Positions 1 to 64,000 of a stretch of DNA of 64,000 nt are shown here, piece after piece. This stretch comes from Desulfosediminicola ganghwensis (GTDB taxonomy: Bacteria > Desulfobacterota > Desulfobulbia > Desulfobulbales > Desulfocapsaceae), in the NCBI RefSeq assembly GCF_005116675.2, contig NZ_CP050699.1:372001-436000 (forward strand), in the 5' to 3' direction. Each line of letters begins with the position of its first letter. The first letter of the stretch is position 1. The notes below the pieces were generated by a model. That model searched no databases, was not told where the DNA came from, and was given only the letters and a program-made list of their open reading frames with translations. The translations under genes were made by a program, and so were the position numbers.

Positions 1-1
1 C

Positions 2-958
2 AATGACATCCTCGATCTCTCCAAGATCGAGGCGGGGAGGATGACACTGACACTCCATCCGTTCTCGCCAAAGCATATTCTTGAGAGCATCAACAGCATG
101 TTTCTGCTCGCCGCCAAGCGAAAGGGCATACAGCTCTCCTACTCACTGGAACCGGAGGTCCCGGCCCTGGTGATCGGGGACGAACAACGTTTCTCGCAGA
201 TTCTGATGAACCTGGTGGGAAATTCGATCAAGTTCAGTGAACAGGGCACGATCCAGGTGAGCGTCAGTGCACCGCAGCACAGCGGCACAGATGGTGTCCT
301 GCTGGTGGAGGTTTCCGATTCCGGCATCGGTATTAACCTGGAAAAGCTCCCCAACATTTTCGAGTCGTTTACCCAGGTAGACACCGGTACGGCAAGGCTG
401 GGCTCAGGCCTTGGGCTGGCCATCGTCAAGCAACTCGTGCTGTTGATGGGTGGTGGGTTATGCGTTGACACCGAAGAAGGGCGCGGCACGGCCTTTTATA
501 TCCACCTGCCCTTCAGTTTCGCCGCCAGTGAGACTGAGTTGCCCATTCAGCAGCGTGAGGAGCAAGCAGAAAATCCGACCTTCTCACCGTTCCGGGCCCT
601 GGTGGTCGAGGACGATCCCGTCAGCGGTCTGGTCATAACAACCCTGCTCCAGAACATGGGTGGCAAAGTTGATCATGTGGTCTCGGCCCTGGGGGGCCTG
701 GAAAGACTCAACAACAGCTCCTACGACATTGTGATCCTTGACGTCCAGCTCCCCGATCTCAGCGGGCTGGAACTCGTGAAGAAAATCCGCCTGGACCCTG
801 AGCTGCAGGAATACAGTACAACCCCGGTCATCGCCATGACCGCCAACGCCATGCCCGGTGACAGGGCAAAATGCCTCGCCGCCGGGATGACTGACTATAT
901 CTCCAAACCGGTGGAAAGGGATCTGCTGGTTACCACGCTTTCCCGGTATCTGGATTGA
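2..958 (+). CDS. Hybrid sensor histidine kinase/response regulator, C-terminal part (5' truncated by window edge)
   Basis: The reading frame is open from base 2, and the first residues (NDILDLSKIEAGR) are the typical end of a HisKA dimerisation helix, so the phospho-accepting His lies just outside the window. A HATPase_c domain follows, with N box (MNLVGNSIKF), G1 box (VSDSGIGI) and G2 box (GSGLGLAIVK). A receiver domain occupies about the last 125 residues, with the acidic pair in VVEDDP, the phospho-acceptor Asp in VILDVQLPD and the conserved Lys in ISKPVE. The protein is therefore a multistep phosphorelay kinase. Its input domain and ligand cannot be seen. The ATG at 41 lies inside the domain and is not a credible start. 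No partner gene follows; a transposase remnant comes next. Confidence 0.93.
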   Translation, partial: NDILDLSKIEAGRMTLTLHPFSPKHILESINSMFLLAAKRKGIQLSYSLEPEVPALVIGDEQRFSQILMNLVGNSIKFSEQGTIQVSVSAPQHSGTDGVLLVEVSDSGIGINLEKLPNIFESFTQVDTGTARLGSGLGLAIVKQLVLLMGGGLCVDTEEGRGTAFYIHLPFSFAASETELPIQQREEQAENPTFSPFRALVVEDDPVSGLVITTLLQNMGGKVDHVVSALGGLERLNNSSYDIVILDVQLPDLSGLELVKKIRLDPELQEYSTTPVIAMTANAMPGDRAKCLAAGMTDYISKPVERDLLVTTLSRYLD

Positions 959-1071
959 CAGGAGACCGCAATAAGGCTGTTTGGTAATCCGGTTTTCCTG
1001 AAAGCGATGGGCTGTGCTTCAACATAGTCGTATTCCATCAGCAGAGCGTGCGAGTTGGGATCACGAGTTGG

Positions 1072-1345
1072 GGTCAGGTCGTGACTTTTGACTAATCGCT
1101 GTTCGCAGATACTATCTTGCTTACTGTCGAATAATGCAAGCCTATGTGCGCCGCTATCTGCTTCTGCGTGTACCCGAATTCCAGATGGGCCTTGACGATG
1201 TCGGCATCTCTTTGAGCCTTACCTTCCCTGCCCGCACCATTGAACAACTCCGTGAGTTGAGGCCTACCTGCATGCCTCTGCACTTTGGGAATTTCTTCGG
1301 CCAGGGATTGCCCCTTGAGATGCGAACCCAACCCATCCATAAATG
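1072..1345. repeat. RAYT 3'-end direct repeat, copy A
   Basis: The last ~250 bp of the RAYT remnant plus its downstream flank, starting at a shared GGTCAGGTC, recur at 3430-3697 in the same orientation with only scattered substitutions. The encoded C-terminal ~80 residues differ at only a few positions, for example Asp-Ala-Asp versus Asp-Val-Asp and Ala-His versus Arg-His in the helix-turn-helix. The two copies bracket the spore-photoproduct-lyase-like gene. Confidence 0.8.
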
Positions 1346-1800
1346 GTTCGCTGCCATATACAACCTGGGCCCGGAGTTGTTCCCATGGTGATGATGGATT
1401 GAGGCAGCCTTCATAAACGAACTCTATATAACGTTATCTGGCGATGGCCTTTCGTGAAGCAAATTGCTTTAGACCCCAGCCCATCGCCAAAAACTTCTCT
1501 TTCTCTGCAAACTTCCCCGTAGCCGTAGCATGATAGCTGCTCCAGCGCCATTTTACAAGGTGATCGCAGAGCCTGGCACGTACAGGATTGAGAACGATAT
1601 ATCTGCACAGCTCGAGAAGATGTGAATCCTTTTCCACCAGGATCGACGTATACCTGCCCTGGAAAACATGCCCGACAGTATTATGTGCTCTATTGGTATA
1701 CTGGGTGTACACACCGTTGAGCTGCCGCATGCCGGCAGAAAGATTCCCATCAGGAGTCTCAACAAGAAGATGGCAATGGTTGTCCATCAGGCAGGAGGTT
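1092..1800 (-). pseudogene. REP-associated tyrosine transposase (RAYT, Y1_Tnp) remnant: 5' truncated, one in-frame stop
   Basis: Two open segments (1787-1434 and 1340-1092) lie in one reading frame. The upper one carries the HUH histidine pair (DNHCHLL), the conserved MRQLNGVYTQ and FQGRY blocks and the tyrosine helix (CRYIVLNPVRARL). The lower one carries the typical C-terminal helix-turn-helix (GYTQKQIAAHIGLHYSTVSK). Between them the frame reads KAIAR-stop-RYIEFVYEGCLNP and continues smoothly into VVYGSEPFMDGLGS. A single TAA at 1434-1436 is therefore the only interruption. About 60 N-terminal residues expected upstream of CLMDNH are missing; a stop lies just five codons before the ATG. The gene is dead as a single-chain transposase. 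Family assignment rests on motif recognition. Confidence 0.85.
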
Positions 1801-1990
1801 TATCTTGTCCCAAATTCAATGAGTAGTTAGCAGTAGTGTCTTTCACGATTTCAGGTGAGTTGCTGTGACATGAAAAATAGTTAAAAGATGCTGAATTTGG
1901 TTAAAAATGGAGTGGATTAGTATAATTAGTATACTGTCTATAAATGTGCACAAGGGTAGTTTGAAATACTCCTTCACCAAGGACTGTTAG

Positions 1991-2018
1991 GCGATGCTGT
2001 TTAGGCATCGTCTTTTTT
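1991..2018 (+). terminator. Rho-independent terminator-like hairpin
   Basis: CGATGC at 1992-1997 pairs with GCATCG at 2005-2010 across a 7-nt loop and is followed directly by TCTTTTTT. It lies upstream of the gene at 2124, so it would end transcription arriving from the left and insulate that gene. The DNA from 1801 to 2123 holds no gene and is visibly AT-richer than its surroundings. Confidence 0.6.
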
Positions 2019-2123
2019 CGTTGGTTGTGCTATCTGCTGTGGACAAGGTGTAATACCTTCTTATGTTGCTGTCAGAAAATCCTCAAGCCATATTTTTTAC
2101 ATTAAAAGAGCGAAATAATTCCG

Positions 2124-3386
2124 ATGAACGCAAATCTTGAAAAAATAGATCTTTTCACCAGGCTTCCCGAGACAAGCAAGGAATTTTTGATTTCCATAAG
2201 TAACGATCATAAATTTTCGTTTCAGCAACTGCGTTTTCTTGTGGAGTTCGAGACAGATCTTTTTTGCTGGCAAGTCGGATCATTAGAGCAATTTTATAAC
2301 GATGGTTGCAAACAGAACACTGCGGATAAGAAAGGGGTGAAAAAAGTATTTTCTCAGCTTGAATCTGGGTATTTGAGTTTGAAAAATAATCAGAAAAGTT
2401 ATGAGAAATGTGAAAATGCTTTTGCAGAAACCACATTTCCTAAAGAACAAATTGTCACCAAGCCCCTCCATGGCAGTATCATGGGGCAATGTCCCGTGGC
2501 ATCAGAAAAAACCAGATGTTGTAATCTGAGGACTCTCGATGCGGTACAACAATGTGGTTTTGAATGCAGTTACTGTTCAATTCAGTCCTTTTATCACAAC
2601 AATCAGGTGAGCTTTACCGAAGATTTTCCTAAGCATTTACAAGACCTTTCATTAGATCCTGATAAAACTTATCATATTGGGACAGGGCAATCGTCAGACT
2701 CACTTATGTGGGGCAATAGAGATGGGCTTCTGGATTGTCTTTGTGAGTTTGCTGAGAAGAACCCCAATGTCATACTAGAGCTTAAAACAAAGAGTTCTAA
2801 TATCGGCTATTTTCTCAAAAATAAGCCGCCTTCCAATACGGTTTTCACCTGGTCTCTTAATAGTGATGTGGTTATCGCAGCAGAGGAAAAAGGGACGGCA
2901 AGTCTTAAAAAACGGTTAGAAAGTGCTGAGAAACTAGCCTCATGCTCCATTCCAGTGGGTTTTCATTTTCACCCTATGGTTTGGTATAAGGGCTGGAAGG
3001 ACGACTATCAATATATTGCCAAAAAGATTGTTGAGATGTTTCGCCCCGAGCAGGTTGTGATGATTTCCATTGGAACCCTCACTTTTATAAAGCCGGTGCT
3101 TAAAAGAATTCGCGCAAGGATGCTCCAAAGTTCGATTTTGCAAATGCCCACCGTAGACTCGGCAGGTAAACTGAGCTACCCTCTGGATATCAAAAGAGAT
3201 CTCTTTACAGGAGTCTATGATGCTTTTCCTGCCAGTTGGCAAGAACAGGTTTTCTTTTATATGTGTATGGAAGATGAATCTCTTTGGGAGCCAGTTTTTG
3301 GCAGAAGTTACGCCAACAATGAGGATTTCGAACACGATATGTTGCAAAACTATAGGGAAAAAATAAAGAGTATTGCCAAAGGGTAA
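2124..3386 (+). CDS. Spore photoproduct lyase-like radical SAM protein
   Basis: The 420-residue protein carries a radical SAM cluster motif C-x3-C-x2-C at Cys144, Cys148 and Cys151 (CGFECSYC). SPL-family features around it include a Cys-rich lead-in (KTRCCNLRTLD), the GTGQSSDSL and LELKTKSSN blocks and a SIPVGFHFHPM segment. Family members use a 5'-deoxyadenosyl radical, and the founding enzyme repairs the spore thymine dimer in Firmicutes. Homologues in non-sporulating bacteria exist and their substrate is generally unknown, so a DNA-repair role here is only inferred. The gene is AT-rich with codon choice unlike its neighbours. It sits alone between two RAYT 3' fragments, which suggests horizontal acquisition. 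The ribosome-binding site before 2124 is weak. Confidence 0.8.
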   Translation: MNANLEKIDLFTRLPETSKEFLISISNDHKFSFQQLRFLVEFETDLFCWQVGSLEQFYNDGCKQNTADKKGVKKVFSQLESGYLSLKNNQKSYEKCENAFAETTFPKEQIVTKPLHGSIMGQCPVASEKTRCCNLRTLDAVQQCGFECSYCSIQSFYHNNQVSFTEDFPKHLQDLSLDPDKTYHIGTGQSSDSLMWGNRDGLLDCLCEFAEKNPNVILELKTKSSNIGYFLKNKPPSNTVFTWSLNSDVVIAAEEKGTASLKKRLESAEKLASCSIPVGFHFHPMVWYKGWKDDYQYIAKKIVEMFRPEQVVMISIGTLTFIKPVLKRIRARMLQSSILQMPTVDSAGKLSYPLDIKRDLFTGVYDAFPASWQEQVFFYMCMEDESLWEPVFGRSYANNEDFEHDMLQNYREKIKSIAKG

Positions 3387-3429
3387 TTGTTCTTTTGAGA
3401 AGAGATAATTTTACAAATGTGCTGAATTA

Positions 3430-3697
3430 GGTCAGGTCTTGAATTTTGACTATTTACTGTTCGCAGATACTATCTTGCTTACCGTCGAGTAGTGCAAACC
3501 TATGTGCCTGGCTATCTGCTTCTGCGTGTACCCGAATTCCAGATGGGCCTTGACGATGTCGACATCCCTTTGAGCCTTACCTTCCCTGCCCGCACCATTG
3601 AACAACTCCGTGAGTTGAGGCCTACCTGCATGCCTTTGCACTTTGGGAATTTCCTCAGCCAGGGATTGCCCCTTGAGGTGCGAACGCAACCTATCTA
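3430..3697 (-). pseudogene. Second RAYT fragment (C-terminal helix-turn-helix only); direct repeat copy B
   Basis: The minus strand from 3689 to 3450 encodes a near-identical copy of the C-terminal ~79 residues of the RAYT at 1092-1340, ending in the GLHYSTVSKIVSANS helix-turn-helix. Similarity stops at about 3697. An 11-bp palindrome and the left end of the first IS4 element follow immediately. The catalytic Y1 domain is absent, so this is a non-functional fragment. It may have been cut by the IS insertion or by a rearrangement beside it. Confidence 0.82.
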
Positions 3698-3700
3698 TCG

Positions 3701-3711
3701 GGGTCTGACCC
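3701..3711. repeat. 11-bp palindrome GGGTCTGACCC at left IS boundary (copy 1)
   Basis: GGGTCTGACCC is a perfect palindrome around a central T. It abuts the left terminal repeat of IS copy 1 and recurs exactly between the two IS copies at 5276-5286. It resembles the short GGGTC/GACCC REP-like palindromes I associate with RAYT loci. It may be a target duplication, a targeted REP-like site, or both. Confidence 0.75.
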
Positions 3712-5275
3712 GAATGGCGCTAGTTTAAGCCTTTTTTTCATATCTGCTCCGATGCTGTATTTCGACCATTTCACTTCTAGGTTTGTTGAGTAACTGATAA
3801 GGTTTTGGTCTTCGCTTAAGACACCGCGGATCGCTTCGTCCAGGCCTGTCGAAAACTTTGCAACGAGCCACGACAAAGGATAAATCTGAGAGCATGTTTT
3901 GTCTTTCATTTGTGCTCAACCTAGAGGACCCCAACCGTGGTTCCCAACTTCTAATAGCCTGTAGACTTCCTTTGAAACTGATAGACCGGATATCAATGTC
4001 TACCAGCTGTGTCGCTTGTAACATTATGCGCCGGATGCAGTTGTACGCTATGAAGTACATTAAAATTTCTTTCTTTATCATTTCAGGCGATTGGCACCGG
4101 AGGATATCAAATCCCATCGTTGTCTTGATATCACGAAAGAAAAGTTCGACATCCCAACGCTTAAGGTATAACGCTGCAATTTCGTCTTTCAGGTACTGAT
4201 CTTGATCGATTAGCGTGGTAACAATATGAAATTCTTTTGTTCTAAACCCTGATTGAGTCACCTTTACTTTGATTTGTCTCATAACGAGTTTGTCGGGAAG
4301 GTCCTCCCAGGTTTTCCGCGAATACGACACCATTTCCCTGTATACTGGTTTTTTCCATTCAATCAGTAGATCATCAGGAGCGAATTCTTTAATGCAGTTT
4401 TTCCTACCGACTGGTTTTCTACGAGCAAGTGTTATCACACTATCAACACAGCGTTTTTTCAGCTCGGCTAAATCGAAGTAACTACAAAAACCTTTATCAC
4501 CAAGAAAGATATCACCAGCCTCAAAGGTGGACCACTGCTTACGGAACAATGGAAGTTCGTTACTCTTTTTATTACCGATGGCATAGCTGAGCATTGTTCC
4601 GGTTTGCAATGAAAAGTATGCGCATATTCGTGCTGAGGGGAAGCCGCATCCTGGTTTCTGGTTCGATGACTGTGGCCAAAGCTCTTGATTTTCTGCTGTA
4701 TCCGCCATTGTAACACCTGTCCCATCAACAACAATTACCTGGCGATCATTTAATGAATGAGATGCACGTCGTGCTCCGGACCATTTAGCAGTATGTTGAA
4801 ACACCTCAACAAGCAGATTTTCATCTAATTTCTTACGTGCACAGCAATATGAAGCGGTAGATGATGATGGAAGCCGAAGGCCGTGGTTAGATGCATATGA
4901 TTGCAACTTTTTTACAGCTTCTCTACATCCACCGTCTGCATCAAGGACTTGGCCTAAGAAGGACCAAAAAGTGTTTTCCTTGGTAAACAAACGTCGTCTG
5001 CTCATCTTTCCCGAAGGATCCTGTTTGAGCAATTTCGTGGGAATGAATTGCCCAAAAATCTCTCCTATCTGTTTAAAAGAGTTCTGTCTGAGGGAAGTGA
5101 TTTTTCGAGCAAATTTTTGTTGTTGGCTATGAGGTTTTCTACCTCGTTTGGGAAGGTGAAAACCGGGCAACATTGGCATGATTTGGTGTTGGTTTCGCAT
5201 AGCAAATTATACCAATTTTTGCCAATATATTCAGTTGCTTTTCACCTATAAAACACGCTTAAACTAGCGCCATTC
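3712..5275 (-). mobile_element. IS4-family insertion sequence, copy 1 (1564 bp)
   Basis: The element is bounded by 19-bp perfect terminal inverted repeats: GAATGGCGCTAGTTTAAGC at 3712-3730 and its complement at 5257-5275. It contains one transposase gene on the minus strand. The only base difference from copy 2 that I found is T at 3776 versus C at 5351, which is synonymous. The element lies directly against the RAYT fragment, separated only by the 11-bp palindrome. Confidence 0.93.
3725..5200 (-). CDS. IS4-family DDE transposase (copy 1)
   Basis: The 491-residue protein shows the DDE triad of IS4 transposases: Asp159 in VIVVDGTG, Asp235 in FLGDKGF and Glu352. Glu352 sits in the IS4 signature Y-x2-R-x3-E-x6-K (Tyr345, Arg348, Glu352, Lys359). 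The N-terminal ~100 residues are basic and probably bind the terminal repeats. The reading frame is full length and undamaged, so the enzyme is presumably active. The stop codon falls within the left terminal repeat, as is usual for compact elements. The encoded protein is identical to that of copy 2. Confidence 0.95.
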   Translation of the reverse strand: MRNQHQIMPMLPGFHLPKRGRKPHSQQQKFARKITSLRQNSFKQIGEIFGQFIPTKLLKQDPSGKMSRRRLFTKENTFWSFLGQVLDADGGCREAVKKLQSYASNHGLRLPSSSTASYCCARKKLDENLLVEVFQHTAKWSGARRASHSLNDRQVIVVDGTGVTMADTAENQELWPQSSNQKPGCGFPSARICAYFSLQTGTMLSYAIGNKKSNELPLFRKQWSTFEAGDIFLGDKGFCSYFDLAELKKRCVDSVITLARRKPVGRKNCIKEFAPDDLLIEWKKPVYREMVSYSRKTWEDLPDKLVMRQIKVKVTQSGFRTKEFHIVTTLIDQDQYLKDEIAALYLKRWDVELFFRDIKTTMGFDILRCQSPEMIKKEILMYFIAYNCIRRIMLQATQLVDIDIRSISFKGSLQAIRSWEPRLGSSRLSTNERQNMLSDLSFVVARCKVFDRPGRSDPRCLKRRPKPYQLLNKPRSEMVEIQHRSRYEKKA

Positions 5276-5305
5276 GGGTCTGACCCGAATGGCGCTAGTT
5301 TAAGC
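5257..5305. repeat. IS-IS junction: 49-bp near-continuous palindrome
   Basis: The right terminal repeat of copy 1 (5257-5275), the palindromic spacer GGGTCTGACCC (5276-5286) and the left terminal repeat of copy 2 (5287-5305) form one perfect inverted repeat of 24-bp arms around a single central T. Abutted IS ends are often reactive transposition substrates in other IS families. The spacer length equals the flank repeat, so the tandem is built of two 1575-bp units. Confidence 0.85.
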
Positions 5306-6850
5306 CTTTTTTTCATATCTGCTCCGATGCTGTATTTCGACCATTTCACTCCTAGGTTTGTTGAGTAACTGATAAGGTTTTGGTCTTCGCTTAAGACACC
5401 GCGGATCGCTTCGTCCAGGCCTGTCGAAAACTTTGCAACGAGCCACGACAAAGGATAAATCTGAGAGCATGTTTTGTCTTTCATTTGTGCTCAACCTAGA
5501 GGACCCCAACCGTGGTTCCCAACTTCTAATAGCCTGTAGACTTCCTTTGAAACTGATAGACCGGATATCAATGTCTACCAGCTGTGTCGCTTGTAACATT
5601 ATGCGCCGGATGCAGTTGTACGCTATGAAGTACATTAAAATTTCTTTCTTTATCATTTCAGGCGATTGGCACCGGAGGATATCAAATCCCATCGTTGTCT
5701 TGATATCACGAAAGAAAAGTTCGACATCCCAACGCTTAAGGTATAACGCTGCAATTTCGTCTTTCAGGTACTGATCTTGATCGATTAGCGTGGTAACAAT
5801 ATGAAATTCTTTTGTTCTAAACCCTGATTGAGTCACCTTTACTTTGATTTGTCTCATAACGAGTTTGTCGGGAAGGTCCTCCCAGGTTTTCCGCGAATAC
5901 GACACCATTTCCCTGTATACTGGTTTTTTCCATTCAATCAGTAGATCATCAGGAGCGAATTCTTTAATGCAGTTTTTCCTACCGACTGGTTTTCTACGAG
6001 CAAGTGTTATCACACTATCAACACAGCGTTTTTTCAGCTCGGCTAAATCGAAGTAACTACAAAAACCTTTATCACCAAGAAAGATATCACCAGCCTCAAA
6101 GGTGGACCACTGCTTACGGAACAATGGAAGTTCGTTACTCTTTTTATTACCGATGGCATAGCTGAGCATTGTTCCGGTTTGCAATGAAAAGTATGCGCAT
6201 ATTCGTGCTGAGGGGAAGCCGCATCCTGGTTTCTGGTTCGATGACTGTGGCCAAAGCTCTTGATTTTCTGCTGTATCCGCCATTGTAACACCTGTCCCAT
6301 CAACAACAATTACCTGGCGATCATTTAATGAATGAGATGCACGTCGTGCTCCGGACCATTTAGCAGTATGTTGAAACACCTCAACAAGCAGATTTTCATC
6401 TAATTTCTTACGTGCACAGCAATATGAAGCGGTAGATGATGATGGAAGCCGAAGGCCGTGGTTAGATGCATATGATTGCAACTTTTTTACAGCTTCTCTA
6501 CATCCACCGTCTGCATCAAGGACTTGGCCTAAGAAGGACCAAAAAGTGTTTTCCTTGGTAAACAAACGTCGTCTGCTCATCTTTCCCGAAGGATCCTGTT
6601 TGAGCAATTTCGTGGGAATGAATTGCCCAAAAATCTCTCCTATCTGTTTAAAAGAGTTCTGTCTGAGGGAAGTGATTTTTCGAGCAAATTTTTGTTGTTG
6701 GCTATGAGGTTTTCTACCTCGTTTGGGAAGGTGAAAACCGGGCAACATTGGCATGATTTGGTGTTGGTTTCGCATAGCAAATTATACCAATTTTTGCCAA
6801 TATATTCAGTTGCTTTTCACCTATAAAACACGCTTAAACTAGCGCCATTC
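5287..6850 (-). mobile_element. IS4-family insertion sequence, copy 2 (1564 bp)
   Basis: This element has the same length and the same 19-bp terminal repeats (5287-5305 and 6832-6850) as copy 1, in direct orientation. Its right flank (AGGATAATCCA) does not match the 11-bp palindrome on its left, so it is not bounded by a normal target duplication. The right end stops 13 bp before the start codon of the LysE-type gene, leaving only an AGGA ribosome-binding site. The gene's original promoter has therefore been displaced. Confidence 0.93.
5300..6775 (-). CDS. IS4-family DDE transposase (copy 2)
   Basis: The protein is identical over all 491 residues to the transposase at 3725-5200, with the same DDE residues (Asp159, Asp235, Glu352) and YREK signature. 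It is intact. Two intact identical copies point to a very recent duplication. Homologous recombination between them would delete one 1575-bp unit. Confidence 0.95.
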   Translation of the reverse strand: MRNQHQIMPMLPGFHLPKRGRKPHSQQQKFARKITSLRQNSFKQIGEIFGQFIPTKLLKQDPSGKMSRRRLFTKENTFWSFLGQVLDADGGCREAVKKLQSYASNHGLRLPSSSTASYCCARKKLDENLLVEVFQHTAKWSGARRASHSLNDRQVIVVDGTGVTMADTAENQELWPQSSNQKPGCGFPSARICAYFSLQTGTMLSYAIGNKKSNELPLFRKQWSTFEAGDIFLGDKGFCSYFDLAELKKRCVDSVITLARRKPVGRKNCIKEFAPDDLLIEWKKPVYREMVSYSRKTWEDLPDKLVMRQIKVKVTQSGFRTKEFHIVTTLIDQDQYLKDEIAALYLKRWDVELFFRDIKTTMGFDILRCQSPEMIKKEILMYFIAYNCIRRIMLQATQLVDIDIRSISFKGSLQAIRSWEPRLGSSRLSTNERQNMLSDLSFVVARCKVFDRPGRSDPRCLKRRPKPYQLLNKPRSEMVEIQHRSRYEKKA

Positions 6851-6863
6851 AGGATAATCCACC

Positions 6864-7496
6864 ATGACCATTGAAAGTTGGCTGTTGTTTCTGTCTATTA
6901 CCCTTGTTGCTACACTTAGCCCGGGTTCTGCCACTCTGGTAGTAACAGCCAATGCCTTACAGTATGGCCCAAACCGTGCTATCCTGACAATCCTTGGCAA
7001 TATCAGTGGCTTGTTTATGATGTCTCTCTGTTCAGTGATTGGGCTGAGCACCATAATTCTTTATTCCAACCTTGGCTTCACCCTGGTCAAAACCTTTGGC
7101 GCTCTCTATCTGATCTATCTCGGAATAAAATACTGGCAGAAGGGAATCACCCTTGCCCCCAGTACCCCAACGTCTGCTGCGCGTCTGGAAAAAAATAACT
7201 TTCGTCTGTACACCCAAGGCGTGCTTGTGGCTCTGACCAATCCGAAAGCGATCGCCTTCACCTCCGCACTTTTCCCACAATTCATTAACCCGGCAGAGCC
7301 TCTGGCATCACAATTCCTGGTTCTGGTGTCATCGCTCATGTCATGTTCCTTTAGCTGCCTTCTCTGTTATGCACATCTTTCCAATTCTATCGGCCGTAAA
7401 GCTCTGGCTTTACTGAACGGCCGAACCTGGGGAAAAGCATTCGGCTCACTCTTCATCGCCTCAGGGTTAGCCCTTGCCACCCTGAAAAACGATTAG
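6864..7496 (+). CDS. LysE/RhtB-family amino acid exporter
   Basis: This 210-residue, very hydrophobic protein has about six predicted membrane helices. It starts with the family signature (LSITLVATLSPGSATLVV) and carries the LTNPKAIAFTSALFPQF block typical of RhtB-type translocators, which export amino acids or homoserine lactones across the inner membrane. The substrate cannot be told from sequence. AGGA sits 9 bp before the ATG, immediately after the right end of IS copy 2, so present-day expression probably depends on the IS. A GNAT gene follows 17 bp downstream, likely co-transcribed. Confidence 0.88.
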   Translation: MTIESWLLFLSITLVATLSPGSATLVVTANALQYGPNRAILTILGNISGLFMMSLCSVIGLSTIILYSNLGFTLVKTFGALYLIYLGIKYWQKGITLAPSTPTSAARLEKNNFRLYTQGVLVALTNPKAIAFTSALFPQFINPAEPLASQFLVLVSSLMSCSFSCLLCYAHLSNSIGRKALALLNGRTWGKAFGSLFIASGLALATLKND

Positions 7497-7513
7497 CGGA
7501 ACATGGTATAATT

Positions 7514-7948
7514 ATGCCGAAAATTATTGATTGTTGCCATCTTGATAAATACCAGCAGGCCCGAATCGCAAACAGTCTGCGCTCTCAACTCATCGGCTTC
7601 AACAGCACGTTCTGTGATGACTCAGAAATCATGCCAGTCCTGTTCACGATCAAGCAGCAGGGGGAAATATGCGGGGGACTTGTCGGCCGTATAGCCTGGG
7701 AATGGATGCATATAGAGATCATCTGGCTCTCCTCCGGGCTTCGAAACAAAGGGTTCGGTAGACAACTCATTGAAAAAGCAGAGAAGATTGCCCGGCAAAA
7801 AGGCTGCACCGGCGTTCATCTGGATACCTTCAGCTTCCAGGCACCAGATTTCTATACCGGTATCGGCTATAAGATCTTCGGTAAAATAGAAGATTATCCA
7901 AAGGGCCAGTGCAGATATTTTCTCAAAAAGAAATTCGCAGACCAATAA
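7514..7948 (+). CDS. GNAT-family N-acetyltransferase
   Basis: The 144-residue single-domain protein has the acetyl-CoA pyrophosphate-binding motif A at RNKGFGRQLIEKAEKIA, preceded by the beta-4 strand IEIIWLSSGL. Motif B follows (GVHLDTFSFQAPDFYTGIGY), the usual YxxxGF-type C-terminal region. The acceptor substrate is unknown. Its closeness to the LysE-type exporter suggests a shared role in handling an amine or amino acid, but no specific substrate can be supported. Translation probably starts at 7514; the ribosome-binding site is weak. Confidence 0.85.
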   Translation: MPKIIDCCHLDKYQQARIANSLRSQLIGFNSTFCDDSEIMPVLFTIKQQGEICGGLVGRIAWEWMHIEIIWLSSGLRNKGFGRQLIEKAEKIARQKGCTGVHLDTFSFQAPDFYTGIGYKIFGKIEDYPKGQCRYFLKKKFADQ

Positions 7949-8018
7949 CAACAGCCGGACACACCTTTATCAGCCTCAACCAGTGAGCTGAATATTTTAA
8001 TTTTTACCAACATTCTGG

Positions 8019-9998
8019 TTAAGTAAGCTCTGAACCAGCCTTCTGTTGATAATGAACAAGCCAACGTTCAACGAGATCCTCGAATTGAGCCAACTCGGCT
8101 GCATTTACTCCACCCGGATCGAAGCGCATCTTCAGATGCAACCGGAATATCTCACGTAAGCCAGAGAGTTCGTCATTACCGATTGCATCTATCCGGTGTG
8201 CCCAACTTAAAAAAGGTTCGCCACTTTTTCTGGGCAGGCCTGACTTGGCCAGTGTCTGCTCAATTTTTGCCAACGGTGTCGGCTGAGACGGGAACTCCTT
8301 GCGCACGATGACTGCACCCTGACTGACTTTACGCACATTGATCCGTCTGTAAATCCGGTAAATCAAGATCAGTGAGAGAAAGACGATTATAGCCGAGAGT
8401 GTATATCGATAATCGAACTCGCTGTGTATCCTGAACTGGTCATATTTGAGTTTTAAGAGAGCCCAGAGATCTCCCAGCCACTCGAAACTGGAGCGGTTTT
8501 CAAGCTCTAAGCCGAGCCAGTCGGCAGGTGTAGTGTCGACCACGACCCACCTGTTGCCGACGAGGGCCTCACTCCATGCGTGGGCGTGGCGCTCTCGAAC
8601 CACATAACGTTCTCCGAACCGTTCTTTCTCGCTGATGGCAAAACCTGTCACATAACGGCTTGGAACACCAAGCTGTCGCAGCAGAAGTGTCGCGGCAGTA
8701 GCGTACAATTCACAATGCCCCGATTTTGTCTTCAGCAAAAAGGTCTCAAGCGGATCTTTAGCAAATGTTTGCCAGCTCTGCCGCTCCACATCGAGCGAAT
8801 ACGTAAAACCTGTTGCCAGAAAAGTGCGCACCTGCTCCAGACGATCACTCACCGAGGCCCCCTCCAGGGCAAACTCAGAAGCGATTGATTCCAGCAGCTC
8901 TTTTTGCTCCCCTGACACAAGAAGATGCTTTTGCAACATCTCATCCGACTTTCTGCTAATCTTCTGATCGTAGAAAATTTCATAGGTTACCAGAGGAGGC
9001 GCATCAAGAATACGGGTCGTGCCATCCCGCTTCTGCTCCGCCTCATAGATGTCAGGCGCCCGCATTTTGTAGCTACCATAAGGATAGGGCAATAACCCTT
9101 TCTCTTTCGGTAGATAAAACTCAATGGTGGCAAGTTTGCCTGAGTCATAAGGGGCTGCCATCAGGTGCCAGAAAATGCCGCGTGGCATCAGGTGCTCAAA
9201 CTGGTTGCTGCTGTGCCATGCCTGCTTGCCATACGTTTCATATGTGGCCTGTTTCAGCAGTTTAAGTTTAATATCCGGAGAATCCACCCACATCACAATT
9301 TTGCTGGAGCCTTTGAGCCTCCCGATATTTCCATAACTCAGGTGAGATTGGTACGGGTCGGTAAACTTGGCGGCGAAATAGTCCTGCATATACATTCGTG
9401 CTTTTTGCCGCAGGTAATGATGCAGATCTTCCGCGCCTTTCATGCCCAGATAACCGAGCGAGAGCGCACAGACAAAAATCGCGCTAAAACTCACCACAGA
9501 AAATGCCCGGCTACGATTCACCAGCAATAACCAGAAACTGAGTGCACCGGCAAAAGGATAGAAATAGATCCCCCGACTATTGGCCATTGCCGCTGCAAAC
9601 AGGCAACCACCGAGGTAAAAATGCCTGAAATCCAGCGGCTCATGCTTGTAACCCTTCTTTTTACCGCCCCCGAGTCCTGTGCCTATGACTATCTGCTGCC
9701 TGCCGGTATACAGCTGGGCAAGAAGAACAGGAGCAAGAATCAGGGGCTGCCATATAACAAGTGTTTTCAAAAACAGAACCTTATCCACATTGAGCAGGAT
9801 AAGTGCCGCTGTAAGCAGAAAAATTACAGAAGTAAGATCTGAAATACGTATAAAATCGTTATCAGAAAAATGCAGACGCCGCGGCATGACAGACGACCCG
9901 GCAATCAGTGCGGCAAGCAAGAAACCAATCAGCAGGTTATTGCTCTCCACCGCCCAGAAAAGAGCAGTGGCCGCTATGAGAGGTGAGGGTACCTTCAT
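8019..9998 (-). CDS. Membrane-anchored transglutaminase-like protein (TgpA/DUF3488 type)
   Basis: This 659-residue protein begins with clustered membrane helices, followed by a periplasmic transglutaminase-like domain and another helix (FLSLILIYRIY) before a cytoplasmic tail. The thiol-protease-like triad is visible: Cys429 in SGHCELYATAA, His473 in HAHAWSEA and Asp488 in VVDTTPADW. Related TgpA is an inner-membrane protein with periplasmic transglutaminase activity. The ATG overlaps the end of the DUF58 gene by 4 bp, so translation is coupled. The moxR-DUF58-transglutaminase order is a common conserved triad thought to act in assembly or quality control of envelope proteins; the exact substrate is unknown. 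Confidence 0.9.
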   Translation of the reverse strand: MKVPSPLIAATALFWAVESNNLLIGFLLAALIAGSSVMPRRLHFSDNDFIRISDLTSVIFLLTAALILLNVDKVLFLKTLVIWQPLILAPVLLAQLYTGRQQIVIGTGLGGGKKKGYKHEPLDFRHFYLGGCLFAAAMANSRGIYFYPFAGALSFWLLLVNRSRAFSVVSFSAIFVCALSLGYLGMKGAEDLHHYLRQKARMYMQDYFAAKFTDPYQSHLSYGNIGRLKGSSKIVMWVDSPDIKLKLLKQATYETYGKQAWHSSNQFEHLMPRGIFWHLMAAPYDSGKLATIEFYLPKEKGLLPYPYGSYKMRAPDIYEAEQKRDGTTRILDAPPLVTYEIFYDQKISRKSDEMLQKHLLVSGEQKELLESIASEFALEGASVSDRLEQVRTFLATGFTYSLDVERQSWQTFAKDPLETFLLKTKSGHCELYATAATLLLRQLGVPSRYVTGFAISEKERFGERYVVRERHAHAWSEALVGNRWVVVDTTPADWLGLELENRSSFEWLGDLWALLKLKYDQFRIHSEFDYRYTLSAIIVFLSLILIYRIYRRINVRKVSQGAVIVRKEFPSQPTPLAKIEQTLAKSGLPRKSGEPFLSWAHRIDAIGNDELSGLREIFRLHLKMRFDPGGVNAAELAQFEDLVERWLVHYQQKAGSELT

Positions 9999-11353
9999 GT
10001 TAGGTCAACCACTTTCGATTTTTCGCGTATATCAAACAAGCGAACAGGATGCAGCGCATGCTCCTCTATGACATCCCTGCTCTTGTCAGGATCAGCCGTA
10101 ACGAGAACCACCTCACAAGGTCTTCCCAATGCTCTTAAACGATTGAGCAAATCCCGACGCTTTTCATCAAGGCTTACCAGGATGACAATCAGGCTGCCGA
10201 GATAATCTGCATTATAGGTTATATTGTCGACAATCTCTGAAAACTGCACTGACTCTGCCGGCTGAACACAGGCAAGAAACTCCAGCATTTTCTGTTTTTC
10301 ACCCAGACTACTTCCACCACTCCGGCCTGATGAATCAGCAGATATACACGTTGTGCCGGCACATAACAGGCCCACGCCGCAAGCCCCCCTGCTTTCGGCG
10401 GTAATGATCGAAGCGGCCACGGATACGGCCTCTTCAAACAGAGCCCGTTCTTCCGGCAGCGGATAGATATCGAGCATCAACCCGCTCAATGAGAAATGTT
10501 CGTCCTGAAACTGGCGGACAACCGGTTCACCTGTCCGTGCTGTTGCCTTCCAATCAATATGTTTCAATGGATCGCCGGAATTGTATTCCCTCAGCGTGAC
10601 AAATTCTCCCGAGGAGCCATGCCTTCCCCCTGAACCGGTTCCGGCCAGGAGCTGTGACTGCATTCCACTCTGCTCTGTCTGAAGCACGGAATACCTCTTC
10701 GGTAACACCAGGAGCTTCGCCTCATCTTTGAAAAACAATTCTTTTTTCATCAGGCCCAGGGGCTCCAGCCGATAAATAGAGTAGCCGCCAAGTTGCACAT
10801 ATCCTCTGCGGAGAGGAGTGAATGAGACCTCTGCCTGGGTATGCTCATCCGGCTGCAGTGGTGGGAGAGATGAAGTGACGAATCTGGCACCAGCCTTTTG
10901 TTTCAGCAACCAGAGCCAGCGATAGTAGCCAAACTTTCGGTCAAAATAATTTCTCCGGGTCTCGCCATCTTCCCGCAACGTTGAAAATTCCTGATACGTC
11001 GGGAAATCTGTGCTGGAAAATTCTGTGAAAAAGAGACCATTGGAGGTTGCTGAGTCCTGGTTTTGCAGATCGAGCAGGTAGGTAAGCTTTTCTCCTGCGG
11101 TACAAGTTTCGGGAAGTATCCTGCGAACCCGCAGCCTGATATCAAAACGCAATGCAAGCGGAAATGCCAGTAACAGCAACATGACAGACAGTGAAGCTAA
11201 CTGGTACATCATGGTCTGCCGTGTGTTCAGGCCAAAGAGGACGCAGAGGGCGGCAAAAACAATCAACACTCTACCGGTATGACTTACTTTCCGTGAAACT
11301 TTCCGCTTGATTTTGGTCAAGCGGCAATACAGCCTGTACAATCGCGGGCTCAT
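9995..11353 (-). CDS. DUF58 domain-containing protein
   Basis: The 452-residue protein has two closely spaced N-terminal membrane helices (about residues 28-65), then a beta-rich region. The DUF58 hallmark is LREYNSGDPLKHIDWKATAR, followed by a vWA-like fold. Family members work with MoxR ATPases and transglutaminase-like proteins, which is exactly the arrangement here; both neighbours overlap it by 4 bp. The biochemical role is undefined in general. A perfect ATTGTCGACAAT palindrome lies inside the gene at 10223-10234, matching the GntR-type operator near 14700. Confidence 0.88.
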   Translation of the reverse strand: MSPRLYRLYCRLTKIKRKVSRKVSHTGRVLIVFAALCVLFGLNTRQTMMYQLASLSVMLLLLAFPLALRFDIRLRVRRILPETCTAGEKLTYLLDLQNQDSATSNGLFFTEFSSTDFPTYQEFSTLREDGETRRNYFDRKFGYYRWLWLLKQKAGARFVTSSLPPLQPDEHTQAEVSFTPLRRGYVQLGGYSIYRLEPLGLMKKELFFKDEAKLLVLPKRYSVLQTEQSGMQSQLLAGTGSGGRHGSSGEFVTLREYNSGDPLKHIDWKATARTGEPVVRQFQDEHFSLSGLMLDIYPLPEERALFEEAVSVAASIITAESRGACGVGLLCAGTTCISADSSGRSGGSSLGEKQKMLEFLACVQPAESVQFSEIVDNITYNADYLGSLIVILVSLDEKRRDLLNRLRALGRPCEVVLVTADPDKSRDVIEEHALHPVRLFDIREKSKVVDLT

Positions 11354-12327
11354 TTTGGCATAGCAACATTATGGAGGATTGTATTGACCACTGCCGTTCT
11401 GGTCACGCCGGAAAATCGGGCCTGGGAGGTGAGTTGAAGCCGATGGCCAAGGACATATGGTGCCGCCTCGATAATATCTCCCGGTACCACAAACTCACGC
11501 CCGGCGAAGAGAGCCAGGGCCTGCGATATTCTCAACAGAGCGATGGATGCCCTTACACTGGCACCAACAACCACATTTTCAGAGCTTCGGGTGGCACTCA
11601 CCAGATCGACAACATAATAACGAAGCTCTTCAGTGATGCGTATTGATTTCAAGGCGGCGGCCATCTCCACCACATCCTGTTCGGTGGCAACCGGCCGCAC
11701 ACTCTCGAGAGGGTGCGAAGAAAACTGATCGTTCAACACCATCGCCTCTGAGTCGCGATCCAGATACCCTGGTGAGAGCTCGATCATAAACCTGTCCATC
11801 TGGGACTCGGGCAACGGATAGGTACCATGTGACTCAATCGGGTTTTGGGTTGCTATAACAAAAAAGAGTCTGGTAAGCGGGTACTTTCGACCCTCAACGG
11901 TGACCTGGCGCTCCTCCATCGCTTCAAGGAGCGCGGATTGCGTTCGGGGACTGGCCCTGTTGATCTCGTCCGCCAGCAGGATGTTAGTAAAGACCGGGCC
12001 GCGTACAAACTCAAACTCCCCGCTATGCTGCCGATACAAAGAGACACCAACGATATCCGAGGGTAGCAGGTCGGGGGTGAACTGCAAGCGACTGAACATC
12101 GTCGCCACGGATTTGGCCAGGGTTTTCGCCAGGGTAGTTTTTCCGGTACCAGGAACATCTTCGAGCAGAACATGACCACTGGAGAAAAAGGCGGCCAGCA
12201 ATAATTTTACCGTCTGTTCCTTGCCCCTGACTATACTCTGTATGTTTTGAGAAATAGCCTGGTAGATTTCAGCCGCCCGGGCATAGTCCATTGTTGACTC
12301 CGGTTGAATCTCTTCACTATCAAGCAT
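11350..12327 (-). CDS. MoxR-family AAA+ ATPase
   Basis: The 325-residue protein shows Walker A (EDVPGTGKTTLAK), Walker B with the MoxR signature (LLADEINRASPRTQSALLEAM), the insert strand EERQVTVEG and sensor 1 (FVIATQNP). A C-terminal lid domain with GASVRASIALLR follows. MoxR proteins are chaperone-like ATPases that act with DUF58/vWA partners. It is the first gene of the minus-strand operon. The start at 12327 is supported by AAAGG just upstream. Confidence 0.93.
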   Translation of the reverse strand: MLDSEEIQPESTMDYARAAEIYQAISQNIQSIVRGKEQTVKLLLAAFFSSGHVLLEDVPGTGKTTLAKTLAKSVATMFSRLQFTPDLLPSDIVGVSLYRQHSGEFEFVRGPVFTNILLADEINRASPRTQSALLEAMEERQVTVEGRKYPLTRLFFVIATQNPIESHGTYPLPESQMDRFMIELSPGYLDRDSEAMVLNDQFSSHPLESVRPVATEQDVVEMAAALKSIRITEELRYYVVDLVSATRSSENVVVGASVRASIALLRISQALALFAGREFVVPGDIIEAAPYVLGHRLQLTSQARFSGVTRTAVVNTILHNVAMPK

Positions 12328-12676
12328 CTACCTTTAACCTCATCGGGTGTTTCTTTATATTCAAATCCCTGAATCCTCTTTATTTACAGGTACATTAAAG
12401 CAGATCCTACTATTCAACAACACCAATTGGCTCATTTACGATTACCATTTTTTACTACATCACGTTTCCCTTCACATCGAAGGCCGTTGCCGGATGTACA
12501 CAGGCCACACCGTCACAGCTGACGTAAACGTAAATTCAATTGCTCCTTCAAGTCTAATCTGGTACTTTTAGCCTGTTAGCAATCACACAACCCATGCATT
12601 TCAGCCAAGAGGTATTTTCGACGTTCAGGAGGCAGTACACTTATCATGCAACAATAGATCCCCGAGGAGATCGAGT
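12328..12676. other. Divergent intergenic region, moxR operon / acyl-CoA ligase
   Basis: This stretch of about 350 bp separates the leftward moxR operon from the rightward acyl-CoA ligase, so it must hold both promoters. I see no conserved small gene, no strong terminator and no copy of the GTCGAC operator. The only clear element is GAGGAG at about 12664, serving as the ribosome-binding site of the ligase. Confidence 0.5.
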
Positions 12677-14329
12677 ATGGTTCAGGACTATCAGCCAGGT
12701 GAAAGTTACGCGTACCCTTTACTCATTAAGCAGTTGCTCAAAACCGCCCTTGTCCAGGCCCCGGATCAGGAAATTGTTTACCGGGACAAACTCAGATACA
12801 CCTACCGCGATCTTGAAAATCGCATTAAACGGCTTGCTTCAACACTCACCCAAGCCGGCATGACCCATGGAGACACTGTTGCTGTTTTCGATTACGACAG
12901 TAATCGTTTCCTGGAATGCTTTTTCGCTATCCCCATGATGGGCTGCGTTATGCAGATGGTAAATTGGCGGCTCTCAACCAGGCAACTGGTCTATACCATT
13001 AATCATGCCGAGGCCAAGCTGGTTATCATCAATTCTGATTTCCTACCCCTTATCAACGAAATCAGAGAACATCTCGTTGACGTGGAAAAAATTATCGTCA
13101 TCGCCGAAAACCCCTCATACCCTGAGAGTTCTCTTGAGATTTACGGAGATTACGACGAGTTGCTCAGTGAGGCTTCCCCTGAATACAACTTTCCGGATTT
13201 TGACGAAAACACCAAGGCAACGACCTTTTATACAACCGGCACTACCGGTGATCCCAAGGGCGTTCATTTCACGCACCGTCAGCTTGTTCTGCACACCCTG
13301 TCCCTCACCATCGCCCTTTCAAGCTACGAGACCATAGGCCGATTTCGCTCAAACGACGTCTACATGCCGCTCACCCCCATGTTTCATGTGCATGCCTGGG
13401 GTATCCCATATGTTGCAACACTGCTGGGAGCCAAACAGGTCTATCCTGGCAAGTACGAGCCGGAGGTTCTGTTGAAACTTCTGGCCACCGAGGGTGTCAG
13501 CGCATCACATTGCGTACCGACGGTGCTGCAGATGATCGTAACCAGCCCCGCCGCCAAAACGGTTGATCTCTCAAACTGGAAAGTCATTATCGGTGGTTCA
13601 AAACTGTCTGCCGGCCAGGCAAAGGCTGCCAATGAGCTTGGTATCACTGTCTACACTGGCTACGGTATGTCTGAAACGTGTCCGGTTATCAGCCTTTCCA
13701 CACCGAAGACAATGATGCTCGACCAAATGGATGATGACGATATGCTTGATATCGTAGTCAAAACCGGGCTACCCATTCCCTTAGTTGAATTTGAGGTCGT
13801 CGATGTAGAGGGAACTCCGCAAGCCCACGATGGCATGTCCGTGGGAGAAGTTGTCTTTCGTGCCCCCTGGCTTACCAACGATTACTTCAAGGCTCCCGAG
13901 AAATCCTCGGAACTCTGGGTTAATGGCTGGATGCATAGCGGTGACGTCGGTCATATCGACAAGCACGGCTACCTTCAGGTTACCGACAGGATCAAAGATG
14001 TCATCAAGACAGGCGGTGAGTGGATATCATCCCTGGATCTTGAGAATTGCATCAGCAAACACCCTGCAGTACTTGAATCCGCTGCTATCGGTATCCCTGA
14101 TACCAAATGGGGAGAGCGACCATTACTCATCGTTAAACTCAAGCCCGAGATGGCGGGTGCGGCGGACCAGGAAAGCCTGAAAGGGTTTATGAAAGAAGCC
14201 GCCGCCGAAGGAGTAATCCCCAAATATGCGGTCCCCGATACAATCCATGTGGTGGAAGAGTTGCCAAAGACCAGTGTTGGCAAACTCAACAAGCGTATGA
14301 TGCGGACAGAATTTGGTCGTAACGAGTAA
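12677..14329 (+). CDS. Medium/long-chain acyl-CoA ligase (AMP-forming)
   Basis: The 550-residue protein is a complete ANL-superfamily adenylating enzyme. Visible motifs are the P-loop-like YTTGTTGDPKGVHFTHRQ, the GYGMSETCPV adenine-binding block, the hinge SGDVGHIDKHGYLQVTDRIKD, the GGEWISS block and the C-terminal catalytic lysine in PKTSVGKLNKR. These enzymes activate a carboxylate as acyl-AMP and transfer it to CoA. GGEWISSLDLE is characteristic of the FadD/DmdB-like branch acting on medium- or long-chain acids. GAGGAG 8-12 bp before the ATG supports the start. It precedes the GntR gene on the same strand but is separated by about 400 bp and a hairpin, so co-regulation is possible but unproven. 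Confidence 0.9.
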   Translation: MVQDYQPGESYAYPLLIKQLLKTALVQAPDQEIVYRDKLRYTYRDLENRIKRLASTLTQAGMTHGDTVAVFDYDSNRFLECFFAIPMMGCVMQMVNWRLSTRQLVYTINHAEAKLVIINSDFLPLINEIREHLVDVEKIIVIAENPSYPESSLEIYGDYDELLSEASPEYNFPDFDENTKATTFYTTGTTGDPKGVHFTHRQLVLHTLSLTIALSSYETIGRFRSNDVYMPLTPMFHVHAWGIPYVATLLGAKQVYPGKYEPEVLLKLLATEGVSASHCVPTVLQMIVTSPAAKTVDLSNWKVIIGGSKLSAGQAKAANELGITVYTGYGMSETCPVISLSTPKTMMLDQMDDDDMLDIVVKTGLPIPLVEFEVVDVEGTPQAHDGMSVGEVVFRAPWLTNDYFKAPEKSSELWVNGWMHSGDVGHIDKHGYLQVTDRIKDVIKTGGEWISSLDLENCISKHPAVLESAAIGIPDTKWGERPLLIVKLKPEMAGAADQESLKGFMKEAAAEGVIPKYAVPDTIHVVEELPKTSVGKLNKRMMRTEFGRNE

Positions 14330-14343
14330 GCGATAGCATTCAG

Positions 14344-14402
14344 TCTTCATGGCATCCCTGTTGTGCCGGATGTCATGAAGATTGGGCTGTTCAGCTTTTT
14401 TT
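14344..14402 (+). terminator. Possible terminator after acyl-CoA ligase
   Basis: TCTTCATGGCATCC (14344-14357) pairs with GGATGTCATGAAGA (14368-14381), with one G-U pair. A run of T (14396-14402) starts 14 bp later. The hairpin is strong, but the distance to the T run is unusual. The following 270 bp up to the GntR operator show no gene. Confidence 0.45.
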
Positions 14403-14696
14403 ATCCACCGCCCTTGCAATCGCCAGTAAGCGATGTCAAGATGAATTTATTATTCAATAAACGCTCAGCTTGGTCTGTATGCCTTGAAATCCAAGGCTTC
14501 GTTAGATCTTTGGAACGCTCTCCACGTCACAGCAGGCAATCACTGCAACTGGTTGCGGGTAGACCTCCACTCAAAGAGTTCAAGCTGTACCCCTGCAAGC
14601 AGCACCTATCCGCCGCATTTTCAAAGAGCACAAGTACTCCTCTCTAAATTCATCTCTTTTTTCTTGCAATCATAAATGAGTGCATGGTATAGCCTG

Positions 14697-14710
14697 GATT
14701 GTCGACAATC
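14697..14710. promoter_or_regulatory. Palindromic operator candidate upstream of gntR gene
   Basis: GATTGTCGACAATC is a perfect 14-bp palindrome lying 32-45 bp before the preferred start of the GntR gene (14742). Its core recurs as TTGTCGACAA at 15462-15471, in front of the ATP-grasp gene. FadR-subfamily GntR regulators typically bind such short TTGTnnACAA palindromes, so autoregulation is likely. Confidence 0.7.
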
Positions 14711-14741
14711 GACCAGATCATTTTTAGTCTCCCAAAAAACT

Positions 14742-15404
14742 ATGCCCATTCTCAAGCGAACATACAAAGATCAAGTAACTGAATATATTTATGACCTTGT
14801 TCTCGACGGGGATCTCTCACCTGGTGATCAAATAAAAGAGAGTTGGCTCGCCGCTGAAATGGGCATAAGCAGGGCACCGATCCGGGAAGCGCTTAAAGAA
14901 CTCATAACCAACGGCATTATTGAATATCGTCCCCAGGTCGGCAACTTCATAACCCACCTTTCGCCCAAGGAAATTATCGACGCCTATACTACCCGCGGAA
15001 TCCTTGAAGGCTACGCCATCATGATCACCAGGAAGCAGTTCTCTGAGGATGAGATAGAAGAGCTTGAAGGCATGACCAAACTCATGGAAAAATATGCTCT
15101 CAAGGATAATCGAAAAATGGTGGTTAACGTCGGCGACACCTTCCACAGCCTCCTTATCAGCAAAAATAAGAATATCCAGCTCATTGACTACACAGAGCGC
15201 TTGAGCCAGAAGCTCCATATCCTCTTCTATAAATTCTGGAGTAAGCTCTACACGCCTACAGAAATTGGCGAGCGCCACCTTCGCATCGTCACAAGCCTGA
15301 AATCTGGTGATCCCCACCGTATTGAAGAAACCATCCGGGATCATTATACCGAAACAGGTACCAAAATCGCGGAACTGCGCAAGCCTGAGATCCGCAAAAA
15401 ATAA
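14742..15404 (+). CDS. GntR-family transcriptional regulator (FadR/FCD subfamily)
   Basis: The protein has an N-terminal winged helix-turn-helix (YIYDLVLDGDLSPGDQIKES, then EMGISRAPIREALKEL) and an all-helical FCD ligand domain. Conserved metal/ligand histidines are visible in GDTFHSLL, ERHLRIVTSL and RDHYTETG. I prefer the ATG at 14742 (MPILKRTYKDQ, 220 residues) over an in-frame ATG at 14676, because the upstream start would place the 14-bp palindrome inside the coding region. FCD regulators usually bind carboxylic acids or amino acids and repress catabolic operons. Operators on both sides of the gene suggest it represses itself and the ATP-grasp/KamA/M20 operon. Confidence 0.88.
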   Translation: MPILKRTYKDQVTEYIYDLVLDGDLSPGDQIKESWLAAEMGISRAPIREALKELITNGIIEYRPQVGNFITHLSPKEIIDAYTTRGILEGYAIMITRKQFSEDEIEELEGMTKLMEKYALKDNRKMVVNVGDTFHSLLISKNKNIQLIDYTERLSQKLHILFYKFWSKLYTPTEIGERHLRIVTSLKSGDPHRIEETIRDHYTETGTKIAELRKPEIRKK

Positions 15405-15418
15405 CTGATATGCTAATA

Positions 15419-15480
15419 GATTGTCTACAGGAACACCATTAATTGTAACTGAACTACAAATTTGTCGACAATAGACAATC
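15419..15480. promoter_or_regulatory. Composite operator region before the ATP-grasp operon
   Basis: The 136-bp gap between the GntR and ATP-grasp genes contains GATTGTCTA at 15419-15427, its exact inverted copy TAGACAATC at 15472-15480, and the palindrome TTGTCGACAA at 15462-15471. These match the 14-bp palindrome upstream of the regulator gene. The layout, one full site plus flanking half-sites, fits cooperative or looped repression of the operon starting at 15541. Confidence 0.68.
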
Positions 15481-15540
15481 TTCAATCGACGCATGCTGCT
15501 GATGTTTTAAAACTGACAAATAACGATAGGAAAAACAGCC

Positions 15541-16998
15541 ATGTTTCTACAAACGCTCCACTCATCCGGTTCAACAGTTAAAGCCCCTGGCTCGGACATT
15601 CTGTTCTCCAACTTCAACTACAATCCGGATACATATTACTTTCTCTATGTCGGTGACCTGAAGAATTATAGCCTCAACTATTTCGTTCGCGAGTGTCTTG
15701 AACGGCGGTTGAACAAAAAGAATATTCAGTTTATCGCTATCGTCCCGGACGTCTGCATTCAATATAACTACCTGAACATCATGGTGATAAACCCGGTGGC
15801 CAACGAAGATATGATCCAGAATCATAACTTCAGCGGCAATGGTAACCCGCCACGTAAAAGCTGCCGGTTAAAATCCTCAACGTTCATGGGTGCAGTCTCA
15901 AGTTCTCCTTCTGTCAAAGCGCTGATCGAAACCATTCTTCAGAACCAGAATCAGCTCTATGTCAACCTCTATGAAAGTCTGGTTGAAATGGATCTCGACT
16001 CTATTGAGGGTGTTTCAATTCTCGGGCCCGACAAACACATTGCCAAAATGTACAACAACAAAGTTGTCCAACGGCAAATGCTGCAGGATGTTGTCCCGCT
16101 GATCGAAGGTTTCAACTGTACAAGCCGGCAGGAATTACTTGAGACTACAGCCGCCCTTTGGCAGGAGTGGCCGGCAGGAATCTTTGTAAGCGCTGCCTAC
16201 TCAGCCGGTGGTGCCAACTCTGCCATCACTTTTTGCCAGCAGGAGGTGATGGAAAAATTTACTGAAGAAGAGTGCGAATATGTGGTCACCCGCTATCTGC
16301 CCCACGATCTTGACCCCACCGTTCTCGCTGTTGTAGCCAATGAAGAAGATGTCTATATAGCAGGAATTGCAGATCAATCCATCATTGACGGTAACAGGTT
16401 TGTGGGTTCAAGCTTTCCCTCGGCAGCAACTGACGAGCAAAAACAGGAGCTACGGGAGCTTACTATCGCAGTGGGTAAAGTCCTGGGAAAGGCAGGATAT
16501 CGTGGGATTTTCGGCTGCGATTACCTGATCGACAGAGAAGGCCAGATCCACTTTCTGGAAATTAACGCCAGAAAACAGGGCACGACTCTCGAATTCTGCT
16601 TCACCCTGGAGCAGTCGCTGCCGGAAGGCTCGCCAATGTTGCCGGAGCTTGAGTACTTTGCCGTCACCGAAAACCGCTTCCCGCCCACCACCCGCGAAAT
16701 GAATGGCAACCACCGTGGAATCCACTGGGGCACCTATAACTACAAAATCACTTCAACCCAACACACCAAGGGCTACATCCCGCAAAACCCTTACGAACGG
16801 GAAACCTTCAAAAAAATTGCCCGCAAAGAACTGCTCAAGGATTTCGTAATACTCGAACATATCGGCACCAACTTTCTTGTGTCACCCGGAACCTTTTTAG
16901 CCAGGGTGGTCTCAGTCGCCCGTTGCCAGGAAGATGTCGCTGAAGGACTCTGCCAGGGAGTCGGCTTTATCCAGCAAACAATTCAGGACGCACAATAA
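15541..16998 (+). CDS. ATP-grasp domain protein (putative carboxylate-amine/thiol ligase)
   Basis: In this 485-residue protein the first ~170 residues form a pre-ATP-grasp-like region. The ATP-grasp core follows, with VTRYLPHDLDP, GYRGIFGCDYLIDREG and the Mg-binding FLEINARKQGTT (the Glu-x-Asn pair). ATP-grasp enzymes make an acyl phosphate and join it to an amine, thiol or other nucleophile. The exact subfamily is not recognisable. AGGA about 10 bp before the ATG supports the start. It is 15 bp upstream of the KamA-like gene and clearly co-transcribed. I infer that it ligates a product or substrate of the aminomutase-like enzyme; this is untested. Confidence 0.78.
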   Translation: MFLQTLHSSGSTVKAPGSDILFSNFNYNPDTYYFLYVGDLKNYSLNYFVRECLERRLNKKNIQFIAIVPDVCIQYNYLNIMVINPVANEDMIQNHNFSGNGNPPRKSCRLKSSTFMGAVSSSPSVKALIETILQNQNQLYVNLYESLVEMDLDSIEGVSILGPDKHIAKMYNNKVVQRQMLQDVVPLIEGFNCTSRQELLETTAALWQEWPAGIFVSAAYSAGGANSAITFCQQEVMEKFTEEECEYVVTRYLPHDLDPTVLAVVANEEDVYIAGIADQSIIDGNRFVGSSFPSAATDEQKQELRELTIAVGKVLGKAGYRGIFGCDYLIDREGQIHFLEINARKQGTTLEFCFTLEQSLPEGSPMLPELEYFAVTENRFPPTTREMNGNHRGIHWGTYNYKITSTQHTKGYIPQNPYERETFKKIARKELLKDFVILEHIGTNFLVSPGTFLARVVSVARCQEDVAEGLCQGVGFIQQTIQDAQ

Positions 16999-17013
16999 GG
17001 AGCATAAACCACA

Positions 17014-18609
17014 ATGAACGCACCAAGTACAACTGAAGCAGAGATCATGACAGAGTCCGTATCCGCATCATTTGACAGCTACACCAAAGAATTACTTGAG
17101 ACCCTGAGCGGCAAGGCAGAAGGCACGGTTGAAGCGGCTGACAAAATTGAAATTGCAAATCTACTTGAAAACGCGCAAAGCCAGCAACTCACTGCGCCGA
17201 TTGTCGATCTGTTCAACAGGCTGCTTGAATTGCAGGAGAAAACCGGAGCTTCCCCCGCAGACTTCGGCATACCCATTGACCAGTTGGAGCAACTCGCCAG
17301 AAAGCATGAGGAAATTGACGAGCACATGGTCTCCGTCGGCGGTCGCCTCACCCAGGCTCTGCCTATCGCCAGCACTGCCAACAGCAGGGTTGAAGAGTAC
17401 CTTGCCAAAAAAGATACGGAAGCGCCAAGTGGTATCGAACTCTGGGAAACAATAGAGGAGAACAGGAAAAAGATTCAGTCCGAGCTCGGGATGAGCGATG
17501 ACGACTGGAACTCGTTCAACGGCCAGATCCGTTACGCCATCGACTCTGTCGAAACCCTGGCCAAACTGATCGACTTGCCAGCAGATGTGCTTGAGTCCAT
17601 TGCCAATGTCACTAAGACCTACCGCATGCGCCTCACCCCGTATTACACCAGCCTCATTATGCCGGGCGCCATCAACGACCCGATTATGCTGCAATCAGTA
17701 CCCACAGGAGAGATGGTTCAAAATGCGGGAATTGAAATACCGCCCGTCGCGGCCGACCACTCCCCGGCCCGCCTGGTCGACCAGTTTTACCCGAGGGTAG
17801 TGACCATCAAGGCAACCAACATGTGCGCGATGTACTGCACCCACTGCCTGCGTCTTGCCCACATTGGTAAAAAAGACAAGGTCTACTCCAAAGAGGCATA
17901 TGGCGAAGCTCTTGACTACATCCGAAAAAATGATCGTATCCGCGACGTGTTGATCACCGGTGGCGACGCCTTTTTACTGCCAAATTCGCTGCTTGAATGG
18001 CTGCTTGGCGAGCTCGACAGTATCGACCACATCAAGGCCAAGCGACTTGGCACTCGTATTCCGGTTACCGCACCAATGCGCGTCGATGATGGGCTGCTCG
18101 ACATCCTGGAGGCCAGCAACGACAAGAAACCGATCAGGGTCGTTACCCAGATTAATACCCCACAGGAAATCACTCCGGTATCCCGAAATGTCTTCCGGCA
18201 GATTTCCAAGCGCACCTTCACCGTTCTCAACCAGGCGGTACTGCTGAAAGGAATCAACGATACCCGGGTCAAGATGTGGAAATTGTGCGAAACAGTGCAG
18301 GAAGCATATGTTCGCCCGTACTACCTTTTCAACTGCAGCTACCGAAACCCGCAATTCAAGCATTTCAGGGTACCTCTGGAAGTCGGCCGTGATCTTGTGG
18401 AATCGATGTACGGCAATATCTCGGGTGATGCCATACCACGTTATATCGCCACCGCCGGCGGCAAAATCCCATTGCATCGTTCCAACGTTGTCAGCGGTAG
18501 TGATGGCCAGTATGTGCTGAAGAAACCCTGGAGCGGAGAAGAGGTCAGCTACCCTGACGCTGATCCGGATGTCTATCAGCAGGATAATTTTGCCTTCAAG
18601 ATGAAATAG
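17014..18609 (+). CDS. KamA-family radical SAM protein (aminomutase-like, unknown substrate)
   Basis: The radical SAM motif C-x3-C-x2-C is at Cys271, Cys275 and Cys278 (MCAMYCTHCLRL). Family blocks DVLITGGDAFLL, LGTRIPVTAPMR, LKGINDT and VRPYYLFNC follow, and the PLP-binding lysine is probably Lys484 in ATAGGKIP. The known family (lysine and glutamate 2,3-aminomutase, EpmB) moves an amino group from C2 to C3. The two aspartates that hold the lysine side chain in the clostridial enzyme (Asp293, Asp330) are absent: Ser442 replaces the first and no Asp precedes AGGK. About 230 residues precede the core, longer than in lysine aminomutase. AAGGAG precedes the ATG. The gene lies between ATP-grasp and M20 genes with gaps of 15 and 2 bp. 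Confidence 0.88.
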   Translation: MNAPSTTEAEIMTESVSASFDSYTKELLETLSGKAEGTVEAADKIEIANLLENAQSQQLTAPIVDLFNRLLELQEKTGASPADFGIPIDQLEQLARKHEEIDEHMVSVGGRLTQALPIASTANSRVEEYLAKKDTEAPSGIELWETIEENRKKIQSELGMSDDDWNSFNGQIRYAIDSVETLAKLIDLPADVLESIANVTKTYRMRLTPYYTSLIMPGAINDPIMLQSVPTGEMVQNAGIEIPPVAADHSPARLVDQFYPRVVTIKATNMCAMYCTHCLRLAHIGKKDKVYSKEAYGEALDYIRKNDRIRDVLITGGDAFLLPNSLLEWLLGELDSIDHIKAKRLGTRIPVTAPMRVDDGLLDILEASNDKKPIRVVTQINTPQEITPVSRNVFRQISKRTFTVLNQAVLLKGINDTRVKMWKLCETVQEAYVRPYYLFNCSYRNPQFKHFRVPLEVGRDLVESMYGNISGDAIPRYIATAGGKIPLHRSNVVSGSDGQYVLKKPWSGEEVSYPDADPDVYQQDNFAFKMK

Positions 18610-18611
18610 CG

Positions 18612-19781
18612 ATGCGTAGCCAGATTGCCGAGTTTTTAAAAAACAGTGAGCAGGACCTGTTCCGGTTGTTGCGGGAACTGGTCCTGCAGTCAAGTTACAG
18701 CCGGGATAAGGCTGGCGTTGATGTAGTTGGAGAAATCATCAGCCGGGAACTCTCAACTCTGCCGATGGATTTAAAACGCTACGAATCGAGCGAATACGGC
18801 AACAATCTGTTGTTTCGGAGCCCTGCCTGCTGCCCGGGTACCAAGCCTATTCTGCTGGTGGGTCACATGGATACCGTGTTTCCACCAGACAGCCATTTCA
18901 ATTGGTTTAAGGAAGAAAACGGTAAAGTCTTCGGGCCCGGTGTGATCGACATGAAAGGCGGTCTGGTGGTCGCCATATTTGCCTTGAAGGCGCTTTACAA
19001 GATGGGGCTCTTGCCTTCTCTTCCCATTACGCTGCTCTGCAATTCCGATGAGGAAATCGGTTCCCCTTCCTCCCGCCAACTCATTGCCGATGAAGGGGCC
19101 AGGAGTTTGTTGGCCATGGTCTTTGAATGTGGCGGCCTTGGCGGTGAAATAGTGACCGGCCGCAAAGGCAAAACAGGTTATTCACTGAGCGTTCAAGGCA
19201 AAGCCGGCCATGCTGCTTTTGCTGGCAAGGACAAAGCCAGTGCCATCCTCGAACTCGCCCGTAAAACTATCGCCATGGAGCAATTAAACGACCCCGGGCG
19301 ACAACTTGTGGTAAATGTAGGTGTGGTGGCTGGTGGCTTGGGGCCCAACACCATTGCAGAAAATGCCTCTGCCCAGATAGACACCCGATTTCTCACAGCA
19401 GCAGATGCCAGGCACTGCCATGCTGCACTCAACAGTATAACCAATGAGTGCACTACACCAGAAACACACGCAGAACTGACAGTCACTTCGAGGCGTGATC
19501 CGATGGAACAGAGTGCTGCCAACAAAATGCTCTACACTGCGATTTATAAAGAAGCTCAGCAGCTTGGTCTTCCCCTGAGAGAGGAATTGAGAAGTGGTGT
19601 CTCCGACGCCAATATCATAGCTGGAGTGAAAACCCCGGTGATCGACGGCCTTGGGCCAATCGGCGACCTCGATCACAGTGATCGTGAGTATATGTTGCGG
19701 GATAGCCTCCTTGAGCGGACTCTCCTCACGGCCTGTTCAATCATAACCCTTTGGGAGAACCATTCGGCCCAGCCCTCCTGA
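18612..19781 (+). CDS. M20-family metallopeptidase (carboxypeptidase G2/ArgE-like)
   Basis: The 389-residue protein has all di-zinc ligands of the M20 family: His85 (GHMDTVF), Asp113 bridging (VIDMKGG), Glu148 beside the catalytic base Glu147 (SDEEIGS), Glu172 (FECGG) and His355 (DLDHSDREY). A dimerisation domain with GKAGHAAFAG lies in the middle. There is no signal peptide, so it is cytoplasmic. The closest character is of glutamate-carboxypeptidase-type enzymes, which hydrolyse N-acyl amino acids or dipeptides. The start is 2 bp after the KamA-like stop, so it is translationally coupled. Together with the ATP-grasp enzyme it suggests formation and hydrolysis of an amide of an unusual amino acid. 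Confidence 0.88.
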   Translation: MRSQIAEFLKNSEQDLFRLLRELVLQSSYSRDKAGVDVVGEIISRELSTLPMDLKRYESSEYGNNLLFRSPACCPGTKPILLVGHMDTVFPPDSHFNWFKEENGKVFGPGVIDMKGGLVVAIFALKALYKMGLLPSLPITLLCNSDEEIGSPSSRQLIADEGARSLLAMVFECGGLGGEIVTGRKGKTGYSLSVQGKAGHAAFAGKDKASAILELARKTIAMEQLNDPGRQLVVNVGVVAGGLGPNTIAENASAQIDTRFLTAADARHCHAALNSITNECTTPETHAELTVTSRRDPMEQSAANKMLYTAIYKEAQQLGLPLREELRSGVSDANIIAGVKTPVIDGLGPIGDLDHSDREYMLRDSLLERTLLTACSIITLWENHSAQPS

Positions 19782-19791
19782 TCTGTCTTTT

Positions 19792-19840
19792 ACATATGCA
19801 GCCGCCGCCTGTAGCTATGAGGCCGGCTGCATATGTTTCC
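19792..19840 (+). terminator. Hairpin ending the ATP-grasp/KamA/M20 operon
   Basis: ACATATGCAGCCG (19792-19804) and CGGCTGCATATGT (19824-19836) form a perfect 13-bp stem 10 bp after the M20 stop codon. Only a short T-rich tail follows, so termination may be partial. Confidence 0.6.
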
Positions 19841-19905
19841 CCATCATGCTTGCCCCTCGGCCTGGTCAAGCAGTTACCTGATAATACACACTATTTATCC
19901 TTTCA

Positions 19906-19934
19906 TTGACACAGCAGTTACCAAACTATAGATT
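19906..19934 (+). promoter_or_regulatory. Sigma-70-like promoter for pncA-pncB
   Basis: TTGACA at 19906-19911 is followed after 17 bp by TAGATT at 19929-19934, about 100 bp before the preferred pncA start. This is the best -35/-10 pair in the gap of about 250 bp after the M20 gene. Confidence 0.5.
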
Positions 19935-20034
19935 GTATTCAGATACTTGATAACTTTTGGCTTCCCAGCCAACCAAGCCTCGTCAATCTTGTCCAACATC
20001 ATTAGGTGGGCAGTATTTCAAATACATTCAGACG

Positions 20035-20613
20035 ATGAACTCATTAAATCCAGAGCAGGATGCGCTCCTCATTGTTGATATCCAGAATGACTTTCTCCCC
20101 GGCGGCAGTCTGGCCATTACCGATGGAGATAGTATTATCCCGACAATAAACAGTTATATTAAGAAATTCGCCGATGCTGGTGCTGCTATATTTGCCAGCA
20201 GAGATTATCATCCGGCTGAACATATCTCCTTCAAGGACCAGGGTGGTCCCTGGCCACCTCATTGTGTGGTCGGAACATGGGGAGTGCAATTCCACCCGGA
20301 TCTGCAGCTTAGTGATAACACCATCTATATAGAAAAAGGCACTAATATCGGCAAAGAAGCATACTCGGCAATGGATGAAACTCCCCTCGCCGGCAAATTG
20401 CAGCAAGCAGCTATCAAGCGGGTCTTTATCTGCGGCGTTGCCACCGATTACTGCGTGCTTGCCTCTGGCAAAGACCTGCTCGCAGCCGCATTTGAGGTGG
20501 TACTGCTCATGGACGCCATTAAAGCTGTCGACGTGAACCCGGGTGATGGTGACCGGGCTGTTGCCGAGCTGATCTCCTCTGGTGCGACCCAGCTAACTAT
20601 CAATAACCTTTAA
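20035..20613 (+). CDS. pncA: Nicotinamidase
   Basis: This cysteine hydrolase of the isochorismatase fold has the nicotinamidase triad Asp15 (LLIVDIQNDF), Lys101 (YIEKGTN) and Cys140 (CGVATDYCV). The metal-binding DYHPAEHISF segment is also present. It deamidates nicotinamide to nicotinate for NAD salvage. An in-frame ATG at 19957 exists, but the extra 26 residues look non-conserved, so the start at 20035 (192 residues) is preferred. pncB follows 25 bp downstream, so one operon performs the two salvage steps. Confidence 0.93.
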   Translation: MNSLNPEQDALLIVDIQNDFLPGGSLAITDGDSIIPTINSYIKKFADAGAAIFASRDYHPAEHISFKDQGGPWPPHCVVGTWGVQFHPDLQLSDNTIYIEKGTNIGKEAYSAMDETPLAGKLQQAAIKRVFICGVATDYCVLASGKDLLAAAFEVVLLMDAIKAVDVNPGDGDRAVAELISSGATQLTINNL

Positions 20614-20638
20614 CATACAACTGTCAGGCTGTAACAAT

Positions 20639-21988
20639 ATGCAAACTATCTCCCCGCTGCTCACCGACTTTTATCAGCTGACCATGATGCAGGCGTATTA
20701 CGATCATGGTATGGAAGACGAGGCTGTGTTTGAGTTTTTCGTTCGCAAGCTCCCTTCCGAGCGTAAATTTTTCGTTGCCAGTGGCCTGGAACAGGTTGTT
20801 GAGTATCTGGAGACTGTTCATTTCAGCGAAGCTGATATCGATTTTTTGCGTCGTGATGGCCGCTTTAACGAGAATTTTCTCAATCGTATAAGGGATTTTG
20901 AGTTCAGCGGCTCCGTGGATGCAATGGCGGAGGGAACTCTGTTTTTTACCGATGAACCAATTCTTCGCATCACCGCCCCATTGCCGGTGGCACAACTTGT
21001 CGAAACCCGTATCATCAATATTCTGCAATTTCAGACCCTGATCGCCTCAAAAGCGATTCGCATGAAACAGATCATGCCGGAAAGTACGCTCATCGATTAC
21101 GGGCTTCGCAGAGCCCACGGAGCTGAGGCCGGTCTTCTTGCGGCTCGAGCCAGTTATATCGCCGGCTTCACCGGCACAGCAACCGTCGCCGCCGGCATGA
21201 CATTTTCCATCCCGGTATACGGCACAATGGCCCACTCGTTCATTCAGGCTCACCTTTCCGAGCGTAAAGCATTTTCTGATTTCGCGGTCAGCCATCCCGA
21301 CAATACCGTGCTGCTTCTCGATACCTACGACACCATTCGGGGCGCACACAAAGCTGTAGATCTGGCCAGGGATCTCGCTAATAGAAATATCAAGATCAAG
21401 GGGGTGCGACTCGACAGTGGTGATATGATCAAACTCTCCAGGCAGGTACGAAAAATTCTCGATGATGGTGGCCTGCATGATGTCGCAATATTTGCCAGCG
21501 GTAACCTGGATGAATATGCGCTTCAACGCTTTAGGGACGAAGCCGCTGCAGTAGACGGCTTCGGCATTGGTACCAAAATGACCACCTCAGCGGATGTTCC
21601 ATACCTGGATTGTGCCTATAAACTTGTCGAGTACGCGGGCCAGGGACGCAGAAAACTTGCCCAGAATAAATCTACCTGGGCTGGCAGAAAACAGGTCTTC
21701 CGCAACTATGGTGATGACGGTACCATGACTGGCGACACCATGTGCCTCGCCCATGAACTGCATTCTGGTGAAAAATTGATCAAACCTGTCATGCAGCAGG
21801 GAAAACGAGTATCTCAACTACCGACATTGGATGAAACCAGAACCTACGTGCTCAAACAACTCGGTACTGTTCCAGAAGGCCTGCAGCCAGACTCCGAAGA
21901 GGATTACTACTACCCTGTTCAACAGTCTGAGGAGCTTGTCTCATATTGTGACGAGGTTTCAAAAGTAATGACCAGGAATCACGATTAA
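20639..21988 (+). CDS. pncB: Nicotinate phosphoribosyltransferase
   Basis: The 449-residue enzyme converts nicotinate and PRPP to nicotinate mononucleotide. It starts with the family signature SPLLTDFYQLTMMQAYY and carries FEFFVRKLPSERKFFVASGL, FGLRRAHG-type YGLRRAHGAEAG, GTMAHSFIQA, LLDTYDT and the phosphate-binding VRLDSGDM and GIGTKMTTS segments. It follows pncA in the same operon. The start at 20639 gives a normal family length. Confidence 0.95.
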   Translation: MQTISPLLTDFYQLTMMQAYYDHGMEDEAVFEFFVRKLPSERKFFVASGLEQVVEYLETVHFSEADIDFLRRDGRFNENFLNRIRDFEFSGSVDAMAEGTLFFTDEPILRITAPLPVAQLVETRIINILQFQTLIASKAIRMKQIMPESTLIDYGLRRAHGAEAGLLAARASYIAGFTGTATVAAGMTFSIPVYGTMAHSFIQAHLSERKAFSDFAVSHPDNTVLLLDTYDTIRGAHKAVDLARDLANRNIKIKGVRLDSGDMIKLSRQVRKILDDGGLHDVAIFASGNLDEYALQRFRDEAAAVDGFGIGTKMTTSADVPYLDCAYKLVEYAGQGRRKLAQNKSTWAGRKQVFRNYGDDGTMTGDTMCLAHELHSGEKLIKPVMQQGKRVSQLPTLDETRTYVLKQLGTVPEGLQPDSEEDYYYPVQQSEELVSYCDEVSKVMTRNHD

Positions 21989-22147
21989 CCGCAGGGCGCA
22001 ACAACCACCGGGCCTGTATCCCGATGATCATTATGCCTCTCTCACTGCTGGTCAGGCTCTATACTGCTTCGGGCCTGACCATGCCTGAACGTCTGAGATA
22101 CTCATGCTTACCGTGATTGCCTGGTCTTCAATACCCGCAAAGAACCT

Positions 22148-24289
22148 TCAGGAGCGTTCGGCCTGTCTCGCCCGTAACACGGCAGGCATACTTTGCAGTC
22201 CCTCCTCAGTCATCGGCTCGTCTCCAAACAACATCATGCCTATGGAAAAGCCCAGCTCACGATAAGCTTCGAACTGTTGCTCATCAAAAAACTGATCATT
22301 TGTGGTCTGGTCCGGAAATGAGCTGTCTTTTCGTTTATATCCATAGATATCTTCACTGAGCTCTTTGACCAGAGTTGACTTCACATAGATAAAGCTTCCC
22401 TCTTCACCATTAATATATTTTATGGTGCCAATCGCATACGGCAGCTTCGAAATACCTGTCGCCTCAGCCGGTTGTAAAAGGTCTGTGCACAATGAAAGTT
22501 CGGCACCAAAATCAACCCGCACCAGTTCAATCAACTTCGCTAAATCACTAAAACTGAATGCAGGGTCACAACCAGCATCAGAAGCAACAATCAACCTGCA
22601 ACGCCTGCGGATAAGTTCATATACCGCAAGGTTTTCGAAGTGGCCTCCGTCTGAGAGGTGTACCTGATGGCAATTCTCGTTAAGGCCGACTCCCAGCATC
22701 TCCCGAAAGATATAATAGTACCAGGCCGGCGCCCTCAAGGGTTTATAACATTTGTCCTTCACTTTTGGATTCCTGGCCCAGTAACCAAGCCTGACGTTGA
22801 ACAGCGTCATCAAAAATGACAGGGGACGGGAACGGGTCGCATAGGTATTGGGGTCAACTGCAGCACCTGAAATGGCCATTGCCGTTGCCAGGTCCGTCTC
22901 ACCTCCGGCATAACGCTCTGTTTCGAGCCAGTCAGTATTGTCCGAGCCGCAATAATATGGACTCAGAACAAAATTTTCCCCTCCTCTTCGCTTGAGCTTG
23001 GGGTTGCCTGAGCCAACTGTCTGAAGATTGGTATTGATGATATGATATGGCGTATCTGTTTCAGCCTGCTGAATAGTGCTGAGGTAGCAATAGTCCGCAT
23101 CTCTCGCTGTTGCATTTATCCGCTGCGTACTCGCCTTACCAGTATCTCCACCATTGGGGCTGAAATCATACGGCATATATGCCTCTCTCAGCCGGTTTCT
23201 ATAAAACCTGTGCATGGAAACATGGTTAATATCGGCAAAAATCGCCAGGAACAGTGATATCCCCATTCCTGCATAAATCAGGTAACTAGCTGCAGTCGAG
23301 CACGACAACTCTATAACTAACTGATACATATAGAGGAATATGCCGTAAACAATCAGACTCAAACCAATCCCCATCAGCAGGGACCGTACACCACGAGTTT
23401 CATTTTGCTCTGTCCTGCCAATTAGGCCCGCACCAAATGAAATCAGACCACTTAATGAAATTGAGGAAAGAGTCGCCTTCAACCAGTCAGACCCGACAAA
23501 CTCCCTGATAGAGTTATGAGCAATGGGGATAGTGCCGACAATAAGAGCAATAACAGCGATCATCAACCCAATGCCCATCCAGACCCGAAACCAGCGTTGC
23601 ACAACTTCGTGGCAGAATTTTCGGCATCTGGTTGACACCACATAGGCAAGGGTAATCACCAGATAAGCGATGAACGATACGAGGGACAGGCAAAATATCA
23701 GAAAAAACCCATCAGGTAATGCCAGCCCCTTGTTGAGGGAGATCACCACCCCTGTAAAAATTGGTGTGCAGCTGATCGAGTTTATGGTCAACCAATAGAA
23801 CAGGGCCAGAAATACCGGAATCACAATTAGAAGATTGACGGCAACTCCTGTTATGCAGGCTGCTATCAACGCCCAGACGGTTAAGCCGTCCCCAGGCGTC
23901 AGATATTGCCCATGGCAGCGCAACCAGGCAAGCACCTTCCCCCCTGTGCCGCTATAATCTTTTCTGCTGTTACCAAATGGAAAGATGTCCCGCCCCACTA
24001 TCTTCAGCCAGGTCAGACAGGAACCAATATAACCGCCCCCGGAAACCGTAGAAAGGTAATCGACATATTTCAAGAAACCCGACCTATTCATCGCCTGGAG
24101 CAGACCGAGATTAAAGGTCGCCGATCGTATGCCTCCACCTGAAAGCGCCACTCCGATGTACTCACCCTCCTTTTGTTCCCGATAAATTCCGGCCTTCTTC
24201 CGGCGCCGACTGAGCCAGGTTTTTTCTTTCACCGGTACATTTTCACTCCCCACCAACTCCTGCCACTTCGACATACTCCCCTCCCTCAA
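22148..24289 (-). CDS. Membrane-embedded patatin-like phospholipase
   Basis: The 713-residue protein starts with a patatin oxyanion motif (ALSGGGIRSATFNLGLL) and a nucleophile elbow STVSGGGYIG with probable catalytic Ser83. About 230 residues of hydrophobic segments, roughly six to eight helices, are inserted between residues ~130 and ~360. The fold then resumes with the catalytic Asp547 in SDGGHFENLAVYEL. Patatin hydrolases cleave acyl chains of lipids through this Ser-Asp dyad. The membrane insert within the catalytic fold is unusual compared with single-domain patatins and should anchor it at the inner membrane. It is a single gene, convergent with pncB. An 8-bp hairpin (22050-22080) lies in the gap. 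Confidence 0.85.
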   Translation of the reverse strand: MREGSMSKWQELVGSENVPVKEKTWLSRRRKKAGIYREQKEGEYIGVALSGGGIRSATFNLGLLQAMNRSGFLKYVDYLSTVSGGGYIGSCLTWLKIVGRDIFPFGNSRKDYSGTGGKVLAWLRCHGQYLTPGDGLTVWALIAACITGVAVNLLIVIPVFLALFYWLTINSISCTPIFTGVVISLNKGLALPDGFFLIFCLSLVSFIAYLVITLAYVVSTRCRKFCHEVVQRWFRVWMGIGLMIAVIALIVGTIPIAHNSIREFVGSDWLKATLSSISLSGLISFGAGLIGRTEQNETRGVRSLLMGIGLSLIVYGIFLYMYQLVIELSCSTAASYLIYAGMGISLFLAIFADINHVSMHRFYRNRLREAYMPYDFSPNGGDTGKASTQRINATARDADYCYLSTIQQAETDTPYHIINTNLQTVGSGNPKLKRRGGENFVLSPYYCGSDNTDWLETERYAGGETDLATAMAISGAAVDPNTYATRSRPLSFLMTLFNVRLGYWARNPKVKDKCYKPLRAPAWYYYIFREMLGVGLNENCHQVHLSDGGHFENLAVYELIRRRCRLIVASDAGCDPAFSFSDLAKLIELVRVDFGAELSLCTDLLQPAEATGISKLPYAIGTIKYINGEEGSFIYVKSTLVKELSEDIYGYKRKDSSFPDQTTNDQFFDEQQFEAYRELGFSIGMMLFGDEPMTEEGLQSMPAVLRARQAERS

Positions 24290-24550
24290 GCCATCATTAT
24301 ATTCAACATGCTGATATAACTTAATATTACTTAACAGCCTAACAGATTAAACATAATTTCGCAGGTCAATACTGGATATTCATTCGCAAAAATGCTGATT
24401 TACAGGAAAACTGTACCGACAACGGTGAAAGATCAGCTCTGGAATAGCTTTGTGAAAATAGCTCTTGTGCCTCAACATCTTTTTATGGCAATACAGATAG
24501 ATAATTACTTCCAAATTGAGGCCAGATTCACACACAACCAGAGGTGGGAA

Positions 24551-25213
24551 ATGAAAGTTTCTGAAACACTTTTAAAGAGATCTTCAACTCGCTGTTATCT
24601 GCCGAAACCAGTTGAACGTGAAAAGATAGAACGGCTGCTTGAACTGGCCAGGCACGCTCCATCAGGGGCCAACACCCAGCCATGGCAGGTAGCTGTTGTT
24701 ACAGGTGAAAAAAAGCAGGAATTGCAGACACAACTGGAGAAGGCCTTCTGGCAGGGAAAACCTTCCCAAAAGGATTACAACTATTACCCTGAAGAATGGG
24801 TCCCTCCCTACAGCAGGCGACGCACCAATTGCGGCATGCAACTCTACTCAGCCCTGGAGATAGAGCGTCATGATATGCAAAGACGTAAAGAGCAATGGGC
24901 AGCTAACTACCGGGCTTTTGATGCCCCGGTGATGCTCTTGTTTTTTATGGATGCTGTCCTGGCCGCCGGATCATATCTTGATTACGGCATGTTTCTGCAA
25001 TCACTCATGCTCGTGGCAGTTGAGGAAGGTCTTGCCACCTGCCCCCAGGCCGCACTCGCAGAACACCCGGACATCGTACGACAGTACCTTAACTATCCCG
25101 ACAACATGATTCTGCTTTGCGGCATGGCTCTAGGCTATAAGGATGAAACGGCCCCGGTGAATTTATACCGCACGCCCAGGGAGGAGGTGGCAGATTTTGC
25201 GCGATTCTTTTAA
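24551..25213 (+). CDS. Nitroreductase-family FMN oxidoreductase
   Basis: The protein shows the nitroreductase fold: LKRSSTRCYLPKPVEREK at the N-terminus, HAPSGANTQPWQVAVVTG as the FMN-binding loop, and a C-terminal ATCPQAALAEHP...GMALGYKDETAPVN region. Such enzymes transfer two electrons from NAD(P)H to nitro compounds, quinones or flavins. An in-frame ATG at 24392 exists, but the extra 53 residues are not family-like, and GAGGTGGGAA sits directly before the ATG at 24551, so the 220-residue form is preferred. It stands alone, divergent from the patatin gene. Confidence 0.88.
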   Translation: MKVSETLLKRSSTRCYLPKPVEREKIERLLELARHAPSGANTQPWQVAVVTGEKKQELQTQLEKAFWQGKPSQKDYNYYPEEWVPPYSRRRTNCGMQLYSALEIERHDMQRRKEQWAANYRAFDAPVMLLFFMDAVLAAGSYLDYGMFLQSLMLVAVEEGLATCPQAALAEHPDIVRQYLNYPDNMILLCGMALGYKDETAPVNLYRTPREEVADFARFF

Positions 25214-25521
25214 TACACTCACCATTACTGGTTTCACTGCTTTCCATACCGGACACATTTATCGAGTGACCAATGGCTCATTTTTTTTACTCTGACAAAA
25301 TTTCTTGAACTCTTACATACTGCACACTAGAATGCAGCGCCGTAGGGCAAAATACTCATATTCTTCATAGCAACGACGGAAGACAAGGTGGTGACACAGT
25401 GACTCTATTTTGTAATTGCCTCCATGTCTGCCAATAGAAATCCAGTAATTCTATGAAGTATAATTTTTCAATTACTTTGTCTTGCCTAAGAGATGGACTC
25501 TAAGCGTCCCTGGACTTCAGG
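25214..25521. other. Intergenic region before glycosyltransferase operon
   Basis: About 300 bp without a recognisable gene. TATTCTTCATAG near 25350 and CTATGAAGTATA near 25453 are imperfect inverted copies that could form a long-range stem. No clear promoter was identified. Confidence 0.4.
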
Positions 25522-26499
25522 ATGTCCCAAAATGAATTAACTGCCACCTGGCGAAAATCCGGCAATCAAATGATATCATTTATACTTCCAGTTTATAACG
25601 AAGAAGAATCCCTGCCAGAGCTCTATAGCCGCATCACAGAGGTAATGGCTGAAGTAGATAGAGAATATGAGATCCTTTTTATCAACGATGGCAGCACTGA
25701 TTGCAGCCCCGATGTAATCAACGGGTTTCGCGACAATGACCCTAAAGTAAAAGTCATTAATCTGAGAAAGAATTTTGGCAAATCTTCCGCCCTGCAAGTG
25801 GGTTTCGAGAATGCCAAGGGGGAAATAATATTCACCCTTGATTCTGATCTCCAGGATGACCCGGCAGAAATCCCGAACTTTCTGAAAGAAATTGAAGCAG
25901 GCAACGATCTGGTCACCGGCTGGAAGGTCAACAGAAAAGACCCCAAAGAAAAGACCATCCCCTCAAAAGTCTTCAATTATTTTGTCTCGAAAATGAGCGG
26001 ATTAAAGCTCAACGACTATAACTGTGGATTTAAATGTTACACCCGGCAGTTAACTCGTGAGTTACATCTTTATGGTGAACTTCACCGCTTTGTGCCCTTT
26101 CTTGCCCACAAAAAAGGGTTCAAGGTAAAGGAAATCCCGGTGCTGCATCATGAACGCAAATATGGCTCTTCCAAATTTGGCTTCGAGCGATACGCCCGGG
26201 GATTTTTTGACCTTCTCACCGTAGTGTTTCTCACCAATTATCTGCACCGGCCAATGCACCTTTTCGGCTGGGCCGGTTCTGCCTTCTTTTTCAGTGGCCT
26301 TGCTATTTTTTCTTACCTGTTTTTCGGTCGTTGGATTTTCGGTGAATCAATCGGAACCAGCCCACTTTTTACAATATCCATTTTTCTCACCGGAATCGGC
26401 ACCCAGATATACATTGCCGGTCTCGTCGCGGAGCTGATTGTCCACAACAAGGAACGAAGAGACATAAACAGCTACTCAATTCGCGACGACAATCCATGA
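25522..26499 (+). CDS. Family 2 glycosyltransferase (GtrB/polyprenyl-phosphate glycosyltransferase type)
   Basis: The 325-residue protein has the GT-A core ISFILPVYNEEESLPELY, the nucleotide-binding FINDGSTDCS and the DxD motif in TLDSDLQDDP. Two C-terminal membrane helices (about residues 245-310) complete the GtrB/DPM1 architecture, which loads a sugar onto undecaprenyl phosphate. The in-frame ATG at 25570 is an alternative start. The gene overlaps gtrA by 4 bp, and the flippase-like GtrA next door supports this role. Confidence 0.9.
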   Translation: MSQNELTATWRKSGNQMISFILPVYNEEESLPELYSRITEVMAEVDREYEILFINDGSTDCSPDVINGFRDNDPKVKVINLRKNFGKSSALQVGFENAKGEIIFTLDSDLQDDPAEIPNFLKEIEAGNDLVTGWKVNRKDPKEKTIPSKVFNYFVSKMSGLKLNDYNCGFKCYTRQLTRELHLYGELHRFVPFLAHKKGFKVKEIPVLHHERKYGSSKFGFERYARGFFDLLTVVFLTNYLHRPMHLFGWAGSAFFFSGLAIFSYLFFGRWIFGESIGTSPLFTISIFLTGIGTQIYIAGLVAELIVHNKERRDINSYSIRDDNP

Positions 26500-26891
26500 G
26501 AATTCTAAAGTTTTTTGGCACATCCGTCATTGCCACCGGTGTAGATTTTCTAATCTACGCCGGCCTGGTTCAGATTACGTCACCTGTTGTAGCGAACGTT
26601 TTCAGCGCCTCAGCTGGATTGATTACAAATTTTTTCCTGCAGAAAAGCTATGTCTTCAATCGCAGTAACAGCCTTAAGAGATCATTTATTCTATCCCTCG
26701 TCTTCTCTCTCTTAGGTCTTGGTCTCGGCACAGTATTTATTTTCCTCTTTACGACCTTTACACCGCTTGCACACCAGCCAGTTATCGCCAAGGTGATTAC
26801 CACCGCGATCATATTTTTTTATAACTATTTCACCAAAAAGATCGCCTTCGGGCATAAAGATACAGAAACTTCCGGAGCCACATCATGCTAA
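26496..26891 (+). CDS. GtrA-family membrane protein
   Basis: The 131-residue protein has four hydrophobic helices and the family features FFGTSVIATGVDFLIYAGL at the start and NYFTKKIAFGH at the end. GtrA-like proteins are proposed flippases for polyprenyl-phosphate-linked sugars. It overlaps the GT2 gene upstream by 4 bp and the membrane glycosyltransferase downstream by 7 bp, so all three are translationally coupled. Confidence 0.85.
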   Translation: MRILKFFGTSVIATGVDFLIYAGLVQITSPVVANVFSASAGLITNFFLQKSYVFNRSNSLKRSFILSLVFSLLGLGLGTVFIFLFTTFTPLAHQPVIAKVITTAIIFFYNYFTKKIAFGHKDTETSGATSC

Positions 26892-28348
26892 CCAGGGCCA
26901 GCAATCTCTTTGTTCATCGGTTTCCGTACGTTATCGCGACATACTTTATCCTGCAGATACTTGTCCGGCTTATTACCACCAACGGTGTGACGGTTGACGA
27001 GAGTGAGCAGGTCATGCTCACTCAATATTTTGCTCTCGGCTATAACGCGCAGCCTCCGCTCTATACCTGGCTGCAGATGATCTTCTTTGGAATATTTGGG
27101 GAAAACGTTTTTGCAATTGCCTTATTGAAAAACCTTACCCTGTTCTCCATTTACATTTTCACTTACGCCACCGCTCTTTTACTGACGGAAAATAGGGCAA
27201 AAGCTTCACTTTCCGCCGTAGGTCTACTCTTTCTGCCCCAATTGGTATGGGAAGCACAGATAGACCAGATTCATACTGTATTATTGACTGCTTCCACAGC
27301 GGCATTCTTCTATTTCTACTTTTATGCAGCAAAGAAACAAACCCTTGCAGGTTACCTGCTATTCGGGGTGAGTGGTGCTTGCGGCTTATTAGCTAAATAC
27401 AATTTTGTAATTGTCGTATTGGCCCTGCTGGTGGCCACCCTTATGGTACCCGATTACCGGAGGAGGATTTTCAATAAAAAGTTGTGCCTCTCAATTGCGG
27501 TGGCAATAATCCTCAGCCTCCCCCACATAGTGTGGTTTCTCACCCATATGGATCTGGCAACCAGTGAGACCATTACCCGTATGAACGTAGACCAGGGAGG
27601 AAGCTACCTGGCAGACATTCTCCATGGTTCCGTTGAACTGGTTTTATCCTATCTCGCCTTTATCGCCGTTTTTCTTGTTTTCTACCTTGCTCTCTTTCGC
27701 AATCAATTCAAACTACACCCTTTAAACCCTGCAGCACGACTGCTTGCAATTTATATAGCGACCACCTTTCTCGCTATCTTTGCTATTGTCCTGATAAGTC
27801 AATCAACCAATATTAAAGAACGATGGCTGCAACCATTCCTGTTTATCCTGCCACTCCTGGCATTTATGCTTACCGATCTCCCCCAGGTTCGACCGCGCTC
27901 AATTCGTATCTACACCGGAACCGGTTCTGTGCTGTGCCTGATAGTCATGCTGATCATCCCCTTGCGTGTTGTACTCGTAGATTTTGACTCGAAACCACAC
28001 AGGGAAAATTATCCGTTCAAGGCAATCAGTGAGAAACTTAACCACCAATCACCTGAGGGACAGCGATCACTTGTACTCACTGAAGACAAATTCATAGGCG
28101 GGAACTTACGACTTTTCATGGAAGATGCCACTGTTATCACCCCATCGATTCCACTACAAAAATATACCCCAGAGGAGACTGTGCTGGTGGTGTGGCAACG
28201 ACGTAACCCCATCGAATTTTTCTCTGGTTCAGCCACTCCTGTAGATCTGGAACCTGATGAGATTATTGTGCCGTACAGGTTTTCCAAAAGGTTTGATGCC
28301 AAATTCTATGCCCAGGTCTATTCGTTGGATACAAGCCTTATTCAATGA
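26885..28348 (+). CDS. GT39/ArnT-type membrane glycosyltransferase
   Basis: The 487-residue, largely hydrophobic protein has about ten predicted helices. The first external loop carries the acidic motif VTVDESEQ and then YNAQPPLYTWLQM, matching the catalytic loop of GT39/PMT_2 enzymes (Asp-Glu pair, then a PPLY element). These use polyprenyl-phosphate sugars as donors, which the upstream GT2 and GtrA would supply and flip. The C-terminal periplasmic part is short. The acceptor, for example lipid A or another envelope glycan, cannot be told. Confidence 0.87.
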   Translation: MLTRASNLFVHRFPYVIATYFILQILVRLITTNGVTVDESEQVMLTQYFALGYNAQPPLYTWLQMIFFGIFGENVFAIALLKNLTLFSIYIFTYATALLLTENRAKASLSAVGLLFLPQLVWEAQIDQIHTVLLTASTAAFFYFYFYAAKKQTLAGYLLFGVSGACGLLAKYNFVIVVLALLVATLMVPDYRRRIFNKKLCLSIAVAIILSLPHIVWFLTHMDLATSETITRMNVDQGGSYLADILHGSVELVLSYLAFIAVFLVFYLALFRNQFKLHPLNPAARLLAIYIATTFLAIFAIVLISQSTNIKERWLQPFLFILPLLAFMLTDLPQVRPRSIRIYTGTGSVLCLIVMLIIPLRVVLVDFDSKPHRENYPFKAISEKLNHQSPEGQRSLVLTEDKFIGGNLRLFMEDATVITPSIPLQKYTPEETVLVVWQRRNPIEFFSGSATPVDLEPDEIIVPYRFSKRFDAKFYAQVYSLDTSLIQ

Positions 28349-28354
28349 TCAGCC

Positions 28355-29353
28355 TTAAACCTGCTCGACTAAATAATGATAGAGATCGTCATACTGTTTG
28401 ATGATCTTTGTCATGAGAAAAAGGGGTTTCTTCTCCGCCGCGATCCTGGCAAATTCGGCCTCATACTGCTGATAATTGTTATAGACATCCTCCAGTTTAG
28501 CCCCGAGTCGTTCCTGGGTAACAATAAACCGCTCCGGCAAAACTTCAGGAACTGCGCCGACCGGGGTGGAGATAAAAACTCTTCCGTAAAAAAGTGACTC
28601 AATCAGTACTTTGGGCCCTCCTTCACTGAAAGACGATACAACCACCACATGGGCATCATGTATCTGCTGATGGACATCATTACGAAAGCCCAGCAATTCA
28701 ATCCGCCCCTCAGCACCGAGCTCGACAATCAAAGCCCTGAGCGAATCATATTCCTGACCTTCACCAATAATTTTCAGCACCAAGGGAAAAGATAGTGAGG
28801 AAACCTGCCTGATAAGTTCGGCAAAGCCCTTGATCTTGTCCAGCCTGCCTACAGCAACGACGGTAAATTTTTCAGGAAGACTACCGGATAGAATTTTTTC
28901 CTCTTCGATACCATTATAAATGGTCCACACTCTGCCTTTTTTCCCAAGATGTATCGAGCTTGCCGCCTTTTCCGAGACGGTGGTTACCCACTGCATTTTA
29001 TTGAACACCCTGCCTTTTCGATCATTATGCTTTGTGGCAAGATGCTTTTTGCCAAGCAGCATGTTCACCCTGTAGACAAGTTCTGTCGCCTTGGCGGCAT
29101 GGGTGTGGATAATGTCAGGATCAAGCCAACCGAGGAGTATATACAATTCAAATATGAGGAGTGGATTGTATCTGGTGGGATTCGATTTCAGGGTATAAAC
29201 TTTGACCGACTCAGAAACCATCTGCCCGATCTTATTACCCCGTATGATAATAGCCGCGACATCGTGGTGCTGAGCCATTGCGTTTACCAACTCGACAAAC
29301 GCTTTTTCTGCACCACCATAATGCTCTGAGGCAATGAACAGTGCTACTTTCAA
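28355..29353 (-). CDS. Family 4 glycosyltransferase
   Basis: This GT-B fold protein of 332 residues has an N-terminal domain opening (KVALFIASEHYGGAEKAFVEL) and the donor-domain start FTVVAVGRLDKIKGFAELI. The nucleotide-sugar motif is E-x7-E-like (SSFSEGGPKVLIESL). Members add sugars to LPS or exopolysaccharide precursors in the cytoplasm. The start codon is TTG at 29351-29353, with AAGGGGTGA upstream; no ATG is close in frame. It converges on the GT39 operon with only 6 bp between the stops. Confidence 0.87.
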   Translation of the reverse strand: MKVALFIASEHYGGAEKAFVELVNAMAQHHDVAAIIIRGNKIGQMVSESVKVYTLKSNPTRYNPLLIFELYILLGWLDPDIIHTHAAKATELVYRVNMLLGKKHLATKHNDRKGRVFNKMQWVTTVSEKAASSIHLGKKGRVWTIYNGIEEEKILSGSLPEKFTVVAVGRLDKIKGFAELIRQVSSLSFPLVLKIIGEGQEYDSLRALIVELGAEGRIELLGFRNDVHQQIHDAHVVVVSSFSEGGPKVLIESLFYGRVFISTPVGAVPEVLPERFIVTQERLGAKLEDVYNNYQQYEAEFARIAAEKKPLFLMTKIIKQYDDLYHYLVEQV

Positions 29354-29427
29354 ATACTGTCACCCCTTCATCGGAATGAAGCTGGAACAGGTCGCTATGT
29401 TCAAGCAGGAGATATTCAGTTGATTCG

Positions 29428-29456
29428 AAAAAAAGGCCTATTAGTTGTCAGGCCTC
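29428..29456 (-). terminator. Minus-strand hairpin with T run
   Basis: On the minus strand two AGGCCT hexamers (29451-29456 and 29435-29440) can pair across 10 nt and are followed by seven T. It would stop readthrough from the cyd operon into the glycosyltransferase gene. Confidence 0.5.
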
Positions 29457-29541
29457 GTTTATCTAAACAAACTACCTTTTCTTTTGCAAGATATTCGGCG
29501 TAACCGCCTGGCTGAAATCAGCTGACAGGCCCAAATCAAAA

Positions 29542-29572
29542 AAGCCGCACCCAAAAATCAGGTGCGGCTTTT
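29542..29572. terminator. Bidirectional-looking terminator after the cyd operon
   Basis: AAGCCGCACC (29542-29551) and GGTGCGGCTT (29561-29570) form a perfect 10-bp stem with A-rich and T-rich flanks. It lies about 80 bp past the stop of the small CydX-like gene, as expected for the operon end. The remaining DNA from 29354 to 29648 holds no other gene. Confidence 0.75.
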
Positions 29573-29648
29573 CTTGTATCATATCGGCCTTAGCCCGGAT
29601 TTCTCATGAGATGATGGGACAATTCTTCTCAAGAAATCAAGGGCAACC

Positions 29649-29741
29649 TTAAAGCTGATTAGTCTTATCAAGGGCGTAGACAATCCCCCTGTACGACAGG
29701 GTAATAACGACGACCCAACCTATAAGCAATCCTGCTATCAT
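29649..29741 (-). CDS. CydX/CbdX-like small membrane subunit (30 residues)
   Basis: A short reading frame of 30 codons plus TAA starts with ATG at 29739-29741, preceded by an ideal AGGAGG ribosome-binding site at 7-bp spacing. The peptide is a single hydrophobic helix (MIAGLLIGWVVVITL) followed by a polar tail with SYRGIVYALDKTNQ. It lies 27 bp after cydB. Small single-helix subunits (CydX, CydS, CbdX/YnhF) are encoded at this position in other cytochrome bd operons and stabilise the haem sites. Position, length, topology and ribosome-binding site all fit. The sequence itself is too short for firm homology. Confidence 0.72.
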   Translation of the reverse strand: MIAGLLIGWVVVITLSYRGIVYALDKTNQL

Positions 29742-29768
29742 GAGGATACCTCCTGAAATGTTCGTGTC

Positions 29769-30902
29769 TCAATACGCTTTTTTATCTGTAACATCAGACA
29801 CTGTGAGCTGACGTGCATTCATCAGACGCCATACATACGCGATATAACCGAGAACAAAGGGAATTCCCATTGCCACATAGGTCATTGCTGTGAGCGTAAA
29901 ATGGCTGGAAGACGCGTTATAAATGGACAGGCTTGACTGCAGATCGACCTTGGACGGATAAAACGGAGTACCGTTGAAAGCTGCAGTAAAGAATATCGCC
30001 AAACCGACCAGGACCGTACCGAGACCGCCAAACCAGATACCTTTTGTCGACTGGCTGAAAGCGGTTTTATAGACTCCGAAAACGACCAGTACCAAACCGA
30101 CAAGCAGAAGACCGAGAACCACAGGCATTGCCAGCAGGTTACCGAGATATTTATTGGCCTCCATACTCACCTGGCCGATTTCATTCACCTGAAAGCCATC
30201 CATCAGCAGCAATCCACCCAGTACGTAGAGCAGAAAAGGCAGCGCACAGAGCAGACTGGTCAAACATGACTTGCGAACCCGTGCCTCAAACTCAGGCATT
30301 CCTCCAAAGTCGATGTTATTTACCAGATACATGGAACCGAGCACCCTGGCATTGAAGACCAGGAAAAGACCCATGGAGAGGTTGAAAAGAGAAAATGCCG
30401 CCTCAAGTCCTCTGTATGGAGTCGCCCAGCTCACCCGGTTAAAATCATCCAGGTAAAAATTGGAGCCGGTAAAAAACGTTCCGACTGCCGCACCAATCAA
30501 CAGGATGCCCACAGAACCGTTTATAAACAGAAACAGTTCGTACGTTTTGGCACCAAAGATATTGCCGGGTTTTTTACGAAACTCGTAGCTTACCGCCTGA
30601 AAAATAAAGGTGAAGAGAATCAGTACCCACACCCAGTATGCGCCGCCGAAACTGGTGGCATAAAATTTCGGGAAAGCGGCAAAAAGTGCGCCACCAAAGA
30701 GCACCAGGGTGGTAAACGTCAGTTCCCATTTCATGCCCAGGGAGTTTATCACCAGGGACTTCTCTGTTTCGTCCTTTGCAATCTGCCACAGCAGTGACTG
30801 ACCACCCTGGACAAAGGTGAGAAAGAGAAAAAGTGCGCCTACAACAGAGACCAGTATCCACCAGAGCTGCTGCAGGATTTCTAAATCAAGGCTACCAATC
30901 AT
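29769..30902 (-). CDS. cydB: Cytochrome bd quinol oxidase subunit II
   Basis: The 377-residue membrane protein has about eight to nine helices and opens with the CydB signature LEILQQLWWILVSVVGALFLFLTFVQGGQSLLW. Further family blocks are FGAKTYELFLFINGSV, FNLSMGLFLVFNARVLG and MAMGIPFVLGYIAYVWR-like VAMGIPFVLGYIAYVWRLM. It pairs with CydA to reduce oxygen to water with quinol electrons. In an anaerobe this usually serves oxygen detoxification. It is 1 bp from cydA in the same operon. Confidence 0.94.
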   Translation of the reverse strand: MIGSLDLEILQQLWWILVSVVGALFLFLTFVQGGQSLLWQIAKDETEKSLVINSLGMKWELTFTTLVLFGGALFAAFPKFYATSFGGAYWVWVLILFTFIFQAVSYEFRKKPGNIFGAKTYELFLFINGSVGILLIGAAVGTFFTGSNFYLDDFNRVSWATPYRGLEAAFSLFNLSMGLFLVFNARVLGSMYLVNNIDFGGMPEFEARVRKSCLTSLLCALPFLLYVLGGLLLMDGFQVNEIGQVSMEANKYLGNLLAMPVVLGLLLVGLVLVVFGVYKTAFSQSTKGIWFGGLGTVLVGLAIFFTAAFNGTPFYPSKVDLQSSLSIYNASSSHFTLTAMTYVAMGIPFVLGYIAYVWRLMNARQLTVSDVTDKKAY

Positions 30903-30903
30903 G

Positions 30904-32436
30904 TTAAATGCCCTCCGGTCCTTTTTTGATCTGTTTCAGCATAATTGTAACCTCAGCAATCAACAGGGCAGTAAAGACAGTGAGAAACATAAAGAACGTT
31001 GTCTGTACATTACCTGCAGAGATATTGGTTGTAGCGACATGCACCGGCAACAGGTCCTGAATTGCCCAGGGCTGTCGGCCAACTTCCGCCACAATCCAAC
31101 CAGACTGTGACGCGATCATAGCCAGGAAGAACATCGGCACACCAGCCAGTTGCAGCCAACGCTTGTCCTCTAAGGTTCCCTTCATGGAGAAATAGAGATT
31201 CAGTACAAAAATCAGACCAAAGAGAGTGCCTAGGAAGACCATAGTATGAAACGAGTAGAAGGTCAGTGGGACCGGCGGGACCACGTCTTCAGGCTTTTCC
31301 AGGTATCCGTAACCAAGGAAGTCCTGATTAGCGTTGAACTTTCCCAATGCCGCTTCGGCAGCCACATCATCCATCGCTTTTCTGGCATCCTTGTATGCCT
31401 TCAAATCAGTAATAGCAAGCTTGCCGCGCTCCATTTTCTCGGCGGTACTCATTATGCCATGTTCTTCATTGCCATAAACCAGATCGTTGATGCCAGGCAC
31501 AAAAGAGTCAAACTCACGATTGGCAAGCAGGCTGAGAACGCCGGGGATCTTCATCTCAAAACTGAACGCCTCAAGATCATCACCTGGTTGTTTGTCCCTG
31601 TTTAAAAGACCTAAAGCGACAATGCCTGCATTCTGCTCACCATCCCAGAGGCCTTCGTAGGCCGCAAGCTTCATTGGCTGGGTAGAGGCATTGGTGTACG
31701 CGGACTCATCACCATTAAAGGCAACATAAACGGTCGAGATCAGACCAAATACTGAAGCTACAAGAATAGATTTTTTCGCCATTTCCACATGACGTTTTTT
31801 CAGCAGGTAAAATGACGAGATGGTTATCACAAACATCGACCCAACAATAAAACTTGAACTTGTTGTATGGGTAAACTTTGAAATAGCTACAGGGGAAAAC
31901 AACACTTCCCAGAAGTTCTGCATCTCAAAACGGGCAGTATCCGGATTAAAAGCCATGCCGGTAGGAAACTGCATCCAACCGTTGGCAACCAGAATCCATA
32001 GCGCCGAGAGATTCGAACCAACTGCCACCATCCAGGTTGAAAAGAGGTGAAAGCGCTTTGAGACCCTGTCCCAACCAAAAAACATCACCGCAAAAAAGGT
32101 CGCTTCCAAAAAGAATGCAAAGATACCTTCAATGGCAAGCGGAGCGCCGAAGATATCACCGACCATCCAGGAATAATTGGACCAGTTGGTGCCAAACTCA
32201 AATTCGAGAATAATACCGGTCGCGACACCAATCGCAAAGTTAATGCCGAACAGGGTCATCCAGAATTTGGTTATGCTCTTCCACTCTTCCTTACCTGTGC
32301 GGACATAAAGAGTTTCAAAAAACGCGCAGAGAAACGATAACCCCAGCGTCAGCGGTACGAAGATCCAGTGATACATTGCAGTCAGCGCAAACTGGGCCCG
32401 AGCCCAATTCACCATGACGAGATCAATCTCCCCCAT
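30904..32436 (-). CDS. cydA: Cytochrome bd quinol oxidase subunit I
   Basis: The 510-residue protein has haem-ligand His23 in ARAQFALTAMYH and the quinol/haem region GWIVAEVGRQPWAI. Its FSFEMKIPG segment resembles the quinol-binding loop start (Q loop), and FYSFHTMVFLG probably holds the Met ligand. About nine helices are visible. GGAGG precedes the ATG at 32436. A DUF4492 gene precedes it by 17 bp and cydB follows. Confidence 0.95.
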   Translation of the reverse strand: MGEIDLVMVNWARAQFALTAMYHWIFVPLTLGLSFLCAFFETLYVRTGKEEWKSITKFWMTLFGINFAIGVATGIILEFEFGTNWSNYSWMVGDIFGAPLAIEGIFAFFLEATFFAVMFFGWDRVSKRFHLFSTWMVAVGSNLSALWILVANGWMQFPTGMAFNPDTARFEMQNFWEVLFSPVAISKFTHTTSSSFIVGSMFVITISSFYLLKKRHVEMAKKSILVASVFGLISTVYVAFNGDESAYTNASTQPMKLAAYEGLWDGEQNAGIVALGLLNRDKQPGDDLEAFSFEMKIPGVLSLLANREFDSFVPGINDLVYGNEEHGIMSTAEKMERGKLAITDLKAYKDARKAMDDVAAEAALGKFNANQDFLGYGYLEKPEDVVPPVPLTFYSFHTMVFLGTLFGLIFVLNLYFSMKGTLEDKRWLQLAGVPMFFLAMIASQSGWIVAEVGRQPWAIQDLLPVHVATTNISAGNVQTTFFMFLTVFTALLIAEVTIMLKQIKKGPEGI

Positions 32437-32453
32437 AAAAATTTCCTCCGTAA

Positions 32454-32741
32454 TTATTGAACTTTTGCCGGGATAGTAATTCTATCAATTACGTAATCTG
32501 CCCGATCTTGATCTGTTGTAAAATTTGTTTTGAGATAGTTTGGGAAAAAGAACAGCTTGAGTACAGCAAACATCACCACCAGCTTGATGATTATAATTTT
32601 CCATAACGTCTTTCCAAGGGTCATGCCCATGAAACCATCTCTATAAAACCTGTAAACCCGCCCAGGATATTCCAGCACTTTTTCGACCTCCAGCTTCTCT
32701 AAATCAACTGCTTCCAGCCTATCTGTTTCTCTTTTGCTCAA
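32454..32741 (-). CDS. DUF4492 family small membrane protein
   Basis: The 95-residue protein has one hydrophobic helix (IIIIKLVVMFAVLKLFFF) after a conserved YPGRVYRFYRDGFMGMTLGKTLW segment, the DUF4492 hallmark. Genes of this family are commonly placed just upstream of cydA in other phyla, as here. Its role, perhaps in bd oxidase assembly, is unknown. The start is TTG at 32739-32741 with GGAAGG about 15 bp upstream. Confidence 0.8.
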   Translation of the reverse strand: MSKRETDRLEAVDLEKLEVEKVLEYPGRVYRFYRDGFMGMTLGKTLWKIIIIKLVVMFAVLKLFFFPNYLKTNFTTDQDRADYVIDRITIPAKVQ

Positions 32742-32801
32742 CAGGACAACACCTTCCGCATACTATTGGCGACTACTATATCGGGAATCAAAATCTTGTG
32801 C

Positions 32802-32819
32802 AATAATAATTATCATTAG
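32802..32819. promoter_or_regulatory. Fur-box-like site between cyd operon and nifV-like gene
   Basis: AATAATAATTATCATTAG resembles the classical Fur consensus (repeats of NATWAT) on either strand. It sits in the divergent promoter region of the DUF4492-cydAB operon and the nifV-like gene. Iron-dependent control is an inference from this match only. Confidence 0.45.
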
Positions 32820-32926
32820 CAGTTGCATTCTATTTTCTCTTGTCGGCAACTCCTCTACAAAACTCGTACTGGCACTGAACTTGCTTTAGTTTCTCTCACA
32901 TGGGAAAAACTGTTTTTGAGGACGAT

Positions 32927-34042
32927 ATGCTACAAAAGTGTAATATCATAGACACAACATTACGAGAAGGTGAACAGACGCCTGGCGTCATGTTCTCTAT
33001 CAACGAGAAAAAACGAATTTTATCCGAGCTCGCACAACTCGGTGTGGACGAAGCGGAGCTGGGGATAGCCTCTGAACTTACTCTATGCTTACCGGAGCTC
33101 ATCAGTCACTGCCAAGATGAGTTACCCGGCTTGAGCTATTCTGTATGGAGTCGATGCAAGATAGAAGATATCAGGCTGGCCGCAGAAATAGGTGCTGATA
33201 TAATCTCACTTTCCATACCCGCCTCCGATCTCCACCTGCAAGACAAACTGGGCAAAGACAGGACATGGGCGCTCGATACCATAACCAGCAGCATTGCACT
33301 GGCCAGGTCACTGGGGATGAGAGTTGCTGTGGGTTTTGAAGACGCCACCAGAGCAAACAGGATTTTTCTCACCCAGCTTGCTCAACAGGCTGAGAGCGCC
33401 GGCGCTTTCAGGATCAGGCTGGCCGACACCATCGGCAGTGCATCACCAACCACTGTACGAAGTCTTGTAGAAGAATTACGGGCAGCACTCTGCGCCATTG
33501 AGATCGGGGTACATACCCACAATGATTTCGGCATGGCAACAGCCAATGCCATCGCCGCGGCGGAAGCTGGTGCCGACTGGCTTGATGTTACAGTGTTAGG
33601 GCTGGGGGAACGATGCGGCTGTGCCCGGCTGGAAGAGGTGGCCGGATATCTGGAATTAACTGGTTGGCAAAACAGGTTTGACCTGGCCAGGCTACGACCG
33701 CTGGCAGAGTTTGTGGCTGAGCTGATGGCCCTCCAGATCGATCCCCACCGCCCGTTACTCGGCAAGGACATCTTTACCTGTGAAACGGGATTGCATCTCA
33801 TGGGACTGCAAAAAAACCCAAAGACCTATGAACCATTCGCGCCGGAAAGGGTCGGTGGCAGCAGAAAACTCCTGTACGGTGCAAAAAGCGGGAGCCACGC
33901 CCTGGCACACGAGCTGGAGAATCGTGGCTACTCACACCTCGGTCCGGATGCGATTGCCGAACAACTCCAACAGGTGCGCGGCCTTGCCCAGAAGCTGGGC
34001 AGACCCCTCACCATGCAGGAGTTTGAATCCATGATCTCCTGA
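32927..34042 (+). CDS. NifV-type homocitrate synthase or Re-citrate synthase
   Basis: This DRE-TIM aldol-type acyltransferase has the catalytic IIDTTLREGEQTPGVMF at the N-terminus, RLADTIGSASP, the metal-binding HTHNDFGMATANA and GLGERCGCARLEE. These enzymes condense acetyl-CoA with a 2-oxo acid. NifV (2-oxoglutarate) and the anaerobic Re-citrate synthase (oxaloacetate) are hard to separate by eye. No nitrogenase gene is nearby, which keeps the Re-citrate synthase option open. GAGGA before the ATG at 32927 makes this start (371 residues) better than the ATG at 32900. Confidence 0.85.
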   Translation: MLQKCNIIDTTLREGEQTPGVMFSINEKKRILSELAQLGVDEAELGIASELTLCLPELISHCQDELPGLSYSVWSRCKIEDIRLAAEIGADIISLSIPASDLHLQDKLGKDRTWALDTITSSIALARSLGMRVAVGFEDATRANRIFLTQLAQQAESAGAFRIRLADTIGSASPTTVRSLVEELRAALCAIEIGVHTHNDFGMATANAIAAAEAGADWLDVTVLGLGERCGCARLEEVAGYLELTGWQNRFDLARLRPLAEFVAELMALQIDPHRPLLGKDIFTCETGLHLMGLQKNPKTYEPFAPERVGGSRKLLYGAKSGSHALAHELENRGYSHLGPDAIAEQLQQVRGLAQKLGRPLTMQEFESMIS

Positions 34043-34059
34043 GAAAGAAGTACTCCTGG

Positions 34060-34548
34060 CTAATACTCTTCTAAACGGGCAAACTCTGCATTCTCAAGCC
34101 ATGCTTCCGGCCGTGAAACAAACTCGATTATATTCTCGATAAGCTTATAGTGCCTGCGTTCTTCCCGTGCAAAGGTGAGCAGGTTTTTCTTCTCGACCGG
34201 GTCTGTACTTTCTTCAGCCTTTCGCTCGTAAAAGGTAAAAGACTCCTCTTCAGCTTTCAGCGCCTTCTGGTAGGCTGAAGGCTGAGTCAGCTCCTTGCCG
34301 ATGCTGATTGTGCCCCGATCTTTCATCTCCTGAAAAATGTTTCTCGCCGACTCCAGAATATTGCTCTCTTCTTTTGAGACCTTTGCTTTTTCATGCATTT
34401 TTTTCAAGATCTCATAATGTTTCACTTCGTCGTCGGCCAAACCGGTAAAAATTTTTTTCAGACCTGGATCATCTGCTTTTGCAGCCAGTTCACGGTAATA
34501 TGCCTCTCCATCCTTTTCCATCTGCATTGCAAATTCGAAGACATTCAT
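34060..34548 (-). CDS. Rubrerythrin-like ferritin-family protein
   Basis: The 162-residue four-helix protein has two diiron half-motifs. The first is MEKDGEAYYRELA with DDEVKHYEIL, and the second is EEESFTFYERKAEE with REERRHYKLI, the paired E-x-x-Y / E-x-x-H pattern of rubrerythrins. There is no C-terminal rubredoxin domain. Such proteins reduce peroxide or store iron in anaerobes, fitting the oxygen-defence genes upstream. A strong GGAGGGAGCC ribosome-binding site precedes the ATG. It is convergent with the nifV-like gene. Confidence 0.88.
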   Translation of the reverse strand: MNVFEFAMQMEKDGEAYYRELAAKADDPGLKKIFTGLADDEVKHYEILKKMHEKAKVSKEESNILESARNIFQEMKDRGTISIGKELTQPSAYQKALKAEEESFTFYERKAEESTDPVEKKNLLTFAREERRHYKLIENIIEFVSRPEAWLENAEFARLEEY

Positions 34549-34957
34549 GTGGCTCCCTCCGTCGCTTGTGCCGGTTTATCCGTAAATATTACCTGTGCTC
34601 GACATCCATTCAAAGTATAGCGCAATCAAAATACGTTCGTCTAACCCGAATATTTCGTCAACATGCACGGGCCTTGCTGACTATATTAAAAAGCAACACG
34701 TTGTTCACTCTTCGAACAGTTATGCCGAGCCCATAGCATTCGTTGCCAGACACACGCCGTCAATACGGCATAGAACTGTTACAGAGAAAGATTGCAGATC
34801 ATTTTTGTCTTAAGTACATTATCTTATTCTCAAAGAAAGCGATTACATACAGCAGAGACGGCAGGGCTTCACGCCTTCACGCCTCGCCTTTCGGCTCAAG
34901 CTGCAGAAAACCTGTAATTGCTCTACATTCCCATGAAATACCTGGCGATTCGAAATT
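34549..34957. other. Divergent intergenic region, ferritin-like / apt
   Basis: About 400 bp without a credible gene. It must contain the promoters of both flanking genes. A short run of CTTCACGCCT direct repeats near 34870-34885 is the only visible structure. Confidence 0.45.
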
Positions 34958-35500
34958 ATGGAACAGCAAACATTCGACCTGACCCGACACATCCGCTCTA
35001 TTCCCGACTGGCCTATAGAAGGCGTAATTTTCCGGGACATCAGCTCTCTTCTTGAGGACAAACTGGTTTTCCGCAAAACCATAGATCTCTTTGTTCACCG
35101 TTATTTCACAACCCAAATAGACGCTGTGGTTGGAATCGATGCCCGTGGCTTTATCATCGGTGCACCGCTCGCCTATGAACTTAATGCCGGCTTCATCCCG
35201 GTACGCAAGAAAGGCAAACTCCCTGGTAAAACCATTTCGGAAGCATATGAACTTGAATATGGTGAAGCGGAAATTGAAATTCAGCCTGACTGGCTGAACA
35301 AAGGCGACAAGGTACTGCTTATCGATGACCTGATCGCCACCGGCGGCACCATGCTCGCTGCCGCCAAACTGCTAAAAAAACTCGGTGTGGAAATCATTGA
35401 GGCTGGTGCCATTATCGACCTGCCTGATCTTGGCGGCAGTGCCAAACTCAGGGACGCAGGAGTAAAAGTACATACGTTCTGTGAATTTGAGGGGGAATAG
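34958..35500 (+). CDS. apt: Adenine phosphoribosyltransferase
   Basis: The 180-residue enzyme has the typical start [18 protein letters not shown], the [17 protein letters not shown] block and the PRPP-binding motif [20 protein letters not shown]. It converts adenine and PRPP to AMP, a purine salvage step. It is a single gene closed by a strong terminator. Confidence 0.96.
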
Positions 35501-35549
35501 GGCCTGAGAGGTTGGAAGTAACATTACACCTGAAGGCATCTGTTAAAAA

Positions 35550-35592
35550 AAAGCGGGCTGTGTGAACCTTCTGTTCGCACAGCCCGCTTTCA
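35550..35592. terminator. Bidirectional terminator between apt and osmC-like gene
   Basis: An 18-bp stem with a 5-nt loop has left arm AAGCGGGCTGTGTGAAC and right arm GTTCGCACAGCCCGCTT, with one G-U pair. It is flanked by eight A on the left and TTT on the right. It separates two convergent genes. Confidence 0.88.
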
Positions 35593-35613
35593 GGTTGAGC
35601 TGAAAACTGAGAC

Positions 35614-36027
35614 TTACGCCTGCCTGATCTCCCAGGTGATATCCATGATCTTTTTATACATCATGGAGACCCCGCAATATTTCTCCTGGGAAAGCTCCAC
35701 GGCCCGCTTGAGTTTATCCTCCGGCAGATTCTGGCCTTTGAACTCATAAATAATATGCATGGCAGAGTAGACTGACGGCACCTCATCTGTCAGTTCTGCC
35801 TCGACGGTTATCACCAGGTCTTCGAAATCCACTCGCATCTTCTTGAGTATTTCAACCACATCGACCCCGGTACATCCGGCAAGGGACACCATCATCAGTT
35901 TTTTAGGGCTGGCTGCAGTGTCACCACCACCAGCCTCTACGGGAGCGTCTGTTATAACACTATGGGGCCCGACTTTTGAGTCGAAGGCCATATTCTCTTT
36001 CCAATGGGTCTGAATAGTCGTTTTCAT
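35614..36027 (-). CDS. OsmC-family protein
   Basis: The 137-residue protein has the OsmC fold: a SPKKLMMVSLAGCTGVDVVEIL helix with the first conserved Cys, and SQEKYCGVSMMYKK with the second. Family members are thiol-dependent peroxidases or related redox proteins. This one is of the short YhfA-like subgroup. The start at 36027 is consistent with family length. Confidence 0.88.
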   Translation of the reverse strand: MKTTIQTHWKENMAFDSKVGPHSVITDAPVEAGGGDTAASPKKLMMVSLAGCTGVDVVEILKKMRVDFEDLVITVEAELTDEVPSVYSAMHIIYEFKGQNLPEDKLKRAVELSQEKYCGVSMMYKKIMDITWEIRQA

Positions 36028-36141
36028 ACAATCACATTAAACGGAATTCACCACTCAATTGCCAAATAGCACCTTCAGCCGGGCATGATCTCCCGATTGT
36101 GGGCGCTTTTTATGCAATCACCTCGGCACTACCTGATTTTT

Positions 36142-36699
36142 TTAACGGCGGGGGAAGCCATTCATGATCTCGCGAACGGCTTTGTTGATAATCATGCCTG
36201 CTTCCCGCTCATCCACTTTCCGGACTATGGTGTCGGTTGCCGAGCCGCGCCATATGAGGTTGCCGGATTCCCTGTCAACAATATCAATTACCAGGGTACC
36301 TTCCTTGTAACTTTTTTGGATCGAACCTTCTTCTACCGTTTCAGGCAAGGCCGCCGCAAGTGCACTGCCATAACCATAGGAGCGATAGAAATGACTGATA
36401 TCCTGATGCTGAATCTTCTCATCCAACTTGCCGAACCAGGAAATCAGAAAATCCGCAGAATCCGGCTCAGCCCTGCTATAGCCCTTTACCACAAGTTCCC
36501 GTTCAACAGCCTGCCGGACGAACCGGTCGACCTCCGGCTTCGGTGTACGTACCCGGCCACCATCTTCCACGGAATCAATCCAGGCAAAGCTGGTCAAAGA
36601 TGACAACTTTTCAGAAGAATTTGTCGAATGCTGTACCTCCATGGTCGAGCAGCCACCAAGCAGAAATACAATGGAGCATAGAACAAGTAATGTACGCAT
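36142..36699 (-). CDS. DUF4136 lipoprotein
   Basis: From the ATG at 36699, preceded by GAGGGG, the protein begins with a lipoprotein signal (MRTLLVLCSIVFLLGGCSTM) whose lipobox is LLGGC. An in-frame ATG further upstream (36732) is less likely. The mature part is a DUF4136 domain: FAWIDSVEDGG, the helix VDRFVRQAVERELVVKGY, then SADFLISWFG and GTLVIDIVDRESGNLIWRG. It should be a periplasm-facing lipoprotein of unknown function. Confidence 0.85.
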   Translation of the reverse strand: MRTLLVLCSIVFLLGGCSTMEVQHSTNSSEKLSSLTSFAWIDSVEDGGRVRTPKPEVDRFVRQAVERELVVKGYSRAEPDSADFLISWFGKLDEKIQHQDISHFYRSYGYGSALAAALPETVEEGSIQKSYKEGTLVIDIVDRESGNLIWRGSATDTIVRKVDEREAGMIINKAVREIMNGFPRR

Positions 36700-36732
36700 A
36701 TATCCCCTCATAAAATAGTTACGGGACTTCAC

Positions 36733-37037
36733 CCTGAAGCAAAACGAGGTCCCCCAAAACGATTATTCCAGGGCAACCCATACTGATAAGGTTTTATGCC
36801 CACCGCAATCGGGTTGCGGCTTCAACAGGCTTCATGTTGCATGACTGCCTGGAGCCTCTACTGAAAAAGCAGCAATAACATCCCAAAACAATTGCGACTG
36901 TTTTCATGATACCATCCGGAAAATTTCAATACAGGAAAATATGCAGATCATCCAATTATAACGGTCACCTGTGACAGGATTCCGCCCTGTTCAACCAGAG
37001 AATTCACCTGATTAAACAGGGTTTTCAGACATCCGAA
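36733..37037. other. Intergenic region
   Basis: About 300 bp between two minus-strand genes. I see no gene and no convincing terminator; it should contain the promoter of the DUF4136 lipoprotein gene. Confidence 0.4.
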
Positions 37038-37253
37038 TCATTTTGCGGAATCGTTATCTTTTTCGCGGTCTATGCCGAGCGTACCGGAATAGACTGTGAA
37101 AACTCCATCCTCCCCTGAGATCAGGCCCGAGCCCGGTTTCATCTCATTGCTATCCTGATAGACGAATTCATTACCACCACAGGAGGAGATGAAAGCTAAA
37201 CAGACAAACAGGGTGAATAGAGAAGCGATTCTGCATTTTGCTGTTTTCATCAT
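37038..37253 (-). CDS. Small lipoprotein coupled to the porin gene
   Basis: The 71-residue protein has a lipoprotein signal (SLFTLFVCLAFISSC) with lipobox ISSC-G, then a short, charged and Gly-rich mature part of about 45 residues (SGLISGEDGVFTVYSGTLG). Its ATG overlaps the porin stop codon by one base (TAATG), so it is translated together with the porin. I do not recognise the family. A role with the porin is inferred from coupling only. Confidence 0.75.
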   Translation of the reverse strand: MMKTAKCRIASLFTLFVCLAFISSCGGNEFVYQDSNEMKPGSGLISGEDGVFTVYSGTLGIDREKDNDSAK

Positions 37254-38515
37254 TAGAATTTCAACCTCGCACCAGTAAATACAGTGTTAACGTTTTCATA
37301 ATCTTCGGCATCTGTGTCGAGATCATACTGCCTGAACATCAGGTAAAATTCTGTTGACCATGCCGGCACATTCTGAACTGCCATGAGTGCCCAGGTAGAT
37401 GCCTCGTCACCAGCTATAGTGCCATTAACATCCTCGTTATACCCATAATCGACCGCGAAGGCGGTCTTGCCAAAATCGAAGATATCGGTCTTGTAACCGA
37501 GCTTGCCATAATAGAAATCGGCATCGTCACCACCCCCATCAAAATCACGGGTCCCGTACGCCAGGGTCACGTTAAAACCAAAGTCAAACAGTATGGAGGC
37601 TGAACCAGCATATTGCTCATCATAGCTGGTGAGAAGATTACCTGTATCACCGGTATCACCGGATTTCAACCAACCGAATCCTGCTGCCACCTTGGTGCCG
37701 TCATAATCTCTTGAGTACCAGATACCGGCATCATAACCGTCGCCCGAAAAAGCGGAACCGCTCAGGTAAAGACCATGCCAATGGGGAGTATCGTAGCGAA
37801 TCCTGTCCTGGCGGCCGCCATCAAAGTTGGCATAAACCGACTTCACACGGGGATCATTATCCTCATCTACAGAAGTACCGTCCGAGAAGTAGACACCGCC
37901 TGCGATGGCCTGGACATCCGAATAACCGACAACAGAAGTGCCGGAAAGATCAATCTCTGCAATACCATCAGTTGAAGTGGAGCTGCGGCCCAGATAGAGC
38001 TTTCCGTATTGTTTATTTTCCCAGTACAGATCTGCGTGGCGCAAGGTAAGATCTGTACTGGCATCGTAGGTGTCAAACTGGCTTACGTTGTTTGAGGCAT
38101 TGGATTGGAATTCATACTCAATCTTGGCGCCAACCTTGTTTTCTTCCGGTAGAAAAACTTCGGCCTTTAAGCCCATGCGGGATGAAGAGTTATCGTTATC
38201 GACAAAATAGGTCTCACTGACATCATCATTGTCTGCCCACAGTATGGCCCGGTTTACCTGGCCATACAGCTCTACGTTGACATCGGCTTTGGTCGATTTG
38301 ACCCAAACCGGGTTGTCGAGATCTTCACCGTACCTTTCTTTCAGTTTATTGATCTCCATGGCCTGATTGTCCAGCTGGGCCTGCTGGCGCTCAATAATCC
38401 TGCGCAGTTCATCAAGCTCACTCATCGGCGAATCACCATTGGCGTACCCGGTGGTCGCCATCCCCAGTACCAGTAATGCAGAGCTTACGTATCCAGTCCA
38501 GATTGCTTTTCGCAT
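37253..38515 (-). CDS. Outer-membrane porin with N-terminal coiled coil
   Basis: The 420-residue protein has a signal peptide ending near ATTGYA-NG. A short coiled coil follows (LDELRRIIERQQAQLDNQAMEINKLKE), then a long beta-strand-rich region opening with VELYGQVNRAILWADN. The C-terminal residue is Phe (GARLKF), the recognition mark for BAM insertion. The Asp-rich loops (DFDGGGDDADF) suggest an acidic, perhaps cation-selective channel. Gram-negative diffusion porins share this design. The substrate is unknown. Confidence 0.85.
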   Translation of the reverse strand: MRKAIWTGYVSSALLVLGMATTGYANGDSPMSELDELRRIIERQQAQLDNQAMEINKLKERYGEDLDNPVWVKSTKADVNVELYGQVNRAILWADNDDVSETYFVDNDNSSSRMGLKAEVFLPEENKVGAKIEYEFQSNASNNVSQFDTYDASTDLTLRHADLYWENKQYGKLYLGRSSTSTDGIAEIDLSGTSVVGYSDVQAIAGGVYFSDGTSVDEDNDPRVKSVYANFDGGRQDRIRYDTPHWHGLYLSGSAFSGDGYDAGIWYSRDYDGTKVAAGFGWLKSGDTGDTGNLLTSYDEQYAGSASILFDFGFNVTLAYGTRDFDGGGDDADFYYGKLGYKTDIFDFGKTAFAVDYGYNEDVNGTIAGDEASTWALMAVQNVPAWSTEFYLMFRQYDLDTDAEDYENVNTVFTGARLKF

Positions 38516-38555
38516 CCCTTTCTCCTCCTTGGCAAACGTTTATACCTCTATGACA

Positions 38556-38813
38556 TTACTCTCCTGAAAGCTGCACACCCTGAATAGCCACCTCCGGCAA
38601 CACATCCGGACAGGGTGACACCCGGATATACTTGATATCAGTATAAGGGAACATGTACATCACCCCTTCTACCTCCATAATCACCTGATTGCTTTGAAGC
38701 ATTTTCTCCATGATGCTTTGCATATTTCTGCTATCGACAGATTGCCTTGGAAAACGAAACTTCATCTCACGACCATCTGTGAAATGTATGGTCAGCCAGC
38801 GTTTATCATCCAT
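38556..38813 (-). CDS. Hypothetical protein (85 residues)
   Basis: The protein is small and soluble, with no signal or membrane segment. It opens with KRWLTIHFTDGREMKFRFP and continues with a beta-rich pattern (QVIMEVEGVMYMFPYTDIKYIRVSP). The alternation suggests a small barrel that binds a ligand or nucleic acid, but I do not recognise a family with confidence. It lies 40 bp upstream of the porin gene on the same strand and could be co-transcribed. Codon use looks like that of its neighbours. Confidence 0.65.
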   Translation of the reverse strand: MDDKRWLTIHFTDGREMKFRFPRQSVDSRNMQSIMEKMLQSNQVIMEVEGVMYMFPYTDIKYIRVSPCPDVLPEVAIQGVQLSGE

Positions 38814-39462
38814 ACAACCTTCCGGTTATTCGATACATTTCAAAACAACGGTCCAAGATAGAAAAATTGCACACAACTACTCATCTGCGTAGACGTGTTT
38901 GCGCAAAACGCGCTGTCTCTGCTTTCCGCATGACAGGCAATATCGATTTTACAGTTGAAGATGAGTGACCACAGCGCCGTTTCTCCTGAATTCACATGGT
39001 GCGAATCGTGCCGAATTTATGCACATTACACGTGGTCATCATTAAATGTATATAATGCCTGACAAAATGTTGCAAGCAAACAGGTTATTTTTCCTTGAGA
39101 ATCAAATGGGCTGGTGAGGAGTGAGGCGGGAGATGGCTGGCGTACGGACGGTCTGTGTCGAGGCAATACACAAAAAGCTTAACATATTGATATTACATCT
39201 TAATGCAAATATACTCCAAGCTGACTCTGATTAAGTCTCACTCCTGATTCCTTTCTCCCGTACCCTCACATATCTTAAGCTGATGCGAGTTGTAATCAGA
39301 AAGCCAGGGCAGAATCAGACCTCAGGTAGTACATCGATATATTTCTCATAGATATGATCTAACCTTACCTTGTGGGAGGCATTTATGCAGAAGTACACCT
39401 GGAGAAATACGCTATAAACATCACAACCCGGAGGCAGGCGATTACACCACTCCGCGGTTTAT
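38814..39462. other. 650-bp non-coding region
   Basis: No credible gene was found on either strand. The region lies upstream of the minus-strand small gene/porin unit and downstream of the minus-strand glycosyltransferase gene. It contains a TGCGCAAAACGCGC segment near 38900 and an ATTAAATGTATATAATGCC promoter-like stretch near 39040. It is long enough to hide a small RNA, but nothing specific can be claimed. Confidence 0.4.
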
Positions 39463-40701
39463 TTACCGGAGTGCCTGCTCTTTTACCAGTTGCTTCAGGT
39501 TCATAGCCGCATTTTCAGCACCATTCAGGTTAATGGCAGTACGAAATTGAGTCAGTCCATTAGTAGCAACTCCGTCGGGAATAATCCCAGGGCGGCAGGC
39601 TTTTTTTGGGTTGGATAACTGGAAGATGCGCTTGAGAGTGTTTTGCAGGAGCGCTGTTGTCGCCCGGGATTCATCAAGGGCCTGCAACTTTTCCCCGACG
39701 CTGCCACTTAGTCGCTCCAGATGAATCTGCTGCTCCCTGTCCGCCATCTCCCGCATGATTACCAGCGCCGGAATGCCAAGAGAAAGTGCGTCCACAACAG
39801 AATTGTAGCCTCCGAAAATCACAGCTGCACGCGAGGCTTTTAACGAGTTCACATAAGCTGCTCCCGAAAAAGAAAAGACCTGGCAACGCGGGATGGAACT
39901 GAAAACAGAACGAGTCTGGGGATCGCAAAAAATATTCCAGGCACCGTACTCATCACCCAGTGTGTTTATGGCCTGAGCAAGTTGCCTGGCGAAATGTCCG
40001 GTATTTTCACCCAGCCACGGAATAGATACCGTCGCAGCCAGCCCTGAAGCCCTGGCGTCCGCCGCCGTGTTTGCCGACACTTCCCGAAGCCGTGCCACAT
40101 ACCCGCATTCATTGGGAACGACTTTGTAAAAATTTTCAAGCAACCGCAGATGATCCTGACCGAGCACTCCACTATCCCCATACCACAAAAGGTTTTGATA
40201 ATAGACCTCAAATGTGGCTCGGGCCGTTTCTGAACCTGCCTGGGCCACGCCGCCCACAACTCCACGCACACCGAGTACCCAGCGGGTTTTGCCACCGATC
40301 TTAACGGAACTATGCTGCATCGCCGGCAGCAGCTCTCTGTGCTTGCCTTGAGGAGTATGGTCTGCCAGGACCACCCTTGGACGATACAACTCCACAACCT
40401 GCAATAGCTGTCTCGACCTCAGCGTACCCAGCTCGCTATCCTCAAATCCGCTTGATCCGGCAATCCCCCGCGATACTCCATCCACGACTTCCGTGGCGTA
40501 TGAGGGGAGCTTCAACCAATCGAGATGACGGTCACCTATCAGATCCTGGGTCAGTGATGCTCCTGTCACCAGCAGCACCTTCAGTTCAGGATACAAGCGC
40601 CGGATGGCCATACCAATTGCCGCACTTCTGCTGACATGGCCAAGTCCGCGGCCATCATGGGCGTAAATAAGAATATCGAGTCGGGGAGCTTCTGTTTGCA
40701 T
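39463..40701 (-). CDS. MurG-like GT-B glycosyltransferase (COG4671 type)
   Basis: The 412-residue protein opens with ILIYAHDGRGLGHVSRSAA, the glycine-rich loop of MurG-like enzymes. The C-terminal half has the donor site (AAVIFGGYNSVVDALSLGIPALVI), resembling the GGxNSxxE-type UDP-sugar motif. It is a predicted cytosolic glycosyltransferase with unknown acceptor. It is divergent from another glycosyltransferase gene at 40905, so both may belong to one glycan locus. Confidence 0.82.
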   Translation of the reverse strand: MQTEAPRLDILIYAHDGRGLGHVSRSAAIGMAIRRLYPELKVLLVTGASLTQDLIGDRHLDWLKLPSYATEVVDGVSRGIAGSSGFEDSELGTLRSRQLLQVVELYRPRVVLADHTPQGKHRELLPAMQHSSVKIGGKTRWVLGVRGVVGGVAQAGSETARATFEVYYQNLLWYGDSGVLGQDHLRLLENFYKVVPNECGYVARLREVSANTAADARASGLAATVSIPWLGENTGHFARQLAQAINTLGDEYGAWNIFCDPQTRSVFSSIPRCQVFSFSGAAYVNSLKASRAAVIFGGYNSVVDALSLGIPALVIMREMADREQQIHLERLSGSVGEKLQALDESRATTALLQNTLKRIFQLSNPKKACRPGIIPDGVATNGLTQFRTAINLNGAENAAMNLKQLVKEQALR

Positions 40702-40904
40702 CTATCTCACAGGCAGAATTGAACTTCTGCCAACAAATCAGGTTTAAATAGGAATCCTGGCGATTTTCGCTCCATCATACACTACAGGCACGATCTGTAA
40801 ACATGATCATGCCAGGAATTATCATGCAATTTCCAGTAATATCTGGTTTTCTGTCTCCTGCTGGTACATTTTCCATCTTACCGCTTCCCCTCTGCAGACT
40901 GACT

Positions 40905-42017
40905 ATGAATATTGCGTACTATATGCCGTTCAAGCCCCTGGGACATCCCAATCCATCCGGTGACCTTGTTGCGGGAACGGAGCTTTACAACTATCTCACA
41001 AAGGCAGGCCACAACTGTCAACTTGCCAGTCGGCTGAGGTGCCGCTGGATTTATCTGCGCCCGTTTGCTTTTATGAGACTGCTTGCCGAGCAGAAGAGGG
41101 TCTCGCAATCCTTAAGCACAGCCCCTGTTGATCTCTGGCTGAGCTATCACAGTTATTATAAGGCTCCGGATTTACTTGGCCCGTACTGCGCGAAAAAGCT
41201 GGGCATACCATATGTGATATTTCAGGGAATTTACTCTACCAAACGGCGTCGCAAGCTTAAAACATTGCCCGGCTTCTATCTCAACCGGCGAACCCTATCT
41301 GCTGCCGACCTGATCTTTACCAACAAGAAACGCGATCACCGTAACCTACTGCGCCTGCTTCCCCCTGACCGGGTCTCGTATATCGCCCCAGGCCTGCACA
41401 CCAGGGACTTCACCTTCAGCAATGAGGCCAGAAGCCGACTTCGCAGCCAATATGAACTCGCAGATAAAGTTGTTGTCATGAGCGCTGCCATGTTCCGCCC
41501 CGGAGTAAAAACTGATGGACTCACCACAGTCATCAGATCCTGTGCCAAGCTGGTCAAAGAGGGCGCTGACATCCAGCTTCTCATTGCCGGAGACGGCAAC
41601 AGCAGGGCTCAACTCAAAAAAACCGGCAAACAGCTACTCGGCAAGAACATAACTTTTTTAGGGAAAATTCCACGAAATGAGCTTTATCAGTACTATAGCG
41701 CAGCAGATATCTTTGCCTTTCCCGGTGTCGAAGAATCTCTGGGTATGGTGTATCTCGAAGCCCAGTCATGCGGGTTGCCGGTAGTGGCTTATGAAGACTG
41801 GGGCGGTGGCGAGGTTATACGAAACAGTGAGACAGGGCTACTTTCAAGCGTATCGGAACCAGATCTTTTCACCCAAAACCTTAAACATCTTGTTGCCGAT
41901 CAGGAATTGCGTCGGGCCCTTGGCAGCAATGCCGCTTCCCACGCACGAACCCATCACGAACTTGATCAGAATTACGATTTTCTCTGCAAACGTCTTGAAG
42001 ATATCCGGACCCGGTGA
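40905..42017 (+). CDS. Family 4 glycosyltransferase
   Basis: This is a GT-B protein. From the ATG at 40905 it starts NIAYYMPFKPLGHPNPSGD, the acceptor-domain opening. The donor domain carries VVVMSAAMFRPGVKTDGLTT, FLGKIPRNELYQYYSAADI and the E-x7-E motif in FPGVEESLGMVYLEAQSCG. An in-frame ATG at 40803 adds 34 residues that are not family-like. It is likely an envelope or exopolysaccharide sugar transferase. Confidence 0.87.
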   Translation: MNIAYYMPFKPLGHPNPSGDLVAGTELYNYLTKAGHNCQLASRLRCRWIYLRPFAFMRLLAEQKRVSQSLSTAPVDLWLSYHSYYKAPDLLGPYCAKKLGIPYVIFQGIYSTKRRRKLKTLPGFYLNRRTLSAADLIFTNKKRDHRNLLRLLPPDRVSYIAPGLHTRDFTFSNEARSRLRSQYELADKVVVMSAAMFRPGVKTDGLTTVIRSCAKLVKEGADIQLLIAGDGNSRAQLKKTGKQLLGKNITFLGKIPRNELYQYYSAADIFAFPGVEESLGMVYLEAQSCGLPVVAYEDWGGGEVIRNSETGLLSSVSEPDLFTQNLKHLVADQELRRALGSNAASHARTHHELDQNYDFLCKRLEDIRTR

Positions 42018-42236
42018 TTTTTTCCCAAAAGTCTTAACTCCTCCTTCAGAACCAACTGGAGACAATGCTTCAGCTGCCCTAAAAAAAGTATCGTTGCTTC
42101 TTATATTATCAATTTCAGGACATTTCTAGTATGCTCTCAAACCAGTGCCACGGCAGGGATGTCTATGAGACTTTTTACAGAAAGACCATAAGGGGCTGTT
42201 TTCTTATACTAATCACCTAATATACATTAGATACAC

Positions 42237-44873
42237 ATGCTGCAATTCAGGCTTCGTTTCTTTGCCATTTCATTACTCTTTGTCATATGTTCGCTACTGA
42301 ATCCTTTAGCAACCATGGCGCAAAAAGAGAAAAAAACCGTTCTCTACCTGAACTCCTACCACGATGGTTACCAGTGGTCTGATAACGTCCTTGAGGGTAT
42401 TCGCAATGTTCTGACTGAAAGTGAATACATGATCGATTTGCAGATCGAATATATGGACGTCAAAAAGTACAATTACGATATTATCAAGACCACGCTGTAC
42501 ACCCTGTATAAGGAGAAATTCAAGTACGAAATCTTTGATGTTGTTCTCGTTTCCGACAACGATGCTCTCAGCTTTGTCCACGAATATCGCGATGAACTTT
42601 TTCCCGATGTTCCCATCGTTTTCTGTGGAGTCAACGGTATAGAAACAGTTGACTTGGCCATGGGAAATATTACCGGGGTCATCGAAAATTTCGACCTGGC
42701 CGGTACCCTGGATATCGCCCGCGAACTCCACCCTCACAAAAAAAGAATGATCGTTTTTGGCGATGACTCTATCACTGGTCACGCGATCGCCAAGCAGGTC
42801 GAGAATAAAATGCTGCTTTCCGATCCCGATCTGCACGTCGAATTCTGGTTTTCACTTTCTGTCGAAGAAACAGTAAAAAGAGTCGAAAATCTCCCTGATG
42901 ACACATTCCTCTTTTTCACCCCCTGGTATCAGACCGTCAATGGCAGATTTTTCACCACCGAAGAAGTAATGGAGGAAATCTATGCTCATTCCAAGGTGCC
43001 GCTTTATACCAGTTGGGATTTCCTGCTAGGTCACGGTGTAGTGGGTGGCAGCATGCTTTCCGGGGCCAAACATGGTAGCACGGCAGCGCAGATAGCTCTG
43101 CAGGTACTGCACGGCCAGGAAGCTGAAACCATACCCATTATGATCGAGGAGGCGGGCTCTTATATGTTCGACTACAACGTCATGACCCGCCTCGATATAG
43201 ATCAATCGCTGCTACCTGAGGGCGCTACCATCATCAACAGTCCCAAAATTTTCTACGAGCTGTCGAAAGAGCTGTTCTGGACTATCATGATCTCCTTTTT
43301 TCTGCTCTTTACTGCACTCCTGTTCCTGCTCATAGCCATGTCTGAGCGACGCAAAATGGAGCGTCAGGCGCTGGAACAACTTTCATTTCTTGAGACGCTT
43401 ATGGATTCAATCCCCCAGCTGGTTTCATGGAAGGATCTGCAGGGAAAATACCTCGGTGCAAACAGGACTTTCATTGAATTTTTCGGTATTGACAGTATTG
43501 AATCCATGCGCGACAAGACCGCCAAGGATGTGGTGTCGGACAAGGACTACGGGAACTGGTCCACCCAGGCTGATGCGGCCGTTATCAAAGAGCGCAGACC
43601 ATTCCGCAAGATGCGCAGGCACCTTATTGATCATTCCGGCACTTCAGGCTGGCTTGAGGTAAACAAGGTACCGCTGCTTGATCAGGCCGGAAAAATTGTC
43701 GGCATTCTATCCACTGCTGAAAATATTACCAAAGAACAGAACCTGGAAAAACAGCTCATCCAGTCCCAGAAAATGGAGGCGATCGGCACCCTGGCTGGTG
43801 GCATTGCCCACGATTTCAACAACATTCTGACCTCAATAATCAATTCCACCGAGCTCGCCATGGGCGACGTTGAGCCAGGCTCCCAGACCGAAAAGGATCT
43901 ACAGAGAGTGTTGCGGGCTGCCCGTCGGGGAAGCCGGGTGGTCAAGCAGATTCTCTCGTTCAGCAGACCGTCCAGTGAAGGTTTTCAGCCAACGGACATC
44001 GCCCAGATCATCCATGAGGTGCTCGGCCTCCTTGACGCCTCCCTGCCTGCAAACATCGCGGTCAACCTGGAGATTGATTCTGAGAAAATGATGGTCAACA
44101 GTGACCCGACCCAGATTCACCAGGTCATCCTCAATCTCTGTACCAACGCCTTCCATGCGTTACGGGAAGTCGGCGGTACGCTCGGGATTGGTCTGTCAAC
44201 CGTCTGCCTCGACATTGAACAGGCTGTAACCATGAACATTACGGATGGCGAATATGTGAAAATGACAATCTCCGATTCGGGTCACGGCATAGACTCCGAA
44301 ATTATTGACAATATCTTCGACCCTTTTTTCTCAACCAAAGACATTACCGAAGGGACCGGTCTGGGCCTCGCTGTTGTCCATGGTATCATCAAGGGCCATA
44401 AGGGAGCCATAAAGGTGCACAGCGCCCCTGGTGAGGGCACTTGTTTTGAGATATACCTGCCCAAGAGCCAAGACAACGATTTCCCGGCAGATGCTGACAC
44501 CATCACGATCGATCAGGGCAATCTCACCATCCTCTTTGTGGAAGATGATGAAGACCAGCTCAACAGTGTCCCGCGGATTCTCCGTGAGATGGGGCACACT
44601 GTCATTGCTATTCAGGACCCAATTATCGCCATTGAACAGGCACAGCTTCAAAAAGATGCAATAGATGTTATTATCTCCGATTACGACATGCCGGCCATGA
44701 ACGGAACGCAGTTGGCTAAAACTCTGGAAGACTTCCCGATAATTCTGGTCTCCGGCAGGGAAGATGCGATAATTGCGGCAAAAAAACAGCCTAATATTAT
44801 TAAAACAATTATCAAGCCTTACGATAAACAGGACCTGAAAGTTGCACTGGGCGCCAAGTATGACAAGGAGTAA
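42237..44873 (+). CDS. Hybrid histidine kinase with periplasmic ABC-substrate-binding-like sensor
   Basis: The 878 residues comprise several modules. A signal/anchor helix spans ~10-30. A periplasmic domain of about 310 residues follows (TVLYLNSYHDGYQWSDNVLEG, FDVVLVSDNDALSFV), resembling ABC-type substrate-binding sensors (PF04392-like). A membrane helix sits at ~345-368 and a PAS domain at ~385-500 (LMDSIPQLVSWKDLQGKYLG). HisKA has phospho-accepting His525 (GGIAHDFNN), and HATPase_c has ISDSGHGID and GTGLGLAVVHG. A receiver domain carries Asp815 (IISDYDMPAMNG). The sigma-54 regulator gene follows 3 bp downstream. The periplasmic domain probably binds a small solute; lactate is a reasonable guess from the downstream lut genes. 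Confidence 0.92.
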   Translation: MLQFRLRFFAISLLFVICSLLNPLATMAQKEKKTVLYLNSYHDGYQWSDNVLEGIRNVLTESEYMIDLQIEYMDVKKYNYDIIKTTLYTLYKEKFKYEIFDVVLVSDNDALSFVHEYRDELFPDVPIVFCGVNGIETVDLAMGNITGVIENFDLAGTLDIARELHPHKKRMIVFGDDSITGHAIAKQVENKMLLSDPDLHVEFWFSLSVEETVKRVENLPDDTFLFFTPWYQTVNGRFFTTEEVMEEIYAHSKVPLYTSWDFLLGHGVVGGSMLSGAKHGSTAAQIALQVLHGQEAETIPIMIEEAGSYMFDYNVMTRLDIDQSLLPEGATIINSPKIFYELSKELFWTIMISFFLLFTALLFLLIAMSERRKMERQALEQLSFLETLMDSIPQLVSWKDLQGKYLGANRTFIEFFGIDSIESMRDKTAKDVVSDKDYGNWSTQADAAVIKERRPFRKMRRHLIDHSGTSGWLEVNKVPLLDQAGKIVGILSTAENITKEQNLEKQLIQSQKMEAIGTLAGGIAHDFNNILTSIINSTELAMGDVEPGSQTEKDLQRVLRAARRGSRVVKQILSFSRPSSEGFQPTDIAQIIHEVLGLLDASLPANIAVNLEIDSEKMMVNSDPTQIHQVILNLCTNAFHALREVGGTLGIGLSTVCLDIEQAVTMNITDGEYVKMTISDSGHGIDSEIIDNIFDPFFSTKDITEGTGLGLAVVHGIIKGHKGAIKVHSAPGEGTCFEIYLPKSQDNDFPADADTITIDQGNLTILFVEDDEDQLNSVPRILREMGHTVIAIQDPIIAIEQAQLQKDAIDVIISDYDMPAMNGTQLAKTLEDFPIILVSGREDAIIAAKKQPNIIKTIIKPYDKQDLKVALGAKYDKE

Positions 44874-44876
44874 GCG

Positions 44877-46316
44877 ATGAACCAAATGCTGATACTCGAT
44901 GATGACATAGAAGCTTGCGAGACCATAGAGAGCCTGATCACCAGGCAATCCCACAGCTGTGACATGGCCCACAGCCTGAAAGTCGGCTTGAATCTCCTGA
45001 AAACCAAGAGCTATGATGTCGTCTTTTTAGATGTCCATCTTCCAGACGGCAACGGCCTCGACATCCTGCCGGAGATAATGGCCCTGCCCAACCCTCCCGA
45101 GGTGATAATCCTCACGGGCAAAGGTGACCCTGACGGTGCAGAACTCGCCATCAAGGGTGGAGTCTGGGACTATATCCTGAAGCCTTCCAGTGTGCGCGAG
45201 ATTACCCTGACCCTCAACCGGGCCTTGAAATACAGGCAGGAAAAGAATGCCCGCAGCGAGCAACAACAGCTCGATCTCAGCCTGGTGGTTGGCGTCAGCC
45301 CAGGCATCAAGACCTGCGTGCAGCTCACTTCCAAGGCCGCGCGCTCAGACTCCAATGTCCTCATCACCGGTGAAACAGGTACGGGTAAAGAACTTTTTGC
45401 CCGTACTATTCACCAGAACAGCAGGCGCTCAAACCAGAATTTTGTGGTTATCGACTGCGCTTCCCTTACCGAATCGCTGGTTGAATCAACGCTTTTCGGC
45501 CACCGCAAAGGCGCCTTCACCGGTGCCCAGAGTGATCAGCCCGGGCTGGTTAAACTTGCTGATGGCGGTACCCTGTTCCTTGATGAAGTTGGAGAAATGC
45601 CCCTGTCCCTGCAGAAAGTTTTTCTGCGGGTATTGCAAGAACGGCACTTCAGGCCCGTTGGTGCGCCGCAGGAGGACACCTCCAACTTCCGGCTTATTGC
45701 AGCAACAAACAGGGATCTCGACATGATGGTGGAACAGGGGAAGTTCAGGAGCGATCTGCTCTTTAGAATCAACACCATGCACATCCGCCTGCCGCCTCTG
45801 AGAAAACGTACCGAGGATATCAAGCCGCTCATTCTCTCCCGGATGAACACGCTCGAAAAGGAATATGGTCTGACTCCCAAGAGGCTTGGTGATGATTTCC
45901 TCAACACCCTGCTGAACTACAACTGGCCAGGCAATGTACGTGAGCTTTTCAACATCCTGGAACGAGCCATGGTCAACGCTGATGAGGAGAACACTCTCTA
46001 TGGCGTCCACCTCTCCAGGGAACTGCGTATACAGGTTGCCAAAGCCCAGATCAAGCAGATGACCGGCTCTGAAGTCACCAGCGATGAAGCCTACTCTGCC
46101 AACGACGGTGTCCGAAAAATTGGACAAGAGATATTCAAAGATATTTTTGACCGGCCACTACCCCCTCTAAAAGAGTTCAAAGGCATGACTGAAAAGATCT
46201 ACCTGAGCGAAATGATTCGCCAGTGTAACGGTGAAATTACTCCAATTTTAAAGAAATCTGAGCTTTCCCGCTCTCACTTCTACTCCCTTCTGAAAAAGTA
46301 CGGCCTCTCACTGTAG
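44877..46316 (+). CDS. NtrC-family sigma-54-dependent response regulator
   Basis: The 479-residue protein has a receiver domain with Asp52 (VVFLDVHLPDGNG). An AAA+ domain follows, with Walker A (TGETGTGKELFAR), the sigma-54 contact loop GAFTGA, Walker B (GGTLFLDEVGEM) and a R-finger region. A C-terminal Fis-like helix-turn-helix ends in SELSRSHFYSLLKKYGL. It activates sigma-54 promoters after phosphorylation by the adjacent kinase. The similar arrangement near lactate genes in Desulfovibrio makes lutC-lutBA the likely target. Confidence 0.95.
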   Translation: MNQMLILDDDIEACETIESLITRQSHSCDMAHSLKVGLNLLKTKSYDVVFLDVHLPDGNGLDILPEIMALPNPPEVIILTGKGDPDGAELAIKGGVWDYILKPSSVREITLTLNRALKYRQEKNARSEQQQLDLSLVVGVSPGIKTCVQLTSKAARSDSNVLITGETGTGKELFARTIHQNSRRSNQNFVVIDCASLTESLVESTLFGHRKGAFTGAQSDQPGLVKLADGGTLFLDEVGEMPLSLQKVFLRVLQERHFRPVGAPQEDTSNFRLIAATNRDLDMMVEQGKFRSDLLFRINTMHIRLPPLRKRTEDIKPLILSRMNTLEKEYGLTPKRLGDDFLNTLLNYNWPGNVRELFNILERAMVNADEENTLYGVHLSRELRIQVAKAQIKQMTGSEVTSDEAYSANDGVRKIGQEIFKDIFDRPLPPLKEFKGMTEKIYLSEMIRQCNGEITPILKKSELSRSHFYSLLKKYGLSL

Positions 46317-46884
46317 AATCACTCTCCGATCTGCTGAGCTGAACACTACTGATCGTTTTTGGTCTGCTGAACGACATCCTGTCCGATAAATCAGACAGAA
46401 TGTTATTGATCAGACCACCCGCCAGCCAGCCTGTTCTTCTGGTTATTATTTAATTTTCTCACTTTGTTTCGGCATGTTACCCCAACAATAATTTGAGACA
46501 TACCCAAACCTCACTGTTTTTTGCTATCATGATCGTAACAGTTACCGGGTGGAACAGGCCATGATTCACCTGCCGAGCTTCAGCCCAATCCGGCTAAGCC
46601 CTTGCATTACCGTGCCGTGGCCACAATAACGTTTTCATGGTACACTTCCTGCAAAGAATACAGGCTAGTGAAAAACCTGGTTTATAGGTTGTGTTCAGAG
46701 GTGCTTTCGCTTCGGCTTTTCCCCCTGGCCACCCAGGGAAATAACCCCCCGGACCATGACTGCCAGGCAATACCGATACGACAAGAATTTTCGTTCACTC
46801 ATGGTGAAGTGATTCCTGGTCTAACTACCACCACTGGACATACCAGAGTTGGTAAAAGTTAAACACGAACAATGGAGTAGGTTC
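46317..46884. other. Intergenic region with hairpin and sigma-54 promoter
   Basis: About 570 bp separate the regulator gene from lutC. The region holds a long imperfect hairpin (46361-46416, outer arms GGTCTG/CAGACC, inner pairing CTGTC/GACAG) and a -24/-12 promoter candidate. No gene is credible here. Confidence 0.55.
46638..46653 (+). promoter_or_regulatory. Sigma-54 (-24/-12) promoter candidate for lutC-lutBA
   Basis: TGGTACACTTCCTGCA keeps the invariant GG and GC with exactly 10 bp between them and matches most of the consensus TGGCACG-N4-TTGCA. It lies about 230 bp before lutC and right after a gene for a sigma-54 activator. Confidence 0.6.
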
Positions 46885-47448
46885 ATGCCCACAAACGTTC
46901 AACTCTCCCGCTTCATGGAAGCCGCCCGCAGGGTAGGTGCTGAAGTAACACAACTGGAAGGCCTTCAGAATGTTGCCGACTATGTTGCAGCAAACTCCAC
47001 CGGCAAAGCCCTCGTTCCTGATACTGCCCTCGCGGCAAAGTACAGCCTTGGCAGTCTGTTAAAAGAGACTGGCGTCGATGTCCATGAAGGTAGTTTCCGC
47101 AATGCAGGCAATTTCCCGGGTGCAGGTGTTACCTTCAGTAATTTTGCCATGGCGGATACCGGTACCGTGGTTCTGGAAAGCACGATGGAGGATATTCGTC
47201 TTGCAACCACGCTGCCTGAAAAACACTTTGTCATAGTCGATCCGGAGACCGTGCTGGAGGACAACCTCGCAGCTGTCGCACCCATGACCCAGATGCACAA
47301 GGGCAACGAGCCCAGATTTATGGCCTATGTCACTGGTCCCAGCCGTACTGCCGATATTGAGCGCGTGCTGACCATTGGTTGCCACGGTCCAAGAGAACTT
47401 CACATTCTGGTGGTTGAAGGAATTTCCAGCGACCTCATGGAAATCTAA
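46885..47448 (+). CDS. LUD-domain protein, lactate utilisation (LutC/LldG-like)
   Basis: From the ATG at 46885, preceded by GGAG, the protein is 187 residues and consists of one LUD domain. Typical blocks are GVDVHEGSFRNAGNFPGAGVTFSNFAMADTGTVVLES and a C-terminal TADIERVLTIGCHGPRELHILVVEG. LutC/LldG is one subunit of the three-part NAD-independent L-lactate dehydrogenase complex. The fused LutBA gene follows after 36 bp, completing the complex. Confidence 0.9.
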   Translation: MPTNVQLSRFMEAARRVGAEVTQLEGLQNVADYVAANSTGKALVPDTALAAKYSLGSLLKETGVDVHEGSFRNAGNFPGAGVTFSNFAMADTGTVVLESTMEDIRLATTLPEKHFVIVDPETVLEDNLAAVAPMTQMHKGNEPRFMAYVTGPSRTADIERVLTIGCHGPRELHILVVEGISSDLMEI

Positions 47449-47484
47449 GAGATATAACTTTCGATTGTAACAGGGAGAGCTGAC

Positions 47485-49656
47485 ATGGCCACCAATCCAT
47501 CATATAAAAAGAGCGTCGACGACGCGATCAACAACCCGAAACTGAGCAAAGCCCTTCATCTCTTTGGAGACGCCTACCTTATCGCTCGCGAGAATGCCTA
47601 CCGGGGCCTCGATTTCGATAGTATGCGCAAGGAGCTGGCTGAGATTAAAGATGACGTACGTGTACGTCGTAAAGAGCTGCTCGAAGAATTTATCAAGAAT
47701 GCAGAAGCTGCTGGCTCCAAAGTATTTATCGCCAAGGATGTAAAAGAGGCCAACGATTACGTGGTCAACCTGGCGAAGAAGAAAGGTGCCAAGCTTGTCG
47801 CCAAATCCAAGTCGATGGTCAGTGAGGAATCTCATCTGAACAAAGCCCTCGAAGCCGCAGGTATCCGTGCCTCCGAGACCGATCTCGGTGAGTGGATCGT
47901 GCAACTTGCCGGGCAGCGCCCCAGCCATATGGTTATGCCCGCTATCCATCTGTTCAAGGAAGATGTGGCACAGCTTTTTGGTAAGGAGGTCGGCCAGAAG
48001 CTGGACCCTGAAATCAAAACCCTGGTAGATGTCGCCCGTAAGCGTCTGCGCCAGGAGTACTTCGATGCCGACATCGGCCTCACCGGAGCCAATTTCCTGG
48101 TGGCCAACACCGGTGGAATCGGCCTGGTAACCAACGAGGGCAACGCCCGTCTTTGCGCTACCATGCCGGACACCCACGTCGTTTTTGCCGGTATCCACAA
48201 GCTGGTCCGCAATATGGAAGACGCCATCAAGGCCACCCGCCTGCTGCCCCGTAATGCCACCGGCCAGCTGCTGACTTCCTACGTTACCTGGATCCGCGGC
48301 ACCGTACCAAGCGACGACAAGACCAAAGAGCAGCATATCGTTCTGATCGACGGTGGTCGTGAGAAGCTCTACGAGTCAAAAGCATGTCAGGACGCCCTGC
48401 GCTGTATTCAGTGTGGTGCCTGCGCCAACGTCTGCCCTGTCTACCAGACCGTGGGCGGCCATGTGTTCGGCTCCATTTACATCTCAGCCATCGGCATCAT
48501 CCTCACCGCATTCTACGAAGGTCTGGATAAAGCCAAGGAAATCACCCGAGCCTGTATCGGTTGTCGCTCCTGTACCGCCGTTTGTCCGTCAAATATCGAC
48601 CTTGAAGAGATCATCCTCCACCTGCGTAACGAGGTGACCAGTGAGTACGGCATGGGATTGATCAAGAACGTGGCTTTCAAGGCAGTAATGAAAAACCGTG
48701 GTCTGTTCCACTCCATGGTTCGTGCCGCCTCCAAACTGCAACGCCCGGTCACCCAAAAGGGTCGTGACAACTCCGAGAAGCGGGTAATCCGCCATCTTCC
48801 GATGCATTTCATGGATCGTGATTTCACCGAATGGCGTGACCTACCTTCCGTGGCCGAAACCTCTTTCCGTGATATGTTCAAGGATATCAAGCAGGATGTC
48901 ACCAACCCTAAATACAAGGTTGGGTTCTTCGTCGGTTGCGGCGCGGACTTTGTCTATCCTGAAGTGGGGACCAGCCTGATCAAGGTGTTAAACGCCCTGG
49001 ATGTGGAAGTTGTCTTCCCCCAACAACAGAACTGTTGCGGTATCCCGGCGCTCTACTCCGGTGACACCGGTACCGGTGTCGAGCTGGCAAAACAAAACGT
49101 TGAGGCTTTTTCCGAACATAACCTGGATTACGTTCTCTCCATCTGCCCGACCTGTACCATGGGTGTCAAGCGCGACTTCTGCGAGCGTCTGGCCGATGAT
49201 CCTGCATGGTCAGCCAAGGCGGAAGCACTTGCGGCCAAAACCTTGGATGCATCAGCTTTTCTTGAAAACGTGCTTGGTGCCTCTGAAAAGCTCGGCGAAA
49301 TGAGCCAGCTTGGCGAGATCACCTACCATGACTCCTGCCACTTGAAGCGCGGTAACAACGTGTACAAAGAACCACGTGCCCTGCTCTCCGCTTCCGGTTT
49401 TGAGATCAAGGAGATGAAGAACAGCGATCGTTGTTGCGGTTTCGGCGGCACCTACTCGTTCCTGAGTCACCCGCAGATCTCCAAACAGATCACCAAGGAC
49501 AAGATCGAGGCAATCAAGGATGCCAACGTCAAGACCGTTGCCATGGATTGCCCGGGCTGTATGATCATGCTCAAAGGTGCCATGGGTAAGGCCAACCCCA
49601 ATATCCGCTGTGTGCACACCGTGGAGTTGATGGCCGAGGCTCTCGCCAAAAAGTAA
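47485..49656 (+). CDS. Fused LutB-LutA iron-sulfur lactate oxidation protein
   Basis: The 723-residue protein joins two normally separate subunits. Residues ~1-300 form a LUD domain (GLTGANFLVANTGGIGLVTN). Two 4Fe-4S motifs follow (CIQCGACANVCP and CIGCRSCTAVCP). The C-terminal ~270 residues carry two CCG (cysteine-rich) domains: CGADFVYPEVG with QNCCGIP, and YHDSCHLKRG with DRCCGFGG plus DCPGC. The fusion equals LutB plus LutA. It oxidises lactate to pyruvate and probably passes electrons to menaquinone at the membrane. A similar fused protein is known in Desulfovibrio lactate loci. GGGAG precedes the ATG. Confidence 0.93.
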   Translation: MATNPSYKKSVDDAINNPKLSKALHLFGDAYLIARENAYRGLDFDSMRKELAEIKDDVRVRRKELLEEFIKNAEAAGSKVFIAKDVKEANDYVVNLAKKKGAKLVAKSKSMVSEESHLNKALEAAGIRASETDLGEWIVQLAGQRPSHMVMPAIHLFKEDVAQLFGKEVGQKLDPEIKTLVDVARKRLRQEYFDADIGLTGANFLVANTGGIGLVTNEGNARLCATMPDTHVVFAGIHKLVRNMEDAIKATRLLPRNATGQLLTSYVTWIRGTVPSDDKTKEQHIVLIDGGREKLYESKACQDALRCIQCGACANVCPVYQTVGGHVFGSIYISAIGIILTAFYEGLDKAKEITRACIGCRSCTAVCPSNIDLEEIILHLRNEVTSEYGMGLIKNVAFKAVMKNRGLFHSMVRAASKLQRPVTQKGRDNSEKRVIRHLPMHFMDRDFTEWRDLPSVAETSFRDMFKDIKQDVTNPKYKVGFFVGCGADFVYPEVGTSLIKVLNALDVEVVFPQQQNCCGIPALYSGDTGTGVELAKQNVEAFSEHNLDYVLSICPTCTMGVKRDFCERLADDPAWSAKAEALAAKTLDASAFLENVLGASEKLGEMSQLGEITYHDSCHLKRGNNVYKEPRALLSASGFEIKEMKNSDRCCGFGGTYSFLSHPQISKQITKDKIEAIKDANVKTVAMDCPGCMIMLKGAMGKANPNIRCVHTVELMAEALAKK

Positions 49657-49669
49657 CACTCGTAAAAAA

Positions 49670-49700
49670 GTACCCGGCGGGATCCATTCCTGCCGGGTAC
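49670..49700. terminator. Hairpin after lutBA
   Basis: GTACCCGGC (49670-49678) and GCCGGGTAC (49692-49700) pair, extended inward by GGA/TCC. Six A precede the stem, so termination would be strongest on the minus strand. On the plus strand it may stabilise the lut message or attenuate the next gene. Confidence 0.6.
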
Positions 49701-49747
49701 ATTCATATTGTGACAATCATTCGAAAAAAATGTCAGGAGGCAACCAG

Positions 49748-49960
49748 ATGAGCGACAGACTGCCCAAAGTAGATAATCTCTGCACCAACCCGGAGAATCA
49801 TAAAGCACACATGTGCGAGCTGAAGTATGCAGAAAGGCACGACGAAATCGACCGACTCAGTAAAGACCCTAAATTTGTCTGCGGCAACTGCGGCACCATG
49901 GCCAACGAGCTGGGAGCCCTCTGCGCACCCGGCCCCATCGAAGGTTCTGAAGAAAAATAG
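49748..49960 (+). CDS. Small cysteine-rich protein (putative zinc ribbon)
   Basis: The 70-residue protein starts at 49748, with AGGAGG 7 bp upstream. It carries five cysteines: Cys-Thr near the N-terminus, HMCELK, the pair CGNC, and CAPG near the end. Together with His residues they could bind one metal ion. There is no membrane segment. It follows lutBA in the same direction after a hairpin. I do not recognise a named family; a role with lactate oxidation is only suggested by position. Confidence 0.75.
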   Translation: MSDRLPKVDNLCTNPENHKAHMCELKYAERHDEIDRLSKDPKFVCGNCGTMANELGALCAPGPIEGSEEK

Positions 49961-50014
49961 CAAAACCGCGTATGAGATGCATATCGGCACTGTCGCCGAT
50001 ATGCTAACACGTCC

Positions 50015-51274
50015 CTACCCTTTCTCCTTTCCTGTTGAACTGCCTGGTAATCCGGCTGAAAAAGCTCCCGCCAGAGCTACGCAAAAAGCTGCGGCCAGAA
50101 AAGCAGGCTGAAAGCTTCCCCACTTCTCCGCAAGACCTCCCGCCAGGGCTGGTCCGGCAATCTGCCCGATTCCAAAAATAAAGGTAACAAAACCAAACGC
50201 AGCTGCCGCCCCCTCTGCACCCACATAATCCCCCACCAGCGCCGCCATTATAGACGGCACGCTCCAGGCCACAATGGCATAACACACCAGTGATGCATAA
50301 ATCGCTACGGGGGGCAATGAAAATCCAACTAACAGATAGGCACAAGCCTGCAGGCCGAACACCACCATTAAGGCTGATTTCCTACCATATCTATCTGAAA
50401 AATATCCAAATAACGGTCCTGAACCCAGGCTGAACAAACCGGCTAAGGCCCAGAGCTGGCCAGCTCCGTACTCACTATAGCCGCGCTCTTCAACCAGAAA
50501 AGTCACCATGAAAGTGACGTAAATAACGTAGGTGAAGCCAAAGAGGAAATAGAGCAGTCCGCAATGGAGAATAGCCTTTTTTCTATGCAGTGGCTGCCCG
50601 GAGGCCGCCCTCTCAACTCGGTAGTTCTGGTGCTTTCTCGAATTTTTGGCAGAATCCAGCCAGGTGCTTCGTTTTTCAGCCGGACTGTTACGTATCAGCA
50701 AAAGGGCAACTACAGCGATAACCACCACGACCCATCCCAGCACCAGCCAACTCGATCGCCAACCGAAGGCCATCTCGTTGAGCAGTGGAACCAGCTGACC
50801 TGAAAAGACCAGCCCCAGACCGTTGCCCATTACACAAATTCCCGCTGCCCGGCCTCGCATCCCGGGTTCAAACCAGGTTGATATCAAGGCCATTATCGGC
50901 ACATTAGCCAGTGCTGTACCCACCCCGGTACAGCAATAGAGCAGCACAATGCCAATGTAGGAGTCAAGGCAGCTTATTAACGCCATGGACAAGCCTACCA
51001 GCAACAGCGCCAGGAATATAAGTACCCGCGCGCCCAACAGACGGTTCAACCTGCCACAAACCAGTACAGCCGCCAGATAACCGCAGAAGTTCAGGGTAGA
51101 CACCACCCCCATCTGGGAATAGCTCATCCCCACCCCTTCGGCCATAGCGGGCAACATCATTCCCAAAGAAAACCGTCCAAGCCCGAGTGCCGCAAATAAC
51201 CCAAGCACTCCGGCCAACACAATCACCCAGCGATAAAAGCCACTGTTGTCATAATTGTCCAGCAAAGTATGCAT
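50015..51274 (-). CDS. MFS transporter (YbfB/OFA-like)
   Basis: Twelve membrane helices are visible in about 419 residues from the ATG at 51274, which is preceded by GAGGGTGGGG; an in-frame ATG at 51322 is less likely. The start of helix 1 (WVIVLAGVLGLFAALGLGRFSLGMMLPAM) and the loop GYFSDRYGRKSALMVV between helices 8 and 9 are major-facilitator features. The YbfB-like subgroup is named for the first motif. The substrate is unknown, but a carboxylate is plausible given the lactate genes on the other side. Confidence 0.85.
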   Translation of the reverse strand: MHTLLDNYDNSGFYRWVIVLAGVLGLFAALGLGRFSLGMMLPAMAEGVGMSYSQMGVVSTLNFCGYLAAVLVCGRLNRLLGARVLIFLALLLVGLSMALISCLDSYIGIVLLYCCTGVGTALANVPIMALISTWFEPGMRGRAAGICVMGNGLGLVFSGQLVPLLNEMAFGWRSSWLVLGWVVVVIAVVALLLIRNSPAEKRSTWLDSAKNSRKHQNYRVERAASGQPLHRKKAILHCGLLYFLFGFTYVIYVTFMVTFLVEERGYSEYGAGQLWALAGLFSLGSGPLFGYFSDRYGRKSALMVVFGLQACAYLLVGFSLPPVAIYASLVCYAIVAWSVPSIMAALVGDYVGAEGAAAAFGFVTFIFGIGQIAGPALAGGLAEKWGSFQPAFLAAAFCVALAGAFSAGLPGSSTGKEKG

Positions 51275-51563
51275 CCCCACCCTCTCTTTTTCAGCCCCGG
51301 ATCTCCGCCTCAGATAAACCATTAAAACGTAGTTGTTTCAATATATTATAATCACAAGCATAGACTTCCTTTGGTGTTTTACGCTCATAGAGGGTAAAGT
51401 GACCGCCAGCAAAAGCCCTGCTGATGGCAGACTTCATCGATTCGGCAAACAACGTAAAGATTGCCACTGGCAAAAAAATAATCTGGTCTGACGGCTCATC
51501 CCTTTATGCCGGTTCACTCAGCACGACCTGCGACTTTAACGAAGAAACGGTTACGAATATCAT

Positions 51564-52523
51564 ATGATCAGCAACCTTACACTTTTTGCAGGGGAGATCT
51601 CCGCTCTCACAGCCGCCCTGCTCTGGGCCGTTGCCAGTATCTACTATGCTGATATCGGCCAGCGGATTGGTGCCCTGAATCTCAACCTACTGAAAGGAAT
51701 TGCCGCAATTTTACTGATGTCACTGACACTGTTGGCGGGAAGCTTGTTCGAGATTTCCAGCATCAGCTTCGAAACCGTCCGGGCCATCTCCACAAAAGGC
51801 TGGCTGCTACTGTTTGTCAGCGGGCTGATAGGTATTGCCATCGGCGATACAGCCTACTTCGCCTGCCTGAAGCGTGTCGGCCCGCAAAAGGGCCTGATGC
51901 TCGAATCGACCTCTCCCCTCATTGCCGCAGTGCTGGCTCTGCTGCTCTATGCCGAATATCTCTCACTGCTTTCCTGGAGTGGTATCACTGTTACCACCCT
52001 TGGAGTAGTCCTGGTAGTCAGGTACTCCATCGGGTCCAGTCAATACCACACCAGCCTGACTGGCGTTCTCTTCGGTCTATTGGCCGCGACCGGCCAGGCT
52101 GGGGGAATTGTTCTGTCTCGAATGGCTCTGGATGGGCAGAATATCGAGCCATTGGCAGGAGGACTCATCCGGCTAAGCGCGGGTGTGCTATTCCTGACAT
52201 GCTGGTTCTGGTTACTAAAATCGATAGGAGCAGGGAGAAATACAAGCGGCAACACCATGTCTTTATGTCAGGCGATCCATGCACTACGCGATAGAGGGGT
52301 GTTCATTAATCTTGTTATAGCTGTATTTATTGGAACGTACCTGGCGATCTGGCTCCAGCAGCTGGCGGTAAAATTCACCAACGCCGGCAGCGCCCAGGCC
52401 CTGCTTGGAACCTGTCCGCTTTTTGGCATCCTGATCGCGGTGAAGCAGGGATACTGCCAGCCCAAAGCTGTATGGTTCGGGCTGGCGCTTGGGATCTTCG
52501 GTATTTTATTGCTGTTTCAGTAA
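51564..52523 (+). CDS. EamA/DMT-family transporter
   Basis: The 319-residue protein has about ten hydrophobic helices in two EamA repeats. The first repeat opens AGEISALTAALLWAVASIYY, and each half ends with the typical Pro/Gly-rich helix (GPQKGLMLESTSPLIAAVLALLLYAEYLS; GSAQALLGTCPLFGILIAV). DMT transporters export amino acids, nucleosides or other metabolites. It is divergent from the MFS gene; the 290-bp gap between them shows no convincing gene. Confidence 0.85.
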   Translation: MISNLTLFAGEISALTAALLWAVASIYYADIGQRIGALNLNLLKGIAAILLMSLTLLAGSLFEISSISFETVRAISTKGWLLLFVSGLIGIAIGDTAYFACLKRVGPQKGLMLESTSPLIAAVLALLLYAEYLSLLSWSGITVTTLGVVLVVRYSIGSSQYHTSLTGVLFGLLAATGQAGGIVLSRMALDGQNIEPLAGGLIRLSAGVLFLTCWFWLLKSIGAGRNTSGNTMSLCQAIHALRDRGVFINLVIAVFIGTYLAIWLQQLAVKFTNAGSAQALLGTCPLFGILIAVKQGYCQPKAVWFGLALGIFGILLLFQ

Positions 52524-52566
52524 TTTTCAGCGCACTGCAAGCGATAGCGACACCATTGCTGCTGAA

Positions 52567-53309
52567 CTACTTCGTATGAACCGTTGCCTCGCCGAGAGCC
52601 TGCAGAAATCTTTGCCACGACTTTCTGTCGGCATCCTCGTTATACCTTTCTGAGCCAAAAACGGTAAAGGCGTGGGGAGCTCCGGAATAGCTGGTCATCT
52701 CATGTGAAACCCCTGCCTTCTCGAGTTCTTCAGCGAGATCGGCAAAGTCCTGCATGGTTATGGCACTATCGGCGGTACCATGAAAGATCAGAATTTCACC
52801 TTTTGCCTGGCTGTAATCCTGACCATCAGGGGTACTTAATCCACCGTGGAAGCTGACAAAGAGCTTCATGTCAGCGCCTGAACGGACAAGTTCAAGCACC
52901 GCCGCACCACCGAAACAGTAGCCCATGGCCACTCCGTTATGAACCATTGCCCCAAGAGACCCTGCAGTCTCTATCGCCCCGTTCATTAAAGAACGCATTT
53001 TTTGCCGGTCCTTGTACAGCTCACCTGTATGCTGGCGTTTATCGCTTACCTCAGTGGGCCGTACCCCGCCCCGAAGAGATCCGCAGCAAACACCGTGTAC
53101 CCCTCATCAGCCAGCATTTCAGCCCGTTTGATCTCATACTCTGTAAGTCCATCCCAATCATGAACAAGCAGGATAAAGGGGCTGTTTTCGCCAGCGCTGA
53201 CGAAATATCCCTCATAGGGCTTACCATCCACCGTGTATTCAATTGTCCGGCCCTGCCCGAATACTGACGCCGGAAATACCAACAGCAACAGGAAAATCAA
53301 TGTTTTCAT
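52567..53309 (-). pseudogene. Dienelactone hydrolase-family protein, single frameshift
   Basis: Two open segments form one alpha/beta hydrolase. The first (53309-53046) has a signal peptide (LIFLLLLVFPASVFG) and SPFILLVHDWDGLTEY, ending ADLFGAG. The second frame continues with VRPTEVSDKRQHTGEL and holds the nucleophile elbow MGYCFGGAAVLELVRSG (Cys nucleophile) and the catalytic Asp and His (FHGTADSAITM; SGAPHAFTVFG). The frame switch lies at the run of four C at 53064-53067; one missing base explains it. It is either a recent mutation or a sequencing error in a homopolymer. The intact gene would encode a periplasmic hydrolase of unknown substrate. Confidence 0.85.
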
Positions 53310-53820
53310 CTTATTCTCCTTTAAGACGATTTACTTGTATACATCCAGAGCATTACATTTCTTGAGAAATCGTGCTGAACACGTTACCGCTAGTGCAAAT
53401 ATGAATTACCCTTTCGATAACCAATCGCAGGGAGAGAAAGGAGTACCCTAAAAGGCTCCTTCCGCTATCCTTCCGGCAAGGGCTGCCTCCCCCCTGCACC
53501 ATGCAGTATATGAAAAACCTGATTCTTAAAAAAAAATAATATTGAACCTCTACAAATCAACGTTCACCGATGCCTGAAACTGGGAAATAATATCGCAAAG
53601 ACAATGCACATTGCTTAATTATGCTTTAGATTGTCTCACCGCGTTGAGGAGATCATGTTTTTTGCAGGAAAAGAGTCCTGAGTTAGAGTATGCTCATCCT
53701 TTTGTATGAATCTACAATTGTTATTTTTATTATGTTGATCATCCCCACCCGGAGCAGTGATAAAAATGCTGCCATCTCAAAAATTACCCACTAATTTATC
53801 GATAATTCAAGAGAACCACT
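53310..53820. other. Intergenic region upstream of the molybdenum hydroxylase operon
   Basis: About 510 bp without a credible gene. It must carry the promoter of the 53821-60356 operon. I found no regulator gene and no clear sigma-54 or sigma-70 site. Confidence 0.4.
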
Positions 53821-54618
53821 ATGCTTCAGATAGATAATTATGTGTATGCCGAAAGCCTGCAAGAGGCCTATGATATTCTGCAAACACAATCCGGCGCCAC
53901 CATCCTGGGCGGCTGTGGCTACCTGCGACTTGGCGGCCGGAAGATTGCCACGGCAATCGACTTGAGCCGACTGGATCTTGACTACGTCCGCGAAACCGGC
54001 CAGGACATTGAAATAGGCGCCATGACCAGCCTGAGGACTCTGGAGACTGCTGCTCTCATCCAACAGCTCTCGAGCGGGGTACTTTCAAAAAGTGTCGCCA
54101 ACATAGTCGGTATCCAGTTGAGAAATGGTGTCACCATAGGCGGCACTGTGGCCGGTCGGTACCCTTTCTCAGATCCAATCACGGCCCTGATGGCACTCGA
54201 AGCGGTGCTGGTCTTTCATAACCATGGCCGGATCAGTCTGAAAGATTTTCTGGCGGGTAAAGGAGTAAAAGATATTCTGGTCAAAGTGGTCATCCCGAAA
54301 AGCGACAGTCTGGGAGCATATCAGTCTGTTCGCCGCTCGCATACCGATTACGCCATCTTAAACACCGCCGTTACCCGGAAAAACGACCATTTCAAGATTA
54401 TTGTCGGTTGCCGTCCCGGACGTTCAGCCTCTGCCGTCAAGGCAGAGAATTACCTGAATGAGCACGGCCTTACCGGTGAAAGTGCTCTGGAGGCCGGCCG
54501 ACTCGCCGCCGATGAGCTGAAGTTTGGAGACAATCCGCGCGGCAGCGGTGACTACAGAAAAGCGATTTGCTCGGTACTGGTACAACGTGCCCTGATGGAG
54601 GTTATGAATGCAGCTTGA
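53821..54618 (+). CDS. Xanthine dehydrogenase-type FAD-binding subunit
   Basis: The 265-residue protein has the FAD-binding domain of the molybdenum hydroxylase family. The first FAD loop is TILGGCGYLRLG, the second is IVGIQLRNGVTIGGTVAGRYPFSDP, and a CO-dehydrogenase-FAD C-terminal domain follows. The usual AGGTDL of this loop is replaced by GGCGYL. It passes electrons from the 2Fe-2S subunit to NAD or another acceptor. It overlaps the next gene by 11 bp. Confidence 0.9.
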   Translation: MLQIDNYVYAESLQEAYDILQTQSGATILGGCGYLRLGGRKIATAIDLSRLDLDYVRETGQDIEIGAMTSLRTLETAALIQQLSSGVLSKSVANIVGIQLRNGVTIGGTVAGRYPFSDPITALMALEAVLVFHNHGRISLKDFLAGKGVKDILVKVVIPKSDSLGAYQSVRRSHTDYAILNTAVTRKNDHFKIIVGCRPGRSASAVKAENYLNEHGLTGESALEAGRLAADELKFGDNPRGSGDYRKAICSVLVQRALMEVMNAA

Positions 54619-55057
54619 AACAACAATCAATGGCAGACCGGTACCCCTGACTTTTGCTGCAGGTGAATTTTTATCCGAAACCTTGAGGCGTTACGGATAT
54701 CTGAGCGTGAAAGAAGGGTGCGACACAGGTTCATGCGGCCTCTGTACCGTCTGGCTTGATGGCTCACCTGTTCTCTCCTGTTCCATTCTCACAGCCCGAT
54801 GCGGTGGCAAAGAAATTACCACCATAGAGGCCCTTCAGACTGAGGCCGAAGAGTTTGGTCGCTTTATGGTTGCCGAAGGTGCAGAGCAGTGCGGCTTCTG
54901 TGCCCCGGGATTTACCCTGACCGTGCTGGCCATGAAACGGGAACTGGTTGACCCCGACGAAAAAGAAATCAGCCATTATCTTGCCGGAAACCTCTGTCGT
55001 TGTTCCGGTTACCAGGGCCAGATGCGGGCAATCAAAAAATATATGGGGGTGAAGTAA
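54608..55057 (+). CDS. Xanthine dehydrogenase-type 2Fe-2S subunit
   Basis: The 149-residue protein has both clusters. The plant-type 2Fe-2S site is at GCDTGSCGLCTVWLDG with a fourth Cys in VLSC. The helical 2Fe-2S site is at QCGFCAPGF and NLCRCSGYQG. It relays electrons from the molybdenum centre to the FAD subunit. Its stop codon overlaps the start of the catalytic subunit (TAATG). Confidence 0.94.
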   Translation: MQLETTINGRPVPLTFAAGEFLSETLRRYGYLSVKEGCDTGSCGLCTVWLDGSPVLSCSILTARCGGKEITTIEALQTEAEEFGRFMVAEGAEQCGFCAPGFTLTVLAMKRELVDPDEKEISHYLAGNLCRCSGYQGQMRAIKKYMGVK

Positions 55058-57366
55058 TGAAGTATGTAGGAAAAGGAATCCCCAAAATTGACGGCCTGGC
55101 ACTGGTAAAGGGCAAGCCTGCGTATACCAGTGACCTTGATATCAACGACAATGCGCTGATCGTCAAGATCCTGCGCAGTCCCCATGCCAAGGCGAGAATT
55201 ATCGGCATCGACGCCAGCACGGCATTGGCCATGACCGGTGTCGAGTGTGTCCTGACCCACGAAGATGTTCCGAAAACCCGTTTCACCCTTGCCGGTCAGT
55301 CATTTCCCGAGCCCTCCCCCTACGACCGCAGGATTCTTGATGACCGGGTACGTTATGTCGGCGACGAAGTTGCCATCGTTGCAGCTGTGGACGAAGCCAC
55401 TGCCATGGAGGCACTTGCCACGATCAAGGTTGATTATCAGGTTGAAACTCCGGCGCTCGACCTGAACGAAGCCATCGACAGCGAACACCTGGTGCACGAC
55501 TATGAGGTGCACACCAACTTCCCCATCGGCCATGACGCCACACGCAACATTGCCGCCAGCCATTACAGCGAGCAGGGCGATGTAGAAGCTGAACTTGCCG
55601 CGAGTGATGTGGTGGTTGAAGAGATATACAATACCCAGGCCCAGGCCCATGCCATGATGGAGACCTACCGTGCCACCACCTCGCTTGATGTCAACGGTCG
55701 TCTGCAGGTCATGAGCTCCACCCAGATTCCCTACCACGTGCGTCGGCATCTCTCCCGGATACTCGATATCCCAAAGAGCAGGATCAAGATCCTCAAGCCC
55801 CGCCTGGGTGGTGGCTTTGGCGGCAAGCAGACCGCCTCTGTCGAGCTCTTTCCGGCTATCGTCACCATGAAGACGGGCAAGCCGGCCAAAATCGTCTACA
55901 CCCGCCCGGAAACGTTTGCCTGCGCCACCAGCCGACACGCCATGCAGCTCAAGGTTCGTCTCGGTGCTGACCGCGACGGTACCATCCGTGCAGTGGACAT
56001 CTATTGCCTCTCCGACACCGGTGCCTACGGCGAACACGCCCCCACTGTATTCTGGGTTGTTGGTCAGAAAACCCTGCCCCTTTACGGCAAGGCAAAATCG
56101 TGCCGTTACCACGGCCATGCTGTTTACACCAACAAATCACCTGCTGGCGCACTGCGCGGGTATGGCGCAACCCAGGGCACTTTTGCGCTGGAGTCTGCCA
56201 TAAACCAACTGGCCGCCGAGCTGGATATAGACCCGGCCGAGTTACGACTGAAAAACCTGTTGAATGAAGGCGAGTCCCACCCGGAGCTTTGCGGTTCCTC
56301 CCCGGAAAAGAACGCTACCCTGGCCAGTAGCAGCCTGCACCGCTGTATAAAGAGAGGTCGTGAACTGATAGGCTGGCCAAAAAACTACTCGGCTGTAAAA
56401 ATCAGCGAGAATAAAGTCCGCGGCTATGGCATGTCGGTCACCATGCAGGGCTCCGGAATTTCCGGAATCGACACCGCCTCGGCACTTATCAAGCTGAATG
56501 AAGACGGTTTCTTCACCCTCTCCCACTCCGCCTCGGACATGGGCCAGGGTTCCGATACTGTCCTCAACCAGATCGCCGCCGAAATTCTGGAAGTAGAAAT
56601 GGAGCAGGTGGTCGTCACCAGCTTTGACCTGGACACCAGCCCGTATGACCCTGGTGCCTATGCCTCAAGCGGCGCCTACGTCACCGGCCATGCCACCCTG
56701 CTTGCCGCACATGACCTGGTCCGCCAGATGTGCGAGTCAGCTGCTAAAGCACTGAATGTTACTATAGATAGCGTTGAATATGCCGGAGGGGTGCTCACCA
56801 GCGATAACAAGAGCATGACCATTTCCGAGCTGGCCGCCCACCTCTGCTCCCAGGGTGGCATGGACATCCTGGTCGGTAAAGGCACCTTCGGCAGCGAGAC
56901 CTCTCCACCACCTTTTATAGCAGGTTTTGCCGAAGTTGAGGTTGACCTTGAGACCGGCAAGTCGATGGTCACCGATTACGTGGCTGTGGTTGACTGCGGC
57001 AAGGTGCTCAATGAGAATCTCGCGCGCATCCAGGTGGAAGGCGGCGTCGTGATGGGTATCGGCATGGGTCTATATGAAGATGTTCGCTTCAGCTCCAAAG
57101 GTAGACTGGCGACGGCGTCCTTTATGGAGTACCGAATTCCATCACGTGAAGATTTTGGCCGCATCCGTGTCGAATTCGAAGAGAGCCATGAGCCAACCGG
57201 CCCTTACGGCGCCAAGTCCATCGGTGAAGTGGTCTGCAATACTCCGCCACCGGCCATTGCCCATGCAATTGCCAACGCCACCGGCCAGTGGCATAGAAAA
57301 CTGCCCATCCTGGCAGAAGATGTACTGCTGGCATACATCAGGAAAAGAGAAACAGAGCATGAGTGA
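55057..57366 (+). CDS. Molybdenum hydroxylase catalytic subunit (xanthine dehydrogenase type)
   Basis: From the ATG at 55057 the protein has 769 residues. It shows GKPAYTSDLDIND, the LGGGFGGKQTASVELFP molybdopterin-cytosine-dinucleotide contact, DMGQGSDTVLNQIAAEIL and the active-site Glu in GPYGAKSIGEVV near the C-terminus. It hydroxylates a purine-like substrate at Mo. The yqeB and yqeC genes downstream mark it as a selenium-dependent hydroxylase in which the Mo carries a selenido ligand. The exact substrate (xanthine, hypoxanthine or nicotinate) is uncertain, but the facing purine permease favours a purine. Confidence 0.92.
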   Translation: MKYVGKGIPKIDGLALVKGKPAYTSDLDINDNALIVKILRSPHAKARIIGIDASTALAMTGVECVLTHEDVPKTRFTLAGQSFPEPSPYDRRILDDRVRYVGDEVAIVAAVDEATAMEALATIKVDYQVETPALDLNEAIDSEHLVHDYEVHTNFPIGHDATRNIAASHYSEQGDVEAELAASDVVVEEIYNTQAQAHAMMETYRATTSLDVNGRLQVMSSTQIPYHVRRHLSRILDIPKSRIKILKPRLGGGFGGKQTASVELFPAIVTMKTGKPAKIVYTRPETFACATSRHAMQLKVRLGADRDGTIRAVDIYCLSDTGAYGEHAPTVFWVVGQKTLPLYGKAKSCRYHGHAVYTNKSPAGALRGYGATQGTFALESAINQLAAELDIDPAELRLKNLLNEGESHPELCGSSPEKNATLASSSLHRCIKRGRELIGWPKNYSAVKISENKVRGYGMSVTMQGSGISGIDTASALIKLNEDGFFTLSHSASDMGQGSDTVLNQIAAEILEVEMEQVVVTSFDLDTSPYDPGAYASSGAYVTGHATLLAAHDLVRQMCESAAKALNVTIDSVEYAGGVLTSDNKSMTISELAAHLCSQGGMDILVGKGTFGSETSPPPFIAGFAEVEVDLETGKSMVTDYVAVVDCGKVLNENLARIQVEGGVVMGIGMGLYEDVRFSSKGRLATASFMEYRIPSREDFGRIRVEFEESHEPTGPYGAKSIGEVVCNTPPPAIAHAIANATGQWHRKLPILAEDVLLAYIRKRETEHE

Positions 57367-58084
57367 ACACCAGTCATTTCTGAGCAGCCTGAAGATCCGC
57401 CGGGGCGAAGTGATCAGCCTGGTCGGTGCCGGAGGTAAAACCTCGCTGATGTACAGGCTCGCCGAAGAGGGGAGAGCTATCGACTGGCGGGTGCTGGTAA
57501 CAACCAGCACCCGCATTCTCACCCCAAGACCAGAGCAGTATGATCTGCTCGACCTCAGCGGCGGAATCCTGGCTGATAAAGATTCGCTCCCGCCCGGCAT
57601 TTATGTTACCGGAGTTCCTGATAGCGATCCCGCAAAAATGCGGGGTGTTGCCATGGAGTTGCTCTACTATCACCTGAATCGTTTTGACCTGGTACTGATA
57701 GAGGCTGACGGCTCTGCCGGTAAACCCCTCAAGGGATGGCAAGCTACCGAACCGGTTGTTCCGCACTTTACCAGCAGCACAGTCGGAGTGCTCGACATCC
57801 AGACCATCGGCAGAACCATAGACGACTCACTGGTGCACAGGCCTGGCCTGTTTTCCCTGCTGACCGGCGGCTCCGAGGGTGACATGGTCAGCCTTGGTCA
57901 TCTCCTGCGAGTCATCACCCAGAGTGAGGGATTGTTTAAAGATTCTGTTGGAGCGGAAAAGCTGTTTATCAACAAAGTCGAAAGCAGGGCAGATCAACAG
58001 CAGACCGATCTCCTTACAACTCAGATCGAAAACGTGCAGGTCACGGCAGGCAGTGTTCAGCAGGGAACGATCTATGGCTCGTAG
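57359..58084 (+). CDS. yqeC: Selenium-dependent hydroxylase accessory protein YqeC
   Basis: The 241-residue protein begins with a P-loop (VISLVGAGGKTSLMYRLAEE), then RVLVTTSTRI, and carries FDLVLIEADGSAGKPLKGW, all YqeC hallmarks. The start at 57359 overlaps the catalytic subunit gene by 8 bp, so translation is coupled. YqeC is part of the conserved gene set marking selenium-dependent molybdenum hydroxylases; its biochemical step is not firmly known. Longer in-frame starts inside the upstream gene are rejected. Confidence 0.88.
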   Translation: MSEHQSFLSSLKIRRGEVISLVGAGGKTSLMYRLAEEGRAIDWRVLVTTSTRILTPRPEQYDLLDLSGGILADKDSLPPGIYVTGVPDSDPAKMRGVAMELLYYHLNRFDLVLIEADGSAGKPLKGWQATEPVVPHFTSSTVGVLDIQTIGRTIDDSLVHRPGLFSLLTGGSEGDMVSLGHLLRVITQSEGLFKDSVGAEKLFINKVESRADQQQTDLLTTQIENVQVTAGSVQQGTIYGS

Positions 58085-58670
58085 CATTGACGCGGTTATA
58101 CTTGCTGCCGGTCTCTCCAAAAGGATGGGGTGTGATAAACTGTTGCTGCCGGTTGCCGGTTCAACACTCTTTGGTATTTTTCTATCCCGGTTCCCCTTCT
58201 CGCTCTTTGCCAAAACAGTAGTTATTGTGGCAAACGATGAGGTCGCAGGAATCTGCCGGAACTTTCCCGTTGGCATCTGCCATAACGACACACCCGAAAA
58301 GGGGCAGGCCCATTCCATCCACCTTGGCCTTGCCAACACGACACCGGGAAACCCTATCCTGTTCAGTGTGGCTGACCAGCCGCTGATACGTCATGAAACG
58401 ATATCGCGGCTCGTTGAAATATCTTTAGAAAATCCTGGCTCAATTATTCAGCCCAGAGTTGATTCCCTCCCCGGTAATCCCGTTATTTTCCCGGCCGATT
58501 TGCGAGATGAGCTGGCCGGGCTGGCAGGAGACTCAGGCGGCAGGGAAATCATCCGGCACCATAACCGGCGGGTCACCTGGCTCGATCTCGACTCTGCAGA
58601 CCAGTTTTTTGATATCGATACTCCCGAAGAGTATCAAGAGTTCCTGAGACAATGGCCCAATCACCACTGA
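58074..58670 (+). CDS. Molybdenum cofactor cytidylyltransferase-like protein (MocA family)
   Basis: The 198-residue nucleotidyltransferase has the signature AVILAAGLSKRMGCDKLLLP and the metal-binding VADQPLI. It ends with GREIIRHHNRRVTWLDLDSADQFFDIDTPEEY. MocA adds CMP to molybdopterin, which the hydroxylase class here requires. The start at 58074 overlaps the yqeC end by 11 bp, so the two are coupled. Confidence 0.9.
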   Translation: MARSIDAVILAAGLSKRMGCDKLLLPVAGSTLFGIFLSRFPFSLFAKTVVIVANDEVAGICRNFPVGICHNDTPEKGQAHSIHLGLANTTPGNPILFSVADQPLIRHETISRLVEISLENPGSIIQPRVDSLPGNPVIFPADLRDELAGLAGDSGGREIIRHHNRRVTWLDLDSADQFFDIDTPEEYQEFLRQWPNHH

Positions 58671-59470
58671 TCATTGTCCGGGGCGGTGGCGATATTGCCA
58701 CAGGGACCATCTGCCGTCTGCATAACTGCGGTTTCAGGTTATTGGTGCTGGAGGTTGCCAACCCGACAGCAATCCGCCGTACTGTCTCCATAAGCGAAAC
58801 CCTGCAGCTTGGCAGCCATAACGTCGAAGGGGTGAAGGCAGAGCGGATTGAGCGAGTGGCAGATTGCGAGCGTATTTGGCAAAATAGCCGGGTACCGGTC
58901 ATAGTTGACCCGAACGCTGACTGCCTCGGTACACTTGCCACCCAGCCTTCCTGTATCGTTGATGCCATCCTGGCAAAAAAAAACCTCGGTACCACCATCG
59001 ACATGGCGCCGATAACCATCGGGATCGGCCCGGGTTTCACCGCTGGCCTAGATGTCCACGCAGTGATAGAGACCAACCGCGGGCATGACCTGGGCAGAAT
59101 TATATACACGGGTAGCGCCACGGCCAACACCAGCATTCCGGCTGAAGTTGGCGGCTTTTCCAAAGAGCGGGTGCTGTATGCCACCCAAGCCGGTACGTTC
59201 AGGCTGATGAGAGATATCGGCAGCGTCGTTTACCAGGATGAACTGCTGGCAAAAATAGGCAACTCCCCAGTTATCGCCCCATTCACAGGGCTGGTCCGGG
59301 GCATTCTTCGCGATGGAACCACCGTACACAAGGGGTTGAAAATTGCCGACATCGACCCACGCCTGGACGAGTTGAAGAACTGCTGGACTATCTCCGACAA
59401 AGCCCGTAGCATAGGCGGTAGTGTGCTCGAAGCCTTTCTTGCGCTACAAGTTCGCAACACCAGTCTCTAA
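58652..59470 (+). CDS. yqeB: Selenium-dependent molybdenum hydroxylase system protein YqeB
   Basis: The 272-residue protein opens with IIVRGGGDIATGTICRLHNCGF, the YqeB hallmark. It continues with VVEVANPTAIRRTVSI-like LEVANPTAIRRTVS, CIVDAILAKKNLGTTIDMAP, GIGPGFTAGLDVHAVIET and RGHDLGRIIYTGSATANT. YqeB genes occur only with selenium-dependent molybdenum hydroxylases, in the conserved set with yqeC and xdhC. It overlaps mocA by 19 bp. The chemistry is unproven. Confidence 0.88.
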   Translation: MAQSPLIIVRGGGDIATGTICRLHNCGFRLLVLEVANPTAIRRTVSISETLQLGSHNVEGVKAERIERVADCERIWQNSRVPVIVDPNADCLGTLATQPSCIVDAILAKKNLGTTIDMAPITIGIGPGFTAGLDVHAVIETNRGHDLGRIIYTGSATANTSIPAEVGGFSKERVLYATQAGTFRLMRDIGSVVYQDELLAKIGNSPVIAPFTGLVRGILRDGTTVHKGLKIADIDPRLDELKNCWTISDKARSIGGSVLEAFLALQVRNTSL

Positions 59471-59528
59471 GTTACAGGAACAATAACCCACTCCGGCAAC
59501 CTTAACGCCACAGCACTTCCACAACATC

Positions 59529-60356
59529 ATGGAACACCAAGTCATTCAGACACTTACCACCTGTATTGAAAACAATATTCCCGTGGCGCTGGTCACAGTA
59601 ATCGCCAACACCGGTTCCTCACCCGGCAAGCCCGGTGCTATCATGACAGTGCAGCCCAATGGTGAGACCTGCGGCACCATAGGTGGCGGCAACCTGGAAC
59701 ATCAGGTTATAGCCAAAGCACTCGGCTGTCTTGAAAATGGTGAAAGCACTGAGATGCACTATTCCCTAAGCCCCGGCGGCGACCTTGGTATGCGTTGTGG
59801 TGGAGAACTCAGACTTTTCATACGGGTTTTCGGCAACCTGCCGCAGCTGGTCATCGTCGGCGCCGGCCATATAGGTCTGGAATTGTATCAACTCGCCCTT
59901 CAGCAGCATTTTGAGGTAGTGGTTATAGACGACAGACCCGATCTTCTCAATAGCGAGAGATTCAGCAGGGCCGAAAAAATAGTTACCGACGATATCCCCC
60001 AGGCAATCAGCGCACTCACCATCACCCCCAACACTTTCATCACCATCGCCACCCGCTCCCACGAACTGGATAAGCAGGCTCTGGCCGCGGCTGCGAAAAC
60101 CGACGCCCCTTACATAGGCATGATCGGCAGTCGCCAGAAAGTACGACACACTTTCAACTATCTGCTTGAGCAGGGAATTGCCAAACAAAAAATAGCGAAA
60201 CTCTACGCCCCGATGGGCCTTGATATCGCCTCCATCCTGCCCAGGGAGATCGCCCTCAGTATCATGAGTGAAATTCTGCTGGTGAAAAATAAAGGGTCAC
60301 TTCAGCATATGCGACAGGTAAAAGATGCTGCCGCCACACTTGCCGAACTTGAATAG
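59529..60356 (+). CDS. XdhC/CoxI-family molybdenum cofactor sulfur-insertion protein
   Basis: The 275-residue protein has the XdhC N-terminal domain (TGSSPGKPGAIM, CGTIGGGNLEHQV, RCGGELRLFI) and a Rossmann domain (LVIVGAGHIGLELYQLA). A C-terminal APMGLDIASILPREIALSIMSEIL block completes it. XdhC binds molybdenum cofactor and delivers it in terminal-ligand-loaded form, here probably with selenium. It is the last gene of the operon, ended by a strong terminator. Confidence 0.9.
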   Translation: MEHQVIQTLTTCIENNIPVALVTVIANTGSSPGKPGAIMTVQPNGETCGTIGGGNLEHQVIAKALGCLENGESTEMHYSLSPGGDLGMRCGGELRLFIRVFGNLPQLVIVGAGHIGLELYQLALQQHFEVVVIDDRPDLLNSERFSRAEKIVTDDIPQAISALTITPNTFITIATRSHELDKQALAAAAKTDAPYIGMIGSRQKVRHTFNYLLEQGIAKQKIAKLYAPMGLDIASILPREIALSIMSEILLVKNKGSLQHMRQVKDAAATLAELE

Positions 60357-60380
60357 TTCGTTCTCTTCTCCACCAAAAAA

Positions 60381-60417
60381 AATGGCCGATGCGGTAAAAA
60401 CCGCATCGGCCATTTTC
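60381..60417. terminator. Strong bidirectional terminator
   Basis: A perfect 14-bp stem, AATGGCCGATGCGG (60381-60394) with CCGCATCGGCCATT (60401-60414), has a 6-nt loop and A- and T-rich flanks. It separates the convergent XdhC-family and permease genes. Confidence 0.9.
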
Positions 60418-60495
60418 TATTCATACACCTCTTTCCAGTTAGTCAGTGTATTAGATTATCTCAGGCGAATAGCCACAATGCCCCAGAAACACTGA

Positions 60496-61815
60496 TTAAT
60501 CACGAAGCCTCTCAGGCAACACCATATTCAGAAAAATTGCCAATACAGCAGCCGGCAAAATACCTGAGGTCAACAGGATTTTTGCTGTAGCCGGTACATG
60601 CTGCAGCGCATCCGGAACAGCCTGCAAGCCAATACCGATTGAAAGGGAAATCGCCAGAATCAGCATATTGCGCCTATCCCAGGTCACCTCACTCAGCATC
60701 GTCACACCGGCGGAGACAACCATGCCAAACATAACAATAACACCGCCGCCAAGAACAGCGATAGGCATGGCCGAAATGAGTGCACCAACTTTTGGCACCA
60801 GACCCGCCAGGACGAGAAACAGGGCACCAAAGGTCACTACGTGTCGACTCATAACACCGGTCATGGTGATGAGACCGACATTCTGGCTAAAAGAAGTATT
60901 GGGCAAACCGCCAAAAATTCCGCCAAGCACTGTTCCGATACCATCTGCCATTGTTCCGCCTGAGATCTCTTTATCGGTTGCCTCACGCCCGGCACCACCC
61001 TTGGTAATTCCTGAGATATCACCAACAGTTTCAATGGCCGAAACAAAAGACATCAGACACATACCGATAATCGCTGCGGCATGAAACTCTACCCCGAACT
61101 TAAACGGAGAAGGCATCTCGAACCAGGGTGCATGACCAACTTTGCCAAAATCGACCATACCCATCGGGATTGCAACCAGGTAACCAATTACCAGGGCAAT
61201 GAGAACGGCGGCACTTGAAACAACGCCCCGGGTAAAAAACTTCAAACCCATGGTGACCACGATAACGATCAGGGCGAGAGACCAGTGGGCCAAGCTGCCG
61301 AACTCAGGCGTACCCATCAAAGGTACACCGCCTGCGGCATATTTAATACCGACAGGGAGCAGGGTAAGGCCAATGGTAAGTACCACCACTCCGGTAACAA
61401 GAGGTGGCAGGAAGTTACGGATTTTGCCAATCACGGTACCCAATAGAAAGTGAAAAAGACCACCAACAATAACGCCACCGAAAAGTGCCGGCATACCTGC
61501 AGACTGAACCAGAGGAATCATGATCGGAATAAAGGCAAAACTGGTTCCCTGAACAATCGGCAGTCTTGCACCAATGGGACCAATACCTATGGTCTGCAAC
61601 AGGGTGGCAATACCGGCAAAGACCATGACAATCTGAATCATATAGACCATCTCGCTTGAGCCAAAAGCGAACCCGGCTGCAAGAGCAATGATAATCGCAG
61701 GGGTAACATTGCTGGCAAACATGGCCAGCACGTGTTGAATACCCAAAGGGATAGACTGGTGTAACGGTGGCAGATAATTAGGATCTCGTAACTGTTTCGA
61801 ACGCTCGCTTCCCAT
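60496..61815 (-). CDS. NCS2-family purine/uracil permease
   Basis: The 439-residue protein has about 12-14 helices. NCS2 features are SIPLGIQHVLAMFASNVTPAIII at the start, the signature IQGTSFAFIPIMIPLVQS, ETVGDISGITK and GGLPNTSFSQNVGLI with the substrate-contacting residues. It imports a purine (xanthine, uric acid) or uracil with protons. It faces the molybdenum hydroxylase operon, so a purine is the likely substrate. GAGGATTCCTG precedes the ATG. Confidence 0.93.
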   Translation of the reverse strand: MGSERSKQLRDPNYLPPLHQSIPLGIQHVLAMFASNVTPAIIIALAAGFAFGSSEMVYMIQIVMVFAGIATLLQTIGIGPIGARLPIVQGTSFAFIPIMIPLVQSAGMPALFGGVIVGGLFHFLLGTVIGKIRNFLPPLVTGVVVLTIGLTLLPVGIKYAAGGVPLMGTPEFGSLAHWSLALIVIVVTMGLKFFTRGVVSSAAVLIALVIGYLVAIPMGMVDFGKVGHAPWFEMPSPFKFGVEFHAAAIIGMCLMSFVSAIETVGDISGITKGGAGREATDKEISGGTMADGIGTVLGGIFGGLPNTSFSQNVGLITMTGVMSRHVVTFGALFLVLAGLVPKVGALISAMPIAVLGGGVIVMFGMVVSAGVTMLSEVTWDRRNMLILAISLSIGIGLQAVPDALQHVPATAKILLTSGILPAAVLAIFLNMVLPERLRD

Positions 61816-61903
61816 CAGGAATCCTCTTCGTGTTGATTGCTTGATATGGTCTGAAAATTGGCCGAGTTACTACAAAGTGAGAATTGGGCCAAAAAACCCG
61901 CAT

Positions 61904-61932
61904 TTTTAACAGATTCGGGAACCTGCTGTCAA
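61904..61932 (-). promoter_or_regulatory. Sigma-70-like promoter for the purine permease
   Basis: On the minus strand TTGACA (61932-61927) is followed after 17 bp by TTAAAA (61909-61904), about 90 bp before the permease start. The -10 is imperfect. Confidence 0.5.
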
Positions 61933-62092
61933 CCCCTCTTTACATTTTTGTATAAGTTTTCGATTTTACAGAGCCAAATAAAAGCCCGCAAATTGACGAG
62001 ATAGGGAGAGCTGCCCGATGCAGACGTCCATATCCCGGGCAGTCAGCCGGAATTTCACGGAAAATTGCAATATAAGCAAAGGGAGGGAGCGA

Positions 62093-62317
62093 TTAATTCC
62101 GAAGACGACTTAGAGGGATGGCGTGAATACGCCGTAAATCTTTGTTGAGTTGGAAATACCTATTGTTGATGGTTCCATCGAGGACAAGCCATCTGTTATC
62201 GGTAAACATCCCGGTGGTGGCCTGAATGGAGCCATAGACCTCGACACCTATTGCCCGAATATCGATTGTTTTTTCGTCTCAATACTCCTCTGCACTGAAC
62301 AGGGAGACAATATCCAC
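62093..62317 (-). pseudogene. Possible degenerate small gene with in-frame TGA
   Basis: On the minus strand one frame from GTG at 62317 to TAA at 62093-62095 reads MDIVSLFSAEEY, a TGA at 62279-62281, then DEKTIDIRAIGVEVYG, GMFTDNRWLVLDG and NKDLRRIHAIPLSRLRN. The amino-acid pattern looks like a real small beta-rich protein, better than other frames here. There is no convincing ribosome-binding site. It could be a decayed gene, a selenocysteine-containing product, or chance. A second frame upstream (ATG near 62400) reads MSGGDVAGKKAAISRQYEP before drifting, hinting at a frameshifted 5' end. Confidence 0.35.
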
Positions 62318-62639
62318 ATCACCGTGGGTTCATACTGTCTACTTATCGCCGCTTTTTTTCCGGCCACATCTCCACCCGACATCAAACGAAGTGCTTTATA
62401 TTTAAAATGTTACGAAAACAATATATTAAGCCAAACACACTCCTTCTTATCCATAAAAAACAGGTTGCTTTATGCCTCTGTGTTCTTCCCGCCACGTCCT
62501 CATTGTCGATTATTCACCAGAGAACAGCAATAGCCCTTGAGCGCTGACATTATTGCGGTTTTAATAGAACATTCAACCACTCATCATTACGCCGTCTCAT
62601 TCACTGAAGTCTTCGAAAAATCTAACTATCGAGGAACAT

Positions 62640-63710
62640 ATGAAAGCAGGAATAGTTGGCCTCCCCCAAACCGGCAAGAAAACACTCTTCCAGGTTCTCA
62701 CCGGCAGCGAAATCCGGGACCAGACCGGTGCCGCCAAACCCATCCCCGGCACAGCAGACATCACAGACAGCCGTTTTGACACCCTTGTCTCCATGTATAA
62801 CCCCAAAAAAGAAACAAAAGCCCGGCTGGATCTGGTGCTGCTGCCCAAAATCGAGCAGGAGACCATAGCCAGAGGCGATATCTTTCGAGAGATAAATGAT
62901 GTGGATGCGATCTGCCATATCGTGCGCGCCTTTGAAGATGAGTCAATTTACCATGAGGCCGGCTCGGTTGATCCCATCCGGGATGTGGAAATGGTCAACT
63001 CGGAGCTGCTGATGCACGATCAGATTTTTATCGAAAAGCGCATCGAGCGCCTTGAGACGACTATCAAAAAGATAAAAGACGATAAAAGCGTTAAAGAGCT
63101 GGAACTGCTGCAGCGGATGCAGGCCCACCTGGAGGGAGAACAACCGTTACGCCTGATGGAATTTACCGAAGACGAAGACCTGATGATTCGCAGCTACCCG
63201 CTTATCACCAGAAAAGAATTGATCCTCGCCTTTAATGTCGCTGAAGACCAGCTCGACGATACGACCCTGCTCGAGCAGGTTCAATCAATCTGTGAAACAC
63301 AGAAAATTGAGGCGATGCTGGTCTCGGCCCAGGTTGAGGCTGAGATCAGCCAACTCGACAGTGAAGAGGAGAAGCAGGAATTCAGGCAGGATCTCGGTAT
63401 CGAACGTCCGGCGTTGGAGATCCTGACCTCCCTCTGCCTCAAAGCTTTGGGCAGGATTTCCTTTTTTACCGTGGGCCCTGATGAAGTTCACCAGTGGCTG
63501 GTGCGGGTCAACTCACCCGCCCCGGTTGCTGCGGGGGCTATCCATTCCGATCTGCAACGTGGCTTTATACGGGCGGAGGTCATAAAATATGACGAGCTGA
63601 TCGAGCACGGCAGCGAAGCCGAGCTGAAGAAGGTCGGAAAGTTTTACCTGCAGGGCAAGGATTATATTGTGGTCGACGGTGACATCCTCAATATTCGTTT
63701 CAAGGTCTAG
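62640..63710 (+). CDS. YchF-like GTPase/ATPase (Obg family, DUF933 domain)
   Basis: The 356-residue protein starts with a P-loop (MKAGIVGLPQTGKKTLFQVL) and has a switch region LDLVLLPKIEQE. The G4-type motif FNVAED (N-x-x-E) is the YchF-type change that favours ATP. The C-terminal TGS-like DUF933 domain is FFTVGPDEVHQWLVR...GAIHSDLQRGFIRAEVI...IRFKV. YchF proteins associate with ribosomes and the stress response. The usual DxxG block is not obvious, so this is a diverged paralogue rather than clear ychF. Confidence 0.82.
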   Translation: MKAGIVGLPQTGKKTLFQVLTGSEIRDQTGAAKPIPGTADITDSRFDTLVSMYNPKKETKARLDLVLLPKIEQETIARGDIFREINDVDAICHIVRAFEDESIYHEAGSVDPIRDVEMVNSELLMHDQIFIEKRIERLETTIKKIKDDKSVKELELLQRMQAHLEGEQPLRLMEFTEDEDLMIRSYPLITRKELILAFNVAEDQLDDTTLLEQVQSICETQKIEAMLVSAQVEAEISQLDSEEEKQEFRQDLGIERPALEILTSLCLKALGRISFFTVGPDEVHQWLVRVNSPAPVAAGAIHSDLQRGFIRAEVIKYDELIEHGSEAELKKVGKFYLQGKDYIVVDGDILNIRFKV

Positions 63711-63815
63711 TACGAATTTCTCTCGGAAATTATCTCGGTTTTACAATTGGATCAACGACCCTGAAGTACTGCAAAATACTCCCCGGCTACCCCGAAGGGT
63801 AGGATCATAAAAGAT

Positions 63816-63849
63816 AAAAAGGGGGTATCGATAAGCCGATACCCCCTTT
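63816..63849. terminator. Bidirectional terminator between YchF-like gene and htpX-like gene
   Basis: GGGGGTATCG (63821-63830) and CGATACCCCC (63837-63846) form a perfect 10-bp stem with a 6-nt loop, with five A before and TTT after. The flanking genes are convergent. Confidence 0.85.
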
Positions 63850-63878
63850 CACTTCCCACACGTCCCGATCACTGCCAA

Positions 63879-64000
63879 TTACAGATTACGCAGTGCCTCG
63901 ATTCGTTTATCGATTGGCGGGTGGCTTCGGAAGAATTCAGCCATACCACCTTTTCTCGGCCGAATACCGAACGCAGCGACCTGCTCTGGCAACTGTGATG
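63879..64000 (-). CDS. HtpX/M48-family protease, C-terminal end (truncated by window edge)
   Basis: The minus strand is open from 64000 to TAA at 63879-63881 and ends [22 protein letters not shown], the characteristic last residues of HtpX-type M48 metalloproteases (SHPP-x2-KRI-x2-L). The catalytic HExxH lies outside the window. HtpX is an inner-membrane protease for damaged membrane proteins. Only about 40 residues are seen, so the exact family is tentative. Confidence 0.8.

Follow-up and report, generated by a model that had tools for sequence, protein, structure and literature searches.

The described systems closest to the locus studied here include 2,3-aminomutases of the KamA family. 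In lysine 2,3-aminomutase (LAM) the side chain of lysine is bound by Asp293 and Asp330, and Lys337 and Arg134 are the PLP lysine and the arginine that holds the substrate carboxylate. In glutamate 2,3-aminomutase, Lys and Asn presumably replace the two Asp; the C. difficile enzyme was reportedly the subject of work by Ruzicka and Frey in 2007. We have analyzed a window of 64,000 nucleotides of Desulfosediminicola ganghwensis in which four genes, all on the + strand, are found between positions 14676 and 19781 of the ORF list. They code for a GntR/FCD regulator, an ATP-grasp ligase (GRASP), a KamA-like radical SAM aminomutase (KAM) and an M20 metallo-hydrolase, with intergenic gaps of 136 bp (GntR/GRASP), 15 bp (GRASP/KAM) and only 2 bp (KAM/M20). 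The tight packing of the three enzymes behind a GntR/FCD gene, already described in a first-pass annotation of this DNA, is borne out by the ORF coordinates and by the family profile matches. That annotation had read the four genes as one pathway, which would produce, conjugate and release an unusual beta-amino acid, perhaps as a solute or signalling compound, and our results support it in part: there is a conserved unit, but not a fixed set of four genes.

The comparison of neighbourhoods over 80 GRASP loci shows where the core lies. An aminomutase was found downstream of GRASP within 0.8 kb in 62 of the 67 testable loci, M20 was present in 38/57 testable loci and GntR in 19/68. The long version of KAM was detected in 29 of 144 relatives (a set that overlaps with the 80 GRASP loci), preceded by GRASP in 27 of them, and in the other two KAM is located at a contig edge. 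In one locus (L146) a single 918-codon frame even fuses ligase and aminomutase. GRASP, KAM and M20 are a real conserved unit and are linked. Because M20 and GntR appear only in those fractions of the loci, the four-gene set is not fixed; most of the loci without M20 (19/57) or GntR (49/68) keep ligase and aminomutase, the core of the unit. The distribution of GRASP is patchy, with 6 of 297 sampled genomes of the phylum (at 1e-60, this genome counted) versus 28 of 93 genomes of the family (at 1e-50). Common neighbours such as MreB, MreC, PBP2 and RodA (L080-L084, L131, L141) resemble lineage synteny. The acyl-CoA ligase gene next to the operon, mentioned before as a possible member, is probably outside the set, since it is a neighbour only in same-genus genomes: at 45 percent identity at least, it adjoins the operon in the window and in two of the three other genomes of the genus (L052 and L053, but L051 lacks it there), and no other neighbourhood compared among the relatives has it.

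The regulator (PF00392, 60.4 bits; PF07729, 46.3 bits) is listed as an ORF from 14676. Its true start is probably Met23, which gives 14742..15404, because an operator-like palindrome starting at 14699 falls inside the listed ORF. The alignments of 6 of 13 homologues begin only at residue 20-25, and those of the remaining seven at residue 5-9, across the letters encoded by the operator. The palindrome, TTGTCGACAA, was first spotted by eye and afterwards counted across loci. It has no strand and is found as an exact match at 14699..14708, ahead of the probable start of GntR, and at 15462..15471, upstream of the ATP-grasp gene; in 16 of the 19 GntR-bearing loci it stands, with one mismatch at most, before the gene of GntR or that of the ligase. 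The matching operators proposed before are supported as a motif shared by GntR loci. A third exact copy is located in the window at 10224, within an unrelated gene, and WTTGTCGACAAW gave 8 sites over the whole genome, three of them in the window, versus 3 for the reversed control pattern. No site was found within 12500-16000 for the FCD motif TNGTNNNACNA. In our reading, GntR/FCD would govern the operon through the TTGTCGACAA operators, probably as a repressor. Rfam gave no match in the stretch 9000-24500 of the window nor in 7 loci, and so no riboswitch clue.

KAM (17014..18609, + strand, 531 aa), one of the two core genes, belongs to the KamA family (TIGR00238, 230.9 bits versus a cut-off of 199.2). 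The cysteines of its CxxxCxxC motif (C271, C275 and C278) are invariant in 45/45 KAM rows, together with R280 and K484, presumably the counterparts of LAM Arg134 and Lys337; Arg444 and Arg476 are invariant too. We reject a lysine aminomutase on residues, score and tree. Neither of the lysine-binding Asp is found in any of the 45 rows, Ser442 being always at the site of LAM Asp293 and position 480, that of Asp330, being Thr in 44 rows and Ala in one, and the score with TIGR03820 (lysine 2,3-aminomutase) was 284.8 bits, with an equivalog cut-off of 525.4. The best-scoring named model was TIGR04368, glutamate 2,3-aminomutase (343 versus 285 bits for the lysine type). Actually, with 342.9 bits KAM is also well below this equivalog cut-off of 650, and carries Ser and Thr, not the Lys and Asn expected of a glutamate-type enzyme. 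The idea that the aminomutase lies outside the proven lysine and glutamate types therefore holds by both cut-offs. However, KAM is replaced in some GRASP loci by near-canonical glutamate 2,3-aminomutases (614.5, 632.7 and 584.2 bits). These partner enzymes have Thr like KAM at LAM Asp330, and Lys where KAM has Ser; KAM differs from glutamate-type enzymes at the side-chain site also by a one-residue insertion and Arg476. Given the gap in TIGR04368 score and this Ser, KAM may act on something other than free glutamate. The tree, which included 18 of 46 KAM rows (16 of 44 locus rows, the KAM of the window and the second copy of the genome), placed KAM as a deep clade, sister to glutamate-2,3-aminomutase-like enzymes and on the same side of a 99/94 split; the glutamate-type members are enzymes scoring just under the TIGR04368 cut-off, with no proven glutamate 2,3-aminomutase among them. 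Grouping with proven aminomutases had been named in the first-pass annotation as evidence against a new pathway; the nearest neighbours are indeed glutamate-type, yet KAM forms a separate deep clade. The second KAM of this genome (L050) has no GRASP partner and follows an oligopeptide/dipeptide-type ABC transporter.

The other core gene, GRASP (15541..16998, + strand, 485 aa), matches the ATP-grasp superfamily profile PF02655 (ATP-grasp_3) with 31.8 bits versus a cut-off of 23.2, and its predicted structure is an ATP-grasp fold (pLDDT 91.5). Chains of PurK, PurD, PurT and biotin carboxylase were matched with Z about 25 (9zoi_A: Z 25.6, rmsd 4.2, 356 aligned; 3lp8: Z 25.3, rmsd 3.4, 368 aligned). 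Foldseek also put carboxylases, PurK, PurT and PurD on top, with the glutamate ligase BesA at rank 50. The fold searches left the choice of substrates as wide as before. BesA (L-propargylglycine--L-glutamate ligase, PDB 8yi6) was the best PDB profile match (1.4e-9) and has the ATP-grasp fold in common with GRASP, but the resemblance is weak and confined to positions 224-325 of 463, and the score with the BesA equivalog NF042917 was only 24.4 bits, far under the cut-off of 750. Some other GRASP loci adjoin RimK-like and glutathione-synthetase-like ligases.

The frequent third gene, M20 (18612..19781, + strand, 389 aa), matches PF01546 (Peptidase_M20) with 91.3 bits, and all six positions of the metal ligands and the catalytic Glu are kept in 42/42 M20 sequences. 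The nearest solved structure is carboxypeptidase G2 (CPG2, PDB 1cg2), of the same family and with the same metal ligands, whose glutamate pocket presumably consists of Lys208, Asn275 and Arg324. Asn275 and Arg324 are kept in all 42 sequences, but Ile or Val occupies the Lys208 position in 40, so the pocket is not of the CPG2 type and lends no support to glutamate specificity.

In 23 of 31 well-covered loci the operon has a glutamate-type TAXI-TRAP importer for a neighbour, on either side and also in Sulfurospirillum records, and the other 8 have no such transporter nearby. The glutamate-binding residues of VcGluP given in PMC11574862 (Y45, S75, Q93 and E125) are kept in the 26/26 operon-linked VcGluP-type proteins covering those positions, and also in 4/4 encoded elsewhere, including the copy of this genome (L151). 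Among the family genomes, a TRAP marker was found in 26 of 28 with GRASP versus 14 of 65 others (genus-stratified one-sided P = 0.006); one genus (g15) had the reverse trend, with two genomes carrying both, two only GRASP and three only TRAP. In this genome the TRAP genes are ~0.63 Mb from the operon, and their 19.9-kb stretch has only one operator-like site, with a single mismatch and ~10 kb from the SBP gene. The importer, together with the swap with glutamate-2,3-aminomutase-like enzymes, points to glutamate. Neither importer nor swap had been foreseen in the first-pass annotation.

The reading that we prefer, to which we give about an even chance, is a glutamate-centred pathway of beta-amino-acid conjugation. 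A VcGluP-type TAXI-TRAP, whose genes adjoin the operon in many relatives and have another location in this genome, would bring in glutamate. KAM, as a PLP- and SAM-dependent 2,3-aminomutase, would act on glutamate or on a glutamyl compound and shift its alpha-amino group to the beta carbon; GRASP would activate a carboxylate with ATP and join glutamate or beta-glutamate to an amine in a small conjugate, for example a dipeptide, that M20 would hydrolyse once no longer needed. Glutamate as the substrate is supported rather than proven, and we infer the order of steps and the identity of the product. As for its role, the evidence hints at a compatible solute or a storage compound as the likeliest. 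More tentatively, and in our opinion rather doubtful, sulfate reducers and Campylobacterota might have an undescribed compatible-solute pathway from imported glutamate to beta-glutamate, through a new clade of radical SAM aminomutase, and on to a beta-glutamyl conjugate through an ATP-grasp ligase dedicated to this step, with recovery by the hydrolase after osmotic downshift. If true, such a pathway could contribute to the beta-glutamate that has been reported in marine sediments; our literature search on that subject found no paper. The gene set itself was not described in the literature matches listed, which is no proof of absence but agrees with the earlier claim of a pathway without a described equivalent. 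Here, bacteria have a glutamate-type aminomutase linked both to a ligase and to a glutamate-type importer. KAM suggests that the amino-acid 2,3-aminomutases have one more deep branch, which comes with a ligase of its own, and the locus offers a directly testable connection of glutamate uptake with the chemistry of beta-amino acids in anaerobes of the sulfur cycle.

The steps might also run with the ligase first, GRASP making a gamma-glutamyl-type amide in which the alpha-amino and alpha-carboxyl groups stay free, KAM isomerising its glutamyl part and M20 cleaving the product. KAM would then be a peptide-level aminomutase and not a free amino-acid enzyme. The order of the genes, the ligase-aminomutase fusion, the peculiar side-chain site of KAM and the transporter preceding the second KAM all fit, but reaction order need not mirror gene order, glutamate-type enzymes occupy the same position in the locus and we know of no member of the KamA family that uses a free dipeptide as substrate. 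We consider this order unlikely. Slightly less probable is a catabolic route in which imported glutamate-like compounds or beta-glutamate serve as carbon and nitrogen source, GRASP glutamylating an amine intermediate, KAM working from beta to alpha, M20 freeing glutamate and GntR/FCD sensing the substrate. Aminomutases are reversible, GntR/FCD regulators often control catabolic genes and transporter, regulator and hydrolase together resemble uptake and use; however, an ATP-consuming ligase would be an unusual constant partner, and M20 and GntR are missing from many loci that mostly retain ligase and aminomutase. It is very unlikely that the beta-amino acid derives from lysine or another non-glutamate precursor and that the transporter is a neighbour for unrelated reasons: KAM scores under both equivalog cut-offs and a long distance separates TRAP genes and operon in this genome, but both lysine-binding Asp are absent and the transporter recurs on either side of the operon and in Sulfurospirillum records. 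Least probable of all, GRASP might put a beta-amino acid onto a macromolecule, by analogy with EpmA/EpmB, which modify EF-P, or RimK, which modifies ribosomal protein S6, given that EpmB is a KamA-family enzyme whose model TIGR03821 matches KAM (176.5 bits) and that a RimK-like gene is present in some GRASP loci, but no recurring target-protein gene was seen in the larger ORF clusters of the neighbourhoods, and the presence of an importer and a hydrolase speaks for a small molecule.

Compared with the described systems, the conjugation pathway would resemble the ablAB osmolyte operon, where an aminomutase likewise has a partner enzyme for modifying its beta-amino acid. There the partner is an acetyltransferase and the aminomutase is of another clade, while here we find an ATP-grasp ligase and a hydrolase, and no acetyltransferase among the seven proteins scanned at 12677-21988. 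KAM has in common with lysine 2,3-aminomutase (AblA, PDB 2a5h) the fold, the CxxxCxxC motif, the PLP lysine and the carboxylate arginine, but not the Asp pair or the score. It is closer to glutamate 2,3-aminomutase, as the sister of enzymes scoring 584-633 bits with the same Thr, and differs from it in the lower score, the Ser in place of Lys and an extra helical stretch of about 110 residues at the N-terminus. As to the importer, the SBPs at the operon side are 42-67 percent identical to that of the VcGluP TAXI-TRAP and keep its glutamate-binding residues, and a Usp-family gene adjoins the TRAP genes, as UspA goes with VcGluP; in V. cholerae, however, VcGluP is reported beside argR and mdh, and not beside an aminomutase operon (PMC11574862).

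The first-pass annotation had placed a GntR regulator, an ATP-grasp enzyme, a KamA-like enzyme and an M20 hydrolase here on the same strand, and this arrangement stands, with gaps of 15 and 2 bp between the enzyme genes. Profile assignments of the window ORFs gave a GntR/FCD regulator (start most likely at 14742), an ATP-grasp protein (GRASP, 15541-16998, + strand, 485 aa), a KamA-family radical SAM protein (KAM, 17014-18609, +, 531 aa) and an M20 hydrolase (18612-19781, +, 389 aa). The nicotinamidase-like and nicotinate phosphoribosyltransferase genes that lie 3' of the operon (19957-21988), an arrangement repeated in L071 and L073, both from Desulfopila, are probably involved in NAD salvage and unrelated to it.

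The long KAM (at least 70 percent identity) was found in 29 genomes among 144 relatives, every one of them in the window's own family, which supplies 88 of the 144; below these, matches drop to 38 percent identity. The GRASP gene precedes KAM in 27 of the 29 (one retains just part of GRASP), and in the remaining two KAM sits at a contig edge. A ligase-profile scan of the genome collection found 98 loci, of which 80 were retained, ranging from Desulfopila, Desulfofustis, Desulfoprunum, Desulfocapsa, Desulfonatronospira and Desulfonatronovibrio to Sulfurospirillum, Arcobacteraceae, a SAR324 and a Brocadiaceae MAG. As these loci overlap with the 29 genomes and some MAGs contribute two, the 80 do not count as independent. 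Where there was sufficient DNA to judge, the ligase was followed by an aminomutase in 62/67 loci and by M20 in 38/57, and was preceded by GntR in 19/68. In L146 ligase and aminomutase share one 918-codon frame. Among the five loci lacking the aminomutase, three (L106, L108, L114) adjoin genes of a cluster containing RimK-like and glutathione-synthetase-like ligases, L121 has neighbours in common with L114, and L143 carries KAM and M20 adjacent on the opposite strand. Ligase loci adjoining RimK-like/glutathione-synthetase-like ATP-grasp cluster members with no aminomutase in view were L108 (98-10374, also with an adenylate cyclase and a cNMP-binding protein), L106, L111, L112, L114 and L142. 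A further KamA-family gene, distantly related (27-28 percent), is divergently oriented upstream of the ligase in L072 (6466-8265), L120 (7355-8473), L124 (186-1304) and L126 (121-1413).

The best-fitting named model for KAM was glutamate 2,3-aminomutase, at 342.9 bits far under the cut-off of 650, and the lysine-type model gave 284.8. Aligned to the lysine 2,3-aminomutase structure 2a5h, KAM retains the cluster cysteines, the PLP lysine and Arg134, with Asp293 replaced by Ser442 and Asp330 by Thr480. Four loci (L144, L146, L148, L149), with ligases 37-40 percent identical, have a shorter aminomutase in place of KAM; all four enzymes carry Lys and Thr at the Asp293/Asp330 places, and the three scanned at full length scored 584-633 on the glutamate model. 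The broken or split copy of L145 reached 337 over 255 residues. The tree comprised 44 rows: 18 KAM, the four shorter enzymes, 21 further KamA-family proteins from relatives, and 2a5h. A 99/94 split in it set KAM, which has a long branch, and the shorter glutamate-type enzymes apart from the rest. All 45 KAM rows examined have Arg444 and Arg476, which could contact a side-chain carboxylate. The structure model (pLDDT 88.3) matches 2a5h over 369 alignment columns and has an extra helical N-terminal part. The window's genome encodes a second KAM, 77 percent identical (L050 9583-11163; G000:C1 about 1862582-1864162), after oligopeptide/dipeptide-type ABC transporter genes and with no ligase gene.

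The ligase model shows a full ATP-grasp fold (pLDDT 91.5), and the top PDB match of the family profile was a glutamate ligase, BesA, across about 100 positions. M20 is nearest to carboxypeptidase G2, with the metal ligands, Asn275 and Arg324 retained and Lys208 not.

Genes for a TAXI-TRAP importer border the operon, on a side that varies with lineage, in 32/80 ligase loci. Among the loci with over 7 kb of upstream and 8 kb of downstream sequence the figure is 23/31 (23/29 leaving out L106 and L108). In L149 the gene for the membrane component is immediately upstream on the same strand, together with a Usp gene. The best PDB matches of the substrate-binding protein were the TAXI proteins 8s4j and 9ibo, and we identify 8s4j with the Vibrio cholerae glutamate transporter protein VcGluP, since the residue numbering of PMC11574862 agrees with it. 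Of the VcGluP-type copies that cover Y45, S75, Q93 and E125 of that numbering, all 26 linked to the operon retain these residues, as do 4/4 encoded elsewhere; the partial L071 copy retains both positions it covers, and two more TAXI paralogues in L088 and L089 (27-28 percent) are without the four. Y45 by itself says little, because its equivalent is reported for 78 percent of the TAXI sequences of that paper. Within the window's family, the TRAP marker PF11874 (1e-30) occurred in 26/28 ligase genomes versus 14/65 others; in one of the 14, G050, KAM sits at the edge of a contig. The association (Fisher 7e-11, inflated by kinship) gave an exact one-sided P = 0.006 when stratified by genus, with one genus, g15, in the opposite direction. 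Marker and ligase lie within 10 kb in 12 of the 26 genomes having both and about 0.63 Mb apart in the window's genome.

The loci with GntR share an operator-like palindrome, TTGTCGACAA, found in the window at 14699 and 15462; a third exact site (10224) falls within an unrelated minus-strand gene. Over the 80 loci (1.05 Mb) the 24 exact sites are confined to the 19 GntR-bearing loci, 16 in short stretches 5' of GntR or the ligase and 8 elsewhere. Allowing one mismatch, the same short stretches contain 21 sites, spread over 16/19 GntR loci, out of a total of 104 over the 80 loci, single-mismatch sites being common. L075, L147 and L150 had none in these stretches at this threshold; L147 and L150 have exact sites roughly 300 bp or more farther upstream. 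Two sites lie between GntR and a divergent TAXI gene in the Sulfurospirillum loci L134 and L135, and a single-mismatch site precedes the TAXI gene in L113; none was found 5' of the TRAP genes of the window's genome.

The analysis demonstrates the gene linkage, the ligase-aminomutase fusion, the pattern of active-site residues and an operator motif common to the GntR loci. Three lines point to glutamate as the substrate family: the swap of the aminomutase partner, the transporter and the weak kinship of the ligase; we infer a reaction order, a conjugate and a solute role. The closest known arrangement, ablAB, pairs an aminomutase with an acetyltransferase; in the operon here the aminomutase is of a new clade and comes with a ligase and a hydrolase.
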